Assembly: GCA_030710605.1 (NCBI GenBank)
Contig: CP092863.1
Span: 121,632,203-121,696,202 of the forward strand
From: Cordylochernes scorpioides
Lineage: Eukaryota > Arthropoda > Arachnida > Pseudoscorpiones > Chernetidae
Direction of reading: 5' to 3'
DNA: 64,000 nt
In this document: piece after piece, positions 1-64,000 of the stretch
Layout: every line of letters starts with the position of its first letter
How positions within the stretch are numbered: the first letter of the stretch is position 1
Translations under genes and position numbers: made by a program
Notes under the pieces: generated by a model
Told to the model about the DNA's origin: nothing
Seen by the model: only the letters and a program-made list of their open reading frames with translations
Database searches by the model: none

Positions 1-595
1 AGCACTACTCAGTGGCAGGCCACTGACTTAGCTCCAGAAGAAATGGCCGCCTCTGACATAAGGAACAGACACCATGTGCAGCTGCTCCTAACATGAAGTA
101 CAAACGCTGCTCATCCTGTATCCCTGGATTAGGAGTCCTTACAGAGTACTATCAGCCAGGCCAGCTGAGCCTAGTTTTTTTTAGCGAGCTTGTTACTGCT
201 CCCCCTCCTCCTTTCTCATCCGGGCTTGGGACCGGCAAAGGCGGAGTTATTTTTTGAGGTGAATATTATTAATGTATCAAAAATCAAATTTTGAAATGTT
301 TAACAGCAAGTTTTAACAACGGAACCAAGCATTTAATTCGGCTTTGACATGTCATGAGCTTGTACAAACAACAACTGCGGTAAAGAACCACAGATATTCT
401 TCAATCAAACAGAAAAAAATCTAAAAAGTGAACTAAAAAGAAAAAAAAAACCTTTATTATTCAATATTACAATTTTTCTTTATAGAAGATGAATCCCAAT
501 GAATTTATTTTATTAATTTTAACCGCGAGCTTTCGAGCTATCTCTATTCAACAGGAAGTGATATTAATAGTGGGAGGGGGAGCAAGCTATGATAA

Positions 596-1162
596 TCTAT
601 ATATATATAAATGAATGTATGTGTGTGTGTCTGTCCTTTATGCCTGACCAAACCACTCATTGGAACGCCATGAAACTTTGGGAAGTTATTTAGTATAGTA
701 CTGGGAAGGTTTCTAGCAAATAAAATTTTTGAAATAACTTTTCGCCTAAAAATAATCAAGATTAATATTCTAATTTATCTGTTATAATTCAACAATCTGC
801 TCTAAATATTATCATGATTACGATGATTTTGTAATGTAGAAAATTAGGAAAGACAAAATTCAGGATGACACGGCAATTTATTTGAGACAAGAATACTGAT
901 ACAATTCCAAGGCAAAGATACTATTCCTTTAACTTCCAATTACCGAAAGAACCAATTAATATTGATTTTATTCAACTTATCGAGTATTTTTCAAGGGACC
1001 GGGAAAAAATGTTCACTTTATCGAGAGATTCAAATTTACGAGTTTCAAATTATCAAAATATATTTTTTTTTTTCTAAGTTTATAGAGAATTGTTTTAACA
1101 AATGTTCGTTAGACAAACCTTTACTCGAGTAAAACCCGGGCGAAGCCGGGTACATCCGCTAG
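596..1162 (+). mobile_element. Non-autonomous Helitron (copy A, left arm)
   Basis: The element starts with TC after a host A at 595 and ends with CTAG at 1159-1162 followed by host T. A GC-rich hairpin (1132-1150, CCCGGGCGAAGCCGGG) lies about 8 bases before the CTAG end. These are the marks of Helitron ends, which insert between A and T without target duplication. The 5' part has the TATATA plus TGTATGTGTG-type start common in this group. No Rep/helicase is encoded. The mirror copy is at 30474-31044. Confidence 0.82.
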
Positions 1163-2404
1163 TCACTTATAAAAGTAAGTTAATGTAAAACAGAAGAGTA
1201 TCGCTATCTTAAAAAAAAAAAAAGTCAAATTAGAGCAAATATTTAGTGTATCTTCAAACCTAAATATCGTATGCTATTGGAACACCATTTACTACCATTT
1301 AAGTGAAGAATATTAAAAAAAAAAAAAACAAGTAGAATGATAAATATAATAGAATTTCATATAGATAATAATTATCCACTTTTGTCATAGCATCGGGCAA
1401 ATACTCTAGTATGATAATACTTATTTACATACCATGTTGCATATATTCTATATATACATATTAAAGGGGTAATAGATATGATACAAAGTGTTAAGAATTC
1501 AGGTTTACCCGTCTATTATGCAAATGTTGACAAACGAGCCTTATCTACATATCTTCATCTTATGTGCTAATGGTGTGAATTTATAATTAGGGATCATAAA
1601 TTAGCCGTGGTGTGTGTGTGCTCAACTGCCTTGCTTCTAACGGAGGTTGCCGTTAGTGTCATTTTTATAATTTGCATAGCCGTGTAAATATGCATATATG
1701 TATGTAGATATGCAATACGGTAGAATAGTAAACAAGCAATTGGCTGTGGTTATGGAAAGGGAGTGATTATTATTTTTATTTTATTTTGGTATAAATGTTA
1801 TACAATCTCTAGCGATTTAAAGAGAATTAACCGGGGAAATAGTTAATACCAAATGTTTAAAATTCGGAAAATCTAATAATATGATTTATATATGATTTTT
1901 AAATTTACGTTCATATAATGGTCTTATATAATATATGTACTTTGAATCTATTTTCGAAGATTATGACCTATTTTGATGTCTTTATTAACATTTAAAGAAC
2001 TTGACTTTTTTTAAAATGAAACATGGTCCATACGTTGATTCTTCGATTAAATAAATGTTTCATTATTTGTGTTGCCATGTCTTCTTTATTTTTAATGTAT
2101 TTTTATAGTACAAACACATGTTGTTAACCTTTATTTCGACTTAGAGCGCTATGTCCCCCTAGGGACACTTACACTTTAAACATAAACAAAAATTTTGAAA
2201 GAAAAGAAAGAAAGATATTTTAAATATGTACAGAATTAGTATGCAAGTTAGTTAGATGAAAAGATAAAAATACATATATAAACACAATTGATATATGTAC
2301 AAAGGGTTGGTATGCAAATTTAGTTAAATTAAATCAAATTGTAAAATATTGTGTGCATTCGAGAAAAGCAATTTACAGATTTTTGTAAGAGTAGTCTTTT
2401 AATT

Positions 2405-2480
2405 ATTTTTATACCCATTACGTGTAGTGCAGGCCATGATAATCATGATGGGTATTTAGCGACTGGTTTTACCATAGGAG
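2405..2480 (-). repeat. SINE tail fragment
   Basis: Only the 3' tail of the tRNA-derived SINE family is present, recognised by the ATGATTATCATGGCCTG-type block read on the minus strand. The mirror copy is at 29132-29215. Confidence 0.6.
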
Positions 2481-2580
2481 AAGATTGGTTCCTGGTGACG
2501 ACATTCTTTTATAACACGGTTTATTTACAGTAAACTGGGTAATAATTTATTTCTTCTGCTATCATTTTTAAAAAAATTAT

Positions 2581-2870
2581 CCCTAGTACACGTGGTACAG
2601 GCCATGATAATCATGGTGGGTAGTTAGCAACTGCTTTTACTGTAAGCGCACCACATGTCTACACATGTGAAAAGCAGTTCGACTTTGCACTTACAAATGT
2701 GCCAGAGCCCCTGTTTGGTTACTTGCACTCGCTGGTGGGGTAGGACTTTTGCAAGAATCGGGGGCCATTGGAGCATTTTATTTTATCAGAAAAAGTGTCC
2801 AATGCGGGAATCGAACCCGGGTCGTAGTGGTCGAAAACCAAACGGTTTAAACAGCCTTCCACCGACCCCC
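2581..2870 (-). repeat. tRNA-derived SINE
   Basis: Read on the minus strand, a tRNA-like head with a clear B box (GGGTTCGATTCCCGC) is followed by a T-rich linker. A conserved body follows (CCAACCCCACCAG, then AACGGGGCTCTGGCAC) and a tail ending GTACTAGGGATAA. The same architecture occurs at 4420, 14280, 20186, 23474, 26849 and 28660. It encodes no protein; such elements depend on LINE machinery. Confidence 0.8.
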
Positions 2871-2934
2871 ATTAAATATAGTTAATATGCAAAGTAGATT
2901 GAAACAGAAGGATAAAATAAGAAAGAAAAAAAAA

Positions 2935-3125
2935 GGCATTTCCTCATCGTTTACTGAAAGTTACATCGGAATAAATATCAACTATTCGTTGATTTTTTTT
3001 TTTTAATTATTCCAGAATTGGCCAAATACTAGTCGTTGAGGTACAGCCTGCACCACGCTGACGAGGGCCAACAGCCCGAAACGCGTACGTGGTTAGCTTT
3101 TCTTTATTAATCAATAATGGGTAAA
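2935..3125 (+). repeat. Rearranged ribozyme element unit (left arm)
   Basis: The first part (2935-3029) matches the start of the 338-bp unit found at 12983-13660. From about 3030 the sequence continues with the ribozyme segment of the same unit in inverted orientation. The junction lies in the ccaaatac/tcgttgag region. Inverted halves of this kind recall the complex ends of Penelope-like elements. The mirror copy is around 28400-28600. Confidence 0.7.
3044..3097 (+). ncRNA. Hammerhead ribozyme motif 1
   Basis: CTGACGA (3058-3064; the fifth core base is free in hammerheads) is followed by the stem II hairpin GGGC-CAACA-GCCC, then GAAA, then the palindrome ACGCGT. Cleavage is predicted after GUA. 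CCACG before the core pairs with CGTGG after the cleavage site to form stem I. All catalytic-core bases are kept. Stem III is only one or two base pairs in the monomer, so cleavage as a dimer is more likely. Confidence 0.8.
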
Positions 3126-3452
3126 TAAGCTAAAGAGATTTGAATTAAATTCTTTAAAAAGAAAATTATTCCTGGAAACTTAGTGATTTTTCATTTAAAC
3201 ATGTTTCTATTATAAAAAAAATAAATACATATATATATCAAATGCAACTAGAGAATTAGTGAAAAGTATATCTAATTTTTATCGAACGCACACACAAAAA
3301 AAAAGGGACATCTTGGTACAATTCAATTACAATTTCATATATATATATAAAATAAATTACTATAAAAAAATAGAGAGAAAAAAAGAAGGTTAAAAAAAAA
3401 GTCATTATCTAGTTATGCAAATCACGGCATGTCTTATTAAGGCGCGGAGAGA

Positions 3453-3531
3453 GGGGGGCGGTATAATTATTTTGTGGGGGGGTTGGGGGGGATTAGGTTG
3501 TCCTGTGGGGTTGTCGTGTCGGGGTGGCAGC
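3453..3531 (+). other. G-rich tract, possible G-quadruplex
   Basis: Runs of 4-8 G occur at 3453-3458, 3475-3482, 3485-3491, 3507-3510 and 3521-3524, all on the plus strand, in an otherwise AT-rich neighbourhood. The mirror copy is C-rich at about 28005-28078. No gene is seen. Confidence 0.55.
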
Positions 3532-4130
3532 GGAAAATTGGGAGCAGGCCACACTGTCATCGGGGGTGACACCGTGAAATCCTGTTGTCAGCATGAGGCT
3601 TCTTCATAAGTGATTTGGACTTTTATCCCCAAAACAACGCCATTGATTCGATAAAACCTCTAAATTCCTTCTTTTTTTATAACCTTTTCCTACCGACCAG
3701 ATAGCCTACGTGTGATTATGAGATTTTCCTCAGTACCTATTTCATACGTTAACGTGTGATCTTTGATCCAATATGCATTCTTTTAGTTTATTCTGAAATG
3801 ATTTTTTCGATGCTCTGTTGTATATATATAACATTCAATTTATTCATCGAGTGCGCATGCCTCGGCGCGCGGGTCGCGAGGAACTCTTGTATGTTTTGTT
3901 TTGGTAAATGAATGTGCTTAGCATTTCTATCAGATTTTGATATTTAGATTCATAAATAAAATATTTCATCTTATCGATAAATTTAATTTGTCTAATTAAT
4001 TACCTTACAATATTTTATGTTTAATTCATTTATTGTTCCCACAGAGTATTTGTTTGTAAGATCATAAGAAAATAGGCGCTAACTGTAAGAGATAAACAAG
4101 TTTCTTCCTCAAAAAAATAAAAATAAAAAA

Positions 4131-4412
4131 GGGCATCTACTTATCGGGAAACAAAGTTGATGATGGCTTGCGCCATCTATCGGAATAAATATAAACTATT
4201 CTCGTTGATTTTTAATTATTCCAGAATTGACCAAATACCCATTCTTGATTAATCAAGAAAAGCTAACTACATACGCGTTTCGGGCTGTTGGCTCTCATCA
4301 GCGTGGTGCAAGCTGTACCTCAACGACCAAAAAACTGGTAATTCAGACATCCTGAAAAATCATGAAACGGGTAGTTAAGGCCAGAATTGCGTGAGAACGC
4401 GACACAATGTGA
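4131..4412 (+). repeat. Ribozyme element unit (left arm, second copy)
   Basis: This matches the 338-bp unit of 12983-13660 through its leading part, ribozyme segment and trailing part ending near ACACAATGTGAAAAAT. It then abuts the SINE at 4420. It is a single copy, not tandem. The mirror copy is at 27130-27410. Confidence 0.75.
4261..4314 (-). ncRNA. Hammerhead ribozyme motif 2 (decayed)
   Basis: On the minus strand CTGATGA and GAAA are intact. Stem II has one mismatch (GAGC against GCCC), and the stem I strand after the cleavage site is altered (TGTAG instead of CGTGG). Same family as motif 1; probably inactive or weak. Confidence 0.65.
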
Positions 4413-4419
4413 AAAATAT

Positions 4420-4692
4420 GATGGTCGAAAACCGTTAGTTTTTGACCGCTATGACCCGGGATCGAATCCCGCATTGGGCACTTTTTTTCTAATTAAAAAT
4501 AAAAATCCAACCTTGCAAAATTCTAATTCCACCAACAAGTGAAAGTAACCAAACGGGGCTCTGCCACATTTTGTAAGTGCAAACTTCAAACTGCTTTTCA
4601 CATGAGTAGACATGTGGTGCACTTACAGTAAAAGAAATCGCCAACTTCTACCCACTATGATTATCATGGCCTGTACCACGTGTACTAGGGAT
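4420..4692 (+). repeat. tRNA-derived SINE
   Basis: The head has B box GGGATCGAATCCCGC at 4457-4471. The body and tail blocks are as in the SINE at 23474, ending GTACTAGGGATAA. It lies directly downstream of a ribozyme element unit. The mirror copy is at 26849-27120. Confidence 0.78.
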
Positions 4693-4714
4693 AATTTTTT
4701 TAAATTTTATTTTT

Positions 4715-4786
4715 CTCGACCTTTCGACAAAAGTCTTTTTGTCCTCATCAAGAACAAATAAAAAATATTTTGGTCCAAACGTCGAG
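4715..4786 (-). ncRNA. Penelope-type hammerhead-like motif
   Basis: On the minus strand CTCGACGTTT begins the segment and GAAAGGTCGAG ends it. These two ends pair (CTCGAC with GTCGAG) as an open stem III. Between them are TTGATGA, one base off the CUGANGA core, and a strong stem II hairpin (GACAAAA with TTTTGTC). This is the layout of type III hammerheads described in Penelope-like retroelements. The first core base is C to T, so activity is doubtful. Confidence 0.55.
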
Positions 4787-5550
4787 ATAATAATAAAAAA
4801 AAAAAAAAAAACATTCACTGACTGAAATGTCTTTTAATTCTAAGAACAATGAATACCGGCCAGGCAGCCTCTATCTTCAAAAAATTACAAATGGTTTTCA
4901 AAGAAATACAACCATTTTAAGCACGTTTTTTAAATAAAACAAATATCTACTGTCCTTATGGCCATGGAAAAATATTGGGAGAGTTTGGTTCATCAACGGT
5001 GAGCTCTCCTAGCGGTTTCGGCAGTTAATTCTATCAGATTTTTCTACTATCAGAAAAAAAATCAACAACTAAACCTAATGACTCAAGTATATCCTCAAAT
5101 TACATACAGAGATATCCGAGTATCATAGATATATTTCTACAATAAATTTGCATATACAACGATGTTATTCCTATAACATATTTGCATATAGTATATAACA
5201 TAGGGTTTAACAATGAATATGTTTCATAGACCGCGACTCTATTGATTTTTAGGCCTAGGAATGATGCTCTGTGTCATTTGTCTTTTTTACCATTTATCTT
5301 TTTTCCGCCCTTTTTTTTCGATATTTCTCTCTTTCGGCCATTTGTCTTGATTTCCGCGCCTATTCTCTCCCAACAACTCTCGTAATGGGATTACTTGGCC
5401 ACCTGGCGGCTTATGCAATTAAATATATGTAAATAGGTTGGATGTGTTATTAAATAAATATCTTCCCTTATATATTATATATTAGAGGTTTTTATGTTCT
5501 TAGGATTTGGGGGAGAAAAATCGAAGATTTGATATTGAAAGGGACAAGAT

Positions 5551-6350
5551 GATGTTGTTGTTGTTGTGTCAAATGAAGAGCCTCAGATGTCTCCATACAT
5601 CTCTATCACAGCAATGTTCTCTATCTTGGGTGTGTATACTGTATTGTTGTTGTTGTCGTGTCCAATGAAGAGCCTCAGATGTCTCCGTACATCTCTCTCA
5701 CAGCAATGTTCTCTATTCTGGGTGTGTATACTGTATTGTTGTTGTTGTCGTGTCCAATGAAGAGCCTCAGATGTCTCCATACATCTCTATCACAGCAATG
5801 TTCTCTATCTTGGGTGTGTATACTGTATTGTTGTTGTTGTTGTGGCCAATGAAGAGCCTCAGATGTCTCCATACATCTCTATCACAGCAATGTTCTCTAT
5901 CTTGGGTGTGTATACTGTATTTTTGTTGTTGTTGTGGCCAATGAAGAGCCTCAGATGTCTCCATACATCTCTATCACAGCAATGTTCTCTATCTTGGGTG
6001 TGTATACTGTATTGTTGTTGTTGTCGTGTCCAATGAAGAGCCTCAGATGTCTCCATACATCTCTATCACAGCAATGTTCTCTATCTTGGGTGTGTATACT
6101 GTATTGTTGTTGTTGTCGTGTCCAATGAAGAGCCTCAGATGTCTCCATACATCTCTATCACAGCAATGTTCTCTATCTTGGGTGTGTATACTGTATTGTT
6201 GTTGCTGTCGTGTCTAATGAAGAGCCTCAGATGTCTCCATACATCTCTATCACAACAATGTCCTCTATCTTGGGTGTGTATACTGTATTTTTGTTATTGT
6301 GGTGTCCAATGAAGAGCCTCAGATGTCTCCATGCATCTCTATCAGCTGCT
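5551..6350 (+). repeat. 92-bp minisatellite, about 8.5 copies
   Basis: A 92-bp unit containing TGAAGAGCCTCAGATGTCTC and GGGTGTGTATACTGTAT repeats in tandem with few substitutions. The right arm has only about one unit (25930-25990), which accounts for most of the 640-bp length difference between arms. The unit is not a multiple of three, so its 64-residue open frames are by-products and not genes. Confidence 0.92.
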
Positions 6351-6532
6351 CTCAGCAGCAGTAATGTCCACTATCTTGGGCGTTGCTCTTCATTGGAAAA
6401 TGGTTGCCGTTGCCACGTTAGTCACCTTGGACCAGAATTTGGTCAAATATTCCAAGGGTCCAGGGAGGACCGCAAGGAGGGGTGGTCGGATTTCTCCCCC
6501 CCCCCCGGACAAGATGATACTTTACCTCTAAA
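6331..6532 (+). repeat. Dispersed repeat shared with a transposase 5' region
   Basis: Sequence such as ATGGTTGCCGTTGCCACG and CCAGGGAGGACCGCAAGG recurs in the mirror arm (25785-25990) and upstream of the HTH/DDE transposase at 40442-40577. It probably is the leader of that transposon family. It ends in a C-run at about 6498-6506. Confidence 0.65.
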
Positions 6533-6664
6533 AATAAATTTCTCGATGATGAGCCACGCCCTCCCAATATTATTTACTCAAGTAAAGTTTAGTACACACT
6601 GGATATAAGATAATATAGCGCGCCATCTATATTTAAGAAAATAAAACATTTAAGTTTCGTTTTA

Positions 6665-6960
6665 CACATAAACCAAATTTCTACTGTCCTTACACTGGAA
6701 TTAAAAAATATTGGGAGGGCTTGGCTCATCAGTGGTTAACCCTCCCAGCGGTTTCGCCAATTTAATCTACCAGACCGTTTCTTTGAGCTATAATACTGTA
6801 TTGGATCATTCTGTTTATATATGTTACACTGAAGGTGGAATCTTAGAAATGGTATTTAAGCAAACTATGGATATATGCTTTTCGGACAGTAGAATTACAT
6901 ATAAATATTTGCATACAGCAATATATATATAGTAAGGACAGTAGAAATTTGATTTATGTG
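6665..6960. mobile_element. Short inverted-repeat element (MITE)
   Basis: CACATAAACCAAATTTCTAC at the left is mirrored by GAAATTTGATTTATGTG at the right end, with TACTGTCCTTAC / GTAAGGACAGTA next to them. The interior has no coding signal. A related sequence with CTACTGTCCTTA occurs at 4945-5000. The mirror copy is at 25312-25620. Confidence 0.6.
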
Positions 6961-7094
6961 AAAAAAGAAAATTTCATGCATAAATGTTTCATTTTCTTAT
7001 TTACACACTGGATATACATTAATTAAATAATACTACAGGTTTTCCTGGAGATGAGGTTTTAATTTGTTTATTTTAAATAAAAAGGTATATATTG

Positions 7095-7165
7095 GATCAA
7101 ATATCATTTATTTTACCAATATTCCAGTTGGCTGAACGCCAACCTTTATCAAGGTATTATAACAT
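7095..7165 (-). repeat. Half of a hairpin MITE (GGTTGGC family)
   Basis: GTTGGCTGAACGCCAAC forms a hairpin next to CCAATATTCC and TTTATCAAGG. A full palindromic copy of the family is at 10190-10427. Confidence 0.6.
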
Positions 7166-7533
7166 ATTTAATGTATGTCAACAACAAACTCAGCGCCACA
7201 TAACGTCAATAGAATTAAGTTTTAAAAATATTTTGTTATATTCAATGGGGAGGAAAAAAATTTGATATATATATTTAAATTATGGACAAAATAAATTTTG
7301 TAAAATATAGGTGTGAATATTTTTAAAATTAACAATAACGTCTATTTTATATTTAAAATTATTTGTACTATGTGTAAAAGATTTTTTCGTTTAAAAATAA
7401 AATAAAAATAACAAAATATATATAAAAGAAATGTTAAACTAAATATTTTTTACCGAAAACACAAAGCGCAAAATATTTTTGGATTTAAATTTGATGAAAT
7501 TAATCAACTGACTGGAGATATACATGGTAAAAA

Positions 7534-7633
7534 NNNNNNNNNNNNNNNNNNNNNNNNNNNNNNNNNNNNNNNNNNNNNNNNNNNNNNNNNNNNNNNNNNN
7601 NNNNNNNNNNNNNNNNNNNNNNNNNNNNNNNNN
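7534..7633. other. Assembly gap of exactly 100 N
   Basis: The round size suggests a placeholder gap of unknown true length. It sits exactly where the left arm of the giant inverted repeat ends, so both the arm end and the join are uncertain. Confidence 0.99.
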
Positions 7634-9079
7634 AAAAAGTTCAGTATGTTTATTGAAATTTCACAAGAACGACTGGATATTTCTTTAGTCACAATATAAT
7701 AATGGCCATGATAGTTTTTTTAAAATAGTGTTTGCTTTATTCTCTCGCTGATTGGTTCTCCCTGATTATCCTATATATTTTATGTTAAAAATACATAATT
7801 TTAGTATTTTTAGGTTTAGATATAATCGAATTTACTCACCACATGTGTAAATAAGTTTAATATTTTGTGTGTAGGTTTAGATATAATGGAATTTATCCAT
7901 CACATGTGTAAATAAGTTTGATGTTTTTGTGGTTTATATATGATCGAATTTATCCCTCACATATATGTAAATAAGTTTGGTATTTTGTGGTTTATATATG
8001 ATCGAATTTATCCCTCACATATATGTAAATAAGTTTGGTATTTTGTGGTTTATATATGATCGAATTTATCCCTCACATATATGTAAATAAGTTTGGTTTT
8101 TTGGTCAATATACACATAGGTATAATCAAAATTATTTATATAAAATGAATCATTGGTGTTGATAATTTCAAAACAACGAAATATTTAAGCCATATCTATA
8201 ATATTTTTTATCCAAGAATTTATAAAACCAACATACATGAAACAAATAAAATATTCTGTTAAAAAACACACACCGAGCTTATATTCAAACCGAGACATTG
8301 AGAAGACAACAAAAAAAAAGTGGAAATTTTGAGAAAAAGCCATTAGGTGTTCGCATCCTTTTGATAGGTGGTGTGAAGAAGAATAAAAAAAAGTTTCGAC
8401 CTATAAGTCTTGTAGGAAAAAGGCTAAAAAATGACAAAGAGTGGCTGTTTTAAGGACAGGTTATAACAATATATAACAATATAGTTGGGAAATACTTGAT
8501 ACCAACCAACGATTCGATTGCATCCTTTTTTTAAGCCTATTTCTTTATTTTTTACATCCTTCCAAATGTTTTTTTTTTATATACAAGAAAATCTCTTTAT
8601 TACAATTCCTTTTTTTTTTAAATATTCGCTTCTTAATATTCTTTTAAACGGCATATTTCTCTTTTATTTAAAAAAAGAAGAAGAATATTAAAAGAGTTTT
8701 ATACTTTTGGTAAAAAAAAAGTTTTCTACATTTTTTTTTTTGATTTTTTTTTAAAAATGTTATCTCTACAATTATAATAATTTTTTTTTTTTCATATTTT
8801 TTTAAGAAGTTTTTTTTTTTCATTCGAATAAAACGACTGAAGAGGTTTTTTTTTACATTTGAATATAAAAATCTGTTGGATTTCGAAAAAACAAAAGGGT
8901 ATATGTAAATAAGTTTTTTGGTTTGATATATGTAATTAAAAAAATTTAAAGATCATTTGTGGGTTGGTAGTTTGTTTGGAGAAATATTTGTCAACATCAA
9001 ACATTTATTTATTTTGTTCCCGATGTTTCAGGAACTCGCTGTTAAATCCTCTATGAAGAGCCACATACAAATACCCAAT
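7634..9079. other. AT-rich spacer without gene
   Basis: Apart from the 58-bp repeat (7812-8105), this stretch is made of poly-T and poly-A rich sequence, densest at 8520-8870. I see no coding region or recognisable element. Confidence 0.7.
7812..8105 (+). repeat. 58-bp tandem repeat, about 5 copies
   Basis: GATCGAATTTATCCCTCAC recurs at 7942, 8000 and 8058, giving a period of 58. Two more diverged copies precede it. Each unit holds TATGTAAATAAGTTTGG. Confidence 0.85.
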
Positions 9080-10101
9080 ATACACTCATGGACAAAACTT
9101 AAGGAAGTTGTACCTTTCAGCATGTATATCGGGATTAAGACAATAACTCTGAAATATATTACAGTGACCTTTATTGAAGACACACGAGATAACCAATATA
9201 CACTCATGGACAAAACTTAAGGAAGTTGTACCTTTCAGCATGTATATCGGGATTGAGACAATAACTCTGAAATATATTACAGTGACCTTTATTGAAGACA
9301 CACGAGATAACCAATATACACTCATGGACAAAACTTAAGGAAGTTGTACCTTTCAGCATGTATATCGGGATTGAGACAATAACTCTGAAAGATATTACAG
9401 TGACCTTTATTGAAGACACACGAGATAACCAATATACACTCATGGACAAAACTTAAGTAAGTTGTACCTTTCAGCATGTATATCGGGATTGAGACAATAA
9501 CTCTGAAAGATATTACAGTGACCTTTATTGAAGACACACGAGATAACCAATATACACTCATGGACAAAACTTAAGGAAGTTGTACCTTTCAGCATGTATA
9601 TCGGGATTGAGACAATAACTCTGAAAGATATTACAGTGACCTTTATTGAAGACACACGAGATAACCAATATACACTCATGGACAAAACTTAAGGAAGTTG
9701 TACCTTTCAGCATGTATATTGGGATTGAGACAATAACTCTAAAAGATATTACAGTGACCTTTATTGAAGACATACGAGATAACCAATATACACTCATGGA
9801 CAAAACTTAAGGAAGTTGTACCTTTCAGCATGTATATCGGGATTGAGACAATAACTCTGAAAGATATTACAGTGACCTTTATTGAAGACATACGAGATAA
9901 CCAATATACACTCATGGACAAAACTTAAGGAAGTTGTACCTTTCAGCATGTATATCGGGATTATAACTCTGAAAGTTATTACAGTGACCTTTATTGAAGA
10001 AACACGAGATAACCAAGTGTAAAAAACCTCTGTTTCCTTAAAATAAAATAAAATAAACAGACGACCGGCAACATCAAAGACTTAATTTTTCCATGAGTGT
10101 A
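9080..10101 (+). mobile_element. Tc1-type MITE with amplified 118-bp core (array 1)
   Basis: About eight 118-bp units, each starting TACACTCATGGACAAAAC, run in tandem. After the last unit comes unique sequence (about 10017-10080), then CCATGAGTGTA at 10091-10101, the inverted form of the unit start. The array therefore sits inside an element with inverted ends TACACTCATGG. The units encode no protein; the period is not divisible by three. Confidence 0.8.
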
Positions 10102-10189
10102 AAGTTAAGTTATTATCTTTGTTAAAATCGACAGTCTATTAAAATATTAAATGACAAATTATAGTGAGCTTTTGTTATATCATTTTTAC

Positions 10190-10427
10190 TTTAATTGAAA
10201 AGACATATTGGATTAAAATATCATTTATTTTACCAATATTTCAGTTGGCTGAACGCCAACCTTTATCAAGGTGTGGTATAACATATTGATGTTTGTCAAC
10301 AATTAACTGGGTTTTTTTACACACATTTTATTTTTATAATAACTTGATAAAGGTTGGCATTCAGCCAACAGAAATATTGGTAAAATAAATAAAATTTTGA
10401 TCCATTATATGTCTTTTTAATTAAAGA
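10190..10427. mobile_element. Palindromic MITE (GGTTGGC family)
   Basis: The two halves are inverted: CTTTAATTGAAAAGACATAT at the left is mirrored by ATGTCTTTTTAATTAAAG at the right. Each half carries the hairpin GTTGGC-NNNNN-GCCAAC, AATATTGGTAAAATAAAT and CTTGATAAAGG. Other copies are at 7095, 19411, 25085 and, core only, 48836. The order of hairpin, GAAATATTGG and the matching CCAATATTTC resembles a decayed hammerhead layout. Confidence 0.7.
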
Positions 10428-10728
10428 TTTATTTATGGATTGCTCTATTTTCAAATTTATTTGAATAAATTAGTTGCACCCAATGCACATATAATAGAAA
10501 GTTACATAAAGGTTTTAGGAAGTAAAAAGTGGGGCGTTGTGTGGAGTTAAAGTGTGGTTACGAGAGGTCAGGGGTGTTAAGAGAGGTTGAACGACGGATC
10601 AATATTGTTAAGAAGGTTATCGTGTCCCGAGACACAATAAAACGGCGCTCTTTAGATATTCCGTGTGTACGTGTGGGCGAGTGCTCCCTGCTGTCTCGTT
10701 TGTATCTTTTTATGGGGGCACGTGGGTG
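10428..10728. other. Unassigned spacer
   Basis: Non-repetitive sequence leading into the 53-bp array. The part from 10529 is more GC-rich than its surroundings. Its open frame merges into the array, and I see no reason to call it a gene. Confidence 0.5.
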
Positions 10729-12855
10729 ACTTCTGTACTCTGGGTCAACGTGTACTGTATTCTATGTACTACAGTCCTGGGACTTCTGTACTCTGGGACA
10801 ACGTGTATGTATTCTGTGTACTACTGTCCTGTGACTTCTGTACTCTGGGTCAACGTGTACTGTATTCTGTGTACTACTGTCCTGTGACTTCTGTACTCTG
10901 GGTCAACGTGTACTGTATTCTGTGTACTACTGTCCTGTGACTTCTGTACTCTGGGTCAACGTGTAATGTATTCTGTGTACTACTGTCCTGTGACTTCTGT
11001 ACTCTGGGTCAACGTGTACTGTATTCTGTGTACTGCTGTCCTGTGACTTCTGTATTCTGGGTCAACGTGTAATGTATTCTGTGTACTACTGTCCTGTGAC
11101 TTCTGTACTCTGGGTCAACGTGTACTGTATTCTGTGTACTACTGTCCTGTGACTTCTGTACTCTGGGTCAACGTGTATGTATTCTGTGTACTACTGTCCT
11201 GTGACTTCTGTACTCTGGGTCAACGTGTATGTATTCTGTGTACTACTGTCCTGTGACTTCTGTACTCTGGGTCAACGTGTACTGTATTCTGTGTACTACT
11301 GTCCTGTGACTTCTGTACTCTGGGTCAACGTGTACTGTATTCTGTGTACTACTGTCCTGTGACTTCTGTACTCTGGGTCAACGTGTACTGTATTCTGTGT
11401 ACTACTGTCCTGTGACTTCTGTACTCTGGGTCAACGTGTACTGTATTCTGTGTACTACTGTCCTGTGACTTCTGTACTCTGGGTCAACGTGTACTGTATT
11501 CTGTGTACTACTGTCCTGTGACTTCTGTATTCTGGGTCAACGTGTACTGTATTCTGTGTACTACTGTCCTGTGACTTCTGTACTCTGGGTCAACGTGTAC
11601 TGTATTCTGTGTACTACTGTCCTGTGACACCTGTACTCTGGGTCAACGTGTACTGTATTCTGTGTACTACTGTCCTGTGACTTCTGTACTCTGGGTCAAC
11701 GTGAACTGTATTCTGTGTACTACTGTCCTGTGACTTCTGTATTCTGGGTCAACGTGTACTGTATTCTGTGTACTACTGTCCTGTGACTTCTGTACTCTGG
11801 GTCAACGTGAACTGTATTCTGTGTACTACTGTCCTGTGACTTCTGTACTCTGGGTCAACGTGAACTGTATTCTGTGTACTACTGTCCTGTGACACCTGTA
11901 CTCAGGTCAACGTGTACTGTATTCTGTGTACTACTGTCCTGTGACTTCTGTACTCTGGGTCAACGTGTACTGTATTCTGTGTACTACTGTCCTGTGACAC
12001 CTGTACTCTGGGTCAACGTGTACTGTATTCTGTGTACTACTGTCCTGTGACACCTGTACTCTGGGTCAACGTGTACTGTATTCTGTGTACTACTGTCCTG
12101 TGACTTCTGTATTCTGGGTCAACGTGTACTGTATTCTGTGTACTGCTGTCCTGTGACTTCTGTACTCTGGGTCAACGTGAACTGTATTCTGTGTACTACT
12201 GTCCTGTGACACCTGTACTCTGGGTCAACGTGTACTCTGTGTACTACTGTCCTGTGACTTCTGTACTCTGGGTCAACGTGTACTGTATTCTGTGTACTAC
12301 TGTCCTGTGACTTCTGTACTCTGGGTCAACGTGTACTGTATTCTGTGTACTACTGTCCTGTGACTTCTGTACTCTGGGTCAACGTGTACTGTATTCTGTG
12401 TACTACTGTCCTGTGACTTCTGTACTCTGGGTCAACGTGTACTGTATTCTGTGTACTACTGTCCTGTGACTTCTGTATTCTGGGTCAACGTGTACTGTAT
12501 TCTGTATACTACTGTCCTTTGACTTCTGTACTCTGGGTCAACGTGTACTGTATTCTGTGTACTACTGTCCTGTGACTTCTGTACTCAGGGTCAACATGTA
12601 CTGTATTCTGTGTACTACTGTCCTGTGACTTCTGTACTCTGGGTCAACGTGTACTGTATTCTGTGTACTACTGTCCTGTGACTGCTGTACTCTGGGTCAA
12701 CGTGTACTGTATTCTGTGTACTACTGTCCTGTGACTTCTGTACTCTGGGTCAACGTGTACTCTATTCTCTGTACTGCTGTCCTGTGACTTCTGTACTCTG
12801 GGTCAACGTTTACTTAATTCTGTGTACCGCTGTCCTGTGACTTCTGTACTCTGTT
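10729..12855 (+). repeat. 53-bp minisatellite, about 40 copies
   Basis: The unit contains GACTTCTGTACTCTGGGTCA and GTGTACTACTGTCCTGT with a 53-bp period. Variant units (GACACCTGTACTC, GTGAACTG, TGTATTCTGGG) are scattered and some recur in groups, suggesting stepwise higher-order amplification. A few units have small deletions, for example near 11900 and 12230. There are no unique spacers, so it is not a CRISPR array. Confidence 0.95.
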
Positions 12856-13112
12856 TTTTAACATTTCACACTTTTAAATATCTGAAAATAGGAAAATCCC
12901 TTCTCGAGAAGCCATAAAAAGGAATACCCTTTTATAAAATCATAAATAAGTTACCTTATACATATACATACATTAAAAAAAGGCATCTCCTTATCGTGCA
13001 ACTGAAAGTTGCTGATGGCTGGCGCCATCTATCGGAATAAATATCAACTATTCTCGTTGATTTTTAATTATTCCAGAATTGGCCAAATACCCATTCTCGA
13101 TTAATCAAGAAA

Positions 13113-13166
13113 AGCTAACCACGGACGCGTTTCGGGCTGTTGGCCCTCATCAGCGTGGTGCAAGCT
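13113..13166 (-). ncRNA. Hammerhead ribozyme motif 3 (intact)
   Basis: On the minus strand: AGCT-TGCA-CCACG, core CTGATGA, stem II GGGC-CAACA-GCCC, GAAA, then ACGCGT, cleavage after GTC, and CGTGG-TT-AGCT. Stem I pairs CCACG with CGTGG, then an internal loop, then AGCT with AGCT. Predicted cleavage is between 13124 and 13123. Stem III is the self-complementary ACGCGU, which suits dimeric cleavage. Confidence 0.88.
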
Positions 13167-13450
13167 GTACCTCAACGACCAAAAAATTGGTCATTAAGGC
13201 ATCCTGAAAAATCATGAAACGGGTAGTTAAGGCCAGAATTGCGTGAGGACGCTACACAATGTGAAAAAATAGTACAAATGTAACATTGTACTGGGATAAG
13301 GGGCATAAATTAAGAAAAAGGCATCTCCTTATCGTGCAACTGAAAGTTGCTGATGGCTGGCGCCATCTATCGGAATAAATATAAACTATTCTCGTTGATT
13401 TTTAATTATTCCAGAATTGGCCAAATACCCATTCTCGATTAATCAAGAAA

Positions 13451-13504
13451 AGCTAACCACGGACGCGTTTCGGGCTGTTGGCCCTCATCAGCGTGGTGCA
13501 AGCT
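13451..13504 (-). ncRNA. Hammerhead ribozyme motif 4 (intact)
   Basis: Identical in all ribozyme parts to the motif at 13113-13166. The two predicted cleavage sites are exactly 338 nt apart, so a minus-strand transcript would release a 338-nt monomer. Confidence 0.88.
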
Positions 13505-13788
13505 GTACCTCAACGACCAAAAAATTGGTCATTAAGGCATCCTGAAAAATCATGAAACGGGTAGTTAAGGCCAGAATTGCGTGAGGACGCTACACAATGT
13601 GAAAAAAATAGTACAAATGTAACATTGTACTGGGATAAGGTGCATAAATTAAGAAAAAGGCATCTCCTTATCGTGCAACTGAAAGTTGCTGATGGCTGGC
13701 GCCATCTATCGGAATAAATATCAACTATTCTCGTTGATTTTTAATTATTCCAGAATTGGCCAAATACCCATTCTTCATATACATACAT

Positions 13789-14279
13789 ACATATATAATA
13801 TTTATACTAAAGGTTTTTAACGTAAAGGTAAGATTTATAAGAAAAAACAGATGATCAACATAAAAAACGTTCATGATTCATAGCTTTTCAAATTCGATAG
13901 GTATGACAGTGAATTGTCCTTTGTAATTGAAAAATGCAACAATTTAAACAAAATATATCTTCAGTTTCGATTGCTCACTAAAATGTGAACTAGGTTTGGT
14001 TATTTCTCCATTTGACTTAATGCCTCCACTTTCTGAAGACATTTTACACAAAACTCTGGCGACATTTAAGACTTTAAATGACCTTTTAAGTCTTTCATTG
14101 GGTTAGCTACTTTGGTAAAAAGTCTTTAAATAGTTTCATTCAAGTCTTCAAAACAATTCGAAGTTTTTTTAGATTTTTTTTATTGAAAAAAAAAACACTA
14201 AAGATTTTAACATTATATTGAATGGGATTGGTTAAAGAATTGTATAAGCATCACATTGCGGTTTTTTTCCCTTTATATA
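13789..14279. other. Unassigned AT-rich stretch
   Basis: I see no gene, repeat match or structural signal here beyond AT-rich sequence. Confidence 0.5.
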
Positions 14280-14537
14280 GTCATTGGCTGGGATCGAATC
14301 CCGCTTTATGAAAGTTTTTTTTTCTGAAGAAAGAATTGCCTCATTGGTTCCCGATTCTTGAAAAAGTCAAAGCCCACTAGTTAATGCAAGTAACCATATT
14401 TGGCTTAGACACACATAGAAGTAAAATTTCGAACTGATTTTCACATATGTACAGATGTGGTGCATTTACATTAAATAACTGTTATTAACTACTCATTATA
14501 AATACCCTGGGGTTTTTATTACGTATACTAGGGATAA
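14280..14537 (+). repeat. tRNA-derived SINE (diverged, 5' truncated)
   Basis: It starts inside the tRNA-like head at GGGATCGAATCCCGC and continues through body and tail to GTATACTAGGGATAA. It is more diverged than the copy at 23474. Confidence 0.7.
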
Positions 14538-14653
14538 TTTAAAAATAATTATTTTTTAAATAATAATAATAAAAAGAATTCTCTAATGTTCATAGTAGAT
14601 GGAAATTTGAAGAAAAAAAATCTACAATTATCCTTTTTTTTCTGTTCATTATA

Positions 14654-17629
14654 TACACTCATGGAAAATTCTTAAGGAAGTTTTACCTTTTAGTATTCAT
14701 ATCGTATAAAGGTCACTGTAATATCTTTCAGAGTTATTGTCTCAATCCCGATATACATGCTGAAAGGTACAACTTCCTTAAGTTTTGTCCATGAGTGTAT
14801 ATTGGTTATCTCGTGTGTTTTCAATAAAGGTCACTGTAATATCTTTCAGAGTTATTGTCTCAATCCCAATATACATGCTGTTAGGTACAACTTCCTTAAG
14901 TTTTGTCCATGAGTGTATATTGGTTATCTCGTGTGTTTTCAATAAAGGTCACTGTAATATCTTTCAGAGTTATTGTCTCAATCCCAATATACATGCTGAA
15001 AGGTACAACTTCCTTAAGTTTTGTCCATGAGTGTATATTGGTTATCTCGTGTGTCTTCAATAAAGGTCACTGTAATATCTTTCAGAGTTATTGTCTCAAT
15101 CCCGATACACATGCTGAAAGGTACAACTTCCTTAAGTTTTGTCCATGAGTGTATATTGGTTATCTCGTGTGCCTTCAATAAAGGTCACTGTAATATCTTT
15201 CAGAGTTATTGTCTCAATCCCGATATATATGCTGAAAGGTACAACTTCCTTAAGTTTTGTCCATGAGTGTATATTGGTTATCTCGTGTGTCTTCAATAAA
15301 GGTCACTGTAATATCTTTCAGAGTTATTGTTCAATCCCGATATACATGCTGAAAGGTACAACTTCCTTAAGTTTTGTCCATGAGTGTATATTGGTTATCT
15401 CGTGTGTCTTCAATAAAGGTCACTGTAATATATTTTAGAGTTATTGTCTCAATCCCGATATAAATGCTGAAAGGTACAACTTCCTTAAGTTTTGTCCATG
15501 AGTGTATATTGGTTTCTCGTGTGTCTTCAATAAAGGTCACTGTAATATCTTTCAGAGTTATTGTCTCAATCCCGATATACATGCTGAAAGGTACAACTTC
15601 CTTAAGTTTTGTCCATGAGTGTATATTGGTTATCTAGTGTGTTTTCAACAAAGGTCACTGTAATATCTTTAAGAGTTATTGTCTCAATCCCGATATACAT
15701 GCTAAAAGGTATAACTTCCTTAAGTTTTGTCCATGAGTGTATATTGGTTATCTCGTGTGTCTTCAATAAAGGTCACTGTAATATCTTTCAGAGTTATTGT
15801 CTGAATCCCGATATGCATGATAAAAGGTACAACTTTCTTAAGTTTTGTCCATGAGTGTATATTGGTTATCTCGTGTATCTTCAATAAAGGTCACTGTAAT
15901 ATCTTTCAGAGTTATTGTCTCAATCCCGATATGCATGCTGAAAGGTACAACTTCCTTAGGTTTTGTCTCCATGAGTGTATATTGGTTATCTTGTGTGTCT
16001 TCAATAAAGGTCACTGTAATATATTTCAGAGTTATTATCTCAATCCCGATATACATGCTAAAAGGTACAACTTCCTTAAGTTTTGTCCATGAGTGTATAT
16101 TGGTTATCTCGTGTGTCTTCAATAAAGGTCACTGTAATATCTTTCAGAGTTATTGTCTCAATCCCGATATACATGCTAAAAGGTACAACTCGTTAAGTTT
16201 TGTCCATGAGTGTATATTGGTTATCTCGTGTGTCTTCAATAAAGGTCACTGTAATATCTTTCAGAGATTTTGTCTCAATCCCGATATACATGCTAAAAGG
16301 TACAACTTCCTTAAGTTTTGTCCATGAGTGTATATTGGTTATCTCGTATGTCTTCAATAAAGGTCACTGATATATATTTCAGAGTTAGTGTCTCAATCCC
16401 GATATACATGCTGAAAGGTACAACTTCCTTAAGTTTTGTCCATGAGTGTATATTGGTTATCTCGTATGTCTTCAATAAAGGTCACTGTAATATATTTCAG
16501 AGATATTGTCTCAATCCCGATATACATGCTGAAAGGTACAACTTCCTTAAGTTTTGTCCATGAGTGTATATTGGTTATCTCGTGTGTCGTCAATAAAGTT
16601 CACTGTAATATATTTCAGAGTTATTATCTCAATCCCGATATACATGCTAAAAGGTACAACTTCCTTAAGTTTTGTCCATGAGTGTATATTGGTTATCTCG
16701 TGTGTCTTCAATAAAGGTCACTGTAATATCTTTCAGAGTTATTGTCTCAATCCCGATATACATGCTGAAAGGTACAACTTCCTTAAATTTTGTCTATGAG
16801 TGTATATTGGTTATCTCGTATGTCTTCAATAAAGGTCACTGTAATATATTTCAGAGTTATTGTCTCAATCCCGATATACATGCTGAAAGGTATAACTTCC
16901 TTAAGTTTTGTCCATGGGTGTATATTGGTTATATCGTATGTCTTCAATAAAGGTCACTGTAATATCTTTCAGAGTTATTGTCTCAATCCCGATATACATG
17001 CTGAAATGAAAAACTTCCTAAGTTTTGTCCATGAGTGTATATTGGTTATCTCGTATGTCTTCAATAAAGGTCACTGTAATATCTTTCAGAGTTATTGTCT
17101 CAATCCCGATATACATGCTGAAAGGTACAACTTCCTTAAGTTTTGTACATGAGTGTATATTGGTTATCTCGTGTGTCTTCAATAAAGGTCACTGTAATAT
17201 CTTTCAGAGTTATTGTCTCAATCCCGATATACATGCTGAAAGGTACAACTTCCTTAAGTTTTGGCCATGAGTGTATATTGGTTATCTCGTGTGTCTTCAA
17301 TAAAGTTCACTGTAATATATTTCAGAGTTATTGTCAAAATCCCGATATACATGCTGAAAGGTACAACTTCCTTAAGTTTTGTCCATGAGTGTATATTGGT
17401 TATCTCGTGTGTCTTCAATAAAGGTCACTGTAATATATTTCAGAGTTATTGTCTCAATCCCGATATACATGCTGAAAGGTACAACTTCCTTAAGTTTTGT
17501 CCATGAGTGTATATTGGTTATCTCGTGTGTCTTCAATAAAGGTCACTGTAATATATTTCAGAGTTATTGTCTCAATCCCGATATACATGCTGAAAGGTAC
17601 AACTTCCTTAAGTTTTGTCCATGAGTGTA
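14654..17629 (-). mobile_element. Tc1-type MITE with amplified 118-bp core (array 2)
   Basis: About 25 tandem 118-bp units lie in the opposite orientation to the array at 9080. The array starts with TACACTCATGGAAAATTCTT at 14654 and ends with CCATGAGTGTA at 17629, so it has inverted ends like the other members. Several units carry small deletions. Open frames of about 81 residues recur because the unit has few stops; the composition and frame shift per unit argue against coding. Confidence 0.85.
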
Positions 17630-17639
17630 ATATTCCCTC

Positions 17640-18640
17640 CCATCAACGAATACAGTTGAGCAGCAAAGTAGTTTGAACCAATATACTAAATATTGTGTCT
17701 TAGATCATACGTAAGCGTATTATAAAATCCTGAGGAAAAGTTCATAATCACATATATTGTCATCGTGAAGAAAAAAAAAAAGAAAATTAAGTATGCAGTA
17801 AAGTTCACATAAATATATATTTTTAATCCTGAAAGAGACTAAAATATTTTGTCTAAATCTCTATAACTTATATTTACTGAAATGTTCTCTTCCTCACGAA
17901 ATATGAAAGTGTTAGTTTGTTTATGCAACACAAAAAGATATATGTAAATAAGTTCAATCTAATAAAGTGGCATATATGTATATATAAAATATATATATGT
18001 GTATGTAATAACCTTTTTAGTACATGAGAAAGATTTTATAAAGTATTTTATAATGTTAAAAAATAACGTTAAAAAAACTAATGTATATTAAAGAAAAGTA
18101 ACAATTTATCAAGAAGCCATTATAGGCAGGAGTTGCATATCGACCTGTGGCAGCGCCATTTTTCACGTCAGAATATGCAAATCTCGGATTATATCCTTCA
18201 TTATCCGGGATATCGGAGAAATGCCAACTCCAGATGCTTGCTCCTCCAGAAATACTCACAATTAACAAAGCCAATTAACTCAATTAGTACAAGGAGTAAT
18301 TATCATAAGATTAAACCTATTCGACTTTTTTTTTTCTTTTTTTTTTGTACAAATCTGTTTGTTTGTTTTTTGTGCTTGCCAAGTTGTATGGCGTCGATTT
18401 CTCTGAAGACTTTTTTTTTTCGGTATTTTCTGACTAGACGAGTGGAACATAGAGATTTTCATTTTGAAAATACATTTTCTAATATTTAGAAATCAACGCG
18501 ATCATAAACTTTGAATTACCTTTATAAGGGTATATTAGAACCGTCGCTAAACGAGCCGGGATTATAACTCAATAGTTTCGCTCTATTATCACATTTCCCT
18601 TAGTGGCTAGAAGTCTTAAATTATCGTAAAGATTGAGGCT
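17640..18640. other. Unassigned AT-rich region
   Basis: I see no supportable gene. An open frame at 18133-18489 spans poly-T tracts and lacks any recognisable motif. One ATGCAAAT octamer lies at 18175-18182. Confidence 0.5.
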
Positions 18641-18790
18641 GCCTGGCCGGCATTCATAGTTTTTAAATTTAAAGATACTTCGGCCAGTAAATCTTTTTAT
18701 TGCCTCGACGTTTCTACAGAAATCTTTTATCCTCGTCAAGAGCAAATTAATACGACGAGGACAAAATATATTTGTCGAAAGGCCGAGAGA
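18640..18790 (+). repeat. Penelope-like fragment
   Basis: GAGGCTGCCTGGCCGG followed by the CTCGACGTTT...GAAAGGCCGAG block repeats the arrangement found at 4715-4870 in the left arm and 26650-26820 in the right arm. This is therefore a third dispersed copy of that family. Confidence 0.6.
18704..18787 (+). ncRNA. Penelope-type hammerhead-like motif (decayed)
   Basis: CTCGAC (18704) and GGCCGAG (18781-18787) can pair as open stem III. Stem II pairs GACAAA with TTTGTC, and GAAA is present. The core reads ACGACGA instead of CTGANGA, so it is probably inactive. Confidence 0.45.
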
Positions 18791-19410
18791 AGTCTTAAAG
18801 TTCGCATAAACTACTTACATATATATAGGCCACATTTATGCAATTATACATCTAATATCTTATTTACATATTTACACATTGAAATGGAACGAATTGAAAC
18901 ATCAGCTGAGGGTTTAACACAATTTGAGTTGCATATACGTTACATATAAGTGTGATCGTTAGACAGCTAGTTGTCCAAACCGAACAATAAACCCGGATAA
19001 TACGGTTAAACCGTGGTAATTCGGTTTAACCTTTGTGATACAGTTAGTGTACAATTTCCACCGTAGTTATCACCTCATTTACATAGGTGTTCGGGATACT
19101 ACTTCTCGCTGGTTTCAGTTAGTCGCTCCTAAACTCAAGGTATCGTGTAAGTCTTCCTTATGAATGTAGCGGGCTCTCCAATATCTAAATAACCATCCTT
19201 TAACACTGGTCTTATGCAACTTACATACAGACACAATATACAGACAATATGTAAATAGAGACAATTACATACGTGACCAAATATTCTTAGTGAAATATTA
19301 TAAAATTTCGCTTTGAAAATAGGGCAATCTATGAATAGATCTTAAAATACAAAAGGCCTATATATATATATATTTTTTTTTAATTTTTTTCTCATATATT
19401 AATATATATA
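18791..19410. other. Unassigned region
   Basis: No gene or repeat that I recognise; AT-rich with scattered TATATA. Confidence 0.45.
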
Positions 19411-19566
19411 TTCGGTCAAAAAATAATCTATTTACCAATATTTAGTTGGCTGAATGCCTACCTTTTACAAGGTACAACATTAGTTATAAAACTAGGAAAA
19501 TTGTTATACCTTGAAAAAGGTTGACATTAAGCCAACTGAAATATTGGTAAATAAAATATTTTTGCT
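19411..19566. mobile_element. Palindromic MITE (GGTTGGC family, diverged)
   Basis: ATTTACCAATATTTAGTTGG at the left is mirrored by CCAACTGAAATATTGGTAAA at the right. Each half has a hairpin related to the copy at 10190-10427, with more substitutions. Confidence 0.65.
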
Positions 19567-19619
19567 GTAATATATATATATCGTAATTTAAACAATGTGA
19601 TATGTAAGTAATAAGGTAT

Positions 19620-20010
19620 GACGTCTTCTCTAGTCGTCTCAAAGTGACACCAGCTTGCCACTGGACACCCGGGGGATCCAGAGAGGGACAAAGAAGGGGC
19701 GTTTGGTCCGGATGTTGACAGTTAGTTAGGTTACAGTGGATATTTTCGGAGAGGCCGCTCAGTGCTAGGTCTCACGGCGGCCCTCGTGACCGCCGTTTTG
19801 GTTCCTCTCTGCTCCCGCGGCTTCATACAGGACGCCGAGCTTTCCTCAGTTAATCCTCAACTTTCCCCTGGTCCTGGTGCCACGTGAGACCTACTAGGAG
19901 AGCGTCTTTTGATCCCAAACTTTGCCCTTACTGTCCCGTGCGGACTTCCCACTCTGCACGCCTTGCCACTCAACCCCGACTGCTTCCAACTCACTTGTTG
20001 GCTTACCCGG
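19620..20010. other. GC-rich island of unknown nature
   Basis: About 390 bases are clearly more GC-rich than their surroundings, with CGGCGGCCCTCGTGACCGCC as an imperfect palindrome near 19773. No long open frame, tRNA or rRNA is recognisable. It could be an LTR or leader of an unseen element, or a regulatory region. Confidence 0.4.
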
Positions 20011-20185
20011 GTTTACGACATATATGTGCCTTTTTTATTGAAAATTAATATTATACAGATTATATATACAGAGTTATTAAAATAATAAAAGTTAGCACTA
20101 GTGATGATAGAGTTAACGCGGAATATAATGTGATGTCAAACCTCGAGGAACAAACTCTATAAAAGGTGAAGGAGTGGAATAAATT

Positions 20186-20455
20186 GTCAATTTTCGACAG
20201 CGAAAACACAGGATCGAATCCCGCATTGGAACTTTTTTTTCTAAAGAAAGAATATATCCAATGCCTTCCTTCCTCCCGATTTTTGCAAAAGTCCAACCCT
20301 ATCAGTGAGTGCATGTAACCAAACGGGGCTCTTACACACTAAATGTAAGAGTCGACTGCATTCTACATGTGTAGATATTTGATGTGTATACAGTAAAAGC
20401 AATCGCTAACTACCCACAATGATTATCATGGCCTGTACTACGCGTACTTGATACA
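20186..20455 (+). repeat. tRNA-derived SINE
   Basis: B box GGATCGAATCCCGC, the CCAACCCTATCAG body block, AACGGGGCTCT, and the ATGATTATCATGGCCTG tail block mark this copy. Confidence 0.72.
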
Positions 20456-20488
20456 ATAAATAGTGTTACCCTTTTTTATTCACTATAT

Positions 20489-20860
20489 TCACATATATAT
20501 AAAAGTCAGCGTATGTATGTATGTATGTATGTTTGTCAACTATACACGTCCACAATACGTAACTAATCTGACTGAATTTTTAACAGTATATGAAGTAGAA
20601 TCTGGAAAAACCCTTAGTGAAAATTTCAGGTCTCTATCCCGAATATCCGTCGTGCTATTTGCAAATTTGCTCTTTCGCTCGCGCCTCTAGCGGTGAAAAT
20701 GGAGGGTAATACCAGCTGACCTAATGTACATGTAAAGTTTGGAGCGGGTCGTTTCACAAGAGTGACATCCACGGCTCCAATTTATAATTGTAACGAATAG
20801 TATTTGAATAAAAAAATTTAATCGGGTAAAACCCGGGCGTTGCCCGGGTCATTCGGCTAG
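20489..20860 (+). mobile_element. Non-autonomous Helitron (copy B)
   Basis: It starts TC (20489-20490) and ends with hairpin CCCGGGCGTTGCCCGGG, eight bases, then CTAG (20857-20860) followed by host T. The 3' half matches the minus-strand Helitron at 49168-49681. TATGTATGTATGTATGTTTG near the 5' end is typical for the group. No protein is encoded. Confidence 0.82.
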
Positions 20861-20929
20861 TATATTATATAAATACATACATGAATACACCCCTTCCTTC
20901 CGAAACTTTATATTCTATTTAAAAAAAAA

Positions 20930-21366
20930 CACATGGACAAAACTTAAGGAAGTTGTACCTTTTACCATTTATATCGGGATTGAGACAATAACTCTGAAAG
21001 ATATTAGTGACCTTTATTGAAGACACACGAGATAAACAATATACACTCATGGACAAAACTTAAGTAAGTTGTACCTTTCAGCATGTATATCGAGATTCAG
21101 ACAATAACTCTGAAATATATTAGTGATCTTTATTGAAGACACACGAGATAACCAATATACACTCATGGACAAAACTTAAGGAAGTTGTACCTTTCAGCAT
21201 GTATATCAGGATTGAGACAATAACTCTGAAAGATATTACAGTGACCTTTATTGAAGACACACGAGATAACCAAGTGTGAACAGCCTCTGTCTCCTTCAAA
21301 ACATAAAAATAAACGACCGAAGCTATCAAACACTTTCTACTTTCTTAAGTGTTGTCCATGAGTGTA
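20930..21366 (+). mobile_element. Tc1-type MITE, short form of the 118-bp family
   Basis: About three 118-bp units, then the unique right part (with AAACGACCGAAG) and an inverted end GTCCATGAGTGTA. This shows the basic element from which the longer arrays arose. The SINE tail at 21367 follows directly. Confidence 0.75.
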
Positions 21367-21481
21367 AAAGAGTCAAACTGTGTTTTCTACATGTGTAGAC
21401 ATATGCTGAAATTGCAGTAAAAAAGTAGTCGTTAACTACAACCATGATTATCATGACCTGTACTATGTGTACTTAGGATAA
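21367..21481 (+). repeat. SINE tail fragment
   Basis: It matches only the last part of the SINE family: ACATGTGTAGACAT, ATGATTATCATG, then GTACTTAGGATAA. Confidence 0.65.
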
Positions 21482-21765
21482 ATAAATGAACCACATTAGG
21501 GGACCATTTGTAAATTGTGCCAGCTCCCCTGAGACATGTTTTCTTCTGTCAGGCCGAAAATATCTGTTCAAATTCCCAACTGGGGAGGGAGGGGGGAGAA
21601 ACTAGAACATTGAGGTATAAGTTTCGCCGTTTCAACTGTTCCCATCGTGAAGTTATGTAAATAAAGTATAAATTTATTGAATCGATAATAATTTTTCCCC
21701 TCTTCATGAAGAAAAGAAAGTTAATAGGAGTTTATATATATATAGGTGTCTTTTTTCGGCAAAAA

Positions 21766-21926
21766 TAGACGCCATCTATTTACCGTCGCCGCAAACTAGC
21801 AGACTCGGATCGGTGACAAAGCCACAACACCAGCTTTGGTAAACTGAGAAGTGTGTGTCTATTGATGTGGCTTTATGACCGACCCGAGTCCTCTAGTTTG
21901 CGGTGGCGGTCAATAGATGGCGTCTA
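21766..21926. mobile_element. Fold-back MITE
   Basis: TAGACGCCATCTATTTACCG at the left is mirrored by CAATAGATGGCGTCTA at the right, with arms of about 65 bp that include ACTAGCAGACTCGG and CGAGTCCTCTAGT. The right end runs straight into the next 118-bp array, sharing the TA. Confidence 0.8.
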
Positions 21927-23100
21927 CACTCATGGACAAAACTTAAGGAAGTTGTACCTTTCAGCATGTATATCGGGATTGAGACAATAACTCTGAAAGA
22001 TATTACAGTGACCTTTATTGAAGACACACGAGATAACCAATATACACTCATGGACAAAACTTAAGGAAGTTGTACCTTTCAGCATGTATATCGGGATTGA
22101 GACAATAACTCTGAAAGATATTACAGTGACCTTTATTGAAGACACACGAGATAACCAATATACACTCATGGACAAACCTTAAGGAAGTTGTACCTTTCAA
22201 CATGTATATCGGGATTGAGACAATAACTCTGAAAGATATTACAGTGACCTTTATTGAAGACACACGAGATAACCAATATACACTCATGGACAAAACTTAA
22301 GGAAGTTGTACCTTTCAGCATGTATATCGGGATTGAGACAATAACTCTGAAATATATTACAGTGATCTTTATTGAAGACACACGAGATAACCAATATACA
22401 CTCATGGACAAAACTTAAGGAAGTTGTACCTTTCAGCATGTATATCGGGATTGAGACAATAACTCTGAAATATATTACAGTGATCTTTATTGAAGACACA
22501 CGAGATAACCAATATACACTCATGGACAAAACTTAAGGAAGTTGTACCTTTCAGCATGTATATCGGGATTGAGACAATAACTCTGAAAGATATTACAGTG
22601 ATCTTTATTGAAGACACACGAGATAACCAATATACACTCATGGACAAAACTTAAGGAAGTTGTACCTTTCAGCATGTATATCGGGATTGAGACAATAACT
22701 CTGAAAGATATTACAGTGATCTTTATTGAAGACACACGAGATAACCAATATACACTCATGGACAAAACTTAAGGAAGTTGTACCTTTCAGCATGTATATC
22801 GGGATTGAGACAATAACTCTGAAAGATATTACAGTGATCTTTATTGAAGACACACGAGATAACCAATATACACTCATGGACAAAACTTAAGGAAGTTGTA
22901 CCTTTCAGCATGTATATCGGGATTGAGACAATAACTCTGAAAGATATTACAGTGATCTTTATTGAAGACACACGAGATAACCAATATACACTCATGGACA
23001 AAACTTAAGGAAGTTGTACCTTTCAGCATGTATATCGGGATTGAGACAATAACTCTGAAAGATATTACAGTGATCTTTATTGAAGACACACGATATAACA
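21924..23100 (+). repeat. 118-bp minisatellite (array 3)
   Basis: Ten near-identical units begin TACACTCATGGACAAAAC. Units from about 22350 on share GTGATCTTT in place of GTGACCTTT, showing recent block amplification. The right inverted end seen in the other members is missing. Confidence 0.9.
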
Positions 23101-23473
23101 AAGTATGAACAAAATTGCCTCCGTCTACCTAAAAAAAAAATAAAATAAACGACTGGAGACATTAATAATTCATTGCAGTAAGGGCAGTAGAATTGTCTAA
23201 TAAAAAAAAATAATCATACGCGTCTAGAATAGTTTCAAATTCTCATAATAGGATTTCTACATAAATTACAGGAAAATAAATAAATAAGTTTAAAAGTTTA
23301 TTTAAAACCTCCAATAACATGGTGTGATATATGGAAAGAGGGAAAATTTTAATTGCCAATTACAATCGGAGAATTTTCACCAAGATAAATATTAGTTAGG
23401 TCTTTTCTACCTAATAGTTATAATAGTTAGTGTGATCTTTTGTTTGGAGCGAACTTATATACATATTGTTAGT

Positions 23474-23767
23474 TAGTGGAAGGATGGTCTAAACCGTTGG
23501 TTTTTCGACCGCTAAGACCCGGGTTCGATTCCCGCATTGGACACTTTTTTTAAATTAAAAAAAATGCATCAATGGCCCCCGATTCATGCAAAAGTCTAAC
23601 CCCACCAGCAAATGCAAGTAAACAAACGGGGCTTCTGGCACATTTGTAGGGGCAGAGTAGAACTGCTTTTCACATGTGTAGATATGTGGTGCTACTTACA
23701 GTAAAAAGCAGTCGCCTAATTCTATCTACCATGATTATCATGGCCTGTACCACGTGTACTAGGGATA
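23474..23767 (+). repeat. tRNA-derived SINE (best full-length copy)
   Basis: The head runs from GTGGAAGGATGGTC to CCCGGGTTCGATTCCCGC (B box), then TTGGACAC, a T/A linker, a body with CCCCGATTCATGCAAAAGTC and AACGGGGCTTCTGGCAC, and a tail ending GTACTAGGGATAA. The head folds only partly as a tRNA. Confidence 0.82.
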
Positions 23768-23879
23768 AGTAAACAATATTGATATTTATTGTTAGTTAGT
23801 GAGAAGTTCAATATTATTATGGGTTTTTTTTTTTCAATTTTAAATTGGATTTCAATCAAACGTGGAGATTGGTATATAT

Positions 23880-24270
23880 ATACATTTCATTAGATTTCAT
23901 TTCTCTTGCGTTATTATGCAATTTAAATATTTATGTCACATGCAAATGTCCCAGGATGGCCAGGATAACACATGCATCAATCCGGACACTGTGTCAGCTT
24001 GACCGGACAGTTCAATTTAGATTGATTTGCATAGATCGCCGCTATGCAACAATGAATACACCAAGTCTCAAGCCACCTCCACAATATATTTGCATATTTC
24101 AAAAAGAGACTTTAAGATAAGTGCAGCTCATGGCCTTAATCTGACAGCCGATGTTCGTGATTTGCATAGAGGTATGTGTGGACACAATAATTTTAAAATT
24201 CAACGGACGCCTCCTCAGTCTAATGGAATCTTAATCTACCGCCCAAAAAATTCATTAACTAGGATTTTAT
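23880..24270. promoter_or_regulatory. Cluster of octamer motifs
   Basis: ATGCAAAT or its complement occurs at 23940-23947, 24025-24032, 24088-24095 and 24160-24167, within 228 bases of non-repetitive sequence. This octamer is the classic POU-domain binding site. Open frames here have no recognisable motif. A regulatory role is only a suggestion. Confidence 0.3.
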
Positions 24271-24279
24271 AAAAAGAAT

Positions 24280-24740
24280 AATTTACATTTTAATTAGTTT
24301 GTGCGTGAAATAATCTGGGTGAGTAATTAGTCAAGTTTTTTATTTATTTATTTATTTAATCTTATATCGAACTAGACTTGGAGGGGCCGAGTCTTAGCCA
24401 CAACTCTTGGCTAACCCTTAGTTACTTCACTAATGGCAACGTTAAAAGGTAGTTCTAGAACATCAAACAGCTAATATGCATATATAATCATATGCTGATA
24501 TGCATATATATAATCATATGCCAATAATTTATAATGAATAATTTATAAGAACTATATTTATATCACAGTAGAGCCCCTCGCGCATGCGCTACAGGAGAAA
24601 GTTCAATAATATTTTAACTTAAATAATGCATCAAAAGTAACGAATCCTTCTCACGTTGCTTAAAAAATTTCATTAAAAAATAGGGAGATCAAGTATCAGA
24701 TCAATATACACTCATGGACAATAACTTAAGGAAGTTGTAC
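24280..24740. other. Unassigned spacer with a MITE end
   Basis: AT-rich. A piece of the 118-bp family end (TACACTCATGGACAATAACT) lies at about 24707-24740, abutting the right arm. Confidence 0.5.
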
Positions 24741-25084
24741 TTTTTACCATGTATATCCAGTCAGTTGATTAATTTCATCAAATTTAAATCCAAAAATATT
24801 TTGCGCTTTGTGTTTTCGGTAAAAAATATTTAGTTTAGCATTTATTTTATATATATTTTGTTATTTTTATTTTATTTTTAAACAAAAAATCTTTTTACAC
24901 ATAGTACAAATAATTTTAAATATAAAATAGACGTTATTGTTAATTTTTAAAATATTCCCACCTATATTTTACAAAATTTATTTTGTCCATAATATAAATA
25001 TATAAATCAATTTTTTTTTCTCCCCATTGAATATAACAAAATATTTTTAAAACTTAATTCTATTGACGTTATGTGGCGCTGAGT

Positions 25085-25190
25085 TTGTTGTTGACACACA
25101 TTAAATATGTTATAATACCTTGATAAAGGTTGGCGTTCAGCCAACTGAAATATTGGTAAAATAAATGATATTTTGATCCAATTAATGCCT
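25085..25190 (+). repeat. Half hairpin MITE (GGTTGGC family, right arm)
   Basis: CCTTGATAAAGGTTGGCG, the hairpin, then GAAATATTGGTAAAATAAAT mark this mirror copy of 7095-7165. Confidence 0.6.
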
Positions 25191-25311
25191 TTTTATTAAA
25201 AATAAATAAATTAAAACCTCATCTCCAGGAAAAACCTGTAGTATTATTTAATTAATGTATATCCAGTGTGTAAATAAGAAAATGAAACATTTATGCATGA
25301 AATTTTCTTTT

Positions 25312-25620
25312 TTTCACATAAATCAAATTTCTACTGTCCTTACTATATATATATTGCTGTATGCAAATATTTATATGTAATTCTACTGTCCTAAAAGCAT
25401 ATATCCATAGTTTGCTTAAATACCATTTCTAAGATTCCACCCTTCAGTGTAACATATATAAACAGAATGATCCAATACAGTATTATAGCTCTAAGAAGCG
25501 GTCTGGTAGATTGAATTGGGGAAACTGCTGGGAGGGTTGACCACTGATGAGCCAAGCCCTCCCAATATTTTTTTAATTCCAGTGTAAGGACAGTAGAAAT
25601 TTGATTTATGTGTAAAACGA
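25312..25620. mobile_element. Short inverted-repeat element (MITE, right arm)
   Basis: Mirror copy of 6665-6960, with CACATAAATCAAATTTCTAC and GAAATTTGATTTATGTG ends. Confidence 0.6.
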
Positions 25621-25784
25621 AACTTAAATGTTTTATTTTCTTAAATATAGATGGCGCGCTATATTATCTTATATCCAGTGTGTACTAAACTTTACTTGAG
25701 TAAATAATATTGGGAGGGCGTGGCTCATCATCGAGAAATTTATTTTTAGAGGTAAAGTATCATCTTGTCCGGGGGGGGGGGGGG

Positions 25785-25990
25785 GGGGAGAAATCCGACC
25801 ACACCTCCTTGCGGTCCTCCCTGGACCCTTGGAATATTTGACCAAATTCTGGTCCAAGGTGACTAACGTGGCAACGGCAACCATTTTCCAATGAAGAGCA
25901 ACACCCAAGATAGTGGACATTACTGCTGCTGAGAGCAGCTGATAGAGATGTATGGAGACATCTGAGGCTCTTCATTGGACACGACAACAA
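25785..25990 (-). repeat. Transposase-leader repeat plus one 92-bp unit
   Basis: Mirror copy of 6331-6532, preceded by a long G-run (about 25771-25788). It carries only about one 92-bp unit (to 25990), so it probably shows the state before the left-arm expansion. Confidence 0.7.
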
Positions 25991-26747
25991 TAACATCATC
26001 TTGTCTCTTTCAATATCAAATATTCGATTTTTCTCCCCCAAATCCTAAGAACATAAAAAACTCCAATATATAAGAATGGATATTTATTTCTATAACACAT
26101 CCAACCTATTTACATATATTTAATTGCATAAGCCGCCAGGTGGCCAAGTAATCCCATTACGAGAGTTGTTGGGAGAGAATAGGCGCGGAAATCAAGACAA
26201 ATGGCCGAAAGAGAGAAATATCGAAAAAAAGGGCGGAAAAAAGATAAATGGTAAAAAAGACAAATGACACAGAGCATCATTCCTAGGCCTAAAAATCAAT
26301 AGAGTCGCGGTCTATGAAACATATTCATTGTTAAACCCTATGTTATATACTATATGCAAATATGTTATAGGAATAACATCATTGTATATGCAAATTTATT
26401 GTAGAAATATATCTATGATACTCGGATATCTCTGTATGTAATTTGAGGATATACTTGAGTCATTAAGTTTAGTTGTTGATTTTTTTCTGTTAGTAGAAAA
26501 ATCTGATAGAATTAACTGCCGAAACCGCTAGGAGAGCTCACCGTTGATGAACCAAACTCTCCCAATATTTTTCCTTGGCCATAAGGACAGTAGATATTTG
26601 TTTTATTTAAAAAAGTGCTTAAAATGGTTGTATTTCTTTGAAAACCATTTGTAATTTTTGAAGATAGAGGCTGCCTGGCCGGTATTCATTGTTCTTAGAA
26701 TTAAAAGACATTTCAGTCAGTGAATGTTTTTTTTTTATTATTATTAT

Positions 26748-26819
26748 CTCGACGTTTGGACCAAAATCTTTTTTATTTGTTCTTAATGAGGACAAAAAGA
26801 CTTTTGTCGAAAGGTCGAG
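26748..26819 (+). ncRNA. Penelope-type hammerhead-like motif (right arm, decayed)
   Basis: Mirror copy of 4715-4786. The core reads TTAATGA, which loses the G of the CUGANGA core, so it should be inactive. Confidence 0.45.
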
Positions 26820-26848
26820 AAAAAATAAAATTTAAAAAAATTATCCCT

Positions 26849-27120
26849 AGTACACGTGGTACAGGCCATGATAATCATAGTGGGTAGAAGTTGGCGATTG
26901 CTTTTACTGTAAGTGCACCACATGTCTACTCATATGAAAAGCAGTTTGAAGTTTGCATTTACAAATGTTTCAGAGCCCCGTTTGGTTACTTTCATTTGCT
27001 GGTGGGGTTAGACTTTTGCAAGGTTGGATTTTATTTTATTTTTAATTAGAAAAAAGTGCCCAATGCGGGATTCGATCCGGGGTCATAGCGGTCAAAAACT
27101 AACGGTTTTCGACCATCATA
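26849..27120 (-). repeat. tRNA-derived SINE (right arm)
   Basis: Mirror copy of the SINE at 4420-4692, with the tail at the low-coordinate end and the tRNA-like head near 27055-27115. Confidence 0.75.
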
Positions 27121-27129
27121 TTTTTCACA

Positions 27130-27410
27130 TTGTGTCGCGTTCTCACGCAATTCTGTCCTTAACTACCCGTTTCATGGTTTTTCAGGATGTCTGAATGACC
27201 AGTTTTTTGGTCGTTGAGTTACAGCTTGCACCACGCTGACGAGGGCCAACAGCCCGAAACGTGTACGTGGTTAGCTTATCTTGATTAATTAAGAATGATT
27301 ATTTGGCCAATTCTGGAATAATTAAAAATCAACGAATAGTTTATATTTATTCCGATAGATGGCGCAAGCCATCATCAACTTTGTTTCCCGATAAGTAGAT
27401 GCCCTTTTTC
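27130..27410 (-). repeat. Ribozyme element unit (right arm)
   Basis: Mirror copy of 4131-4412. It contains ATTGTGTCGCGTTCTCACGC, the ribozyme segment, then AATTAAAAATCAACGAATAG and GATAGATGGCGCAAGCC. Confidence 0.72.
27223..27276 (+). ncRNA. Hammerhead ribozyme motif 5
   Basis: CCACG-CTGACGA-GGGC-CAACA-GCCC-GAAA, then ACGTGT, A at the cleavage site, and CGTGG. Core, stem I and stem II are intact, unlike its left-arm partner at 4261. The stem III palindrome is ACGTGT, slightly altered. Confidence 0.78.
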
Positions 27411-28432
27411 ATTTTTTTTTTAAAGAAGAAACTTGTTTATCTCTTACAGTTAGCGCCTATTTTCTTATGATCTTACAAACAAATACTCTGTGGGAACAAT
27501 AAATGAATTAAACATAAAATATTGTAAGGTAATTAATTAGACAAATTAAATTTATCGATAAGATAAAATATTTTATTTATGAATCTAAATATCAAAATCT
27601 GATAGAAATGCTAAGCACATTCATTTACCAAAACAAAACATACAAGAGTTCCTCGCGACCCGCGCGCCGAGGCATGCGCACTCGATGAATAAATTGAATG
27701 TTATATATATACAACAGAGCATCGAAAAAATCATTTCAGAATAAACTAAAAGAATGCATATTGGATCAAAGATCACACGTTAACGTATGAAATAGGTACT
27801 GAGGAAAATCTCATAATCACACGTAGGCTATCTGGTCGGTAGGAAAAGGTTATAAAAAAAGAAGGAATTTAGAGGTTTTATCGAATCAATGGCGTTGTGT
27901 TGGGGATAAAAGTCCAAATCACTTATGAAGAAGCCTCATGCTGACAACAGGATTTCACGGTGTCACCCCCGATGACAGTGTGGCCTGCTCCCAATTTTCC
28001 GCTGCCACCCCGACACGACAACCCCACAGGACAACCTAATCCCCCCCAACCCCCCACAAAATAATTATACCGCCCCCCTCTCTCCGCGCCTTAATAAGAC
28101 ATGCCGTGATTTGCATAACTAGATAATGACTTTTTTTTTAACTTTTTTTTTCTCTCTCTATTTTTTTTATAGTAATTTCTTTTTATATATATATATGAAA
28201 TTGTAATTGAATTGTACCAAGATGTCCTTTTTTTGTGTGTGTGCATTCGATAAAAATTAGATATACTTTTTCACTAATTCTCTAGTTGCATTTGATATAT
28301 ATGTATTTAATTTTTTTATAATAGAAACATGTTTAAATGAAAAATCACTAAGTTTCCAGGAATAATTTTCTTTTTAAAGAATTTAATTCAAATCTCTTTA
28401 GCTTATTTACCCATTATTGATTAATAAAGAAA

Positions 28433-28486
28433 AGCTAACCACGTACGCGTTTCGGGCTGTTGGCCCTCTTCAGCGTGGTGCAAGCT
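28433..28486 (-). ncRNA. Hammerhead ribozyme motif 6
   Basis: On the minus strand CCACG-CTGAAGA-GGGC-CAACA-GCCC-GAAA-CGCGTA-CGTGG. The fifth core base is A, which the hammerhead consensus allows. It is the partner of the motif at 3044-3097, which has C at that place. Confidence 0.78.
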
Positions 28487-28659
28487 GTACCTCAACGCCT
28501 AGTATTTGGCCAATTCTGGAATAATTTTTTTTTTTTAAATCAACGAGTAGTTGGTATTTATTCCGATGTAACTTTCAGTTGAACGATAAGGAAATGCCTT
28601 TTTTTTCTTTCTTATTTTATCCTTCTGTTTCAATCTACTTTGCATATTAACTATATTTA

Positions 28660-29038
28660 ATGGGGGTCGGTGGAAGGCTGTTTAAACCGTTTGGTTTTCG
28701 ACCACTACGACCCGGGTTCGATTCCCGCATTGGACACTTTTTTCTGATTAAAACTTTTTAATATATATTTTTTTATTATATTATTATATATTTTTTTATT
28801 ATATTATATTATATTATATTATTAATTTTTTTCTTATTTAAAATTGCTTCAATGGCCCCCGATTCTTGCAAAAGTCCAACCCCACCAGCGAGTGCAAGTA
28901 ACCAAACGGGGCTCTGGCACATTTGTAAGTGCAAAGTCGAACTGCTTTTCACATGTGTAGACATGTGGTGCGCTTACAGTAAAAGCAGTTGCTAACTACC
29001 CACCATGATTATCATGGCCTGTATCACGTGTACTAGGG
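28660..29038 (+). repeat. tRNA-derived SINE with AT-rich insert (right arm)
   Basis: It has an intact head with GGGTTCGATTCCCGC (28713-28727), an enlarged (TATTA)n linker at about 28760-28835, then the normal body and tail. The left-arm copy (2581-2870) lacks the insert. Confidence 0.8.
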
Positions 29039-29131
29039 AAATTTTTTTTTTAAATGATAGCAGAAGAAATAAATTATTACCCAGTTTACTGTAAATAAAC
29101 CGTGTTATAAAAGAATGTTGGCATTAGGAAC

Positions 29132-29215
29132 CAATCTTCTTCTATGGTAAAAGCAGCCGCTAAATACCCATCATGATTATCATGGCCTGCAGTATACGTA
29201 ATAGGTATAAAAATA
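29132..29215 (+). repeat. SINE tail fragment (right arm)
   Basis: Mirror copy of 2405-2480; the ATGATTATCATGGCCTG block is clear. Confidence 0.6.
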
Positions 29216-30473
29216 ATTAAAAGACTACTCTTACAAAAATCTGTAAATTGCTTTTCTCGAATACATACAATATTTTACAATTTGATTTAATTTAACTAAA
29301 TTTGCATACCAACCCTTTGTACATATATCAATTGTGTTTATATATATGTATTTTTATCTTTTCATCTAACTAACTTGCATACTAATTCTGTACATATTTA
29401 AAATATCTTTCTTTCTTTTCTTTCAAAAATTTTGTTTATGTTTAAAGTGCAAGTGTCCCTAGGGGGACATAGCGCTCTAAGTCGAAATAAAGGTTAACAA
29501 CATGTGTTTGTACTACAACAATACATTAAAAATAAAGAAGACATGGCAACACAAATAATGAAACATTTATTTAATCGAAGAATCAACGTATGGACCATGT
29601 TTCATTTTAAAAAAGTCAAGTTCTTTAAATGTTAATAAAGACATCAAAATAGGTCATAAACTTCGAAAAAAGATTCAAAGTACATATATTATATAAGACC
29701 ATTATATGAACGTAAATTTAAAAATCATATATAAATCATATTATTAGATTTTCCGAATTTTAAACATTTGGTGTTGACTATTTTCCTGGTTAATTCTCCT
29801 TAAATCGCTCGATATTGTATAATATTTTACCATATAAAATGAAAATAATAATCACTCCCTTTAGTTTCTTAATTCCACAACCACAGCCAATTGCTTGTTT
29901 ACTATTCTACCGTATTGCATATCTACATACATACATATATGCATATTTACACGGCTATGCAAATTATAAAAGGAGCACTAACGGCAAACACACCTCCGTT
30001 AGAAACAAGGCAGTTTGAGCACACACACACACCACAGCTAATTTATGATCCCTAATTATAAATTCACACCATTAGCGCATAAGATGAAGATATGTAGATA
30101 AGGCTCGTTTGTCAACATTTGCATAATAGACGGGTAAACCTGAATTCTTAACACTTTGTATCATATCTATTCCCCCTTTAATATGTATATATAGAATATA
30201 TGCAACATGGTATGTAAATAAGTATTATCATACTAGAGTATTTGCCCGATGCTATGACAAAAGTGGATAATTATTATCTATATGAAATTCTATTATATTT
30301 ATCATTCTACTTGTTTTTTTTTTAATATCCTTCACTTAAATGGTAGTAAATGGTGTTCCAATAGCATACGATATTTAGGTTTGATGATACACTAAATATT
30401 TGTTCTAATTTGACTTTTTTTTTTAAAGATAGCGATACTCTTCTGTTTTACATTAACTTACTTTTATAAGTGA

Positions 30474-31044
30474 CTAGCGGATGTACCCGGCTTCGCCCGG
30501 GTTTTACCCGAGTAAAGGTTTGTCTAACGAACATTTGTTAAAACAATTCTCTATAAACTTAGAAAAAATATATATATTTTGATAATTTGAAACTCGTAAA
30601 TTTGAATCTCTCGATAAAGTGAACATTTTTTCCCGGTCCCTTGAAAAATACTCGATAAGTTGAATAAAATCAATATTAATTGGTTCCTTCGGTAATTGGA
30701 AGTTAAAGGAATAATATCTTGCCTTGGAATTGTATCAGCATTCTTGTCTCAAATAAATTGCCGTGTCATCCTGAATTTTGTCTTTCCTAATTTTCTACAT
30801 TACAAAATCATCGTAATCATGATAATATTTAGAGCAGATTGTTGAATTATAACAGATAAATTAGAATATTTATCTTGATTATTTTTAGGCGAAAAGTTAT
30901 TTCAAAAATTTTATTTGCTAGAAGCCTTCCCAGTACTATACTAAATAACTTCCCAAAGTTTCATGGCGTTCCAATGAGTGGTTTGGTCAGGCATAAAGGA
31001 CAGACACACACACACACATACATTCATTTATATATATATATAGA
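30474..31044 (-). mobile_element. Non-autonomous Helitron (copy A, right arm)
   Basis: Mirror copy of 596-1162: CTAG at 30474-30477, hairpin CCCGGCTTCGCCCGGG, and GA (TC on the minus strand) at 31043-31044. Confidence 0.8.
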
Positions 31045-31800
31045 TTCTCATAGCTTGCTCCCCCTCCCACTATTAATATCACTTCCTGTTGAATAGCGAT
31101 AGCTCGAAAGCTCGCGGTTAAAATTAATAAAAGAAATTCATTGGGATTCATCTTCTATAAAGAAAAATTGTAATATTGAATAATAAAGGTTTTTTTTTCT
31201 TTTTAGTTCACTTTTTAGATTTTTTCTGTTTGATTGAAGAATATCTGTGGTTCTTTACCCCAGTTGTTGTTTGTACAAGCTCATGACATGTCAAAGCCGA
31301 ATTAAATGCTTGGTTCCGTTGTTAAAACTTGCTGTTAAACATTTCAAATTTGATTTTGATACATTAATAATATTCACCTCAAAAAATAACTCCGCCTTTG
31401 CTGGTCCCAAGCCCGGATGAGAAAGAAGGAGGGGGAGCAGTAACAAGCTCGCTAAAAAACCTGGGTTCAGCTGGCCCGGCTGATAGTACTCTGTAAGGAC
31501 TCCTAATCCAGGGATACAGGATGAGCAGCGTTTGTACTTCATGTTAGGAGCAGCTGCACATGGTGTCTGTTCCTTATGTCAGAGGCGGCCATTTCTTCTG
31601 GAGCTAAGTCAGTGGCCTGCCACTGAGTAGTGCTCCCAGTCTTAATGACAAAGGCAGACGTATTCTACTTCCCCCAGGCTTGATAACCTAATATGATTGA
31701 GTGGAGATAAGAAAGAAGAAGATGATCTCAAAAATAATAATATAAACTTATGTTATTCATTACATTTCTCTTTTTTTTTTTAAATTATTTTTTAGTTATA

Positions 31801-32172
31801 TCTATCTATATATATGAATCAATGTTTGTATGTTTGTTTGTTTGTATGTTTGTTTGTATGTCCGGTATACAAATTCGCAGTAGTTCACTAATTAAAACCA
31901 AAATTTCCATACATAGGTAAAAAAATACGGGGAAGACGATAGGCTATTTTAAAAAATATATAAATCAATTATTAAAACTATATATTCAAATTATTCTACT
32001 TAGCTCACGAACAGCGCCCTCTATCAAAGATTAGATTAAATTATGCTAATGCAAACAAATAGATAATGCTAATAACAAACAATTATAAAAAAAAATATTA
32101 TCTAAATATATATCACTCGGGTAGATATGCACACGGGTCAATCCCGGGGCGAAGCCCGGGTCACCCGTCTAG
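31801..32172 (+). mobile_element. Non-autonomous Helitron (copy C)
   Basis: It starts TC after host A (31800) and ends hairpin CCCGGGGCGAAGCCCGGG, then CTAG at 32169-32172 with host T next. The 5' half matches 49500-49681 in reverse. The long-TIR element begins only four bases after it. Confidence 0.82.
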
Positions 32173-32176
32173 TATA

Positions 32177-32594
32177 CAGGGTGATCCAAAAGTCCCGCAC
32201 AACTTTAAAAATTAATAACTCCGCGAATATTTGCGCTAGAGCAATGCGGTAAACACCATTGTGTTCAGGATGCAATGGGATTTTTTATGGCAAATAATGA
32301 AAAATTCGAAATAGATTTTAGTTACAACTTTATTCGCTAGATGGCGCTCTACCAGAATCAGAGATTCAGCGGCCAAATTGTTTGATAAATTGAAAAATAT
32401 AACTGAACGACACGTATTTTTCCTTTTTGAATACCAGGAAAGAACCCTAATAATATCAAATGATAAATTAATAAAACACCATTTCGCCAAAAGTTAGAAG
32501 AATTGGTTGACGATTTTTAAATACAATCTGAGATATGTAAAATAGGTATATGCAAATTAAAACATGTATCAAAAAATATTTATATTTTAGATGG
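32177..32594 (+). repeat. Left long terminal inverted repeat
   Basis: About 418 bases mirror 48362-48785 with a few differences, starting CAGGGTGATCCAAAAGTC and ending near TATTTTAGATG. A small open frame inside has no recognisable domain. Confidence 0.88.
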
Positions 32595-32700
32595 AGTTTT
32601 GTGAAATAAAGAGTCTTAGGACAATCTCTTGTCGTGACAATAGTGTTCCTTGTCTGGTTAGTCTTTTTGAAGTAAACTTGCTATTGATAGTTTATTTTTT

Positions 32701-33858
32701 ATGGAGCCGAACCAGTATGATGGTGGTGGTGGTGGAGGAGGTCAGCAGACCAACAAAAAGCGGCCGCGTCCTGAGGACGAAGACCTCCTCCCGTCTTCCC
32801 ACAATCAATTCAAGTTCAACAGCACAGCAAGCTTGTTCAACTTTGGGTGCCGGACTTTCGAGGCGATCATTGCGGACACTAGCTTGGACACCCCCGAAAA
32901 AATGCAGATGGCCACCAGAGGACTGATGCTGACTCTCGTCCAAGAGGCAGAACTTCTTCTTGAGGACGCCTTCAAGGGAGCCAGTCTAGGAAGACCCAAT
33001 CCCACAGCCAACATCCCGATCCCCTCCACCTCATTCGCCTCGGTAGTGGCTGAGAAAGAGAAGCCGGTAAGGCCTGCACTTCCGAAGCCCAAAGTGAAAG
33101 CCACATTTGTGAATCTGGCTCCTTCCTTTGAATCGCATGTCGTCGTCAAGTCGGCTGACCCCAAATCCAACCCTAGGGAAATATTAAGGGAAATTCAAAA
33201 GATTCATCCTTCACTAGCGTCATCAAAAGACGTGGTGGCGTCCATAAACACCAACGGCAAGGTTGTTTTCCACACCAAAACGACCCAAATGGCAAAGTCG
33301 CTGGCCTCGGGGCTGACCTCCCTGCCAACGGGTCTAAGCTGCCACGAGCGCCCGGTTATCCTACCGAGATACTGCCTCTTCAGAGTGGACGGGGAGGTGC
33401 GGGACGAGGAGATTTGCGAGAGCCTCCGCTCCAACCACACCGTGCAGTCACTCCAGGGAAAACGTGACATCAAGGTAGTCCATCGATCGAAGAATGCGGC
33501 ACACAACACCAGTACAGTGTTCATCGAAGTGGACATCCAAGTCGCCGAAATCCTCGGTCAACATGGACGTATCCCTGTGGCAGGTCTAATGCACAGGTAT
33601 GAGCGCAGTCATACTTTAAAACAATGCTTCCGTTGCTGTGGCTTCGGCCACCGCGCGTCTGCCTGTCCAGCTGCCCATCCAATCTGTTATCGCTGCGGCT
33701 CTGCAGAGCATGAGGGCTTCCAATGCTCGGTCGAGCCAAGCCAAAGCCGCTGCTGCCGCTCCAGCAAAAAGTCTGGAGCTCCCATCAACCACTTTGCCAC
33801 CTCACCTTCCTGTCCCTTTGTAAAAGAGAGAATAGCCCGAACAAGAAACAATGTCTAG
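32701..33858 (+). CDS. LINE ORF1 protein (Gag-like, zinc knuckles)
   Basis: A 385-residue nucleic-acid-binding protein that should coat the LINE RNA. The N-terminus is rich in Gly and charged residues (a poly-Gly run at residues 8-14, then KKRPRPEDED). The middle part (about 150-290) is folded-looking and ends in the zinc-knuckle block. CFRCCGFGHRASAC (about residues 313-326) and CYRCGSAEHEGFQC (about 334-347) are two CX2CX4HX4C knuckles, typical of I/R1/Jockey-group ORF1. The ATG at 32701 is the first in frame. The stop overlaps the ORF2 start by 8 bases. No breaks seen. Confidence 0.88.
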   Translation: MEPNQYDGGGGGGGQQTNKKRPRPEDEDLLPSSHNQFKFNSTASLFNFGCRTFEAIIADTSLDTPEKMQMATRGLMLTLVQEAELLLEDAFKGASLGRPNPTANIPIPSTSFASVVAEKEKPVRPALPKPKVKATFVNLAPSFESHVVVKSADPKSNPREILREIQKIHPSLASSKDVVASINTNGKVVFHTKTTQMAKSLASGLTSLPTGLSCHERPVILPRYCLFRVDGEVRDEEICESLRSNHTVQSLQGKRDIKVVHRSKNAAHNTSTVFIEVDIQVAEILGQHGRIPVAGLMHRYERSHTLKQCFRCCGFGHRASACPAAHPICYRCGSAEHEGFQCSVEPSQSRCCRSSKKSGAPINHFATSPSCPFVKERIARTRNNV

Positions 33859-36800
33859 GCCATTGCGTGTCCTGCAGGTGAACGCTAGAAAATCACCAAC
33901 TGCCATTCTTGAAATTGCAAATTTGGCAAATTCGACACAGGCCGACATCGTGCTCCTGCAAGAACTCCCAACTAACTTCTTCTGGCCCACACCTGGGTTT
34001 CAAGCATTTTTTGTCCCTGGCGCCTACATCCCCTCGGGAATAGTGGCACGTAGCAACCTTCATCCCATCCCTCTAACCTCCCCAGACACCGCCATAACCT
34101 CCATAGCCATATGTCTAGAGCAGAGTATCATCGCGGTGTACTCGGCCTACTGGCACGGCCTTAGAGCTGCCGAGGATTTCATCCCTCTTCTGGAAGATAC
34201 AATAAGACGGGCCTCTCTTCCAGTAATCCTGGGTATGGACACTAACGCCCACTCTCCTACCTGGGGTATAGGTGCGAGGTTGGACTTCCGGGGTGCTAAT
34301 CTGGAAGAATTCGCCAGCTTCAATGATCTTCATTTCTTGGGACCCCCTGTGATCTCTACCTGGTCAAATGGGTCCTTGTCTTCTTCTATAGATGTCACTC
34401 TGGCCTCCAGCTCTATGGCTATCCATGCCACTAGGGGTTTATTAGGTGAGATGGCCTTCACTGACCATATACCTATCTGGACTACATTCCTAGACATGGT
34501 CAATAACGAGACGAACTCCTCCTGGGTTGAATCCTCATGTAAAGAACAGACCTTTAAATCCTTCCTAAACTCTTCTCTCTACCAGGTAACTGCCCAATTG
34601 AACGAGGCCTCTACCCCAGAAGATATTGACAGGGTGGTCGTCCTTCTGACTTCCATCCTGCAATCAGCTTGTGACTCTTCCATGAGGAGACGCTCCAATA
34701 CTACAAGACCGTCAAAGCCGTGGTGGACCCCCGAACTGAGTCGGATCAGAAGGTTTGTTATCTCCCTCCGCCGTTGCAGTCAGAGTGTCCGGAGTCCTAT
34801 TAGGAACTTCTTCCGCGGTTTATACCGAGCGTGCCATAATCGACTGAAGGCGGCTATACGGAAAGCTAAAAGTAAATCCTGGTTTAATCTCTGCGAGGAG
34901 GTGTCACCCGCATCCTGGAGTGCCATACATCGATTTATCGCCCGGGGTCGCGGCTCCCCCAGAGGTCCGCCACTTCTCAAACATGATGACGGCTCTCCTT
35001 ACAATCCTCATGAGACTTGCCAGGCCGTGTTAAATCACTTTTTCCTACCTGACACCAGACCTCACCCGCAAAGGAATGTAATTTCTGCGCACTCAGACGA
35101 ACCTGAATTCAAACCCTGGGAAGTTTTGCGAGCCATTCATCGCTGTGGAAAAAGGAAAGCCCCGGGCCCCGACGGTCTTGGTTCGAAGTGCCTAGACCTG
35201 GGCGGCCCTTCCTTGCAATTCCTGCTGGCCGAATTGTTCACCAAATGCCTTCGTATGGGCCACTTCCCCCGTCCATGGAAAGAAGGCCGCCTCATACTTC
35301 TGCCTAAATCCTCCAATTCAGCCACCAGTCAGCTGGAGAAATACAGACCTATTACTTTATTGAACACTATGGCCAAAGTCTTCGAGAGATGTATCCTGGC
35401 CAGACTTCAGTGGCTCGCGGATCGTCACGGATGGTTCTTTGAAGATCAATACGGTTTTGTAAATGGTCGTTCTGCGGAAGATGCACTGGCAAGTATCACC
35501 CAATTCATTGAAGAAAGACAAGCTCACTGGAGGAAAACTCTTGTCATCAGCTTGGATATCAGTAAGGCCTTCGACACTGTTTGGAGGCCGGCAATTATTC
35601 AAAATCTTGAACGCCTAAATTGCCCAGAGTATATCACCGGCTTAGTAAAAAGCTTTTTGGAAGACCGGAGGGTCTCTTATTCAGCTTGGACAGCAACAGA
35701 GTGTACATCCTCCCAGCTCGGCACTCCCCAGGGTTCAGCGCTAAGTCCTTTCCTGTGGAACATAGTTGCTCGGACCATCTTCACCCTTCCCTCCATCAAA
35801 GATAGCCGATTAATAGCTTACGCGGACGACTTCACCCTTATGATTCAGGTTCGTGGTCGCCTGCCGGTCTCTGCCACCAACAACTTCTTGGAAAGGTTGA
35901 CATCTTGGTGCACGATGTGCGGTCTTAATATAAACCCCAGTAAGACTCAAGCTTGCCTGTTCCAATGGCGTAATGTTCACCCCAACTCCGAGACAGGGCT
36001 TAAAATCCTTGGTCAACCTTTAAACATCAAGAAGACAATCACAATCTTGGGAGTAGAATTGGACCAGACCCGCGGATTTGTCGCCCACCTATGCAAGATC
36101 ACACGTAGATGCAGATCAATAATCCCACGACTCACCAACTCCATAAAGGGTAAATTTGGAATCTCCTTTTCAGCTGGAACTAGGATTTTCGACGCGGTGG
36201 TGGTACCTGCCTTCCTTTACGGAGCGTCAGCATGGGGACGTCGTACTCTCTCCAGCGAAGGCATTAGGCAGCTTAGGAGCCTTCACTACAATTTTGCGAA
36301 ACGCGTACTGAGAGGAGGTCCTCGCACGCCAACAGTCTCAGCTATCTCCATCACTGGCAGCCCTCCTCTCGATATTATTGTTAGGTATCGTACGGCGTTC
36401 CTAAAGGAAATCAATGAAGGAAATTTTGAATCTAGACCAGGCCCTGGTTCTTTGCCATACCCTCCAGATAGACGTCAATTGTCTTTCAGTCAAAGCATCG
36501 AGGAGATAACAACACCCATAATATATACAGACGGATCAAAAAATGAGGCTGGGGTGGGCGCTGCAATTGTTCCCTCATCAGAAGATCAGCAGACCGTTCT
36601 CTTACGGCTCCATCCAGACTGCTCAGCCTTCCAGGCTGAACTTCTGGCAATACGCTGGGCGGTCCGTCTGGTGGAGGAAGGTTATTCTAGAGAGGAAATC
36701 ACTATCGCGTCGGACTGCAAATCAGCTCTGTCAGCCATATGTACGTCAGGTCCAGTTCGATCGACCTTAGTTGCTGAGATTGTTCTCGCACTGAACACCA

Positions 36801-37351
36801 ACCAAAATGTAAAGCTGTGTTGGGTGCCGGGTCACTGCGGCATCGATGGGAACGAAAGAGCAGACAAAGCTGCTAAGAACGCGGCCGTTTCTACCTTAGA
36901 GCCAACATTTTCCATCCTGCCTAGAAGCCTGGCCCGTAACCACTCACGGACGGCAACCCTAGACGCATGGACGGAGGTTTATTGCCGGGACCACTCCAAC
37001 AGGCACTTGAGGAGAATAGCCCATACTCCAGACCGGTTGCTCCAATTCCTCCCTAAGGTCCGTCCTGGAGAAGTCACCACCACCTTACTTACAGGACATG
37101 GCCATGTTCGGGCAGACTTGGTTCTCTGGCAGCCCGGGGAAGACCCATCTTGCCCACATTGTATGGAGGAACAACAGACTGTGGACCACCTTCTGTTCAG
37201 ATGCCCTGCTTTCATGCGTCACAGAATGCAGACAGCCCTGCTGCTTGGGAGGACCTCCTTCGACACAGTCTCTTTGGCTGGACTCCCGGATTCCCTGCAG
37301 GCATGGAACTTCTTGACCAGCTGGTTCGGCCCTGCAATTGGCTTGGTATAG
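33851..37351 (+). CDS. LINE ORF2 polyprotein: endonuclease, reverse transcriptase, RNase H
   Basis: A 1166-residue protein for target-primed reverse transcription. Domains in order: APE-type endonuclease (about 1-230) with GMDTNAHSPTWG, SIDVTLAS and FTDHIPI; reverse transcriptase (about 430-750) with KAPGPDGLG, YRPITLLNTMAKVFER, SLDISKAFDTVW, GTPQGSALSP and the catalytic YADD at about 656; RNase H (about 888-1010) with YTDGSKNEAGVG, ELLAIRWA, SDCKSAL and WVPGHCGIDGNERAD; and a C-terminal CPHCMEEQQTVDHLLFRC zinc motif. RNase H plus APE endonuclease points to the I/R1 group. The ATG overlaps ORF1's last codons (ATGTCTAG), which suggests termination-reinitiation. No stop or frameshift is seen. 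Confidence 0.92.
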   Translation: MSRPLRVLQVNARKSPTAILEIANLANSTQADIVLLQELPTNFFWPTPGFQAFFVPGAYIPSGIVARSNLHPIPLTSPDTAITSIAICLEQSIIAVYSAYWHGLRAAEDFIPLLEDTIRRASLPVILGMDTNAHSPTWGIGARLDFRGANLEEFASFNDLHFLGPPVISTWSNGSLSSSIDVTLASSSMAIHATRGLLGEMAFTDHIPIWTTFLDMVNNETNSSWVESSCKEQTFKSFLNSSLYQVTAQLNEASTPEDIDRVVVLLTSILQSACDSSMRRRSNTTRPSKPWWTPELSRIRRFVISLRRCSQSVRSPIRNFFRGLYRACHNRLKAAIRKAKSKSWFNLCEEVSPASWSAIHRFIARGRGSPRGPPLLKHDDGSPYNPHETCQAVLNHFFLPDTRPHPQRNVISAHSDEPEFKPWEVLRAIHRCGKRKAPGPDGLGSKCLDLGGPSLQFLLAELFTKCLRMGHFPRPWKEGRLILLPKSSNSATSQLEKYRPITLLNTMAKVFERCILARLQWLADRHGWFFEDQYGFVNGRSAEDALASITQFIEERQAHWRKTLVISLDISKAFDTVWRPAIIQNLERLNCPEYITGLVKSFLEDRRVSYSAWTATECTSSQLGTPQGSALSPFLWNIVARTIFTLPSIKDSRLIAYADDFTLMIQVRGRLPVSATNNFLERLTSWCTMCGLNINPSKTQACLFQWRNVHPNSETGLKILGQPLNIKKTITILGVELDQTRGFVAHLCKITRRCRSIIPRLTNSIKGKFGISFSAGTRIFDAVVVPAFLYGASAWGRRTLSSEGIRQLRSLHYNFAKRVLRGGPRTPTVSAISITGSPPLDIIVRYRTAFLKEINEGNFESRPGPGSLPYPPDRRQLSFSQSIEEITTPIIYTDGSKNEAGVGAAIVPSSEDQQTVLLRLHPDCSAFQAELLAIRWAVRLVEEGYSREEITIASDCKSALSAICTSGPVRSTLVAEIVLALNTNQNVKLCWVPGHCGIDGNERADKAAKNAAVSTLEPTFSILPRSLARNHSRTATLDAWTEVYCRDHSNRHLRRIAHTPDRLLQFLPKVRPGEVTTTLLTGHGHVRADLVLWQPGEDPSCPHCMEEQQTVDHLLFRCPAFMRHRMQTALLLGRTSFDTVSLAGLPDSLQAWNFLTSWFGPAIGLV

Positions 37352-37490
37352 ATATAGTCTAGAGTGGCTGGTTTCTACTGGTTAGCTGGACAGCCCGGGC
37401 AGTTGGCCTTTTTTGCGCTCCAGGGGCCCGGGGAACCCTTATTTCTCTCTCTTGTGAAATAAATTGAATGTTTGAAAATAACTATTGATA

Positions 37491-38053
37491 TCAATACACG
37501 ATTTTTGAAATGTTAATATAGTACCAAAAATTATGATGGCACTACTAATAGGATTTCGTGCTATAAGGAATGTATAGTTTCTTGACTAATTGTCGACACA
37601 TAGAGGGGAGTGACAAAATATATTTGTCGTACTTTATTCCAAATATCCTATGGGTTTGTCAAATGTTATCATTGTTTATTATACTGTACATAATTTTGAA
37701 AATGTATCCCCTCCAAAAAAATCATTTTTAAATCGACCTTTTGCGTTGAAAAACGTGGTAGTAAAATCATTTTGCATTATTTTTTGCGCAAAATATCTAA
37801 AGTTGGGGGGGATAGCGAGATTATTCCTTATGCTATTTCTTCTAATGAGCGAAAAGCGATAAACTAAACATAAGGGGTAAAATTGGGTATACCAGTGTTA
37901 TATAATGTGGGCAAATGACAAACAAAAAAATTACTGTTTACAGAAAAAAAAGAGTCAAGATGTGAGGACAGCATTTATTTTTTCCATAACCCAAAACAAA
38001 GAGCTGCAAAATGTAACACATGAGGTAATTGCCTTCTCTCTTGTATTAGGTCA
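37491..38053. other. Non-coding flank of the HTH/DDE transposon
   Basis: AT-rich sequence between the LINE and the transposase stop. It is probably the 3' untranslated part of the minus-strand transposon. No gene is seen. Confidence 0.45.
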
Positions 38054-38643
38054 CAATCCTTGCTCAATGTGGGGCCTTTCATTCTCAAACACCGCCTGCA
38101 GACGATAGATGACAGAATGGTCACAATTAAATAGTTGAAATTTATAAAACGTGCCATCTGATAGAACCCTTCAACATGGCCAATGTGGTAGGCCGGCATC
38201 GATAAAAACGCGACTTAATGTACCCCCATAACCGAAATTGTAAGGCGTCAAGTCTGGTGATATTGGAGGCCACTGGTATATAAAGTGGCGACTTATCAAC
38301 GAATTCCACCGAACGTATCCTTCAGCAATTGTTTGGCACCGCGGGAGATATGAGGAGGTCCTCCATCTTGCATGAATGTTATTTCGCTTAGTGCTTGTCT
38401 GTCCTGCAATATGGGAATAACCTTTTCTCTCAAAAGTTGAACATAACGTTCACCAGTTACGAAAACGGTTTTAAAAGTTCATCCATTGATTTTTTCAAAG
38501 AAAAATGGTCCAATAATAAAAGAAGAAGTGAACCCACACAAAACTGTAACTCTGTGCTGATGAAGTGGTATTTCTGTAAAAATCCTAGGGTTTTCTGTTG
38601 CCAAAATGAGGCAGTTTTGAATGTTAAATTCTCCCTTTATATA

Positions 38644-39929
38644 CCAGGTCTATTAGTATGAAACGCGAAAATGGGCGCCAGAGGCCGCTGTGCAACTTTA
38701 TTTGAGCCGACGGTGGCGCTGTTGTAGGCGTTTTGTTCTTTGACTCACGTGGCATCAGCATGCGTGCCGTTTTAGAAAAATTCAAATCGGGAAAATTTTC
38801 TGGAGCCCGTGGAAAATGGCGATTTCCGAGCCAAAAAGTGCCCATTTGCGGGAAGTTTTGTTGTTCGCCTTCAACTGGAAGAAAAAGGCCACTGAAACCC
38901 ACCGAATGCTCGAGAAGGTTCACGGTGACCACGCTCTGAGCAAATCGCAGTGTTTCAGGTGGTTTAAAAAATTCCAAAGTGGAGATTTTGAACTTGATAA
39001 TGAACCACGTGGAAAACCGCACCAAAAGTTCGAGGACGCTGAACTGCAAGCTTTGTTGGTTGAGGACAGTACCCAAATGCAGGAGAAACTCGCAAAGCAG
39101 CTCCAGGTGTCTCAAGGTGCTGTTTCACTACGTTTAAACAGCCTCGGAATGACCCAAAAGCTTTCCAGATGGGTCCCACACTAGTTGAGCGAAAGGCAGC
39201 AATAAAGGCGTCTGGTAACCTGCGAAGGGCTTCTCGCCAGGCATGAAAAGAAGTCATTTTTGCACCGAACCGTAACTTCTGGTGAGAAATGGATCCACTT
39301 CAGCAATCCTACGCGCCAAAAGTCGTAGGGCCTGCCCGACCAATTTCCAAAACAGACGCCTAGGCCCAATCGCTTCGGAAAAAATGCAATGCTTTGCATA
39401 TGATGGGACCAGACCGGCGTAGTATATTTCGAGCTCCTGAAACCTGGCAAAATGGTCAATACTAGTCGCTACGAACAACAAATGCACAGTTTGAGAGAGG
39501 CGTTGAATGAAAAAAGACCGGAATGGCGTGAAAGGCACAACATCCTGATACTGCAGCATGACAACGCTCCAGCCCACAACGCTACGGTGGTCAAAAACAC
39601 CACAAAAGACTTGAGCTGGGAACTCTTACCCCACCCGCTGTACTCACCAGACTTAGCGCCGTCGGACTACCACCTTTTCACATCTTTAGGACACGCCCTA
39701 TAAAAACAGGAATTTTCGAACTCAGCCATACTCCGAAAATGACTTGTTGACTGGTTCGACTCAAAAGGAATAGAAATTTTCAGACAAGGAATTCGAAAAT
39801 TGCCTGAAAAGTGGTCCGAGTGTATAGCTAATCAGGGCAATTACTTTGAATAAAAAATCTTTTGTTGTATGGAATTGGTGAACTTTTGAATTCACTGAAA
39901 ATTTTCGCGTTTCATACTAATAGACCTGG
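38644..39929 (+). mobile_element. Mariner element, 1286 bp
   Basis: Ends are perfect 28-bp inverted repeats beginning CCAGGTCTATTAGTATGAAA, flanked by TA on both sides. The length is normal for mariner. It sits inside the DDE transposase gene, whose two halves continue on either side in the same frame register once the element is removed. Confidence 0.95.
38816..39853 (+). pseudogene. Mariner transposase, broken
   Basis: Starts MAISEPKSAHLREVLLF. The N-terminal half has the two HTH motifs of mariner (THRMLEKVHGDHALSKSQCF and VSQGAVSLRLNSLGM) and the WVPH linker, directly followed by a stop at 39182. After frameshifts, the catalytic part shows SGEKWIHFSNPT, which lacks the usual first Asp, then LQHDNAPAHNA and YSPDLAPSDYHLF with the other two Asp residues. 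It ends near NQGNYFE. The family norm is about 345 residues, DD34D. It is inactive. Confidence 0.9.
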
Positions 39930-40441
39930 TAAAAGTGAGCATCATCTGTTCTTAGAACATTTGACAGCCAGTTTTCATCAATATCAATTTGCCGGAAAAC
40001 CCATGCAGCGAATTCTTGACGCTTCTCAAAATCGCCTACTTTCAACTCGTGAAAACTTTGAATTTTGTTAGGATATTTTTATAGAAAAATTCTAAATGTG
40101 TGTTCTCTCCAAACTGTTCCATACGAAATCCCCGTTTGTCGAGAAACTTGTCTAGCACTTACTTCTCCATACGGGGATAACGTTTCAATAGCTTCAGCAT
40201 TCTGCAAAACCGTAACAGCCACTGACTTGCATGTCGATGGTCTTCCACTCCGAGGTTTTGCTTCCAGAGATCCAGTTTCCTCAAAACGTTTAATCAATCG
40301 CTTTAGAGAGTAGCAACTCATTGGTCCTTTACCGCTTCGAATATCTTTAAAGTAACGAAACGCTCGTAAAGCTTCAGTGGCAGATTCTGAATCACAATTT
40401 AAAAAATTCACCAAGAGTGCTTTATCCTGTAGTGACGGCAT

Positions 40442-40600
40442 TCCAAGTGGAAGGGGAGAAGTTCGACCACACCTCCTTGCGGTCCCCCCTGGACCTTTGG
40501 TATATTTGACCAAATTCTGGTTCGTTTCCAAGATGACTAACGTTGCAACGGCACCCATTTTCAAATGAAGAGCAAAACTGATATCTCCAGTAATGCTACC
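40442..40600 (-). repeat. Leader region of HTH/DDE transposon
   Basis: It matches 25785-25905 and the reverse of 6331-6532 (CCACACCTCCTTGCGGTCC and TATTTGACCAAATTCTGGT). The frame of the transposase stays open through it up to a possible MKMGAVATL start at 40564. Whether this is coding leader or untranslated region cannot be told. Confidence 0.6.
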
Positions 40601-40699
40601 GCGTCCGGGGTAAACGCCGCGTCAGGAGCTGCAGCTCGAGCTCATGATTAGAAATCTACTACGAGGACACAAGTCAATCTACTACAACTCAATCTAAAT

Positions 40700-42616
40700 G
40701 GTACCCAGAGAAAAATAAAGAGATGACTTGTCTTCTTTGTGACAACAATGTACATATTAATTGTACTCAGGAGACAAATTTGAATCAGATTCTGAGTTCA
40801 ATATCAAAGATTATACAACACTACGAATGGACAGACCGGGAAAATTCGGAGGAGGACTTGCCGTTTTGATTAAAACTCTAGAAATCAAATTTAAGGAAAT
40901 CGCCTATAATCAGAGTAAGCCTAGAGAAGGCACGACAGAAGCTCAGGCAATAGAAATCTATCTTACAGGTAAAACAATTCCAATCATAAATGTTTATCAC
41001 CACGATAATACTAGCATAAATACAGGCCTGATAGAGAGATTAAGTGAAACGTCTTCGGATATCGCAATCATACTTGGTGATTTTAACGCCGAAAGACCAA
41101 CTTGGGGATCACCTGTCCAGGATAACAAAGGTCAGCAGGTTGAGGACATGCTAACCGACCTCGACCTCACGCCGTTAAATAACGAAAAGAACACCTATCT
41201 ATCCAAGTCCACAGGCACAGAATCCGCAATAGACATCACAGCGATAAATTACAACATCGCACCCACAACACAATGGAAAATTCTGAAAAGTGCAATCAGT
41301 GACCACAGACCAATTTTAACAACCCTAAAATTCAAAATTGAGAATTTCCAACAGAATAGAAGAACACTGGGAAAAAAACAGAAAAGCCTGAAGAACTGTG
41401 CAACGAAGAATTAAATCACAGAACGATTGACAAAAAATTGGAAAAATTCTCTTTGAACATATCCAAAGCTGCAAAAGTATCGATACCTAGAGGTAGACGT
41501 AAAGACCTGTGAATAATTTACTGGAAGGACCACAATATCGAGGCAATGATTGCAGAGAGAGACAATAAAAAATGAACTTCTTAAAACAAATAAAACAGAA
41601 GAAATCATAAAGGAACTCATTGAAATTAATCACAAAATAGAACAAGAAATTTGGATATTCAAACAAGAAAAATGGGCAGAATTCTGCGAAAAAAATGGAT
41701 CCAAAAAAGGAAAGCCATCACTGGAATATAATTAGTGTTATAAAACAATCAAAACCAACACTAATCCTCCAATACTCTAACCGATATGAACAGCGAGAAC
41801 GAACAAACAGATGGCTGACATAATTGCTGAATATCTTTCAAGCACTTCCAGACTCAGCTATAGGAATGAAGGCAGGACTCTAAAAAATAATATAAACAAG
41901 TTAGTTAAACAAGCAAGAAATTACCATCAACAAGATATTTACTCGAGAGACTTCACACTGAATGAGCTAAATTCATCAAAAGGAAAGTTAAATCCAAGAT
42001 GTCACCTGGAGATGCTCTAATCTTTGGTCAAATGATTAGACACTTTGGAGACGAAGCTAAAAATCAACTCCTACGAATACTGAACATTTCATGGCAAACT
42101 GGTAAACTACCAAAGAATTGGAAGATATCAATTATAGTGCCAATACTGAAACCAAACAAAGATGCTAAGGAATGCAAGAACTATCGGCCAATTGCTCTTA
42201 CCAGAATACTTTGTAAAATAACAGAATGAATTATCCACTCTAGGCTCATAGTCTGGCTCACTAACAATAATAAAATAAACTTCTACCAAACTGCCTAAAG
42301 ATCCAGACACTGTACAACTGATAAACTGTTCTACTTCTGTCAATCAATAATAGATTTCAAGGAAAAACCGCCAAAGAAGACAACGGCCGTATTCCTGGAT
42401 ATGACCTCAGCTTTTGATCGAGTGTAGAAATTATTTGAAAGGCTGCACAACATCGGAGTAAGAGGAAAAACCTTAATCTGGATTGCAGACTTCTTAAGGG
42501 GAAGAAGGATAAAGGTTCGGGGCAATGGAACATTTTCCAAGGACCGAAGAACATGGGCTGGTGTACCTCAGGGATCTGTGCTCAGTCCTCTACTCTTCTC
42601 GCTATATAGTAACCGT
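40700..42616 (+). pseudogene. LINE remnant: endonuclease and partial reverse transcriptase
   Basis: AT-rich and broken, unlike the LINE at 32690. The endonuclease frame (40761-41414) has GGLAVLIKT, ILGDFNAERPTWGS, AIDITAIN and ISDHRPILTTL. Later pieces in other frames hold GKLPKNWKISIIVPILKP with CKNYRPIALT (42080-42229), an AKEDNGRIPGYDLSF-like region, and GVPQGSVLSPLLFS (about 42560-42605). The Gypsy LTR cuts it just before the YADD motif, and I see no continuation after the Gypsy. It is of the Jockey/I type by motif, with at least four frame breaks. Confidence 0.78.
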
Positions 42617-42752
42617 TGTTTATGTAAATAGATGAATATTATTTGTATTATTTTAAGCCTCATTATGTAAAAATATATGTATATATAAATTGGACATTTG
42701 TTGTTGTCCATGGTCAAGTTTGAGCTCTTGTACGTCTAATTACGACACAACA
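42617..42752 (+). repeat. Gypsy 5' LTR
   Basis: TGTTTATGTAAATAGATGAA is shared with the 3' LTR (48061 on). The end is placed at ACACAACA. TGGCGACGAGGATG, a likely primer-binding region, follows within a few bases. Confidence 0.7.
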
Positions 42753-42947
42753 AAAGTGGCGACGAGGATGCGCGATCTACAGAGCCAGTAAAAAGCTGAG
42801 GAAAACGGCGTCTATGCAAGTATAACAACTACATCTTTTAAACAAATCTGACTCTCGGATTATGGAGAGGAAAAATAGGAAAATGGGTTAAGATTACATC
42901 TTTTAAACTATCTGGATCAAGAAAACAAAGGAGTAGAAAAGATCAGC

Positions 42948-43507
42948 ATGACAAGTTCAAAGTTAATAGTACCTTTTAGATGCTATAGCCCAGTGGAGGA
43001 CACTTCGATATGTTTGTACAAAAATTTGAGGCTTTCTTTTTGGCATCTGAAGGAGGATATTAAAGTGCTGATTTTTACCTCGCTACCAGATTCTGAAACT
43101 TTGAAGCAGGGAAACGACATTTTCTTAATGGTCTAATGAAAGATCAACCCTATGATACTATCATTCAAAGAATTAAGCTGCATTTGGATCCAAAGAAGAA
43201 AGTGATACCACAGCGATGCAGATTTTTAAAGAGAATTCAACAGGAAGGAGAATCAATTTCGGAATATCTTAGAGAATTGAAAGATTTGGCAATAAATTGT
43301 AATTTCGTCGATATGTTGGGAACCATGATGCGAGACCGTTTTGTGGCTGGAATCAAGTCGGAAATCCTGCAAAAGAAGCTAATACAAGAGGACGACGATG
43401 TCACCCTGGATAAAGTTTTTTCAGTGGCGATCTCGTTCGAATTGGCGGAGATAAACACAAGAGAATTACAAGATAAATTAGTGGTCAAGATATCCCCTGT
43501 GAATTGA
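42948..43507 (+). pseudogene. Gypsy gag
   Basis: Two frames meet at about 43136. The second has a typical retrotransposon capsid pattern: PQRCRFLKRIQQEGESISEY, LRELKDLAINCNF and DRFVAGIKSEILQKKLIQ. The shift between the two frames breaks it. Confidence 0.75.
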
Positions 43508-43579
43508 AAGGATAAAAAGGGTGAGTACAATAATAGTACGGCGCATTATAGGCCTTTCAGGCAAAGGCAAAATAGTGTG

Positions 43580-44007
43580 TTATAGATGTGATGAAAGACA
43601 TTCACACGTGGCATCTGTTTTACCTCATAGAACAAATACTTGTTTTAAAATGTAATAAACTGGGTCATTTAAGTAGGGTCTGCAAAGCTAGTAAAAGAAT
43701 GTGGGGATGTAAATTTGTACAAGAGTACTCTATATATTCTGTACAGGGCGAAACTGATGCCACAATAAATTTAACAGTAGATGATTATTCTTTGTGCTTT
43801 ACAATAGATACAAGAAGTTCAGTTACGTTAATACCTAAAAATATTTATAAGAATTATTGGCAAGGTAAAAGATTATTTCCAACAAATTTAAGATTAAAAT
43901 CCTTTTGTGGTAAATCAATAGAGATTATAGATCAAAGAAATGTTTTTGTAAAAGAAGCCAACCAATATTTACGATTAATAGTTGTAAATGAAAAAATCCA
44001 GGTATAA
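43580..44007 (+). pseudogene. Gypsy zinc knuckle and protease
   Basis: CNKLGHLSRVC is the remains of a CCHC knuckle. The protease-like region follows with CFTIDTRSSVTLIP, where the active-site DTG has become DTR, a further sign of decay. It ends at a stop at 44007. Confidence 0.7.
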
Positions 44008-44099
44008 GGAAGAGAATGGCTTAAACACCTGAAACTTGATTATTCTATATTGTTTAGCATTAAAATTTTAAATAATGAATATAATAGAAATATATTTAA

Positions 44100-44332
44100 A
44101 TGTATAAAAATTTGATGGATAGGTATGCAGATTTGTTTAACAAAGATTTGGGCTGTCTAAAGGACATTAGAATACATTTTAATTTAAAAAAGGATGTGAC
44201 TCCTGTGTTTTGTAAGGCCAGAAGTTTACCTTTCTCTCTAAAAAACAAAGTAGAGAATGAAATTGATCGTTTAGTGAATTCTTGCATTTTATAACCTATA
44301 GTTCATGCATATTGAACCGCTCCAATAGTAAG
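44100..44332 (+). pseudogene. Gypsy reverse transcriptase, N-terminal piece
   Basis: YADLFNKDLGCLKD and CKARSLPFSLKNKVENEIDR are the usual lead-in to Gypsy RT. PIVHAY-TAPIV follows after a stop, then the frame is lost at the insertion. Confidence 0.75.
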
Positions 44333-44375
44333 ATATTCCGAAATTGATTCTCCTTCCTGTTGAATTCTCTTTAAA
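44329..44375 (-). repeat. Inverted copy of a gag segment
   Basis: About 47 bases (AAATTGATTCTCCTTCCTG and neighbours) are the reverse complement of gag at about 43223-43268. It lies exactly where the RT is broken and before the Tc1-type element's left repeat. Confidence 0.8.
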
Positions 44376-45604
44376 AATGTTCTATTTGAAAGCCTTTTTG
44401 TTTATTTACAGAACGGCACCTGATTTTCCACGATAGCAGACACTTTCTGATCATGGTCATACTCAAAAGATCCAATTCTTCCTTCACCACTTTCCAGAGT
44501 CCTTCAATTGTCCTAGGGTGTCCTTTCCAAGTGCTCTTTTAAGGCCTTCAAAAAAGCAAAAATCCATCGGGGCTAAATCAGTGGATTTTACAGGGGTTCT
44601 GTTCTTTGGAATAATGTTGATTCCTGTTCTTTGCCTTAGATCTTCCAAATAAGCTTGGGTTGAAGATGAGGTATGACTTGTGGCGTTATCATGGTGAAAC
44701 CAGACTTTGTTGTTCTGTTTTCCATAGATAGAGGGAATATAATTTTAAAATATAGGTTCTAAAATGCTGTTTTGATAGTACTCCGAGTTTATTTTGGCAT
44801 TTCTTTCAACTTTTCTTATTTTTAATTTTCCTTCATATGATATACCGCATGCCACCATAAATCCTTTTGGGTAACTTTCGGCACATTCTTTCAACCAAAT
44901 TGGCCTAGATTTTTCCACCCTTTTTTGATAGTATATAGCTCTTTTTCTGTCGCAATCGGTTAAATATACCCATGCTTCGTCATATGTAACAATAAATTTC
45001 CATCTATCAGCAGCCAAGAAATTTTCATAAAAATATCTGCTGATATTGTGTCGCTGACGAATATGGCTTTGAAACAATTTGTGAACCGCATGTTTTTTTT
45101 TTTGTAGCTTTTAGGCCTAAATCTTTATTTATTATTTTATTTATTGTTGACACTGATGTTCCTATTAATTTGGCTATATCTCTTTGTGGAATAGGATTTT
45201 CTTTTGTAATATATTTTTTCACTTTTTTGACAGTTGCAGGAGTTCTCACAGATATAAGATGATAATCTTTTGTCCATTTCTCCGTAGGTGCTTTGAATAA
45301 AAACTTGATATTTTTGTCGTGAATAATATTATAAATACCTTTTTTAGAAATGTTGATATCATCTTGTTTGCATATTTTAATTATGTCCAAATAGGTAAGA
45401 TTAGCTCTGGAAAGTGGTAAAGGAAGAATGGGATCTTTTGAGTATGACCATGATCAGAAAGTGTCTGCTATCGTGAAAAATCAGGTGCCGTTCTGTAAAA
45501 TAAACAAAAAGGCTTTCAAATAGAACATTCGAAAATATTCAAATATGGTGTTAATTTTTTATATTTTATAATTAACTTGTTTCCTATAAGTGTGAACACC
45601 CTCT
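44376..45604 (-). mobile_element. Tc1/mariner-type element, DD41D
   Basis: Inverted repeats of about 124 bp (44376-44499 and 45405-45527) share TGTTCTATTTGAAAGCC and TGATCATGGTCATACTC. The right end continues to CACCCTCTG before TA (about 45604), but the matching outer part on the left is absent and replaced by the inverted gag piece. Gypsy RT resumes at 45607. Confidence 0.82.
44484..45390 (-). pseudogene. DD41D-type transposase, frameshifted
   Basis: Three overlapping frames. The first has HTH parts KTRTPATVKKVKKY-like sequence, IPQRDIAKLIGTSVSTINKI and KDLGLKATKKK. The second has RWKFIVTYDEAWVYLTDC with the first catalytic Asp, and ECAESYPKGFMVACGISY. The third has VWFHHDNATSHTSSS and STDLAPMDFCFFEGLKRA, with 41 residues between the second and third Asp, by my count. 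DD41D is a rare spacing, known from rosa-type elements. Breaks near 45060 and 44745 make it inactive. Confidence 0.8.
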
Positions 45605-45606
45605 GT

Positions 45607-46132
45607 AGATAGGTATCCCCTTCCATCGATCGATGAGATCTTTTTAAAATTATCTAGAAGCACCGTATTTTCGACTCTAGACCTATCACAGGCTTACTTA
45701 CAAGTAATGTTAGCGGAAGAAGCCAAAGCTGTTGTTGATATAAACACAACAAAGAGGTTGTTTTCTTATAAAAGACTACCATATGACGTAGCGGTAGCAC
45801 CAAATAAATTTCAGAGGATTATGGAAGGCCTATTTTCAGATTTGCCAGGTGTGGCCTGCTACATAGATGATATTTTGGTTGCAGGAAAATACTTTGAAGA
45901 TCATGAACAAAAGTTGATTCTAGTGTTTATATGATTGCTAGAAAAAGGTTTAAAGTTAAACAGATATAAATGTAAATTTAAAATGAAATCGGTGGAATAT
46001 TTAGGGTTTAAAATGGATAAATATGGACTGCATCCCTTAGAAAATAAAATTAAAGCAGTGATAGAGGCGCCTGAACCTAAAGAATGTTTCGCAATTGAGA
46101 TCTTTCATAGGACTCTTAATTTATTATTATAG
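45607..46132 (+). pseudogene. Gypsy reverse transcriptase, C-terminal piece
   Basis: It begins YPLPSIDEIF and FSTLDLSQAYLQV, then FSYKRLPYDVAVAPNKFQRI and the catalytic CYIDDILVAG. A stop at about 45932 separates it from LLEKGLKLNRYKCKF and VEYLGFKMDKYGLHP. Otherwise it is well kept. Confidence 0.85.
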
Positions 46133-46988
46133 ATTCATAAAGAATATAGCAAACATTTTAGCGCTATTCTATCAACTTTTGAATAAAAATTGTAGATGGA
46201 ATTGGACGAAAAAATATCGAATGTTATTTAAAAAATGTAAATCATTATTAATAGACTATGGACCAGGCGTAATTCTGAGTCATAGAAATGATAGAAAGGA
46301 AGAATGCGCTATAGAATTTGCTTCTAGAACATTAACTGAAGCGGAAAAACATTTCTCTCAACTAGAAAAGAAAGCGTTGAGCATAACTTTTGGCGTTGAG
46401 AAATTCAGACAATACTTACTGGGACGAAAATTTGTATTGGTCACAGACAACCGACCCTTAATTCATATATTTTCACCTCATAAACTAATTCCCATATGTG
46501 CATCATCCATAATTAAAAGATGGTCCTTTAAATTAGCTGCATTTAAATATACTGTGGAATTTCGAAAAACTAGTGATAATTCCAATATTGACGCATTGTC
46601 ACGTCTTCCTTTAGAATCGAGTGTCAGGGAGTCTCTTGATGAAGACCAGGTACTTCTTCTTAGGAAGTCGAATGAGGTACCGTTCTCTTTTATGGAGGTG
46701 GCTAATGAGACCCCGCAAGATAAAATACTGTCTATAGTATTAATGAATGTTAGAGAAGGCAACTGGGAATTCACAGGGGTACCGAGAGAAAACCCACTAG
46801 CTCCTCAATATAAGATCAATGACGAATTAAGTTTGGAGTTTGGTTGTCTTCAATGGCCTGAAAGAGTGGTAATTCCCCAAAAATTAAGATCTTTAATTTT
46901 GAATGACTTGCATGAAATACACATGGGGATTGTTAAAATGAAGATGATTGCCAGACGGTATTTTCTGGTGGCCAGGCATAGACAGTAA
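46095..46988 (+). pseudogene. Gypsy RT thumb, RNase H and start of integrase
   Basis: RSFIGLLIYYYRFIKN is the RT connection. RNase H shows AIEFASRTLTEAEKHFSQLE, KKALSITFGVEKFRQYL and LVTDNRPL. The usual first Asp segment (DAS...G) is shortened. LHEIHMG and the next frame's CRVC form the integrase HHCC finger. A frameshift lies near 46960. Confidence 0.82.
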
Positions 46989-47664
46989 CATCGAGGAGTT
47001 AACTAGAGAATGTAGAGTATGCCCAGAATCGGCAAGCATGCCCCCGTCTACCATCTCGGAATGGACTTGGCCCGAAAAACCGTGGCATCGACTTCATCTT
47101 GATCTAGCGGGTCCGTTCATGGGAAGAATATTTTTGGTTCTCGTGGACAAATACTCAAAGTGGATAGAAATTTTTATCATCAAAGATATTACCAGCAAAA
47201 CGATTATAAATCATCTTAGAGAATTTTTTTCCAGATTTGAATTGCCCTAATATTTGGTTACAGATAACGGAAGACAGTTTGTCTCCGGTGAATTCGAGCA
47301 ATTTACCAAAATGAATGGTATACGGCAAACTAAGACCAGTCCGTATAATCCTAGTACAAATGGTTTAGCTGAGAGATATGTAAGAGAGTTTAAAAACCTT
47401 TTGAGAAAGAATAATGGGAAGGATGATTTAGAGACGAATCTACAAAGTTTCCAATTTGCTCATAGGGCATTCCCCCAAACTGTAATAAAGGAATTCCCCG
47501 GCGGAACTGCTAATGAAGAGAAGTTTAAGATCAAGATTCTCGAATTTAATACCAAGATGGGAAATCCGCGAGAGGTATTTCATGAGGCCGTAAGAAGGCA
47601 GGAGCAGTTTACTACAGGTTGCGAGGTTTATTTCCGCAACTATGCAACTGGACCTAAACGGTAA
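46948..47664 (+). pseudogene. Gypsy integrase
   Basis: IFWWPGIDSNIEELTRECRV, then HLDLAGPFMGRIFLVLVD (first Asp), a stop at 47248-47250, then VTDNGRQFVSGEFEQF (second Asp) and YNPSTNGLAERYVREFKNLL (Glu). All three DDE residues are kept apart from the in-frame stop. The Arg-rich region after 47664 is out of frame. Confidence 0.85.
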
Positions 47665-48060
47665 AAAGGTACCATTTTGGAATTATTGAGCTACCGTCAC
47701 TACCTTATAAGTTGCGAGGGCGTCGTGTATAAGAGTCATATCAATCAATTGCGACCTGTGAGAAAGAAACAAGTGGAGACAAGAAATTTGATACTTCCTC
47801 GAACATCAGGAGAGAAGCCTGTAGGTGGAAGTCAGAAATAAAGTGAAGAGGAGGTTCCAGAGGTTACATCAGGAAACAAGGAGGAGGCTGCTTCTGTGCA
47901 CGTACCCTCTTGTACTCCTATACCAGGGCCTGTTGCTGTGCACGTGCCCTCTTGCACTCCTAAACCGGAGGCTGCCGCTGTGCAAGTGCCCGTCCGCAGT
48001 TCTACACCTCAGAGAGCCAGGAAACCCCTAGACCGGCTGAAGTATTATTAAGGGGGGAGA

Positions 48061-48158
48061 TGTGTTTTGTATGTAAATAGATGAAGATTATTTGCATTAT
48101 TTAAAGTCTCATTATTTAAGAATATATGTGTATATAAATTGGACATTTTTTGTTGGCC
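48061..48158 (+). repeat. Gypsy 3' LTR (truncated)
   Basis: Preceded by the purine tract AAGGGGGGAGA (48050-48060). About 98 bases match the 5' LTR up to TTGGACATTTTTTGTTGG. The last 35 or so bases of the LTR are missing. Confidence 0.75.
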
Positions 48159-48361
48159 AAACGAAAAGAATCTGAGGCTCTTTATTGGACACGACAAAAA
48201 CAAAAACGGCATTCCAGAGTAAAATAAATCATCAGAGATAGATAATTTTTTTTCAAATGAATTAAAATAAATATAATCGATACTAAGAGAGAGTTGAATT
48301 TAAAAAAATAGAAAATTATTATTTTCGAAATATAAATATCTGAAAGGATTCCAGCAAACAG

Positions 48362-48785
48362 CATCTAAAATATCAGGTTTTTTTTTTTTTTGCTACATGT
48401 TTTAATTTGCATATACCTATTTTACATATCTCAGATTGTATTAAAAAATCGTTAACCAATTATTCATACTTTTGGCGAAGTGGTGTTTTATTAATTTGTT
48501 ATTTTATATTATTAGGGTTCTTTCCTGGTATTCAAAAAGTAAAAATACGTGTCGTTCAGTTATATTTTTCAATTTATCAAACAATTTGGCCGCTGAATCG
48601 CTGATTCTGGTAGGGCGCCATCTAGCGAAGGAAGTTGTAACTAAAATCAATTTCGAATTTTTCATTATTTGCCATAAAAATTCCCATTGCATCCTGAACA
48701 CAATGGTGTTTACCGCATTGCTCTAGAGCAAATATTCGCGGAGTTATTAATTTTTAAAGTTGTGCGGGACTTTTGGATCACCCTG
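48362..48785 (-). repeat. Right long terminal inverted repeat
   Basis: Mirror of 32177-32594, ending GGATCACCCTG followed by TA. A poly-T run at 48379-48391 is an addition. Confidence 0.88.
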
Positions 48786-48835
48786 TATATATATAATTTT
48801 GAAAATTATAGCAATCCATAAATAAATCTTTAAAT

Positions 48836-48912
48836 AAAAATACATATTTTGGATCAAAAAATGAATATTATAAAAAATAAATTATATTTTGATCCAAAAT
48901 ATGTCTTTTTAA
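48836..48912. repeat. Short palindrome, core of the GGTTGGC MITE family
   Basis: TACATATTTTGGATCAAAA is mirrored by TTTTGATCCAAAATATGTC. It has the outer ends of that family without the GTTGGC hairpin. Confidence 0.55.
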
Positions 48913-49059
48913 TATAATATAATGTGGCTTATGATGGTAGAACGACGTTTGACAATCATACCGCAAATTTTTCTTTTGAACGAAAAATCGTAATTTATTT
49001 TAAGGAGAAATAACGATTATTTCTAACCTTAGAGATGAAGTATGAAAGGATGAATTGTG

Positions 49060-49160
49060 AAGAGTAATGATGAACGGAAAAATAAAGTGTCCAGGGATGG
49101 GAATCAAACCCACAGTATTCCGCTTACCGGGCAGATACCATGAACACCAGGTCTTTTTAT
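49060..49160 (-). repeat. tRNA-like SINE head fragment
   Basis: On the minus strand GTGGGTTTGATTCCC is a B box, and GTCCAGG can pair with CCTGG as a partial acceptor stem. The anticodon arm does not form a normal cloverleaf, so it is a SINE head or tRNA pseudogene. Confidence 0.45.
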
Positions 49161-49167
49161 ATTAAAA

Positions 49168-49681
49168 CTAGCCGAATGACCCGGGCAACGCCCGGGTTTT
49201 ACCCGATTAAATGTTTTTATTTGAATTCTATTCGTTACAATTATAAATTGGCGCCGTGGATGTCACTCTTGTGAAACGTCCCGCTCCAAACTTTGTGTCT
49301 GAGAAGCGATATTTTTATAGAAAGATGATCTGGCTTTTGTTTTCTGCTCGAATGAATGTTTTTCTGTTAGAATTTTGTTCCTGCGTACAAAATAATGAGC
49401 TGGTTTCACCCGTGGTCTCTGCTTTTTGAAATTTTTCCCGATATAATTTTGTATCTGATAATCTTACATGATACAGCAATATCGTCATCATCATTTTCTG
49501 ACTAATAATATATAGTTTTAATAATTGATTTATATATTTTTTAAAATAGCCTATCGTCTTCCCCGTATTTTTTTACCTATGTATGGAAATTTTGGTTTGA
49601 ATTAGTGAACTACTGCGAATTTGTATACCGGACATACAAACCAACAAACATACAAACATTCCTTTTTATATAAATAAAAGA
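49168..49681 (-). mobile_element. Non-autonomous Helitron (copy D)
   Basis: CTAG at 49168-49171, hairpin CCCGGGCAACGCCCGGG, and GA (TC on minus) at 49680-49681. The 3' part matches copy B (20489-20860) and the 5' part matches copy C (31801-32172), so it links the two as one family. Confidence 0.8.
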
Positions 49682-49719
49682 TATAATATAAATGAGTTTT
49701 AAAAATTGTTAAAAAAAAA

Positions 49720-49790
49720 TGCATCGGCCGGGAATCGAACCCTGGCCGCCCGCGTGGCAGGCGAGCATTCTACCACTGAACCACCTATGC
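49720..49790 (-). tRNA. tRNA-Gly (anticodon GCC)
   Basis: On the minus strand a 71-base cloverleaf: GCATAGG acceptor, GTTCAGTGGT in the D region with the A box, anticodon loop CTGCCAC with GCC, B box GGGTTCGATTCCC, CCGATGC and A. It decodes GGC and GGU glycine codons. The acceptor has one mismatch (A5 with G68) and the T stem one (A50 with G64), compared with the usual animal sequence. A run of nine T follows the 3' end, a good Pol III terminator. It could be functional or a young pseudogene. Confidence 0.82.
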
Positions 49791-49799
49791 TTTAAAAAA

Positions 49800-50540
49800 A
49801 ATGGCCATATTTAGGTATTCATTCCATTCCGGATTAGTCCGCGTAAAAAAAAAGTTCTTCAAATGAAAAAAAGAAATAGCCAAAAATACTAATCAAAATG
49901 CAGCCGAAAATTTTCCTCAGGTTTATAAAAAGCGACATGCAAAATTTGGTACCAAATTGGTTTAGTAGTTTTTGAGTTTATCGCGAAACAGACAGACAAA
50001 CAGAAATTGACTTTTATATATATAGAGATATATATAATTACAAAATTTAATCTCAAAAAATGAAAAACTATAAGAGTGATGATTTAACAGAGATGCAATA
50101 ATTTTTCTCTCATCGTTTTTGTTGTTAAAAAAGTCGATATAAGAAACCACAAATAAGTATAGTAGAGATTTTAATTTACGTTCCTAGTCAAACAAACTAT
50201 GCAAATTTTATTTTTTTTAAGAAGGAGCAATAGTTAATGAGTGAGAGAGGAGGAGATTTGTCACATCTCTCCCAGAATCCAATCTCGCCAGAAAGACAAC
50301 ACTTAATTTAGGCCTAAATTAGTTTGAATAGCGCAGGGGCCAATTTCACTTTGAAGGGCGTAAACCCGGCAAATATTTACTTCAACGCCGTTTAAAATAA
50401 ACCTCTTCTTTTTTTCAACATACACACTGATTTGATGTAGAACTTATTTTTTCCATAACTGTAGATTTCTATGTGTCGAGAAAAAAAGTTTTTTTAATAG
50501 AAATATTTGGATTATAAATTATAAAAAAGGATATATATAT
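49800..50540. other. Unassigned, with a dispersed-repeat end
   Basis: The part at 49935-50035 (GTAGTTTTTGAGTTTATCGCG, then CAGACAGACAAACAG) resembles a sequence common near ends of invertebrate interspersed repeats, but I cannot name the family. The rest holds no recognisable gene. Confidence 0.35.
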
Positions 50541-50620
50541 ACTCATGGACAAAATTTAAGGAAGTAAAAAGTCTTTGATATGACAGGTCGTCTGTTTTTT
50601 TAAGAGACAACAGAGACAAT
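50541..50620 (-). repeat. End fragment of the 118-bp-family MITE
   Basis: CTCATGGACAAAATTTAAGG is followed by AAAGTCTTTGATATGACAGG and GTCGTCTGTTTTTTT, the reverse of the unique right end at 10020-10101. Confidence 0.7.
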
Positions 50621-51399
50621 GCATCTAACCAAACAACTCATCACGACATTCAGTCGACAGGATCATTTGCAATACTACATATATGTGAAATATATGTATG
50701 TAATATTATAAAGAATATTGTCTAATAAATAATTATGTACCATGTTGGATATAATGTATTCTGTATGGATTCAAATAAAGATGGCAGTCAAAGGACGTGG
50801 AGATGGAAGAAGTAGAAGAGAAAAGAACGACAGATCCAAGTCGTGTATCTAGGTCACTTAGAACAAAGAGGCCCTCATATTCCAGAGTTGAATGTCCTGA
50901 GAGATTGGGATGTTAGGCAAAGCTCCTTCCCGACCAAATTCACCATCATGGCCGACAGAGACAGGGACCAATCAAAGGTCAAGCAGGGTCCCACATGACC
51001 CAAGCCGGGGGGTGGGGCAACCGCAGTTCGGTCGGTGTAACGTGTGTGTCAAGACGTGTGTGTGCATCTTCTAAAAGTAGTGCCTCGAGGTCCAAGATGT
51101 GAGTCATCTCAATCCAATTTAATCGCGAAAATCCTTCCATCTCCTCTCCCGAGCCGCCAATGATTAATATTCCGAGGTGTTTTGTGATTCATTAATCGAT
51201 ATAGTGTGCCGATTTTTCATCCACCGCCATCGATAACGACTGCCCAAACATACAAAACCCCATCCACTCCCGAGGATTCTCAGGACAAAGCACTTTATCA
51301 CAGTGAAGTCGACAAGCATTTTTTTTATATTATATGTATATATATTTATATATGTGTATATGTAAATGAATATATGAAAAAAACAATAGAAAAACAGGT
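50621..51399. other. Unassigned, mostly non-repetitive
   Basis: Less AT-rich than average and without matches elsewhere in the window. Short open frames are present, none with a motif I recognise. Could be a regulatory region or an unfamiliar element. Confidence 0.4.
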
Positions 51400-51472
51400 G
51401 CTCTGCCATCTAAAAAGCACATGTGCTCCTGGTCAGGATATGCTTTCTTTATTTTTAATATATATATTAAGA
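51400..51472 (+). repeat. Half of a palindromic MITE
   Basis: ATGTGCTCCTGGTCAGGATA and a nearby TGCCATCT piece match the right half of the MITE at 59005-59194. Confidence 0.6.
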
Positions 51473-51779
51473 AAAAAGCATCTCCTTATCTTTCAACTGA
51501 AAGTTGCTGATGGCTTGCGCCATCTATCGGAAAAAATATCAACTATTCTCGTTGATTTTTAATTATTCCACAATTGGTCAAATACCCATTCTTGATTAAT
51601 CAAGAAAAGCTAACCACTATTTGGCCAATTCTAGAATAATTAAAAATCAACGAGAATAGTTGATATTTATTCCGATAGATGGCGCAAGCCATCAGCAACT
51701 TTCAGTTGCACGATAAGAAGATGCCTTTTTCTTAATTTATGCACCTTATCTCAGTACAATATCATATTTGTACTATTTT

Positions 51780-51780
<1 letters not shown>
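51473..51780. repeat. Palindromic ribozyme-element remnant
   Basis: Two inverted copies of the leading part of the 338-bp unit meet at about 51617. GGCATCTCCTTATC-like sequence at the left is mirrored by GATAAGAAGATGCC at the right. The join falls in the stem I region (AGCTAACCAC), so the ribozyme itself is lost. The right copy also keeps the tail that precedes the unit in tandem arrays. Confidence 0.82.

Positions 51781-51781
<1 letters not shown>

Positions 51782-51837
<56 letters not shown>
51782..51837. repeat. (TA)n microsatellite
   Basis: About 28 uninterrupted TA repeats. Confidence 0.95.
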
Positions 51838-51839
<2 letters not shown>

Positions 51840-52427
51840 TGGAAATTTTGCCGGGAGGAAATATGTCATAATATATATATGTCATAATATATACTCTTCC
51901 AGCAATAATAAAGCAAACCTACAGTAAACCCAGAGAGAGACGGGAGGGTAAAGTCCGGTCACTTTAGACATCAGCGACATTCCAAGGGGCGACCACTGGG
52001 GCCCGTTACTTGGAACCTCGGGGCTATTAAGACAGTTGGGGATTGTGTGTGACACGAACGGCCGCCCGGCTTTGCCGGGCCCGTCTCTCTCTCTGGTTGT
52101 CTGGGATTCCTCTTCCAAACTTGTGGTGTGATTATTTCTCTTCCCACCTATTATTATATTGCCACATAAATATATATAACACAATATAACAGGTCTTCTG
52201 TTGGAGGGCATGTTGGCCCGAAAGCTAGAGAAATAAAAAATAGTTAAAGAAACCTGGTCTTGTTTGTTGATTCTGTAAAATTATATTTACTGTCCTTCTG
52301 GCATGACGTAATGAGAAATATATTTACATAAAACTGAAATATGTTGGAAACTGAATGCTACGACTACAGCTAGCGCCACACTGGCCTTATCATCATCACT
52401 ACAGTTGGTTCACTTCTTCTCACTTAT
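51840..52427. other. Unassigned; includes GC hairpin
   Basis: CCCGGCTTTGCCGGG at 52065-52079 is a perfect GC hairpin like those near Helitron 3' ends, but no CTAG follows at the right distance. No gene is seen. Confidence 0.4.
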
Positions 52428-52687
52428 CTACCTTTTCACATCTTTAGGACACGCCCTAAAAAACCAGGAATTTTCGAACTCAGACATACTCCGAAAATGG
52501 CTTGTTGACTGGTTCGACTCAAAAGGAATAGAATTTTTCAGACAAAGAATTTGAAAATTGCCTGAAAGATGGTCCGAGTGTATAGCCAATCAGGGCAATT
52601 ACTTTGAATAAAAAATCTTTTGTTGTATGGAATTGGTGAAATTTTGAATTCACTAAAAATTTTCGCTTTTCATACTAATAGACCTGG
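52428..52687 (+). mobile_element. Mariner 3' fragment
   Basis: About 260 bases match 39667-39929, including the transposase end and the right inverted repeat ending AATAGACCTGG before TA. The rest is missing. Confidence 0.88.
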
Positions 52688-52689
52688 TA

Positions 52690-53595
52690 TATACTGTTAA
52701 TGTGTTCGCTATTTTAACTCTCTTTTACTAAATGGATAATAAAGGTTATTGTCATATTATCAACAATGGCTTCATGCCTTCATACAATCTGTAAGTACCT
52801 AAATCTCACAACAAAATATTTATCAACAAAATAGGTGACATTCAATTAACGAAAACAAGTCAACTCTTCTAAAAGTCCATCGTGCCAACAACAAAAACAT
52901 GGCATAAAACAAATCAAATTACAACACAAAGTGCTAATAAAATATTTAATGAAATATATTACAAGATAATTAAAAATTTACAACGGATTATCAATATATA
53001 TTTTTAAAAACAGTTTGTTTTCGTTATTTATTGAAGGGCGTGTTTAAATTCTACCAATTAGAGCGAACCAAACGAGAGTTTCAGAGGTCGAGCGATGTGA
53101 TTGGTCCGTGTTTTGGCGGGAAAATAAAAAGGCGCAGACGACGGCACCTCTGGGGAAATTAACGTCGAGTTAGATTAGAACTCGCTGATCGCCTAGGTTA
53201 TGAATGATGTCTGCCTTCAAGAGATAACTTTTTATATCTTTATTTTTTATTTACTCCTGTAGTGACTTACTTATGTTTCTGTAACAACTGAATTTGACAA
53301 TAAAAAACTTGTGATATACTGCTAGGGTTAAAATAAGCTGCTACTTATAAGGATGATCTAGAGAGAGAGAGAGAGAGAGAGTAAAAAACTTTATTTTTTT
53401 TTTAAATCTTCTAACGTTTATTTTTAAAATACTATAGCGCCCCCTCTAAATAGCGCCTCCCTCTCTATAGCGCCCGATTTTAAATACGTAGTACGATGCG
53501 ATATTTACATTAAAGTTACCTGTCTATAGCACCCTATTTTGGCGAATTTCAAGAGGAGGGGGGGGCTATAGACAGGTTTAACTATATATATATAT
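52690..53595. other. Unassigned, contains a promoter-like block and GA repeat
   Basis: AT-rich. The part from 53030 to 53300 is non-repetitive and contains the motifs listed at 53099. A (GA)n run is at 53361-53383. A purine-rich stretch with nine G lies near 53558. No open frame follows the promoter-like block. Confidence 0.45.
53099..53132 (+). promoter_or_regulatory. CCAAT / E2F-like / TATA-like cluster
   Basis: GATTGGTCC (inverted CCAAT) at 53099-53107, TTTTGGCGGGAAAA (perfect E2F-type palindrome) at 53111-53124 and AATAAAAAGG (weak TATA) at 53123-53132. This arrangement resembles cell-cycle promoters such as those of histone genes. No coding frame lies downstream, so a non-coding transcript or an orphan promoter is possible. 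Confidence 0.35.
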
Positions 53596-54091
53596 ATGGT
53601 AATTTAAACCAACAACCCCATATTGTATATAACTTATAACAAGATTTTCATGTTGTATATTTTGAAACACATCTGTTAAATGTAATGTACTTTGTACAAA
53701 CTGAGGATAAATAAATAAAACTCTGTAATAGATTAAGAGTTGAGCTAACGCAGAGATCGAGCATATAGCAGTACCAAAACAACAAGGTCTAAAGAAGGAA
53801 ACTGCCACGGCGCCAGTGTACAATTTCACCAGACGATCCAGGCCCCTCTCGCATGTGCTATAATGCAATACTTCCTTTCTCGCAAAATATACAGTCACTT
53901 GGCAGTCAGTTCACCATCTGCGTGAGCCCACGTCGGTTGTTACCAAGGTCCTTCTCATCCACCATGTAGTCAGTAAGAACTCTTCTATCTCTCCATCTTT
54001 CGCTCCTAGCTCAACTTTTATCTGTTCACAGAACTTTCTTAGTGCAACTGTGTCTTCGTTTTTTGTGTGGACATCCCCAAGCCTTCCACTC
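53596..54091 (+). repeat. LTR-like direct repeat, left copy (element X)
   Basis: ATGGTAATTTAAACCAACAA up to CCTTCCACTC matches 57469-57993 nearly throughout. It contains AATAAATAAAACTCTG and a conserved GTCAGTTCACCATCTGCGTG block. The TATA segment present in the other copy (57772) is deleted here. Confidence 0.72.
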
Positions 54092-57000
54092 AAACGACCA
54101 AGCAATCTCTCCCCCACAAGAGATATTTAAGGAGCAAACGCCGCCCCAAGGGACCTCCGCAGACCCGCTAACAGATCGCCAACGCCGGGAGCAAGCTGTG
54201 TGACCACCCCAACGACACAGTCGAAATTCCCGCAAGTCATGGAAACCGAAGATCAGAGTGGCGCAAACTCTGTGAGAAATTCACCATCTTCGACCTGACA
54301 TCGTTGAGACAATGCTCAAAGCAACAAGCCAAACAACTTTTCAGAAGTTACAAGCTTCTACAAGCTTTACATGGAGCGACTTCCACGTCAGCAAGAAAAC
54401 AACCAGATATCAAGATTCCTGACTGAACATTCATCACCCAATTGTAAGTTTTTGAAAAACCTACCTTAACTTTATCCTCACGTTCACAACTTGATTCAAC
54501 ATAAATTTTGTATTTATATTTTCACTTTAAGCATTTTAAAATCAATTTTTACCTTTTTATATCATTTTTTATTCAATTTTTAAAACTTTTACATTCTCAT
54601 TTATCAAATTTACTTTAATGTTAATCAAATATAAAATATCAATTCATTACTTTCAAATTTATTTTTAAAAAATCTTCAATCACACATTTTTACTAATTTA
54701 CTAATCTTACATGCCTTTCTTAAATTCACCTAAAATGGCATCATCAAAATCTACAACTTAAAAAAAATCATTATTAATACTTTTAAAAATCTCTCATTCA
54801 TCATAATTCTAAACTTATTTTAGTTTTTCTTATTAGTTATCGTTATACCAAAACACCCATTTCTTAATCAAATACTTAAAAATTTTCAAAAATAATTGTC
54901 ATATTCACCATTTACACTATATGCCCCAATTCAAATTATTCTTGTCACTATCACGATATTTTCTTTTTAAAATAATCATTTTAGCTACCATATTCAACGA
55001 TAAAAAATCAATTTTTAAATATAAATTGACATAGGTGAAACGCATTTTTTTTTAATTGAAAAAAATTGCAAGATACAATATCTTCAAAATCACAACTAGA
55101 AAAATAACTGCCCTTACCCAAAACAACATTTTATTCTAACATGGATACACTCCCTCGTCTCTTCATTTTAAAGGCATAATTAATCGACCATACGTCTCTC
55201 TCCACAAAATAAACAACACCCTCTCACATCACTTTCTCCAATTGGCAACAATTATTAGTGCGCGACTTAACACACAAATCCAATTTCGAGCCACACGAGC
55301 TCCATAATGTCGCCACACTAAACACTCAAAATATTTCACATTAAACGTGCCATATCCACTAACAGTCAAAAATTATCGATGTGTTGCATACAACCACCAC
55401 CCATGACTTTATTAAATTTGTTATTCATGGTGAAACAGGTTAGATTTTATACCAAGCTAAGACTTCACGTGACACCTTTTCATTCACATTTCTCACTTCG
55501 TGTCACAGTGCCACACCACAAAACTTTTTCACTTTTCAGGCCAAAGACGCCTTCATTCCTGTGACACATTTCACCTCAAAGAGTGTCCACGTCGAAATTC
55601 GCACCTTTCACAGATATATAATCTAAAATCACTGAATAACATTTTAATAAGTCCGCAACAACGTCGAAACACAACAACTACGAACATTGAGAAAACTATA
55701 TTTTCAAATAAGCAAGAAAATTGCCAACTCAACAAAAGAAGAAAGTTTCAAGTGAAGGACAAAAATAAACACCCCGCACGTGTGAACCCCAGTAAGAGGA
55801 TTCCCGAATCTATTTCAGTTACATATCCCCCATTCAACGTCCTCCATCCCTCACAAAGCTATCAATTTGACCGCCATGATCATGTGATCGCCATTTCTTT
55901 TAAACAAATGTTTCAAACCAACCATTTAGATTTCTTCGAGAATCTCACAAATCTCACCAACGCCTTAATCACAACACACAACACAGCATATATTAAACAT
56001 TTTACATGTTAATTGATATCACCAATTAAAACAACTTGGTTAAGTCTGATCTAGACTTTATAACGCGAAAGAGAAATCATTCTCTACATACCAGCATTTT
56101 GGACAAACGAATAAATCATTTCACTTATTCCCACTTCAGAGAGTCGTAAAAACACCAATGTTTACTAAAGGGATATGATCTAGTTACACACCACAGTTGT
56201 AACTTCTATTCAAGAGACAATTTTTATTCAATTTTCCACTACTCAACATTTATCCAATCATTAATAATCTTTAATTATATTCTAATTTTTGTATAGAATC
56301 TTAAATAATTATTTTTATTTTTACCTTTCAATTATATAATAAATTTTAGTCCAACTTTATTTTCAAAAATAATAATAATAATCAAATTTACTTTTATTTT
56401 TCATGATATTATTTTAGTATTGCAAAACATTTAATTGTTTCAAAAACTATTTTTATTTTCTTAATTATTATATATTTTCAAATATTACATGTTTGATTTT
56501 GTCCACTTACACTTTTTTTACCCGCAATCATATTTCTATATTTTTTATTCAATATATTTTATATTTGTTAGAATAGCTTTATTATATGACAATGTCTATC
56601 ATCAACTATCGGGCATCTACAACAATCGTTTTCAACAATCATATTCTTTAACCATTTCCCTATACTTTATTAGAACTATCTTTTTCAGACATTGCTTCAC
56701 TTCATTGTAGAAAAACGACAGCACTGCTTGACAATTTTTATTTTATTTCGTATTCCAACAAACTCTTTGAACACAGTTCCCCAGATTTACAAATCTCAAC
56801 TTTTGGCCTGAACACACACTTCAAAAATTCATTTCAATCATCCGCAGAGAACATCACCAACGCATGCAAAAAGCGTTCACTTTTTTCAACTTTCAATTTT
56901 TTTTTTCAGCTCTAGCGGACCACAATCAACCTTTGATTTCATGTCAAGTCAGATCACCTACTGTCGCTACAATTCTACTTATCGCATGGCTCTACCACCC

Positions 57001-57468
57001 CTTTCAATCATATTAATAAACAACTTTTCTTCAACAACTTTTCAACCCAATAATCCTAAAATTGTGACAAAGCACTGTAACCCTTATACAGGATCGCAAG
57101 TGAAACATTGCCAAGGAAGACGCTCAAGTCTATATCCTCGCTTTGCACCTGGATCTAAGTATTTGGTTCACATGTGCACTCCTAACAATTGCATATTCTT
57201 CAACTACTAACCCTTTCCAACGCCCGCCAATATTCTCTTAGAATGTGAATTTTTTGTCATCATTTTATTTTAATCATCATTTTTTAAAAATCAAACAAAA
57301 ATGTCATTTTTATTTCACTTTTATATATCCAAACAAATCATCTTGTTATAGCCCTTTTTAACCATCACAGTTTAAATTAATTAAAAGAAATTTTAATTAC
57401 TTACCTGTGTTAGAGAGGCTTTACCCGCTTAAACCCGGATAAACCCTTTCACTCCCGGGGCCCATCTA
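54092..57468 (+). mobile_element. Non-coding core of LTR-type element X, G-poor
   Basis: A GC-richer start (54092-54443, with AGTGGCGCAAACTCTGTGAG and a short gag-like open stretch) is followed by GTAAGT at 54445. Then come about 3 kb made almost only of A, T and C on the plus strand. Open frames such as 55500-56012 follow this bias and show no motif. The stretch around 54500-54740 is homologous to the reverse of 63340-63600. It looks like a large retrotransposon derivative without enzymes. Confidence 0.55.
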
Positions 57469-58105
57469 TGGTAATTTAAACCAACAACCCCATATTGTAT
57501 ATAACTTATAACAAGATTTTAATGTTGTATAATTGAAACACATCTGTAAATGTAATGTACTTTGTACAAACTGAGGATAAATAAATAAAACTCTGTAATA
57601 GATTAAGAGTTGAGATAACGCAGAGATCGAGCATATAGAAGTCCCAAAACAACAGGGTCTAAAGAAGGAAACTGCCACGGCGCCATGGAACAATTTCACT
57701 AGACGATCCAGGCCCCTCTCGCATGTGCTGTAATGCAATACTTCCTTTCTCGGAAAAGGTATATAAAAGGCCCCCCGTCTTTAGCCAAATATACAGTCAC
57801 TTGGCAGTCAGTTCACCATCTGCGTGGGCCCACGACGGTTGTCACCAAGGTCCTCCTCATCCACCATGTAGTCAGTAAGAACTCTTCTATCTCTCCATCT
57901 TTCGATCCTAGCTCAACTTTCATCTGTTCACAGAACTTTCTTAGTGCAACTGTGTCTTCGTTTTTTGTATGGACATTCCCAAGCTTTCCACTCTGCCTCG
58001 ACCACGACAGCCTGTACTTTGTGAGAACTTTTAAAGGTCTTCCAAGGTGCAGAGAGGTACTGGAAAACTCCACATCCTGACTGTTCCTCTCGGTCAACAC
58101 AGTAT
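57469..58105 (+). repeat. LTR-like repeat, right copy (element X)
   Basis: It matches the left copy to 57993 and then continues. It includes a good TATA box GTATATAAAAGG (57760-57771) and conserved downstream sequence. It also forms the left arm of a fold-back structure with 58338-58982. Confidence 0.72.
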
Positions 58106-58337
58106 AGCGAGAGTTGACAGGGACTCACACCACAGATTAAGTCGACTGGATACCTCATCACATTTTTAGTCGACAAGATTTTACAAGAGTCAACAGAACC
58201 TCACAACACACATATATGTAATAATGTGTTGTGATCCTGTCGACTCTCTGTAATAATGTGTTGAAGTTCTGGTTGACTCTTGTAGTACCTCGTCGACTCT
58301 CGCTATAAGCTGTGGCAACCGAGGGTCAAACCTGTAG

Positions 58338-58982
58338 TAACCGAGAGGGACAATCAGGGCGTGGAGAGTTTTCCAGTACCTCTCTGCACCTTGTAGGACC
58401 TATAACAGTTCTCACAAAGTACAGGCAGTCGTGGTCGAGGCAGAGTGGAAAAGCTTGGGAATGTCCACACACAAAAAACGAAGCGACACAGTTGAAAGAA
58501 GGAAAGTTCCTTGAATAGATAAAAAAGACGAGCCAAGAGCAAGATGGAGCTAGAGTAGATTTCTTACTGTTTTACATGGTCGATGAGTTGGTCCTTGGAG
58601 ACGATAAGGGGTGACGCTGACCGAACGACTCACTGGCAGAATGGCTGTTGCTACGTGGGGTCCTATTTATACAACTCTTTGGACCAGGAAGGGAACCAGG
58701 AAGTATTGCCTTTCTGCGCGTGTCCGTTAATCGACACTGGCACCGGTCTGTCGGCTTCCCATCTATCTTTAGAAGTTACTTTGTGATTCTCTCAATCTTG
58801 CTTTTAACTCAGTTTTTAATCTATTATATAGTTTTATTTATTCATCCTCAGTACATTACATATGGTGATGCAAGGAGACATGTCAATTATGCGTATAATT
58901 ATTTATAGATGTGTTTTTATATACAATCATGTCAATCTTGTTATAAGTATTATATAATATAGGGTTATTGGTTTAAATTATC
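58338..58982 (-). repeat. Inverted LTR-like copy
   Basis: Reverse complement of 57469-58105 with considerable divergence: CTCTGCACC and AAAGTACAGGCAGTCGTGG at one end, GGGTTATTGGTTTAAATTA at the other. The loop between the arms (58106-58337) repeats GTCGAC and GTTGAC motifs and is itself nearly palindromic around 58210. Confidence 0.75.
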
Positions 58983-59004
58983 ATATATATATATAAATAT
59001 ATAT

Positions 59005-59194
59005 ATATTAAAAATGACATATCCTGACCAGGAGCAACATGTGCTTTACAGAAGGCAGAGCGCCATCTGGTTGGGTTGGCCAAATATCAGGGAACAGGCT
59101 AAATCAATGTTTAGTTGATTTCTGTTCCACCAGATGGCGCTCTGCCTTCTGTAAAGCAAATGTTGCTCCTGGTCAGGATATGCCATTTTTAATA
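59005..59194. mobile_element. Palindromic MITE
   Basis: CATATCCTGACCAGGAGCAA at the left is mirrored by TTGCTCCTGGTCAGGATATG at the right. GCAGAGCGCCATCTGG is mirrored by CCAGATGGCGCTCTGC. The arms are about 75 bp with a short loop. There is no coding content. Confidence 0.88.
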
Positions 59195-59262
59195 TTGATT
59201 TCAACACCTGATCTTTTTATCTTCTATTTTTTCTTTAGCTTTTTCATATACATATATATATA

Positions 59263-59750
59263 TGTAGTAATCCCGAAGTGGAATGTGCTGGGCAGTCGTG
59301 GTAGTGGGTGTGTGATGGGATTCCCGCACTGGGACAGCAAGAGACAGAGGCAGGTCTAGATGGTAACTCCAAGAAGGTAGAGGCAGACCACGGACGAAGG
59401 CAAGTCGGACCACGGGCGCCGCGGATGCCTACATCGCGGATAGGGGTGAGAGACCCGACCGTATAACGGCGTGGCTCTGAAAACAGCTAACTGAACAACT
59501 TTTGTCCCAATCTTGGGGGGCTTTTATATGAGACGCTCGCAGATGGCGGCGAGTTCTGATTGGCTCCCGTAATCACGCCACCTGTCAAGCGCTGGGTTAT
59601 TAATTATGTCTGGCCACCTGTTCGGCCACCTGCTGACAGGGGAATGAACTCATTATCATAAACACCTGTTCGTCTGGTCCATGGCGTCGTCTGGAATACC
59701 TCTACCTCTTTGCTTTATTGTCACTTCCATTGTTATACAAGGTCGATACA
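59263..59750 (-). repeat. LTR-like direct repeat, left copy (element Y)
   Basis: TGTAGTAATCCCGAAGTGGA and the next 100 or so bases are identical to the window end at 63882-64000. The full length is estimated from the GC-rich stretch. On the minus strand it has CATATAAAAGCCCCCC near 59530, like the TATA segment of element X. Orientation is inferred from this. Confidence 0.65.
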
Positions 59751-62700
59751 TATTTTATATAGATATGGATTTATGATAAATATCAGAAGGAGGTTGTGAT
59801 CTATATAGTTCAAAATATACTACAGAATGTGTCCCCGGTGATGAAGGTTTGGTTGGGGGAATGACATGTAATGAATGATAACCTAACAAACCAATTATAA
59901 AAAAAATAAAATAAATAATTTGTATACAAATTAGTTAAAATTATTATAAAGTTACAAGTTAAAAGGAGAAAGATGTTGTAAGGGTGGTGTATCAATAAAA
60001 ACGTACAAAATAAATGATAAAAGATTAAGAGAAGGTATATAATACAAAATGGTAACTATGGTAAAATGAATCGTACAAGGAAAGTAATATCTTATTGTAT
60101 TAAAGATGAGAGAAAAAAATGAAGTTAGTTTATTGACTGAACTTATAATGTGACGCTAAGGTTGAAAAAGGGAAAGGGGGTATCTGAGCATGTTTCTGCA
60201 AAGTAATATCCCAAGCATCCTGCAATGCAATGCGAACTTGCTTAAGTGAGGCATTGTTTTCATTAACAGAAGGCCTAAGATATTCCGTCTGCATCATTAG
60301 CTCAGACAGTGGAAAGAGGTGGGAAGATTGATGGAGGTAAAGGGGAGAGGTAGAGGTAAGAGGGATCCCTGTTGTCCATAATGATTATGCCCGGTTGAAT
60401 TGTGAAAAAAAAAATGAAAAGTTGAAAAAATGATGAATTGATATGATGCGTCGGGCGATGAGAAAAAAAATAAAAATATCGCGCTGGATATCCTGAAATC
60501 ATTATCGGGAATGGTATAGCGAGGAAGGATTGTTCCAGTCGGATTAATCAATGAAAAAAAAAACAAAAATGTTCGGCGAACTGGAATCCCTTGGAAGGTT
60601 GGAGGTTTGAAGGATGCGGAAAAGGAGAGGTGGGTGTAAGAGAATTATTGCTGTCAATTTTGATTGTATCCGGCTTGTGTGGTGAAAAAAAGTTGAAAGA
60701 TGAAAAGATGATGAGCCGGACGATGAGAGAAAAAAATAAAACCTAACTGGGTCTCCTGAGCTCACTGTTGGGAAATGTACAGCGAGGAAGGGTCTTCTAG
60801 TTAGTTAATCAACAAAAAAAAAGAAAATGGCTGACGAACAATAATCTCTTGATGGCTGTAAAAAGTTGGGAGGAAAGGTTCATGGGATAGAGTTAGAGGT
60901 TGTAAGGGAAGCGTCAAAAATAACATTTTGAAATCTACAAAGAAAAATAAAATGATAAATGTTTTATCTGTTTAAGAAATATTATAAATATTGTTAGGTG
61001 TACGTTTTTTAAAATGGTGCCTAAAATAGTTGAAGTTGTAAAATGCTAAGTCTGAACATGATGAGAGAAAGAGAAAATAAAAATATTAAAGGTAATAATA
61101 TATAAAGGGTTGGTTGGTATTTGATGGCATTAATTTTGATGGTTAATAAACAAAATGATATCATCGATTAATAGTGAAATGTTTTATCTACATCTGTAAG
61201 TTGAAAAGCAAAGTCCAACACCACAAAACTAGGTAAACTGTAAGTCTATTTACAAATAAATGAGAGAAATGCTAGCAAACCTATTAAATGAGAAATAATT
61301 TGGGGCACAAATTAGTTACTAGAATAAAAATAAAGATAAAGGGGAGTAGTGGGGACACATTGATATAATATTATAAAACTACAAAAAATATATAAGAGGA
61401 GTACATAGGAAGGATAAATTTAAAGTAAACACACACAATAGCGAAAGCAAATATTTGGGAAAGTTGGTATACTAGTTACAGTTTTTTGTTACTTAAGGTG
61501 CCTTGAATATTTACAACATAGTTTCAGGGATGTAATACAGGAAGGAGGGGAAGTAGAGGTAATAAAAGTAGAATTAAAATATAAAAGAAAATTGACTTAA
61601 GTAAAAGGTTTGCGATAGGTAATGACGCAGTGAGGAATAAAGGAAGAAGGTCTGAATTGGTTTCTGCAAAGGACATCTCAGGAGTCCTGCCCTGCAATAC
61701 GAGCTTAGAAGCGAAGTATTGTTTTCAGGGTTCAGCAATCTCAAGATGTTCTGTAAGTAGCATTAGGTCAGATGGGCAAAAGGCTTGAAGATCGAAGGAG
61801 AGGTAGGTAATGGGAGAATACGGGAAAGAAATCTTTTCTGAGAGAGGTTAAAAAGAGATGGTGGCTCAAGAGCTGCGCTGCTGTCGGTGATTGAGCTCGA
61901 CCAGATGAAAAATAAAATTAAACGAAAAATGAGTGGGCGCATCGTGCTGGTGATGGCCTGGGTCGAGCGTTAGAGAAAAAAAAATATCGCTGGTAACCCA
62001 AGCTCTCCGTGTGGAATTAACATGGGGAGGAAGAGTGTACCAGGTCGATGAATCATTAAAAAATAAAAATTAAAAAATGTTGACGAGCAGGAGTCTCAGG
62101 AACCGTTGAAGAGGTTAAAGGATGGAGGTAGATTGTGAAAACAGGGCTCGACTGTTGCCATTGATTGATTGAACCCGGGTTTGAGGAAAAAAAAGAATGA
62201 AATAAAGAATGCTGGGACGGCGACCTGGGTGTAAATTAAAAAAAGTCGACAAACAGGAACTCTGCGATGGACGAGGGCTGGTTAGAACGAAGGCATAGCA
62301 GGCCAATGGAAAATGATCAAGAGACGAGAGAAGCATGGAAGGCCTATAATTGAATGATTGACAGGTAAGAGTGTTGAAGTAGGAAGGACTATCTCTGCTA
62401 ATGATGGATGCTAATGATGTAACAAGGTCATTCCACCCCTTTAGAAGTAGGGAGGGAAAAGACGAAGTAGAAAAAACAATTAGGGGGAGATCAGTGCGTC
62501 CTTGATTTGTTTGTCGTTGGGATGAAGATTGGAATTAATTGTTCTTTAATGTAGGCCAAGATGACGTCTCATATGGTGTCATGTACAGGATCGATTTTTA
62601 GAGATGGTGGGGACCTAATTTTTAAACGGGGTTGACAAAAACGATAAACTATCCTATAACATTATAAAAATAAGGTTTGCTATAAAAGGGATTTTATATA

Positions 62701-63881
62701 ATTTTCCTATCCGTTTTAATCTGGCAGGTTCCTCTGTTAGAAGGATATTAACTTTAATCTGTAATATTGAAATCGTGGGTGTGAATAATTGGGAAAAGGT
62801 AGGCTATAAAAGAATTATTTAATTAACTAGTGTATAAATAAATGTGTTATGAATATGCGAAATGTGTTAATGGGATATGGGATATGCGAGAGGAATTAAA
62901 ATTGATGTGAACAATGTAGAAGTGCGAAATAAAAATGTATTTAGTACGTGAATAACAATTTAACACAGGCAGGAATGAAATGCAATGGGATATGGAAATT
63001 TTATGGTATGTTATTTAGTTTTCGCATATTACATTTATAGTTGTATTTGTAATTGTGGGGAAAATGGGAGGCACATTTTGAGATGAGATTTTTTAAAATT
63101 GATATTTATAAAAATACAAATCTAGGACTAGTTTTTTAAAACTTTTAAATATTGAGAAATATCAATTGGAATAGCAATAGGTCAAGTAAAATAAAGAGTG
63201 TAATAAATTTAATTATTAATATTATGGCTATAAATAAGGTATTAAAAAAAAACACACACAAATAAGTTTAGAAAATATGATTCGAGTAATTAAAATATAA
63301 TATGATTTTTTATGTAATATTGAGAGTTGCATATTTGGATAATGCCATTTTAGGTGAATTTAAGAAAGGCATGTAAGATTAATAAATTGGCAAAAATGCG
63401 TGATTGAATATTTTTAATAATAAAATTGAAAATGATTAATTAAAATTTATAATTTGATTAAAATAAAGTAAAAATGATAAATGAGAGTATGAAAGTTTTA
63501 AAAATTGAATAAAAATGATATAAAAAAGGTTATAATTGATTTTAAAATGCTTAAGGTGAAAATATAAGAATAAAATTTATGGGGAAAATGGCAGAAACAA
63601 ATTTAAAGTACCTTGAAATGGCTGATGCTGACTGGAGTTGATCTCTGGAGATGGCTGTTTGGAAGAAGGCTGCTTGTTGCGTGTGATCCGTCGAAAGAGG
63701 AGATGAGGGCTTCCTCCGCACGAGGCACGGCGAGTCCCCGAATGGCGTCTGTTAGGTGGCTTTCTAGGTCTTCGCAGTGGGGCTGCATGTTGGTGAGGGC
63801 ATCCGCGACGTAGTCGTCCCTGACCTCGGTCATCCTCTGCATGCTGCTGTCCTCAGTTATCCTGTCGACTTTAACGGGTTC
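59751..63881 (-). mobile_element. Core of LTR-type element Y, C-poor on plus strand
   Basis: About 4 kb with very little C on the plus strand, so it is G-poor on the minus strand like element X. The end at 63340-63600 is homologous to the X core in reverse. A minus-strand open frame at 63603-63959 starts inside the LTR-like repeat; its protein (TNMQPHCEDLESHLTDAIRG and so on) is not recognised but could be a gag remnant. Internal pieces near 60370-60560, 60650-60790 and 61870-62060 look like old tandem copies of one another. No enzyme domain is seen. Confidence 0.55.
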
Positions 63882-64000
63882 TGTAGTAATCCCGAAGTGG
63901 AATGTGCTGGGCAGTCGTGGTAGTGGGTGTGTGATGGGATTCCCGCACTGGGACAGCAAGAGACAGAGGCAGGTCTAGATGGTAACTCCAAGAAGGTAGA
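63882..64000 (-). repeat. LTR-like direct repeat, right copy (element Y, cut by window)
   Basis: 119 bases identical to 59263-59381. The copy continues past the window end. Confidence 0.72.

Follow-up and report, generated by a model that had tools for sequence, protein, structure and literature searches.

A pseudoscorpion hammerhead retrozyme whose insertions share the alternating ends of a resident Penelope-like element

A tandem retrozyme insertion

Tandem Repeats Finder reported a 338-bp period, with 2.4 copies and 98% matches, at positions 12967-13774 of the window, by which we mean the whole 64,000-nt stretch of Cordylochernes scorpioides DNA analysed here. The features of this locus, and of a second insertion of the same family, are as follows (RT, reverse transcription or reverse transcriptase; HHR, hammerhead ribozyme).

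12974..13775, minus strand: retrozyme insertion, single orientation, 802 bp or 2.37 units of 338 nt
12961..12973: left 13-bp target-site duplication CATATACATACAT, exact repeat
13776..13788: right 13-bp target-site duplication CATATACATACAT, exact repeat
12972..12984, minus strand: 3' junction with the target, U-tract GCCTTTTTTTAAT, the short RT-start site used here
13310..13322, minus strand: putative short RT-start site, internal copy (GCCTTTTTCTTAA), role assigned from end positions
13649-13661, minus strand: putative short RT-start site, second internal copy, role assigned from end positions
13264..13275, minus strand: putative long RT-start site (GTACTATTTTTT), role assigned from end positions
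13603-13614, minus strand: putative long RT-start site, second copy, role assigned from end positions
13119..13161, minus strand: HHR 1, type I, stem III palindrome ACGCGU, predicted cleavage between 13124 and 13123
13457..13499, minus strand: HHR 2, identical to HHR 1, predicted cleavage between 13462 and 13461
51462..51779: second insertion of the retrozyme family, head-to-head, beside a TA repeat; minus arm with a short-site end, plus arm with a long-site end

A prior reading of the sequence alone (hereafter the sequence-only reading) had described 2.35 tandem units between 13-bp repeats, and this description held, as CATATACATACAT stands on both sides of the 802-bp insert and, in a search of the plus strand, has exactly two occurrences in the window, one at each edge. 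We count unit positions from the nucleotide that follows the predicted cleavage site. On this numbering, the insertion has its 3' end at a short RT-start site and its 5' end at about position 27; the long RT-start site is not an end in this insertion. RNA of the 338-nt unit has a predicted fold of -110.9 kcal/mol (z -6.5), which none of 100 shuffles equalled.

Judged on those defining features that were open to testing, the 338-bp locus is an animal (metazoan) non-LTR retrozyme: its tandem unit falls within 150-450 bp, its GC content of 41% is below 45-50%, and it co-exists with Penelope-like elements (PLEs) that carry minimal HHRs. The class is already known and the element is a new member of it, in a pseudoscorpion.

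Other repeats lie nearby. A different satellite of 53 bp (40 copies) stops about 110 bp before the retrozyme insertion, and a 116-118-bp satellite forms several separate arrays in both orientations (9071-10016, 14706-17634, 20932-21273, and 21925-23099), which are present on both sides of the insertion.

Hammerhead ribozymes

Two identical minus-strand hammerheads spaced by 338 nt had been proposed at the outset, and we found the same: the cores at 13491 and 13153 are identical and the predicted cleavage sites, 13462/13461 and 13124/13123, are exactly 338 nt apart. Each ribozyme comprises stem I (CCACG/CGUGG), the core CUGAUGA, stem II (GGGC/GCCC, loop CAACA), GAAA, and a stem III, ACGCGU, that is its own complement. 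Both are matched by the Rfam model Hammerhead_HH9 with 26.5 bits (E 3.6e-4), which is below its curated cut-off of 52, and at the gathering threshold an Rfam search of the whole window listed a tRNA alone and no HHR. That tRNA gene is on the minus strand at 49720-49790 (54.5 bits). Among 111 units of the family, the HHR core is intact in 96 and the core plus stems in 88, and stem III with the cleavage base reads ACGCGUC in 86 of the 96 core-intact units.

The minimum-energy fold of a single HHR differs from the catalytic fold. Two HHRs co-folded give -39.0 kcal/mol versus 2 x -16.6 kcal/mol for separate molecules, so that the dimer is predicted to be the more stable form, and this co-fold energy weakly favours HHR dimers. 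We liken stem III to that of one axolotl retrozyme HHR, which has one base pair and a palindromic tetraloop and is described as cleaving poorly when monomeric and far better in dimeric constructs (PMC7229834). By analogy, the HHRs of the pseudoscorpion element probably cut in vivo, as dimers.

Copies of the family in the genome

Searches of the genome (2.62 Gb, 24 contigs) returned at least 116 matches with the 338-nt unit as the query (best 40 of 598 candidates scored) and at least 166 with an older copy as the query (best 40 of 6653 candidates scored), and many near-identical copies are dispersed over the genome. Recurrent alignment ends at 289-338 and 1-48 were considered as element ends and rejected, since the fetched loci identified them as the flank limits of the search. 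We read 30 loci from the 338-nt-unit search, two of which are the window's own, and 20 further loci, a sample that is biased towards long, well-matching copies. Copies with both flanks present and a best arm of at least 90% identity numbered 49. L018 (equal to L017) and L027 (equal to L013) had been dropped as duplicates by eye, from their flanks, and outside the 49 are copies cut by the edge of a stretch (L009, L063, L074, L080, the first copies of L019 and L078, and the second of L072).

Further stretches of the family in the window are at 2965-3123, 4120-4416, 27121-27408, 28408-28606, and 51462-51779, the first four of which contain an HHR-like core. The regions 2781-5633 and 25901-28752 are mutual inverted copies (95.6% identity), and in each of them a pair of oppositely oriented, HHR-bearing retrozyme pieces is separated by about 1.24 kb. 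Positions 4417-4480, which adjoin the 5' end of the piece at 4120-4416, hold tRNA-like sequence (GGATCGAATCCC) and then a T run; judged by eye, this is possibly a SINE-like or chimeric unit.

Insertion ends, orientation, and target sites

Twenty-eight of the 49 copies are head-to-head, with their 3' ends outermost, and 19 are in a single orientation, so that insertions like 12974..13775 are a minority of the sample. The remaining two entries, tail-to-tail, are trivial: L004 is a 24-nt match and L024 an older neighbouring copy. The outer 3' ends (n = 75) fall mostly at two places in the unit, 39 at positions 145-160 (short ends) and 26 at 195-206 (long ends), with 10 elsewhere; thus 65 of 75 ends lie in two intervals that cover 28 of the 338 unit positions. 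The two sites are about 46 nt apart and far from the cleavage site, and the intervals sit directly after the U-runs GCCUUUUUCUUAA and GUACUAUUUUUUCA. They were drawn after viewing L003-L030, and among the loci fetched later (L061-L080) 23 of 27 ends are within them.

The two classes of ends alternate. Where both ends of a head-to-head copy are in the intervals (n = 23), 20 copies have one of each class, two have two short ends, and one has two long ends (binomial p 2.4e-4 for 20 of 23); in the later loci L061-L080, the proportion is nine of nine. L006, one of the three pairs that break the rule, was read by eye as an adjacent older copy, and the edge-cut copies of L072 and L019 have, also by eye, one short and one long end. 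Two duplicates were kept in these counts, the copies at window 28408 and 27121, which are inverted copies of those at 2965 and 4120; without them there are 47 copies, 27 head-to-head, with 63 of 72 ends in the intervals, 20 of 23 pairs with one of each, and 22 of 47 with duplications. This insertion pattern of fixed alternating ends is what is new about the element.

Exact flanking repeats of at least 11 bp accompany 22 of the 49 copies (and are absent in 27) as compared with 81 of 2352 swapped-flank controls, and this excess, along with the presence of near-identical copies genome-wide, places the locus beyond chance. The flanks are 78% A+T, versus 64% for the window. Two diverged paralogues represent empty sites, for L066 and L007; each lacks the insert, spans the junction, and has the target once (L015:1931-2221 at 86% identity; window 49324-49510 at 83%). 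The number of joined flanks tried in finding these was not counted, and the other matches were the locus itself or AT-rich repeats.

These data also bear on whether the repeats are satellite DNA, spread by unequal exchange or by re-integration of excised DNA circles, with the HHRs as passengers. Such processes could account for a 10.2-kb cluster, C3:52070988-52081214, with about 25 units on one strand, and may lie behind its growth, but the dispersed copies, which are short and have target duplications, fixed ends, and, in two cases, empty sites, speak against them. For the dispersed copies we consider the satellite explanation largely refuted, and as an account of the family it is extremely improbable. 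The C3 cluster itself, in which the minus-strand units are followed by a plus-strand copy, contains two stretches of about 0.95 kb without listed matches and is far longer than the loci read.

The RNA template

Both ends are inside the locus for 80 arms, of which 69 cross the cleavage junction and three have their 5' end at it; the template was therefore a circle or an uncut multimer, not a cleaved linear monomer. The proposal that the locus arose by retroposition of circular or concatemeric 338-nt RNA is thus supported by the arms running through the junction as well as by the target duplications, the dispersed copies, and the two empty sites. Its further element, an origin by reverse transcription of the ribozyme RNA, stands as regards retroposition and needs refinement as regards the starting point, which is internal, ~150 nt downstream of the cleaved end.

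That both 3' end sites come after runs of five or six Ts would fit a different template, a linear RNA polymerase III transcript for which these T5 and T6 runs are the terminators. However, many ends are several bases beyond the T run (...TTTTTCTTA, ...TTTTTTCA), the arms, the longest of which is 1508 nt, traverse both T runs repeatedly, and a protein-coding PLE of the host has the same two-class ends. We consider a polymerase III template very unlikely.

Over all copies, the mean identity of units is 97.5% within an arm, 97.6% across opposite arms, and 95.0% across insertions. Among young insertions, the agreement of units in L066 is 99.7% within the same arm and 99.7% with the opposite arm; the corresponding values are 99.7% and 99.9% in L078 and 100% and 99.7% in L062, as against a mean of about 96% to other insertions. 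In 23 of 28 insertions, the opposite arms are on average more alike than they are to other insertions, and this does not hold for the remaining five (L003, L005, L011, L016, and L067). As a counterpoint, the best single unit of another insertion is 100% identical over at least 100 nt to L066, L078, and L062. A shared template for each insertion is favoured by these values, without proof, and a circle is therefore favoured over the transcript of a mixed array. We infer that the template of the retrozyme is a circle.

The 5' ends of the arms are scattered, with an excess at unit positions 27-46 (16 of 80) and 142-145 (6 of 80). The latter pile-up lies immediately upstream of the short RT-start site, as though the polymerase halted when it came back to its start.

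A resident Penelope-like element with the same end pattern

PLEs are abundant in the host genome. A search of it for the GIY-YIG domain gave at least 146 matches (150 of 17015 candidates scored). Eleven close inverted pairs picked from the matches listed are all minus-then-plus, with their 3' ends outward, and we read ten of these places, each of which proved to be an inverted repeat with 93.9-100% identity between its arms. These 10-kb loci were chosen for their inverted GIY-YIG pairs and hence are uninformative on how frequent such pairs are; two of them (L056 and L057) gave no ends. The host PLE encodes RT (RVT_1) and GIY-YIG domains, and the protein at L055:3009-5339 (minus strand) has 97% identity, over 64% of its length, to a Cordylochernes scorpioides protein.

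With the 3' end of the main PLE family (258 positions) as the query, the PLE 3' ends at >85% identity (n = 27) have a bimodal distribution, with 13 falling at positions 209-228 and 14 at 252-258. Head-to-head PLE pairs were picked by eye from the tabulated ends. Thirteen of the 14 combine a short end with a long end, about 35 nt apart, and the remaining pair (L051:6900-7132, 75-79% identity) has a second end that is unreadable; L060 carries an additional plus arm, which likewise has a long end. A minimal HHR (CUGACGA...GAAACGUC), missed by a strict HHR scan and found by a looser one, lies upstream of the short ends and terminates at a distance of about 35-54 nt from them. Short fragments of the PLE 3' end occur in the window at 4705-4764 (minus) with 4802-4877 (plus), which form a tiny head-to-head pair, and at 18623-18750 (minus) and 26661-26829.

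The common end pattern on the retrozyme and the host PLE leads us to conclude that PLE enzymes very probably mobilise the retrozyme, and this PLE or a close relative presumably acts on it. The two elements are distinct. RT and endonuclease are encoded by the PLE and neither by the retrozyme; no ORF of at least 130 aa in the ORF list of the window overlaps the retrozyme insertion, and the retrozyme is therefore not a PLE, only inserted like one. Stem III is ACGCGU in the retrozyme versus ACGU in the PLE, and the start sites are about 46 nt apart versus about 35. BLAST found no sequence common to the two; the BLAST matches of the unit in PLE loci were rejected as shared sequence, being older retrozyme copies outside the PLE inserts, with the exception of an 18-nt match (E 0.29) in L058. 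The likeness of their HHR cores and U-rich ends was read by eye. The short site of the retrozyme is in the loop of a predicted stem, GAUAAGG/CCUUAUC, and the PLE has a stem, CUGGCCG/CGGCCAG, in the L052 fold that is absent from the minimum-energy fold of L055, so the likeness of stems is a hint only.

Mobilisation by a LINE, SINE-like, from the 3' end of a linear RNA has in its favour that LINEs are present in the window (e.g., two ORFs at 32701-37351) and that the target duplications are compatible with target-primed reverse transcription by LINEs. Against it, no poly-A tail was seen by eye in the listed insertion junctions, and the two alternating 3' ends of head-to-head copies match the host PLE instead; two alternative 3' ends, one per side, are not, to our knowledge, a LINE trait. 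We regard LINE mobilisation as unlikely. As to the LINE itself, its first ORF (385 aa) had no Pfam match and its second (1166 aa) has endonuclease, RT, and RNase H domains.

Proposed mechanism

The best explanation, to which we assign a probability of about 0.86, is that a non-autonomous 338-nt retrozyme is inserted by PLE machinery acting on circular or multimeric RNA. A genomic retrozyme copy would be transcribed, and the HHRs, probably paired as dimers via the ACGCGU palindrome, would release unit-length pieces of the RNA for a host ligase to circularise, by analogy with the systems in PMC7229834. The resident PLE protein would then bind the two start sites, both U-rich, that lie about 150 and about 200 nt downstream of cleavage, and would make a cut in each strand of AT-rich DNA with a stagger that is commonly 11-15 bp, after which each cut end would prime reverse transcription, one at the short site and one at the long site. 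This step is based on the end footprint from our analysis and on the two-site chemistry published for a lizard PLE. Finally, two cDNAs would circle the template, often for more than one round, and join head-to-head; alternatively, a single cDNA would give a single-orientation tandem, as at 12974..13775.

The chemistry is that of the purified Anolis PLE, in which reverse transcription begins at two internal sites next to each other and AT-rich DNA is cut on both strands, each of which is extended; the stretch between the two RT starts is the 30-40 bp genomic 'tail' termed unique to PLEs (PMC11167929). In the same in vitro system HHR activity was dispensable for insertion, and no difference in start site was seen for the top versus the bottom strand, so that report does not explain the one-of-each rule. 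Self-priming has been proposed for the inverted copies of PLEs (PMC3846280). We rejected such snap-back priming as the main source of the head-to-head retrozyme copies because copying one cDNA cannot produce two different start ends.

We raise tentatively the possibility that both head-to-head cDNAs are copied off one RNA circle by the two halves of a PLE protein dimer, which would begin at the two start sites and chase each other. The arm identities of 99.7-99.9% fit a single circle and are no proof of it, since two identical RNAs would look alike. If this is true, PLE-type retrotransposition would normally use ribozyme circles as its endless template, with animal retrozymes standing to PLEs as a circular counterpart of SINEs.

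Significance and comparison with known systems

Animal retrozymes have been defined, and PLEs proposed as their mobilisers, because type I HHRs and tandem copies are common to both and the two are found together (PMC7229834). PLEs are likewise given as the likely mobilisers in a second 2020 paper, on the same grounds (PMC7761336), and in a 2022 guide (PMC8969392), and a 2024 review names LINEs or PLEs (PMC11722881). In these papers the mobilising enzyme is only proposed, and the PLE footprint turns the proposal into a specific, testable claim. Two defined RNA sites (~150 and ~200) are now available for in vitro work, and the read-out, two end classes with one per side, is applicable to any animal genome with retrozymes.

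Like the pseudoscorpion element, the plant LTR retrozymes (PMC4918200) are non-autonomous and bear ribozymes, and they spread via circular RNA, as the former probably does. They differ in having type III HHRs, LTRs, circular RNAs of 600-800 nt, and target duplications of 4 bp (PMC7229834). The nearest known kind are the metazoan non-LTR retrozymes, especially axolotl Rtz_331/HHR_Amex1 and the satellite repeats of newts (PMC7229834). Common to these and to the element described here are type I HHRs, tandem copies, and low GC, with a unit of about 330 bp in axolotl versus 338 bp here, and target duplications of more than 4 bp are found both in metazoan retrozymes and here (13 bp). The host differs, and the elements are likened by their description, not by sequence. 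Head-to-head insertions with two alternating RT-start ends, present here, are not described in the part of PMC7229834 consulted, and a literature search of titles, abstract openings, and passages that mostly missed subscription journals found no report of a PLE tail on retrozyme insertions. Among 20 listed titles, out of 26 papers that name C. scorpioides, none is about ribozymes.

In these respects the retrozyme resembles the PLEs, as described for Anolis Poseidon (PMC11167929) and Adineta vaga Penelope (PMC3846280). In the latter, the tail is at one of two inverted pseudo-LTRs and head-to-head is the commonest inverted arrangement (PMC3846280). PLEs and the retrozyme alike have tandem and head-to-head copies, a 3' 'tail' on one of two inverted ends, AT-rich targets, an HHR upstream of the RT-start sites, and short target duplications.
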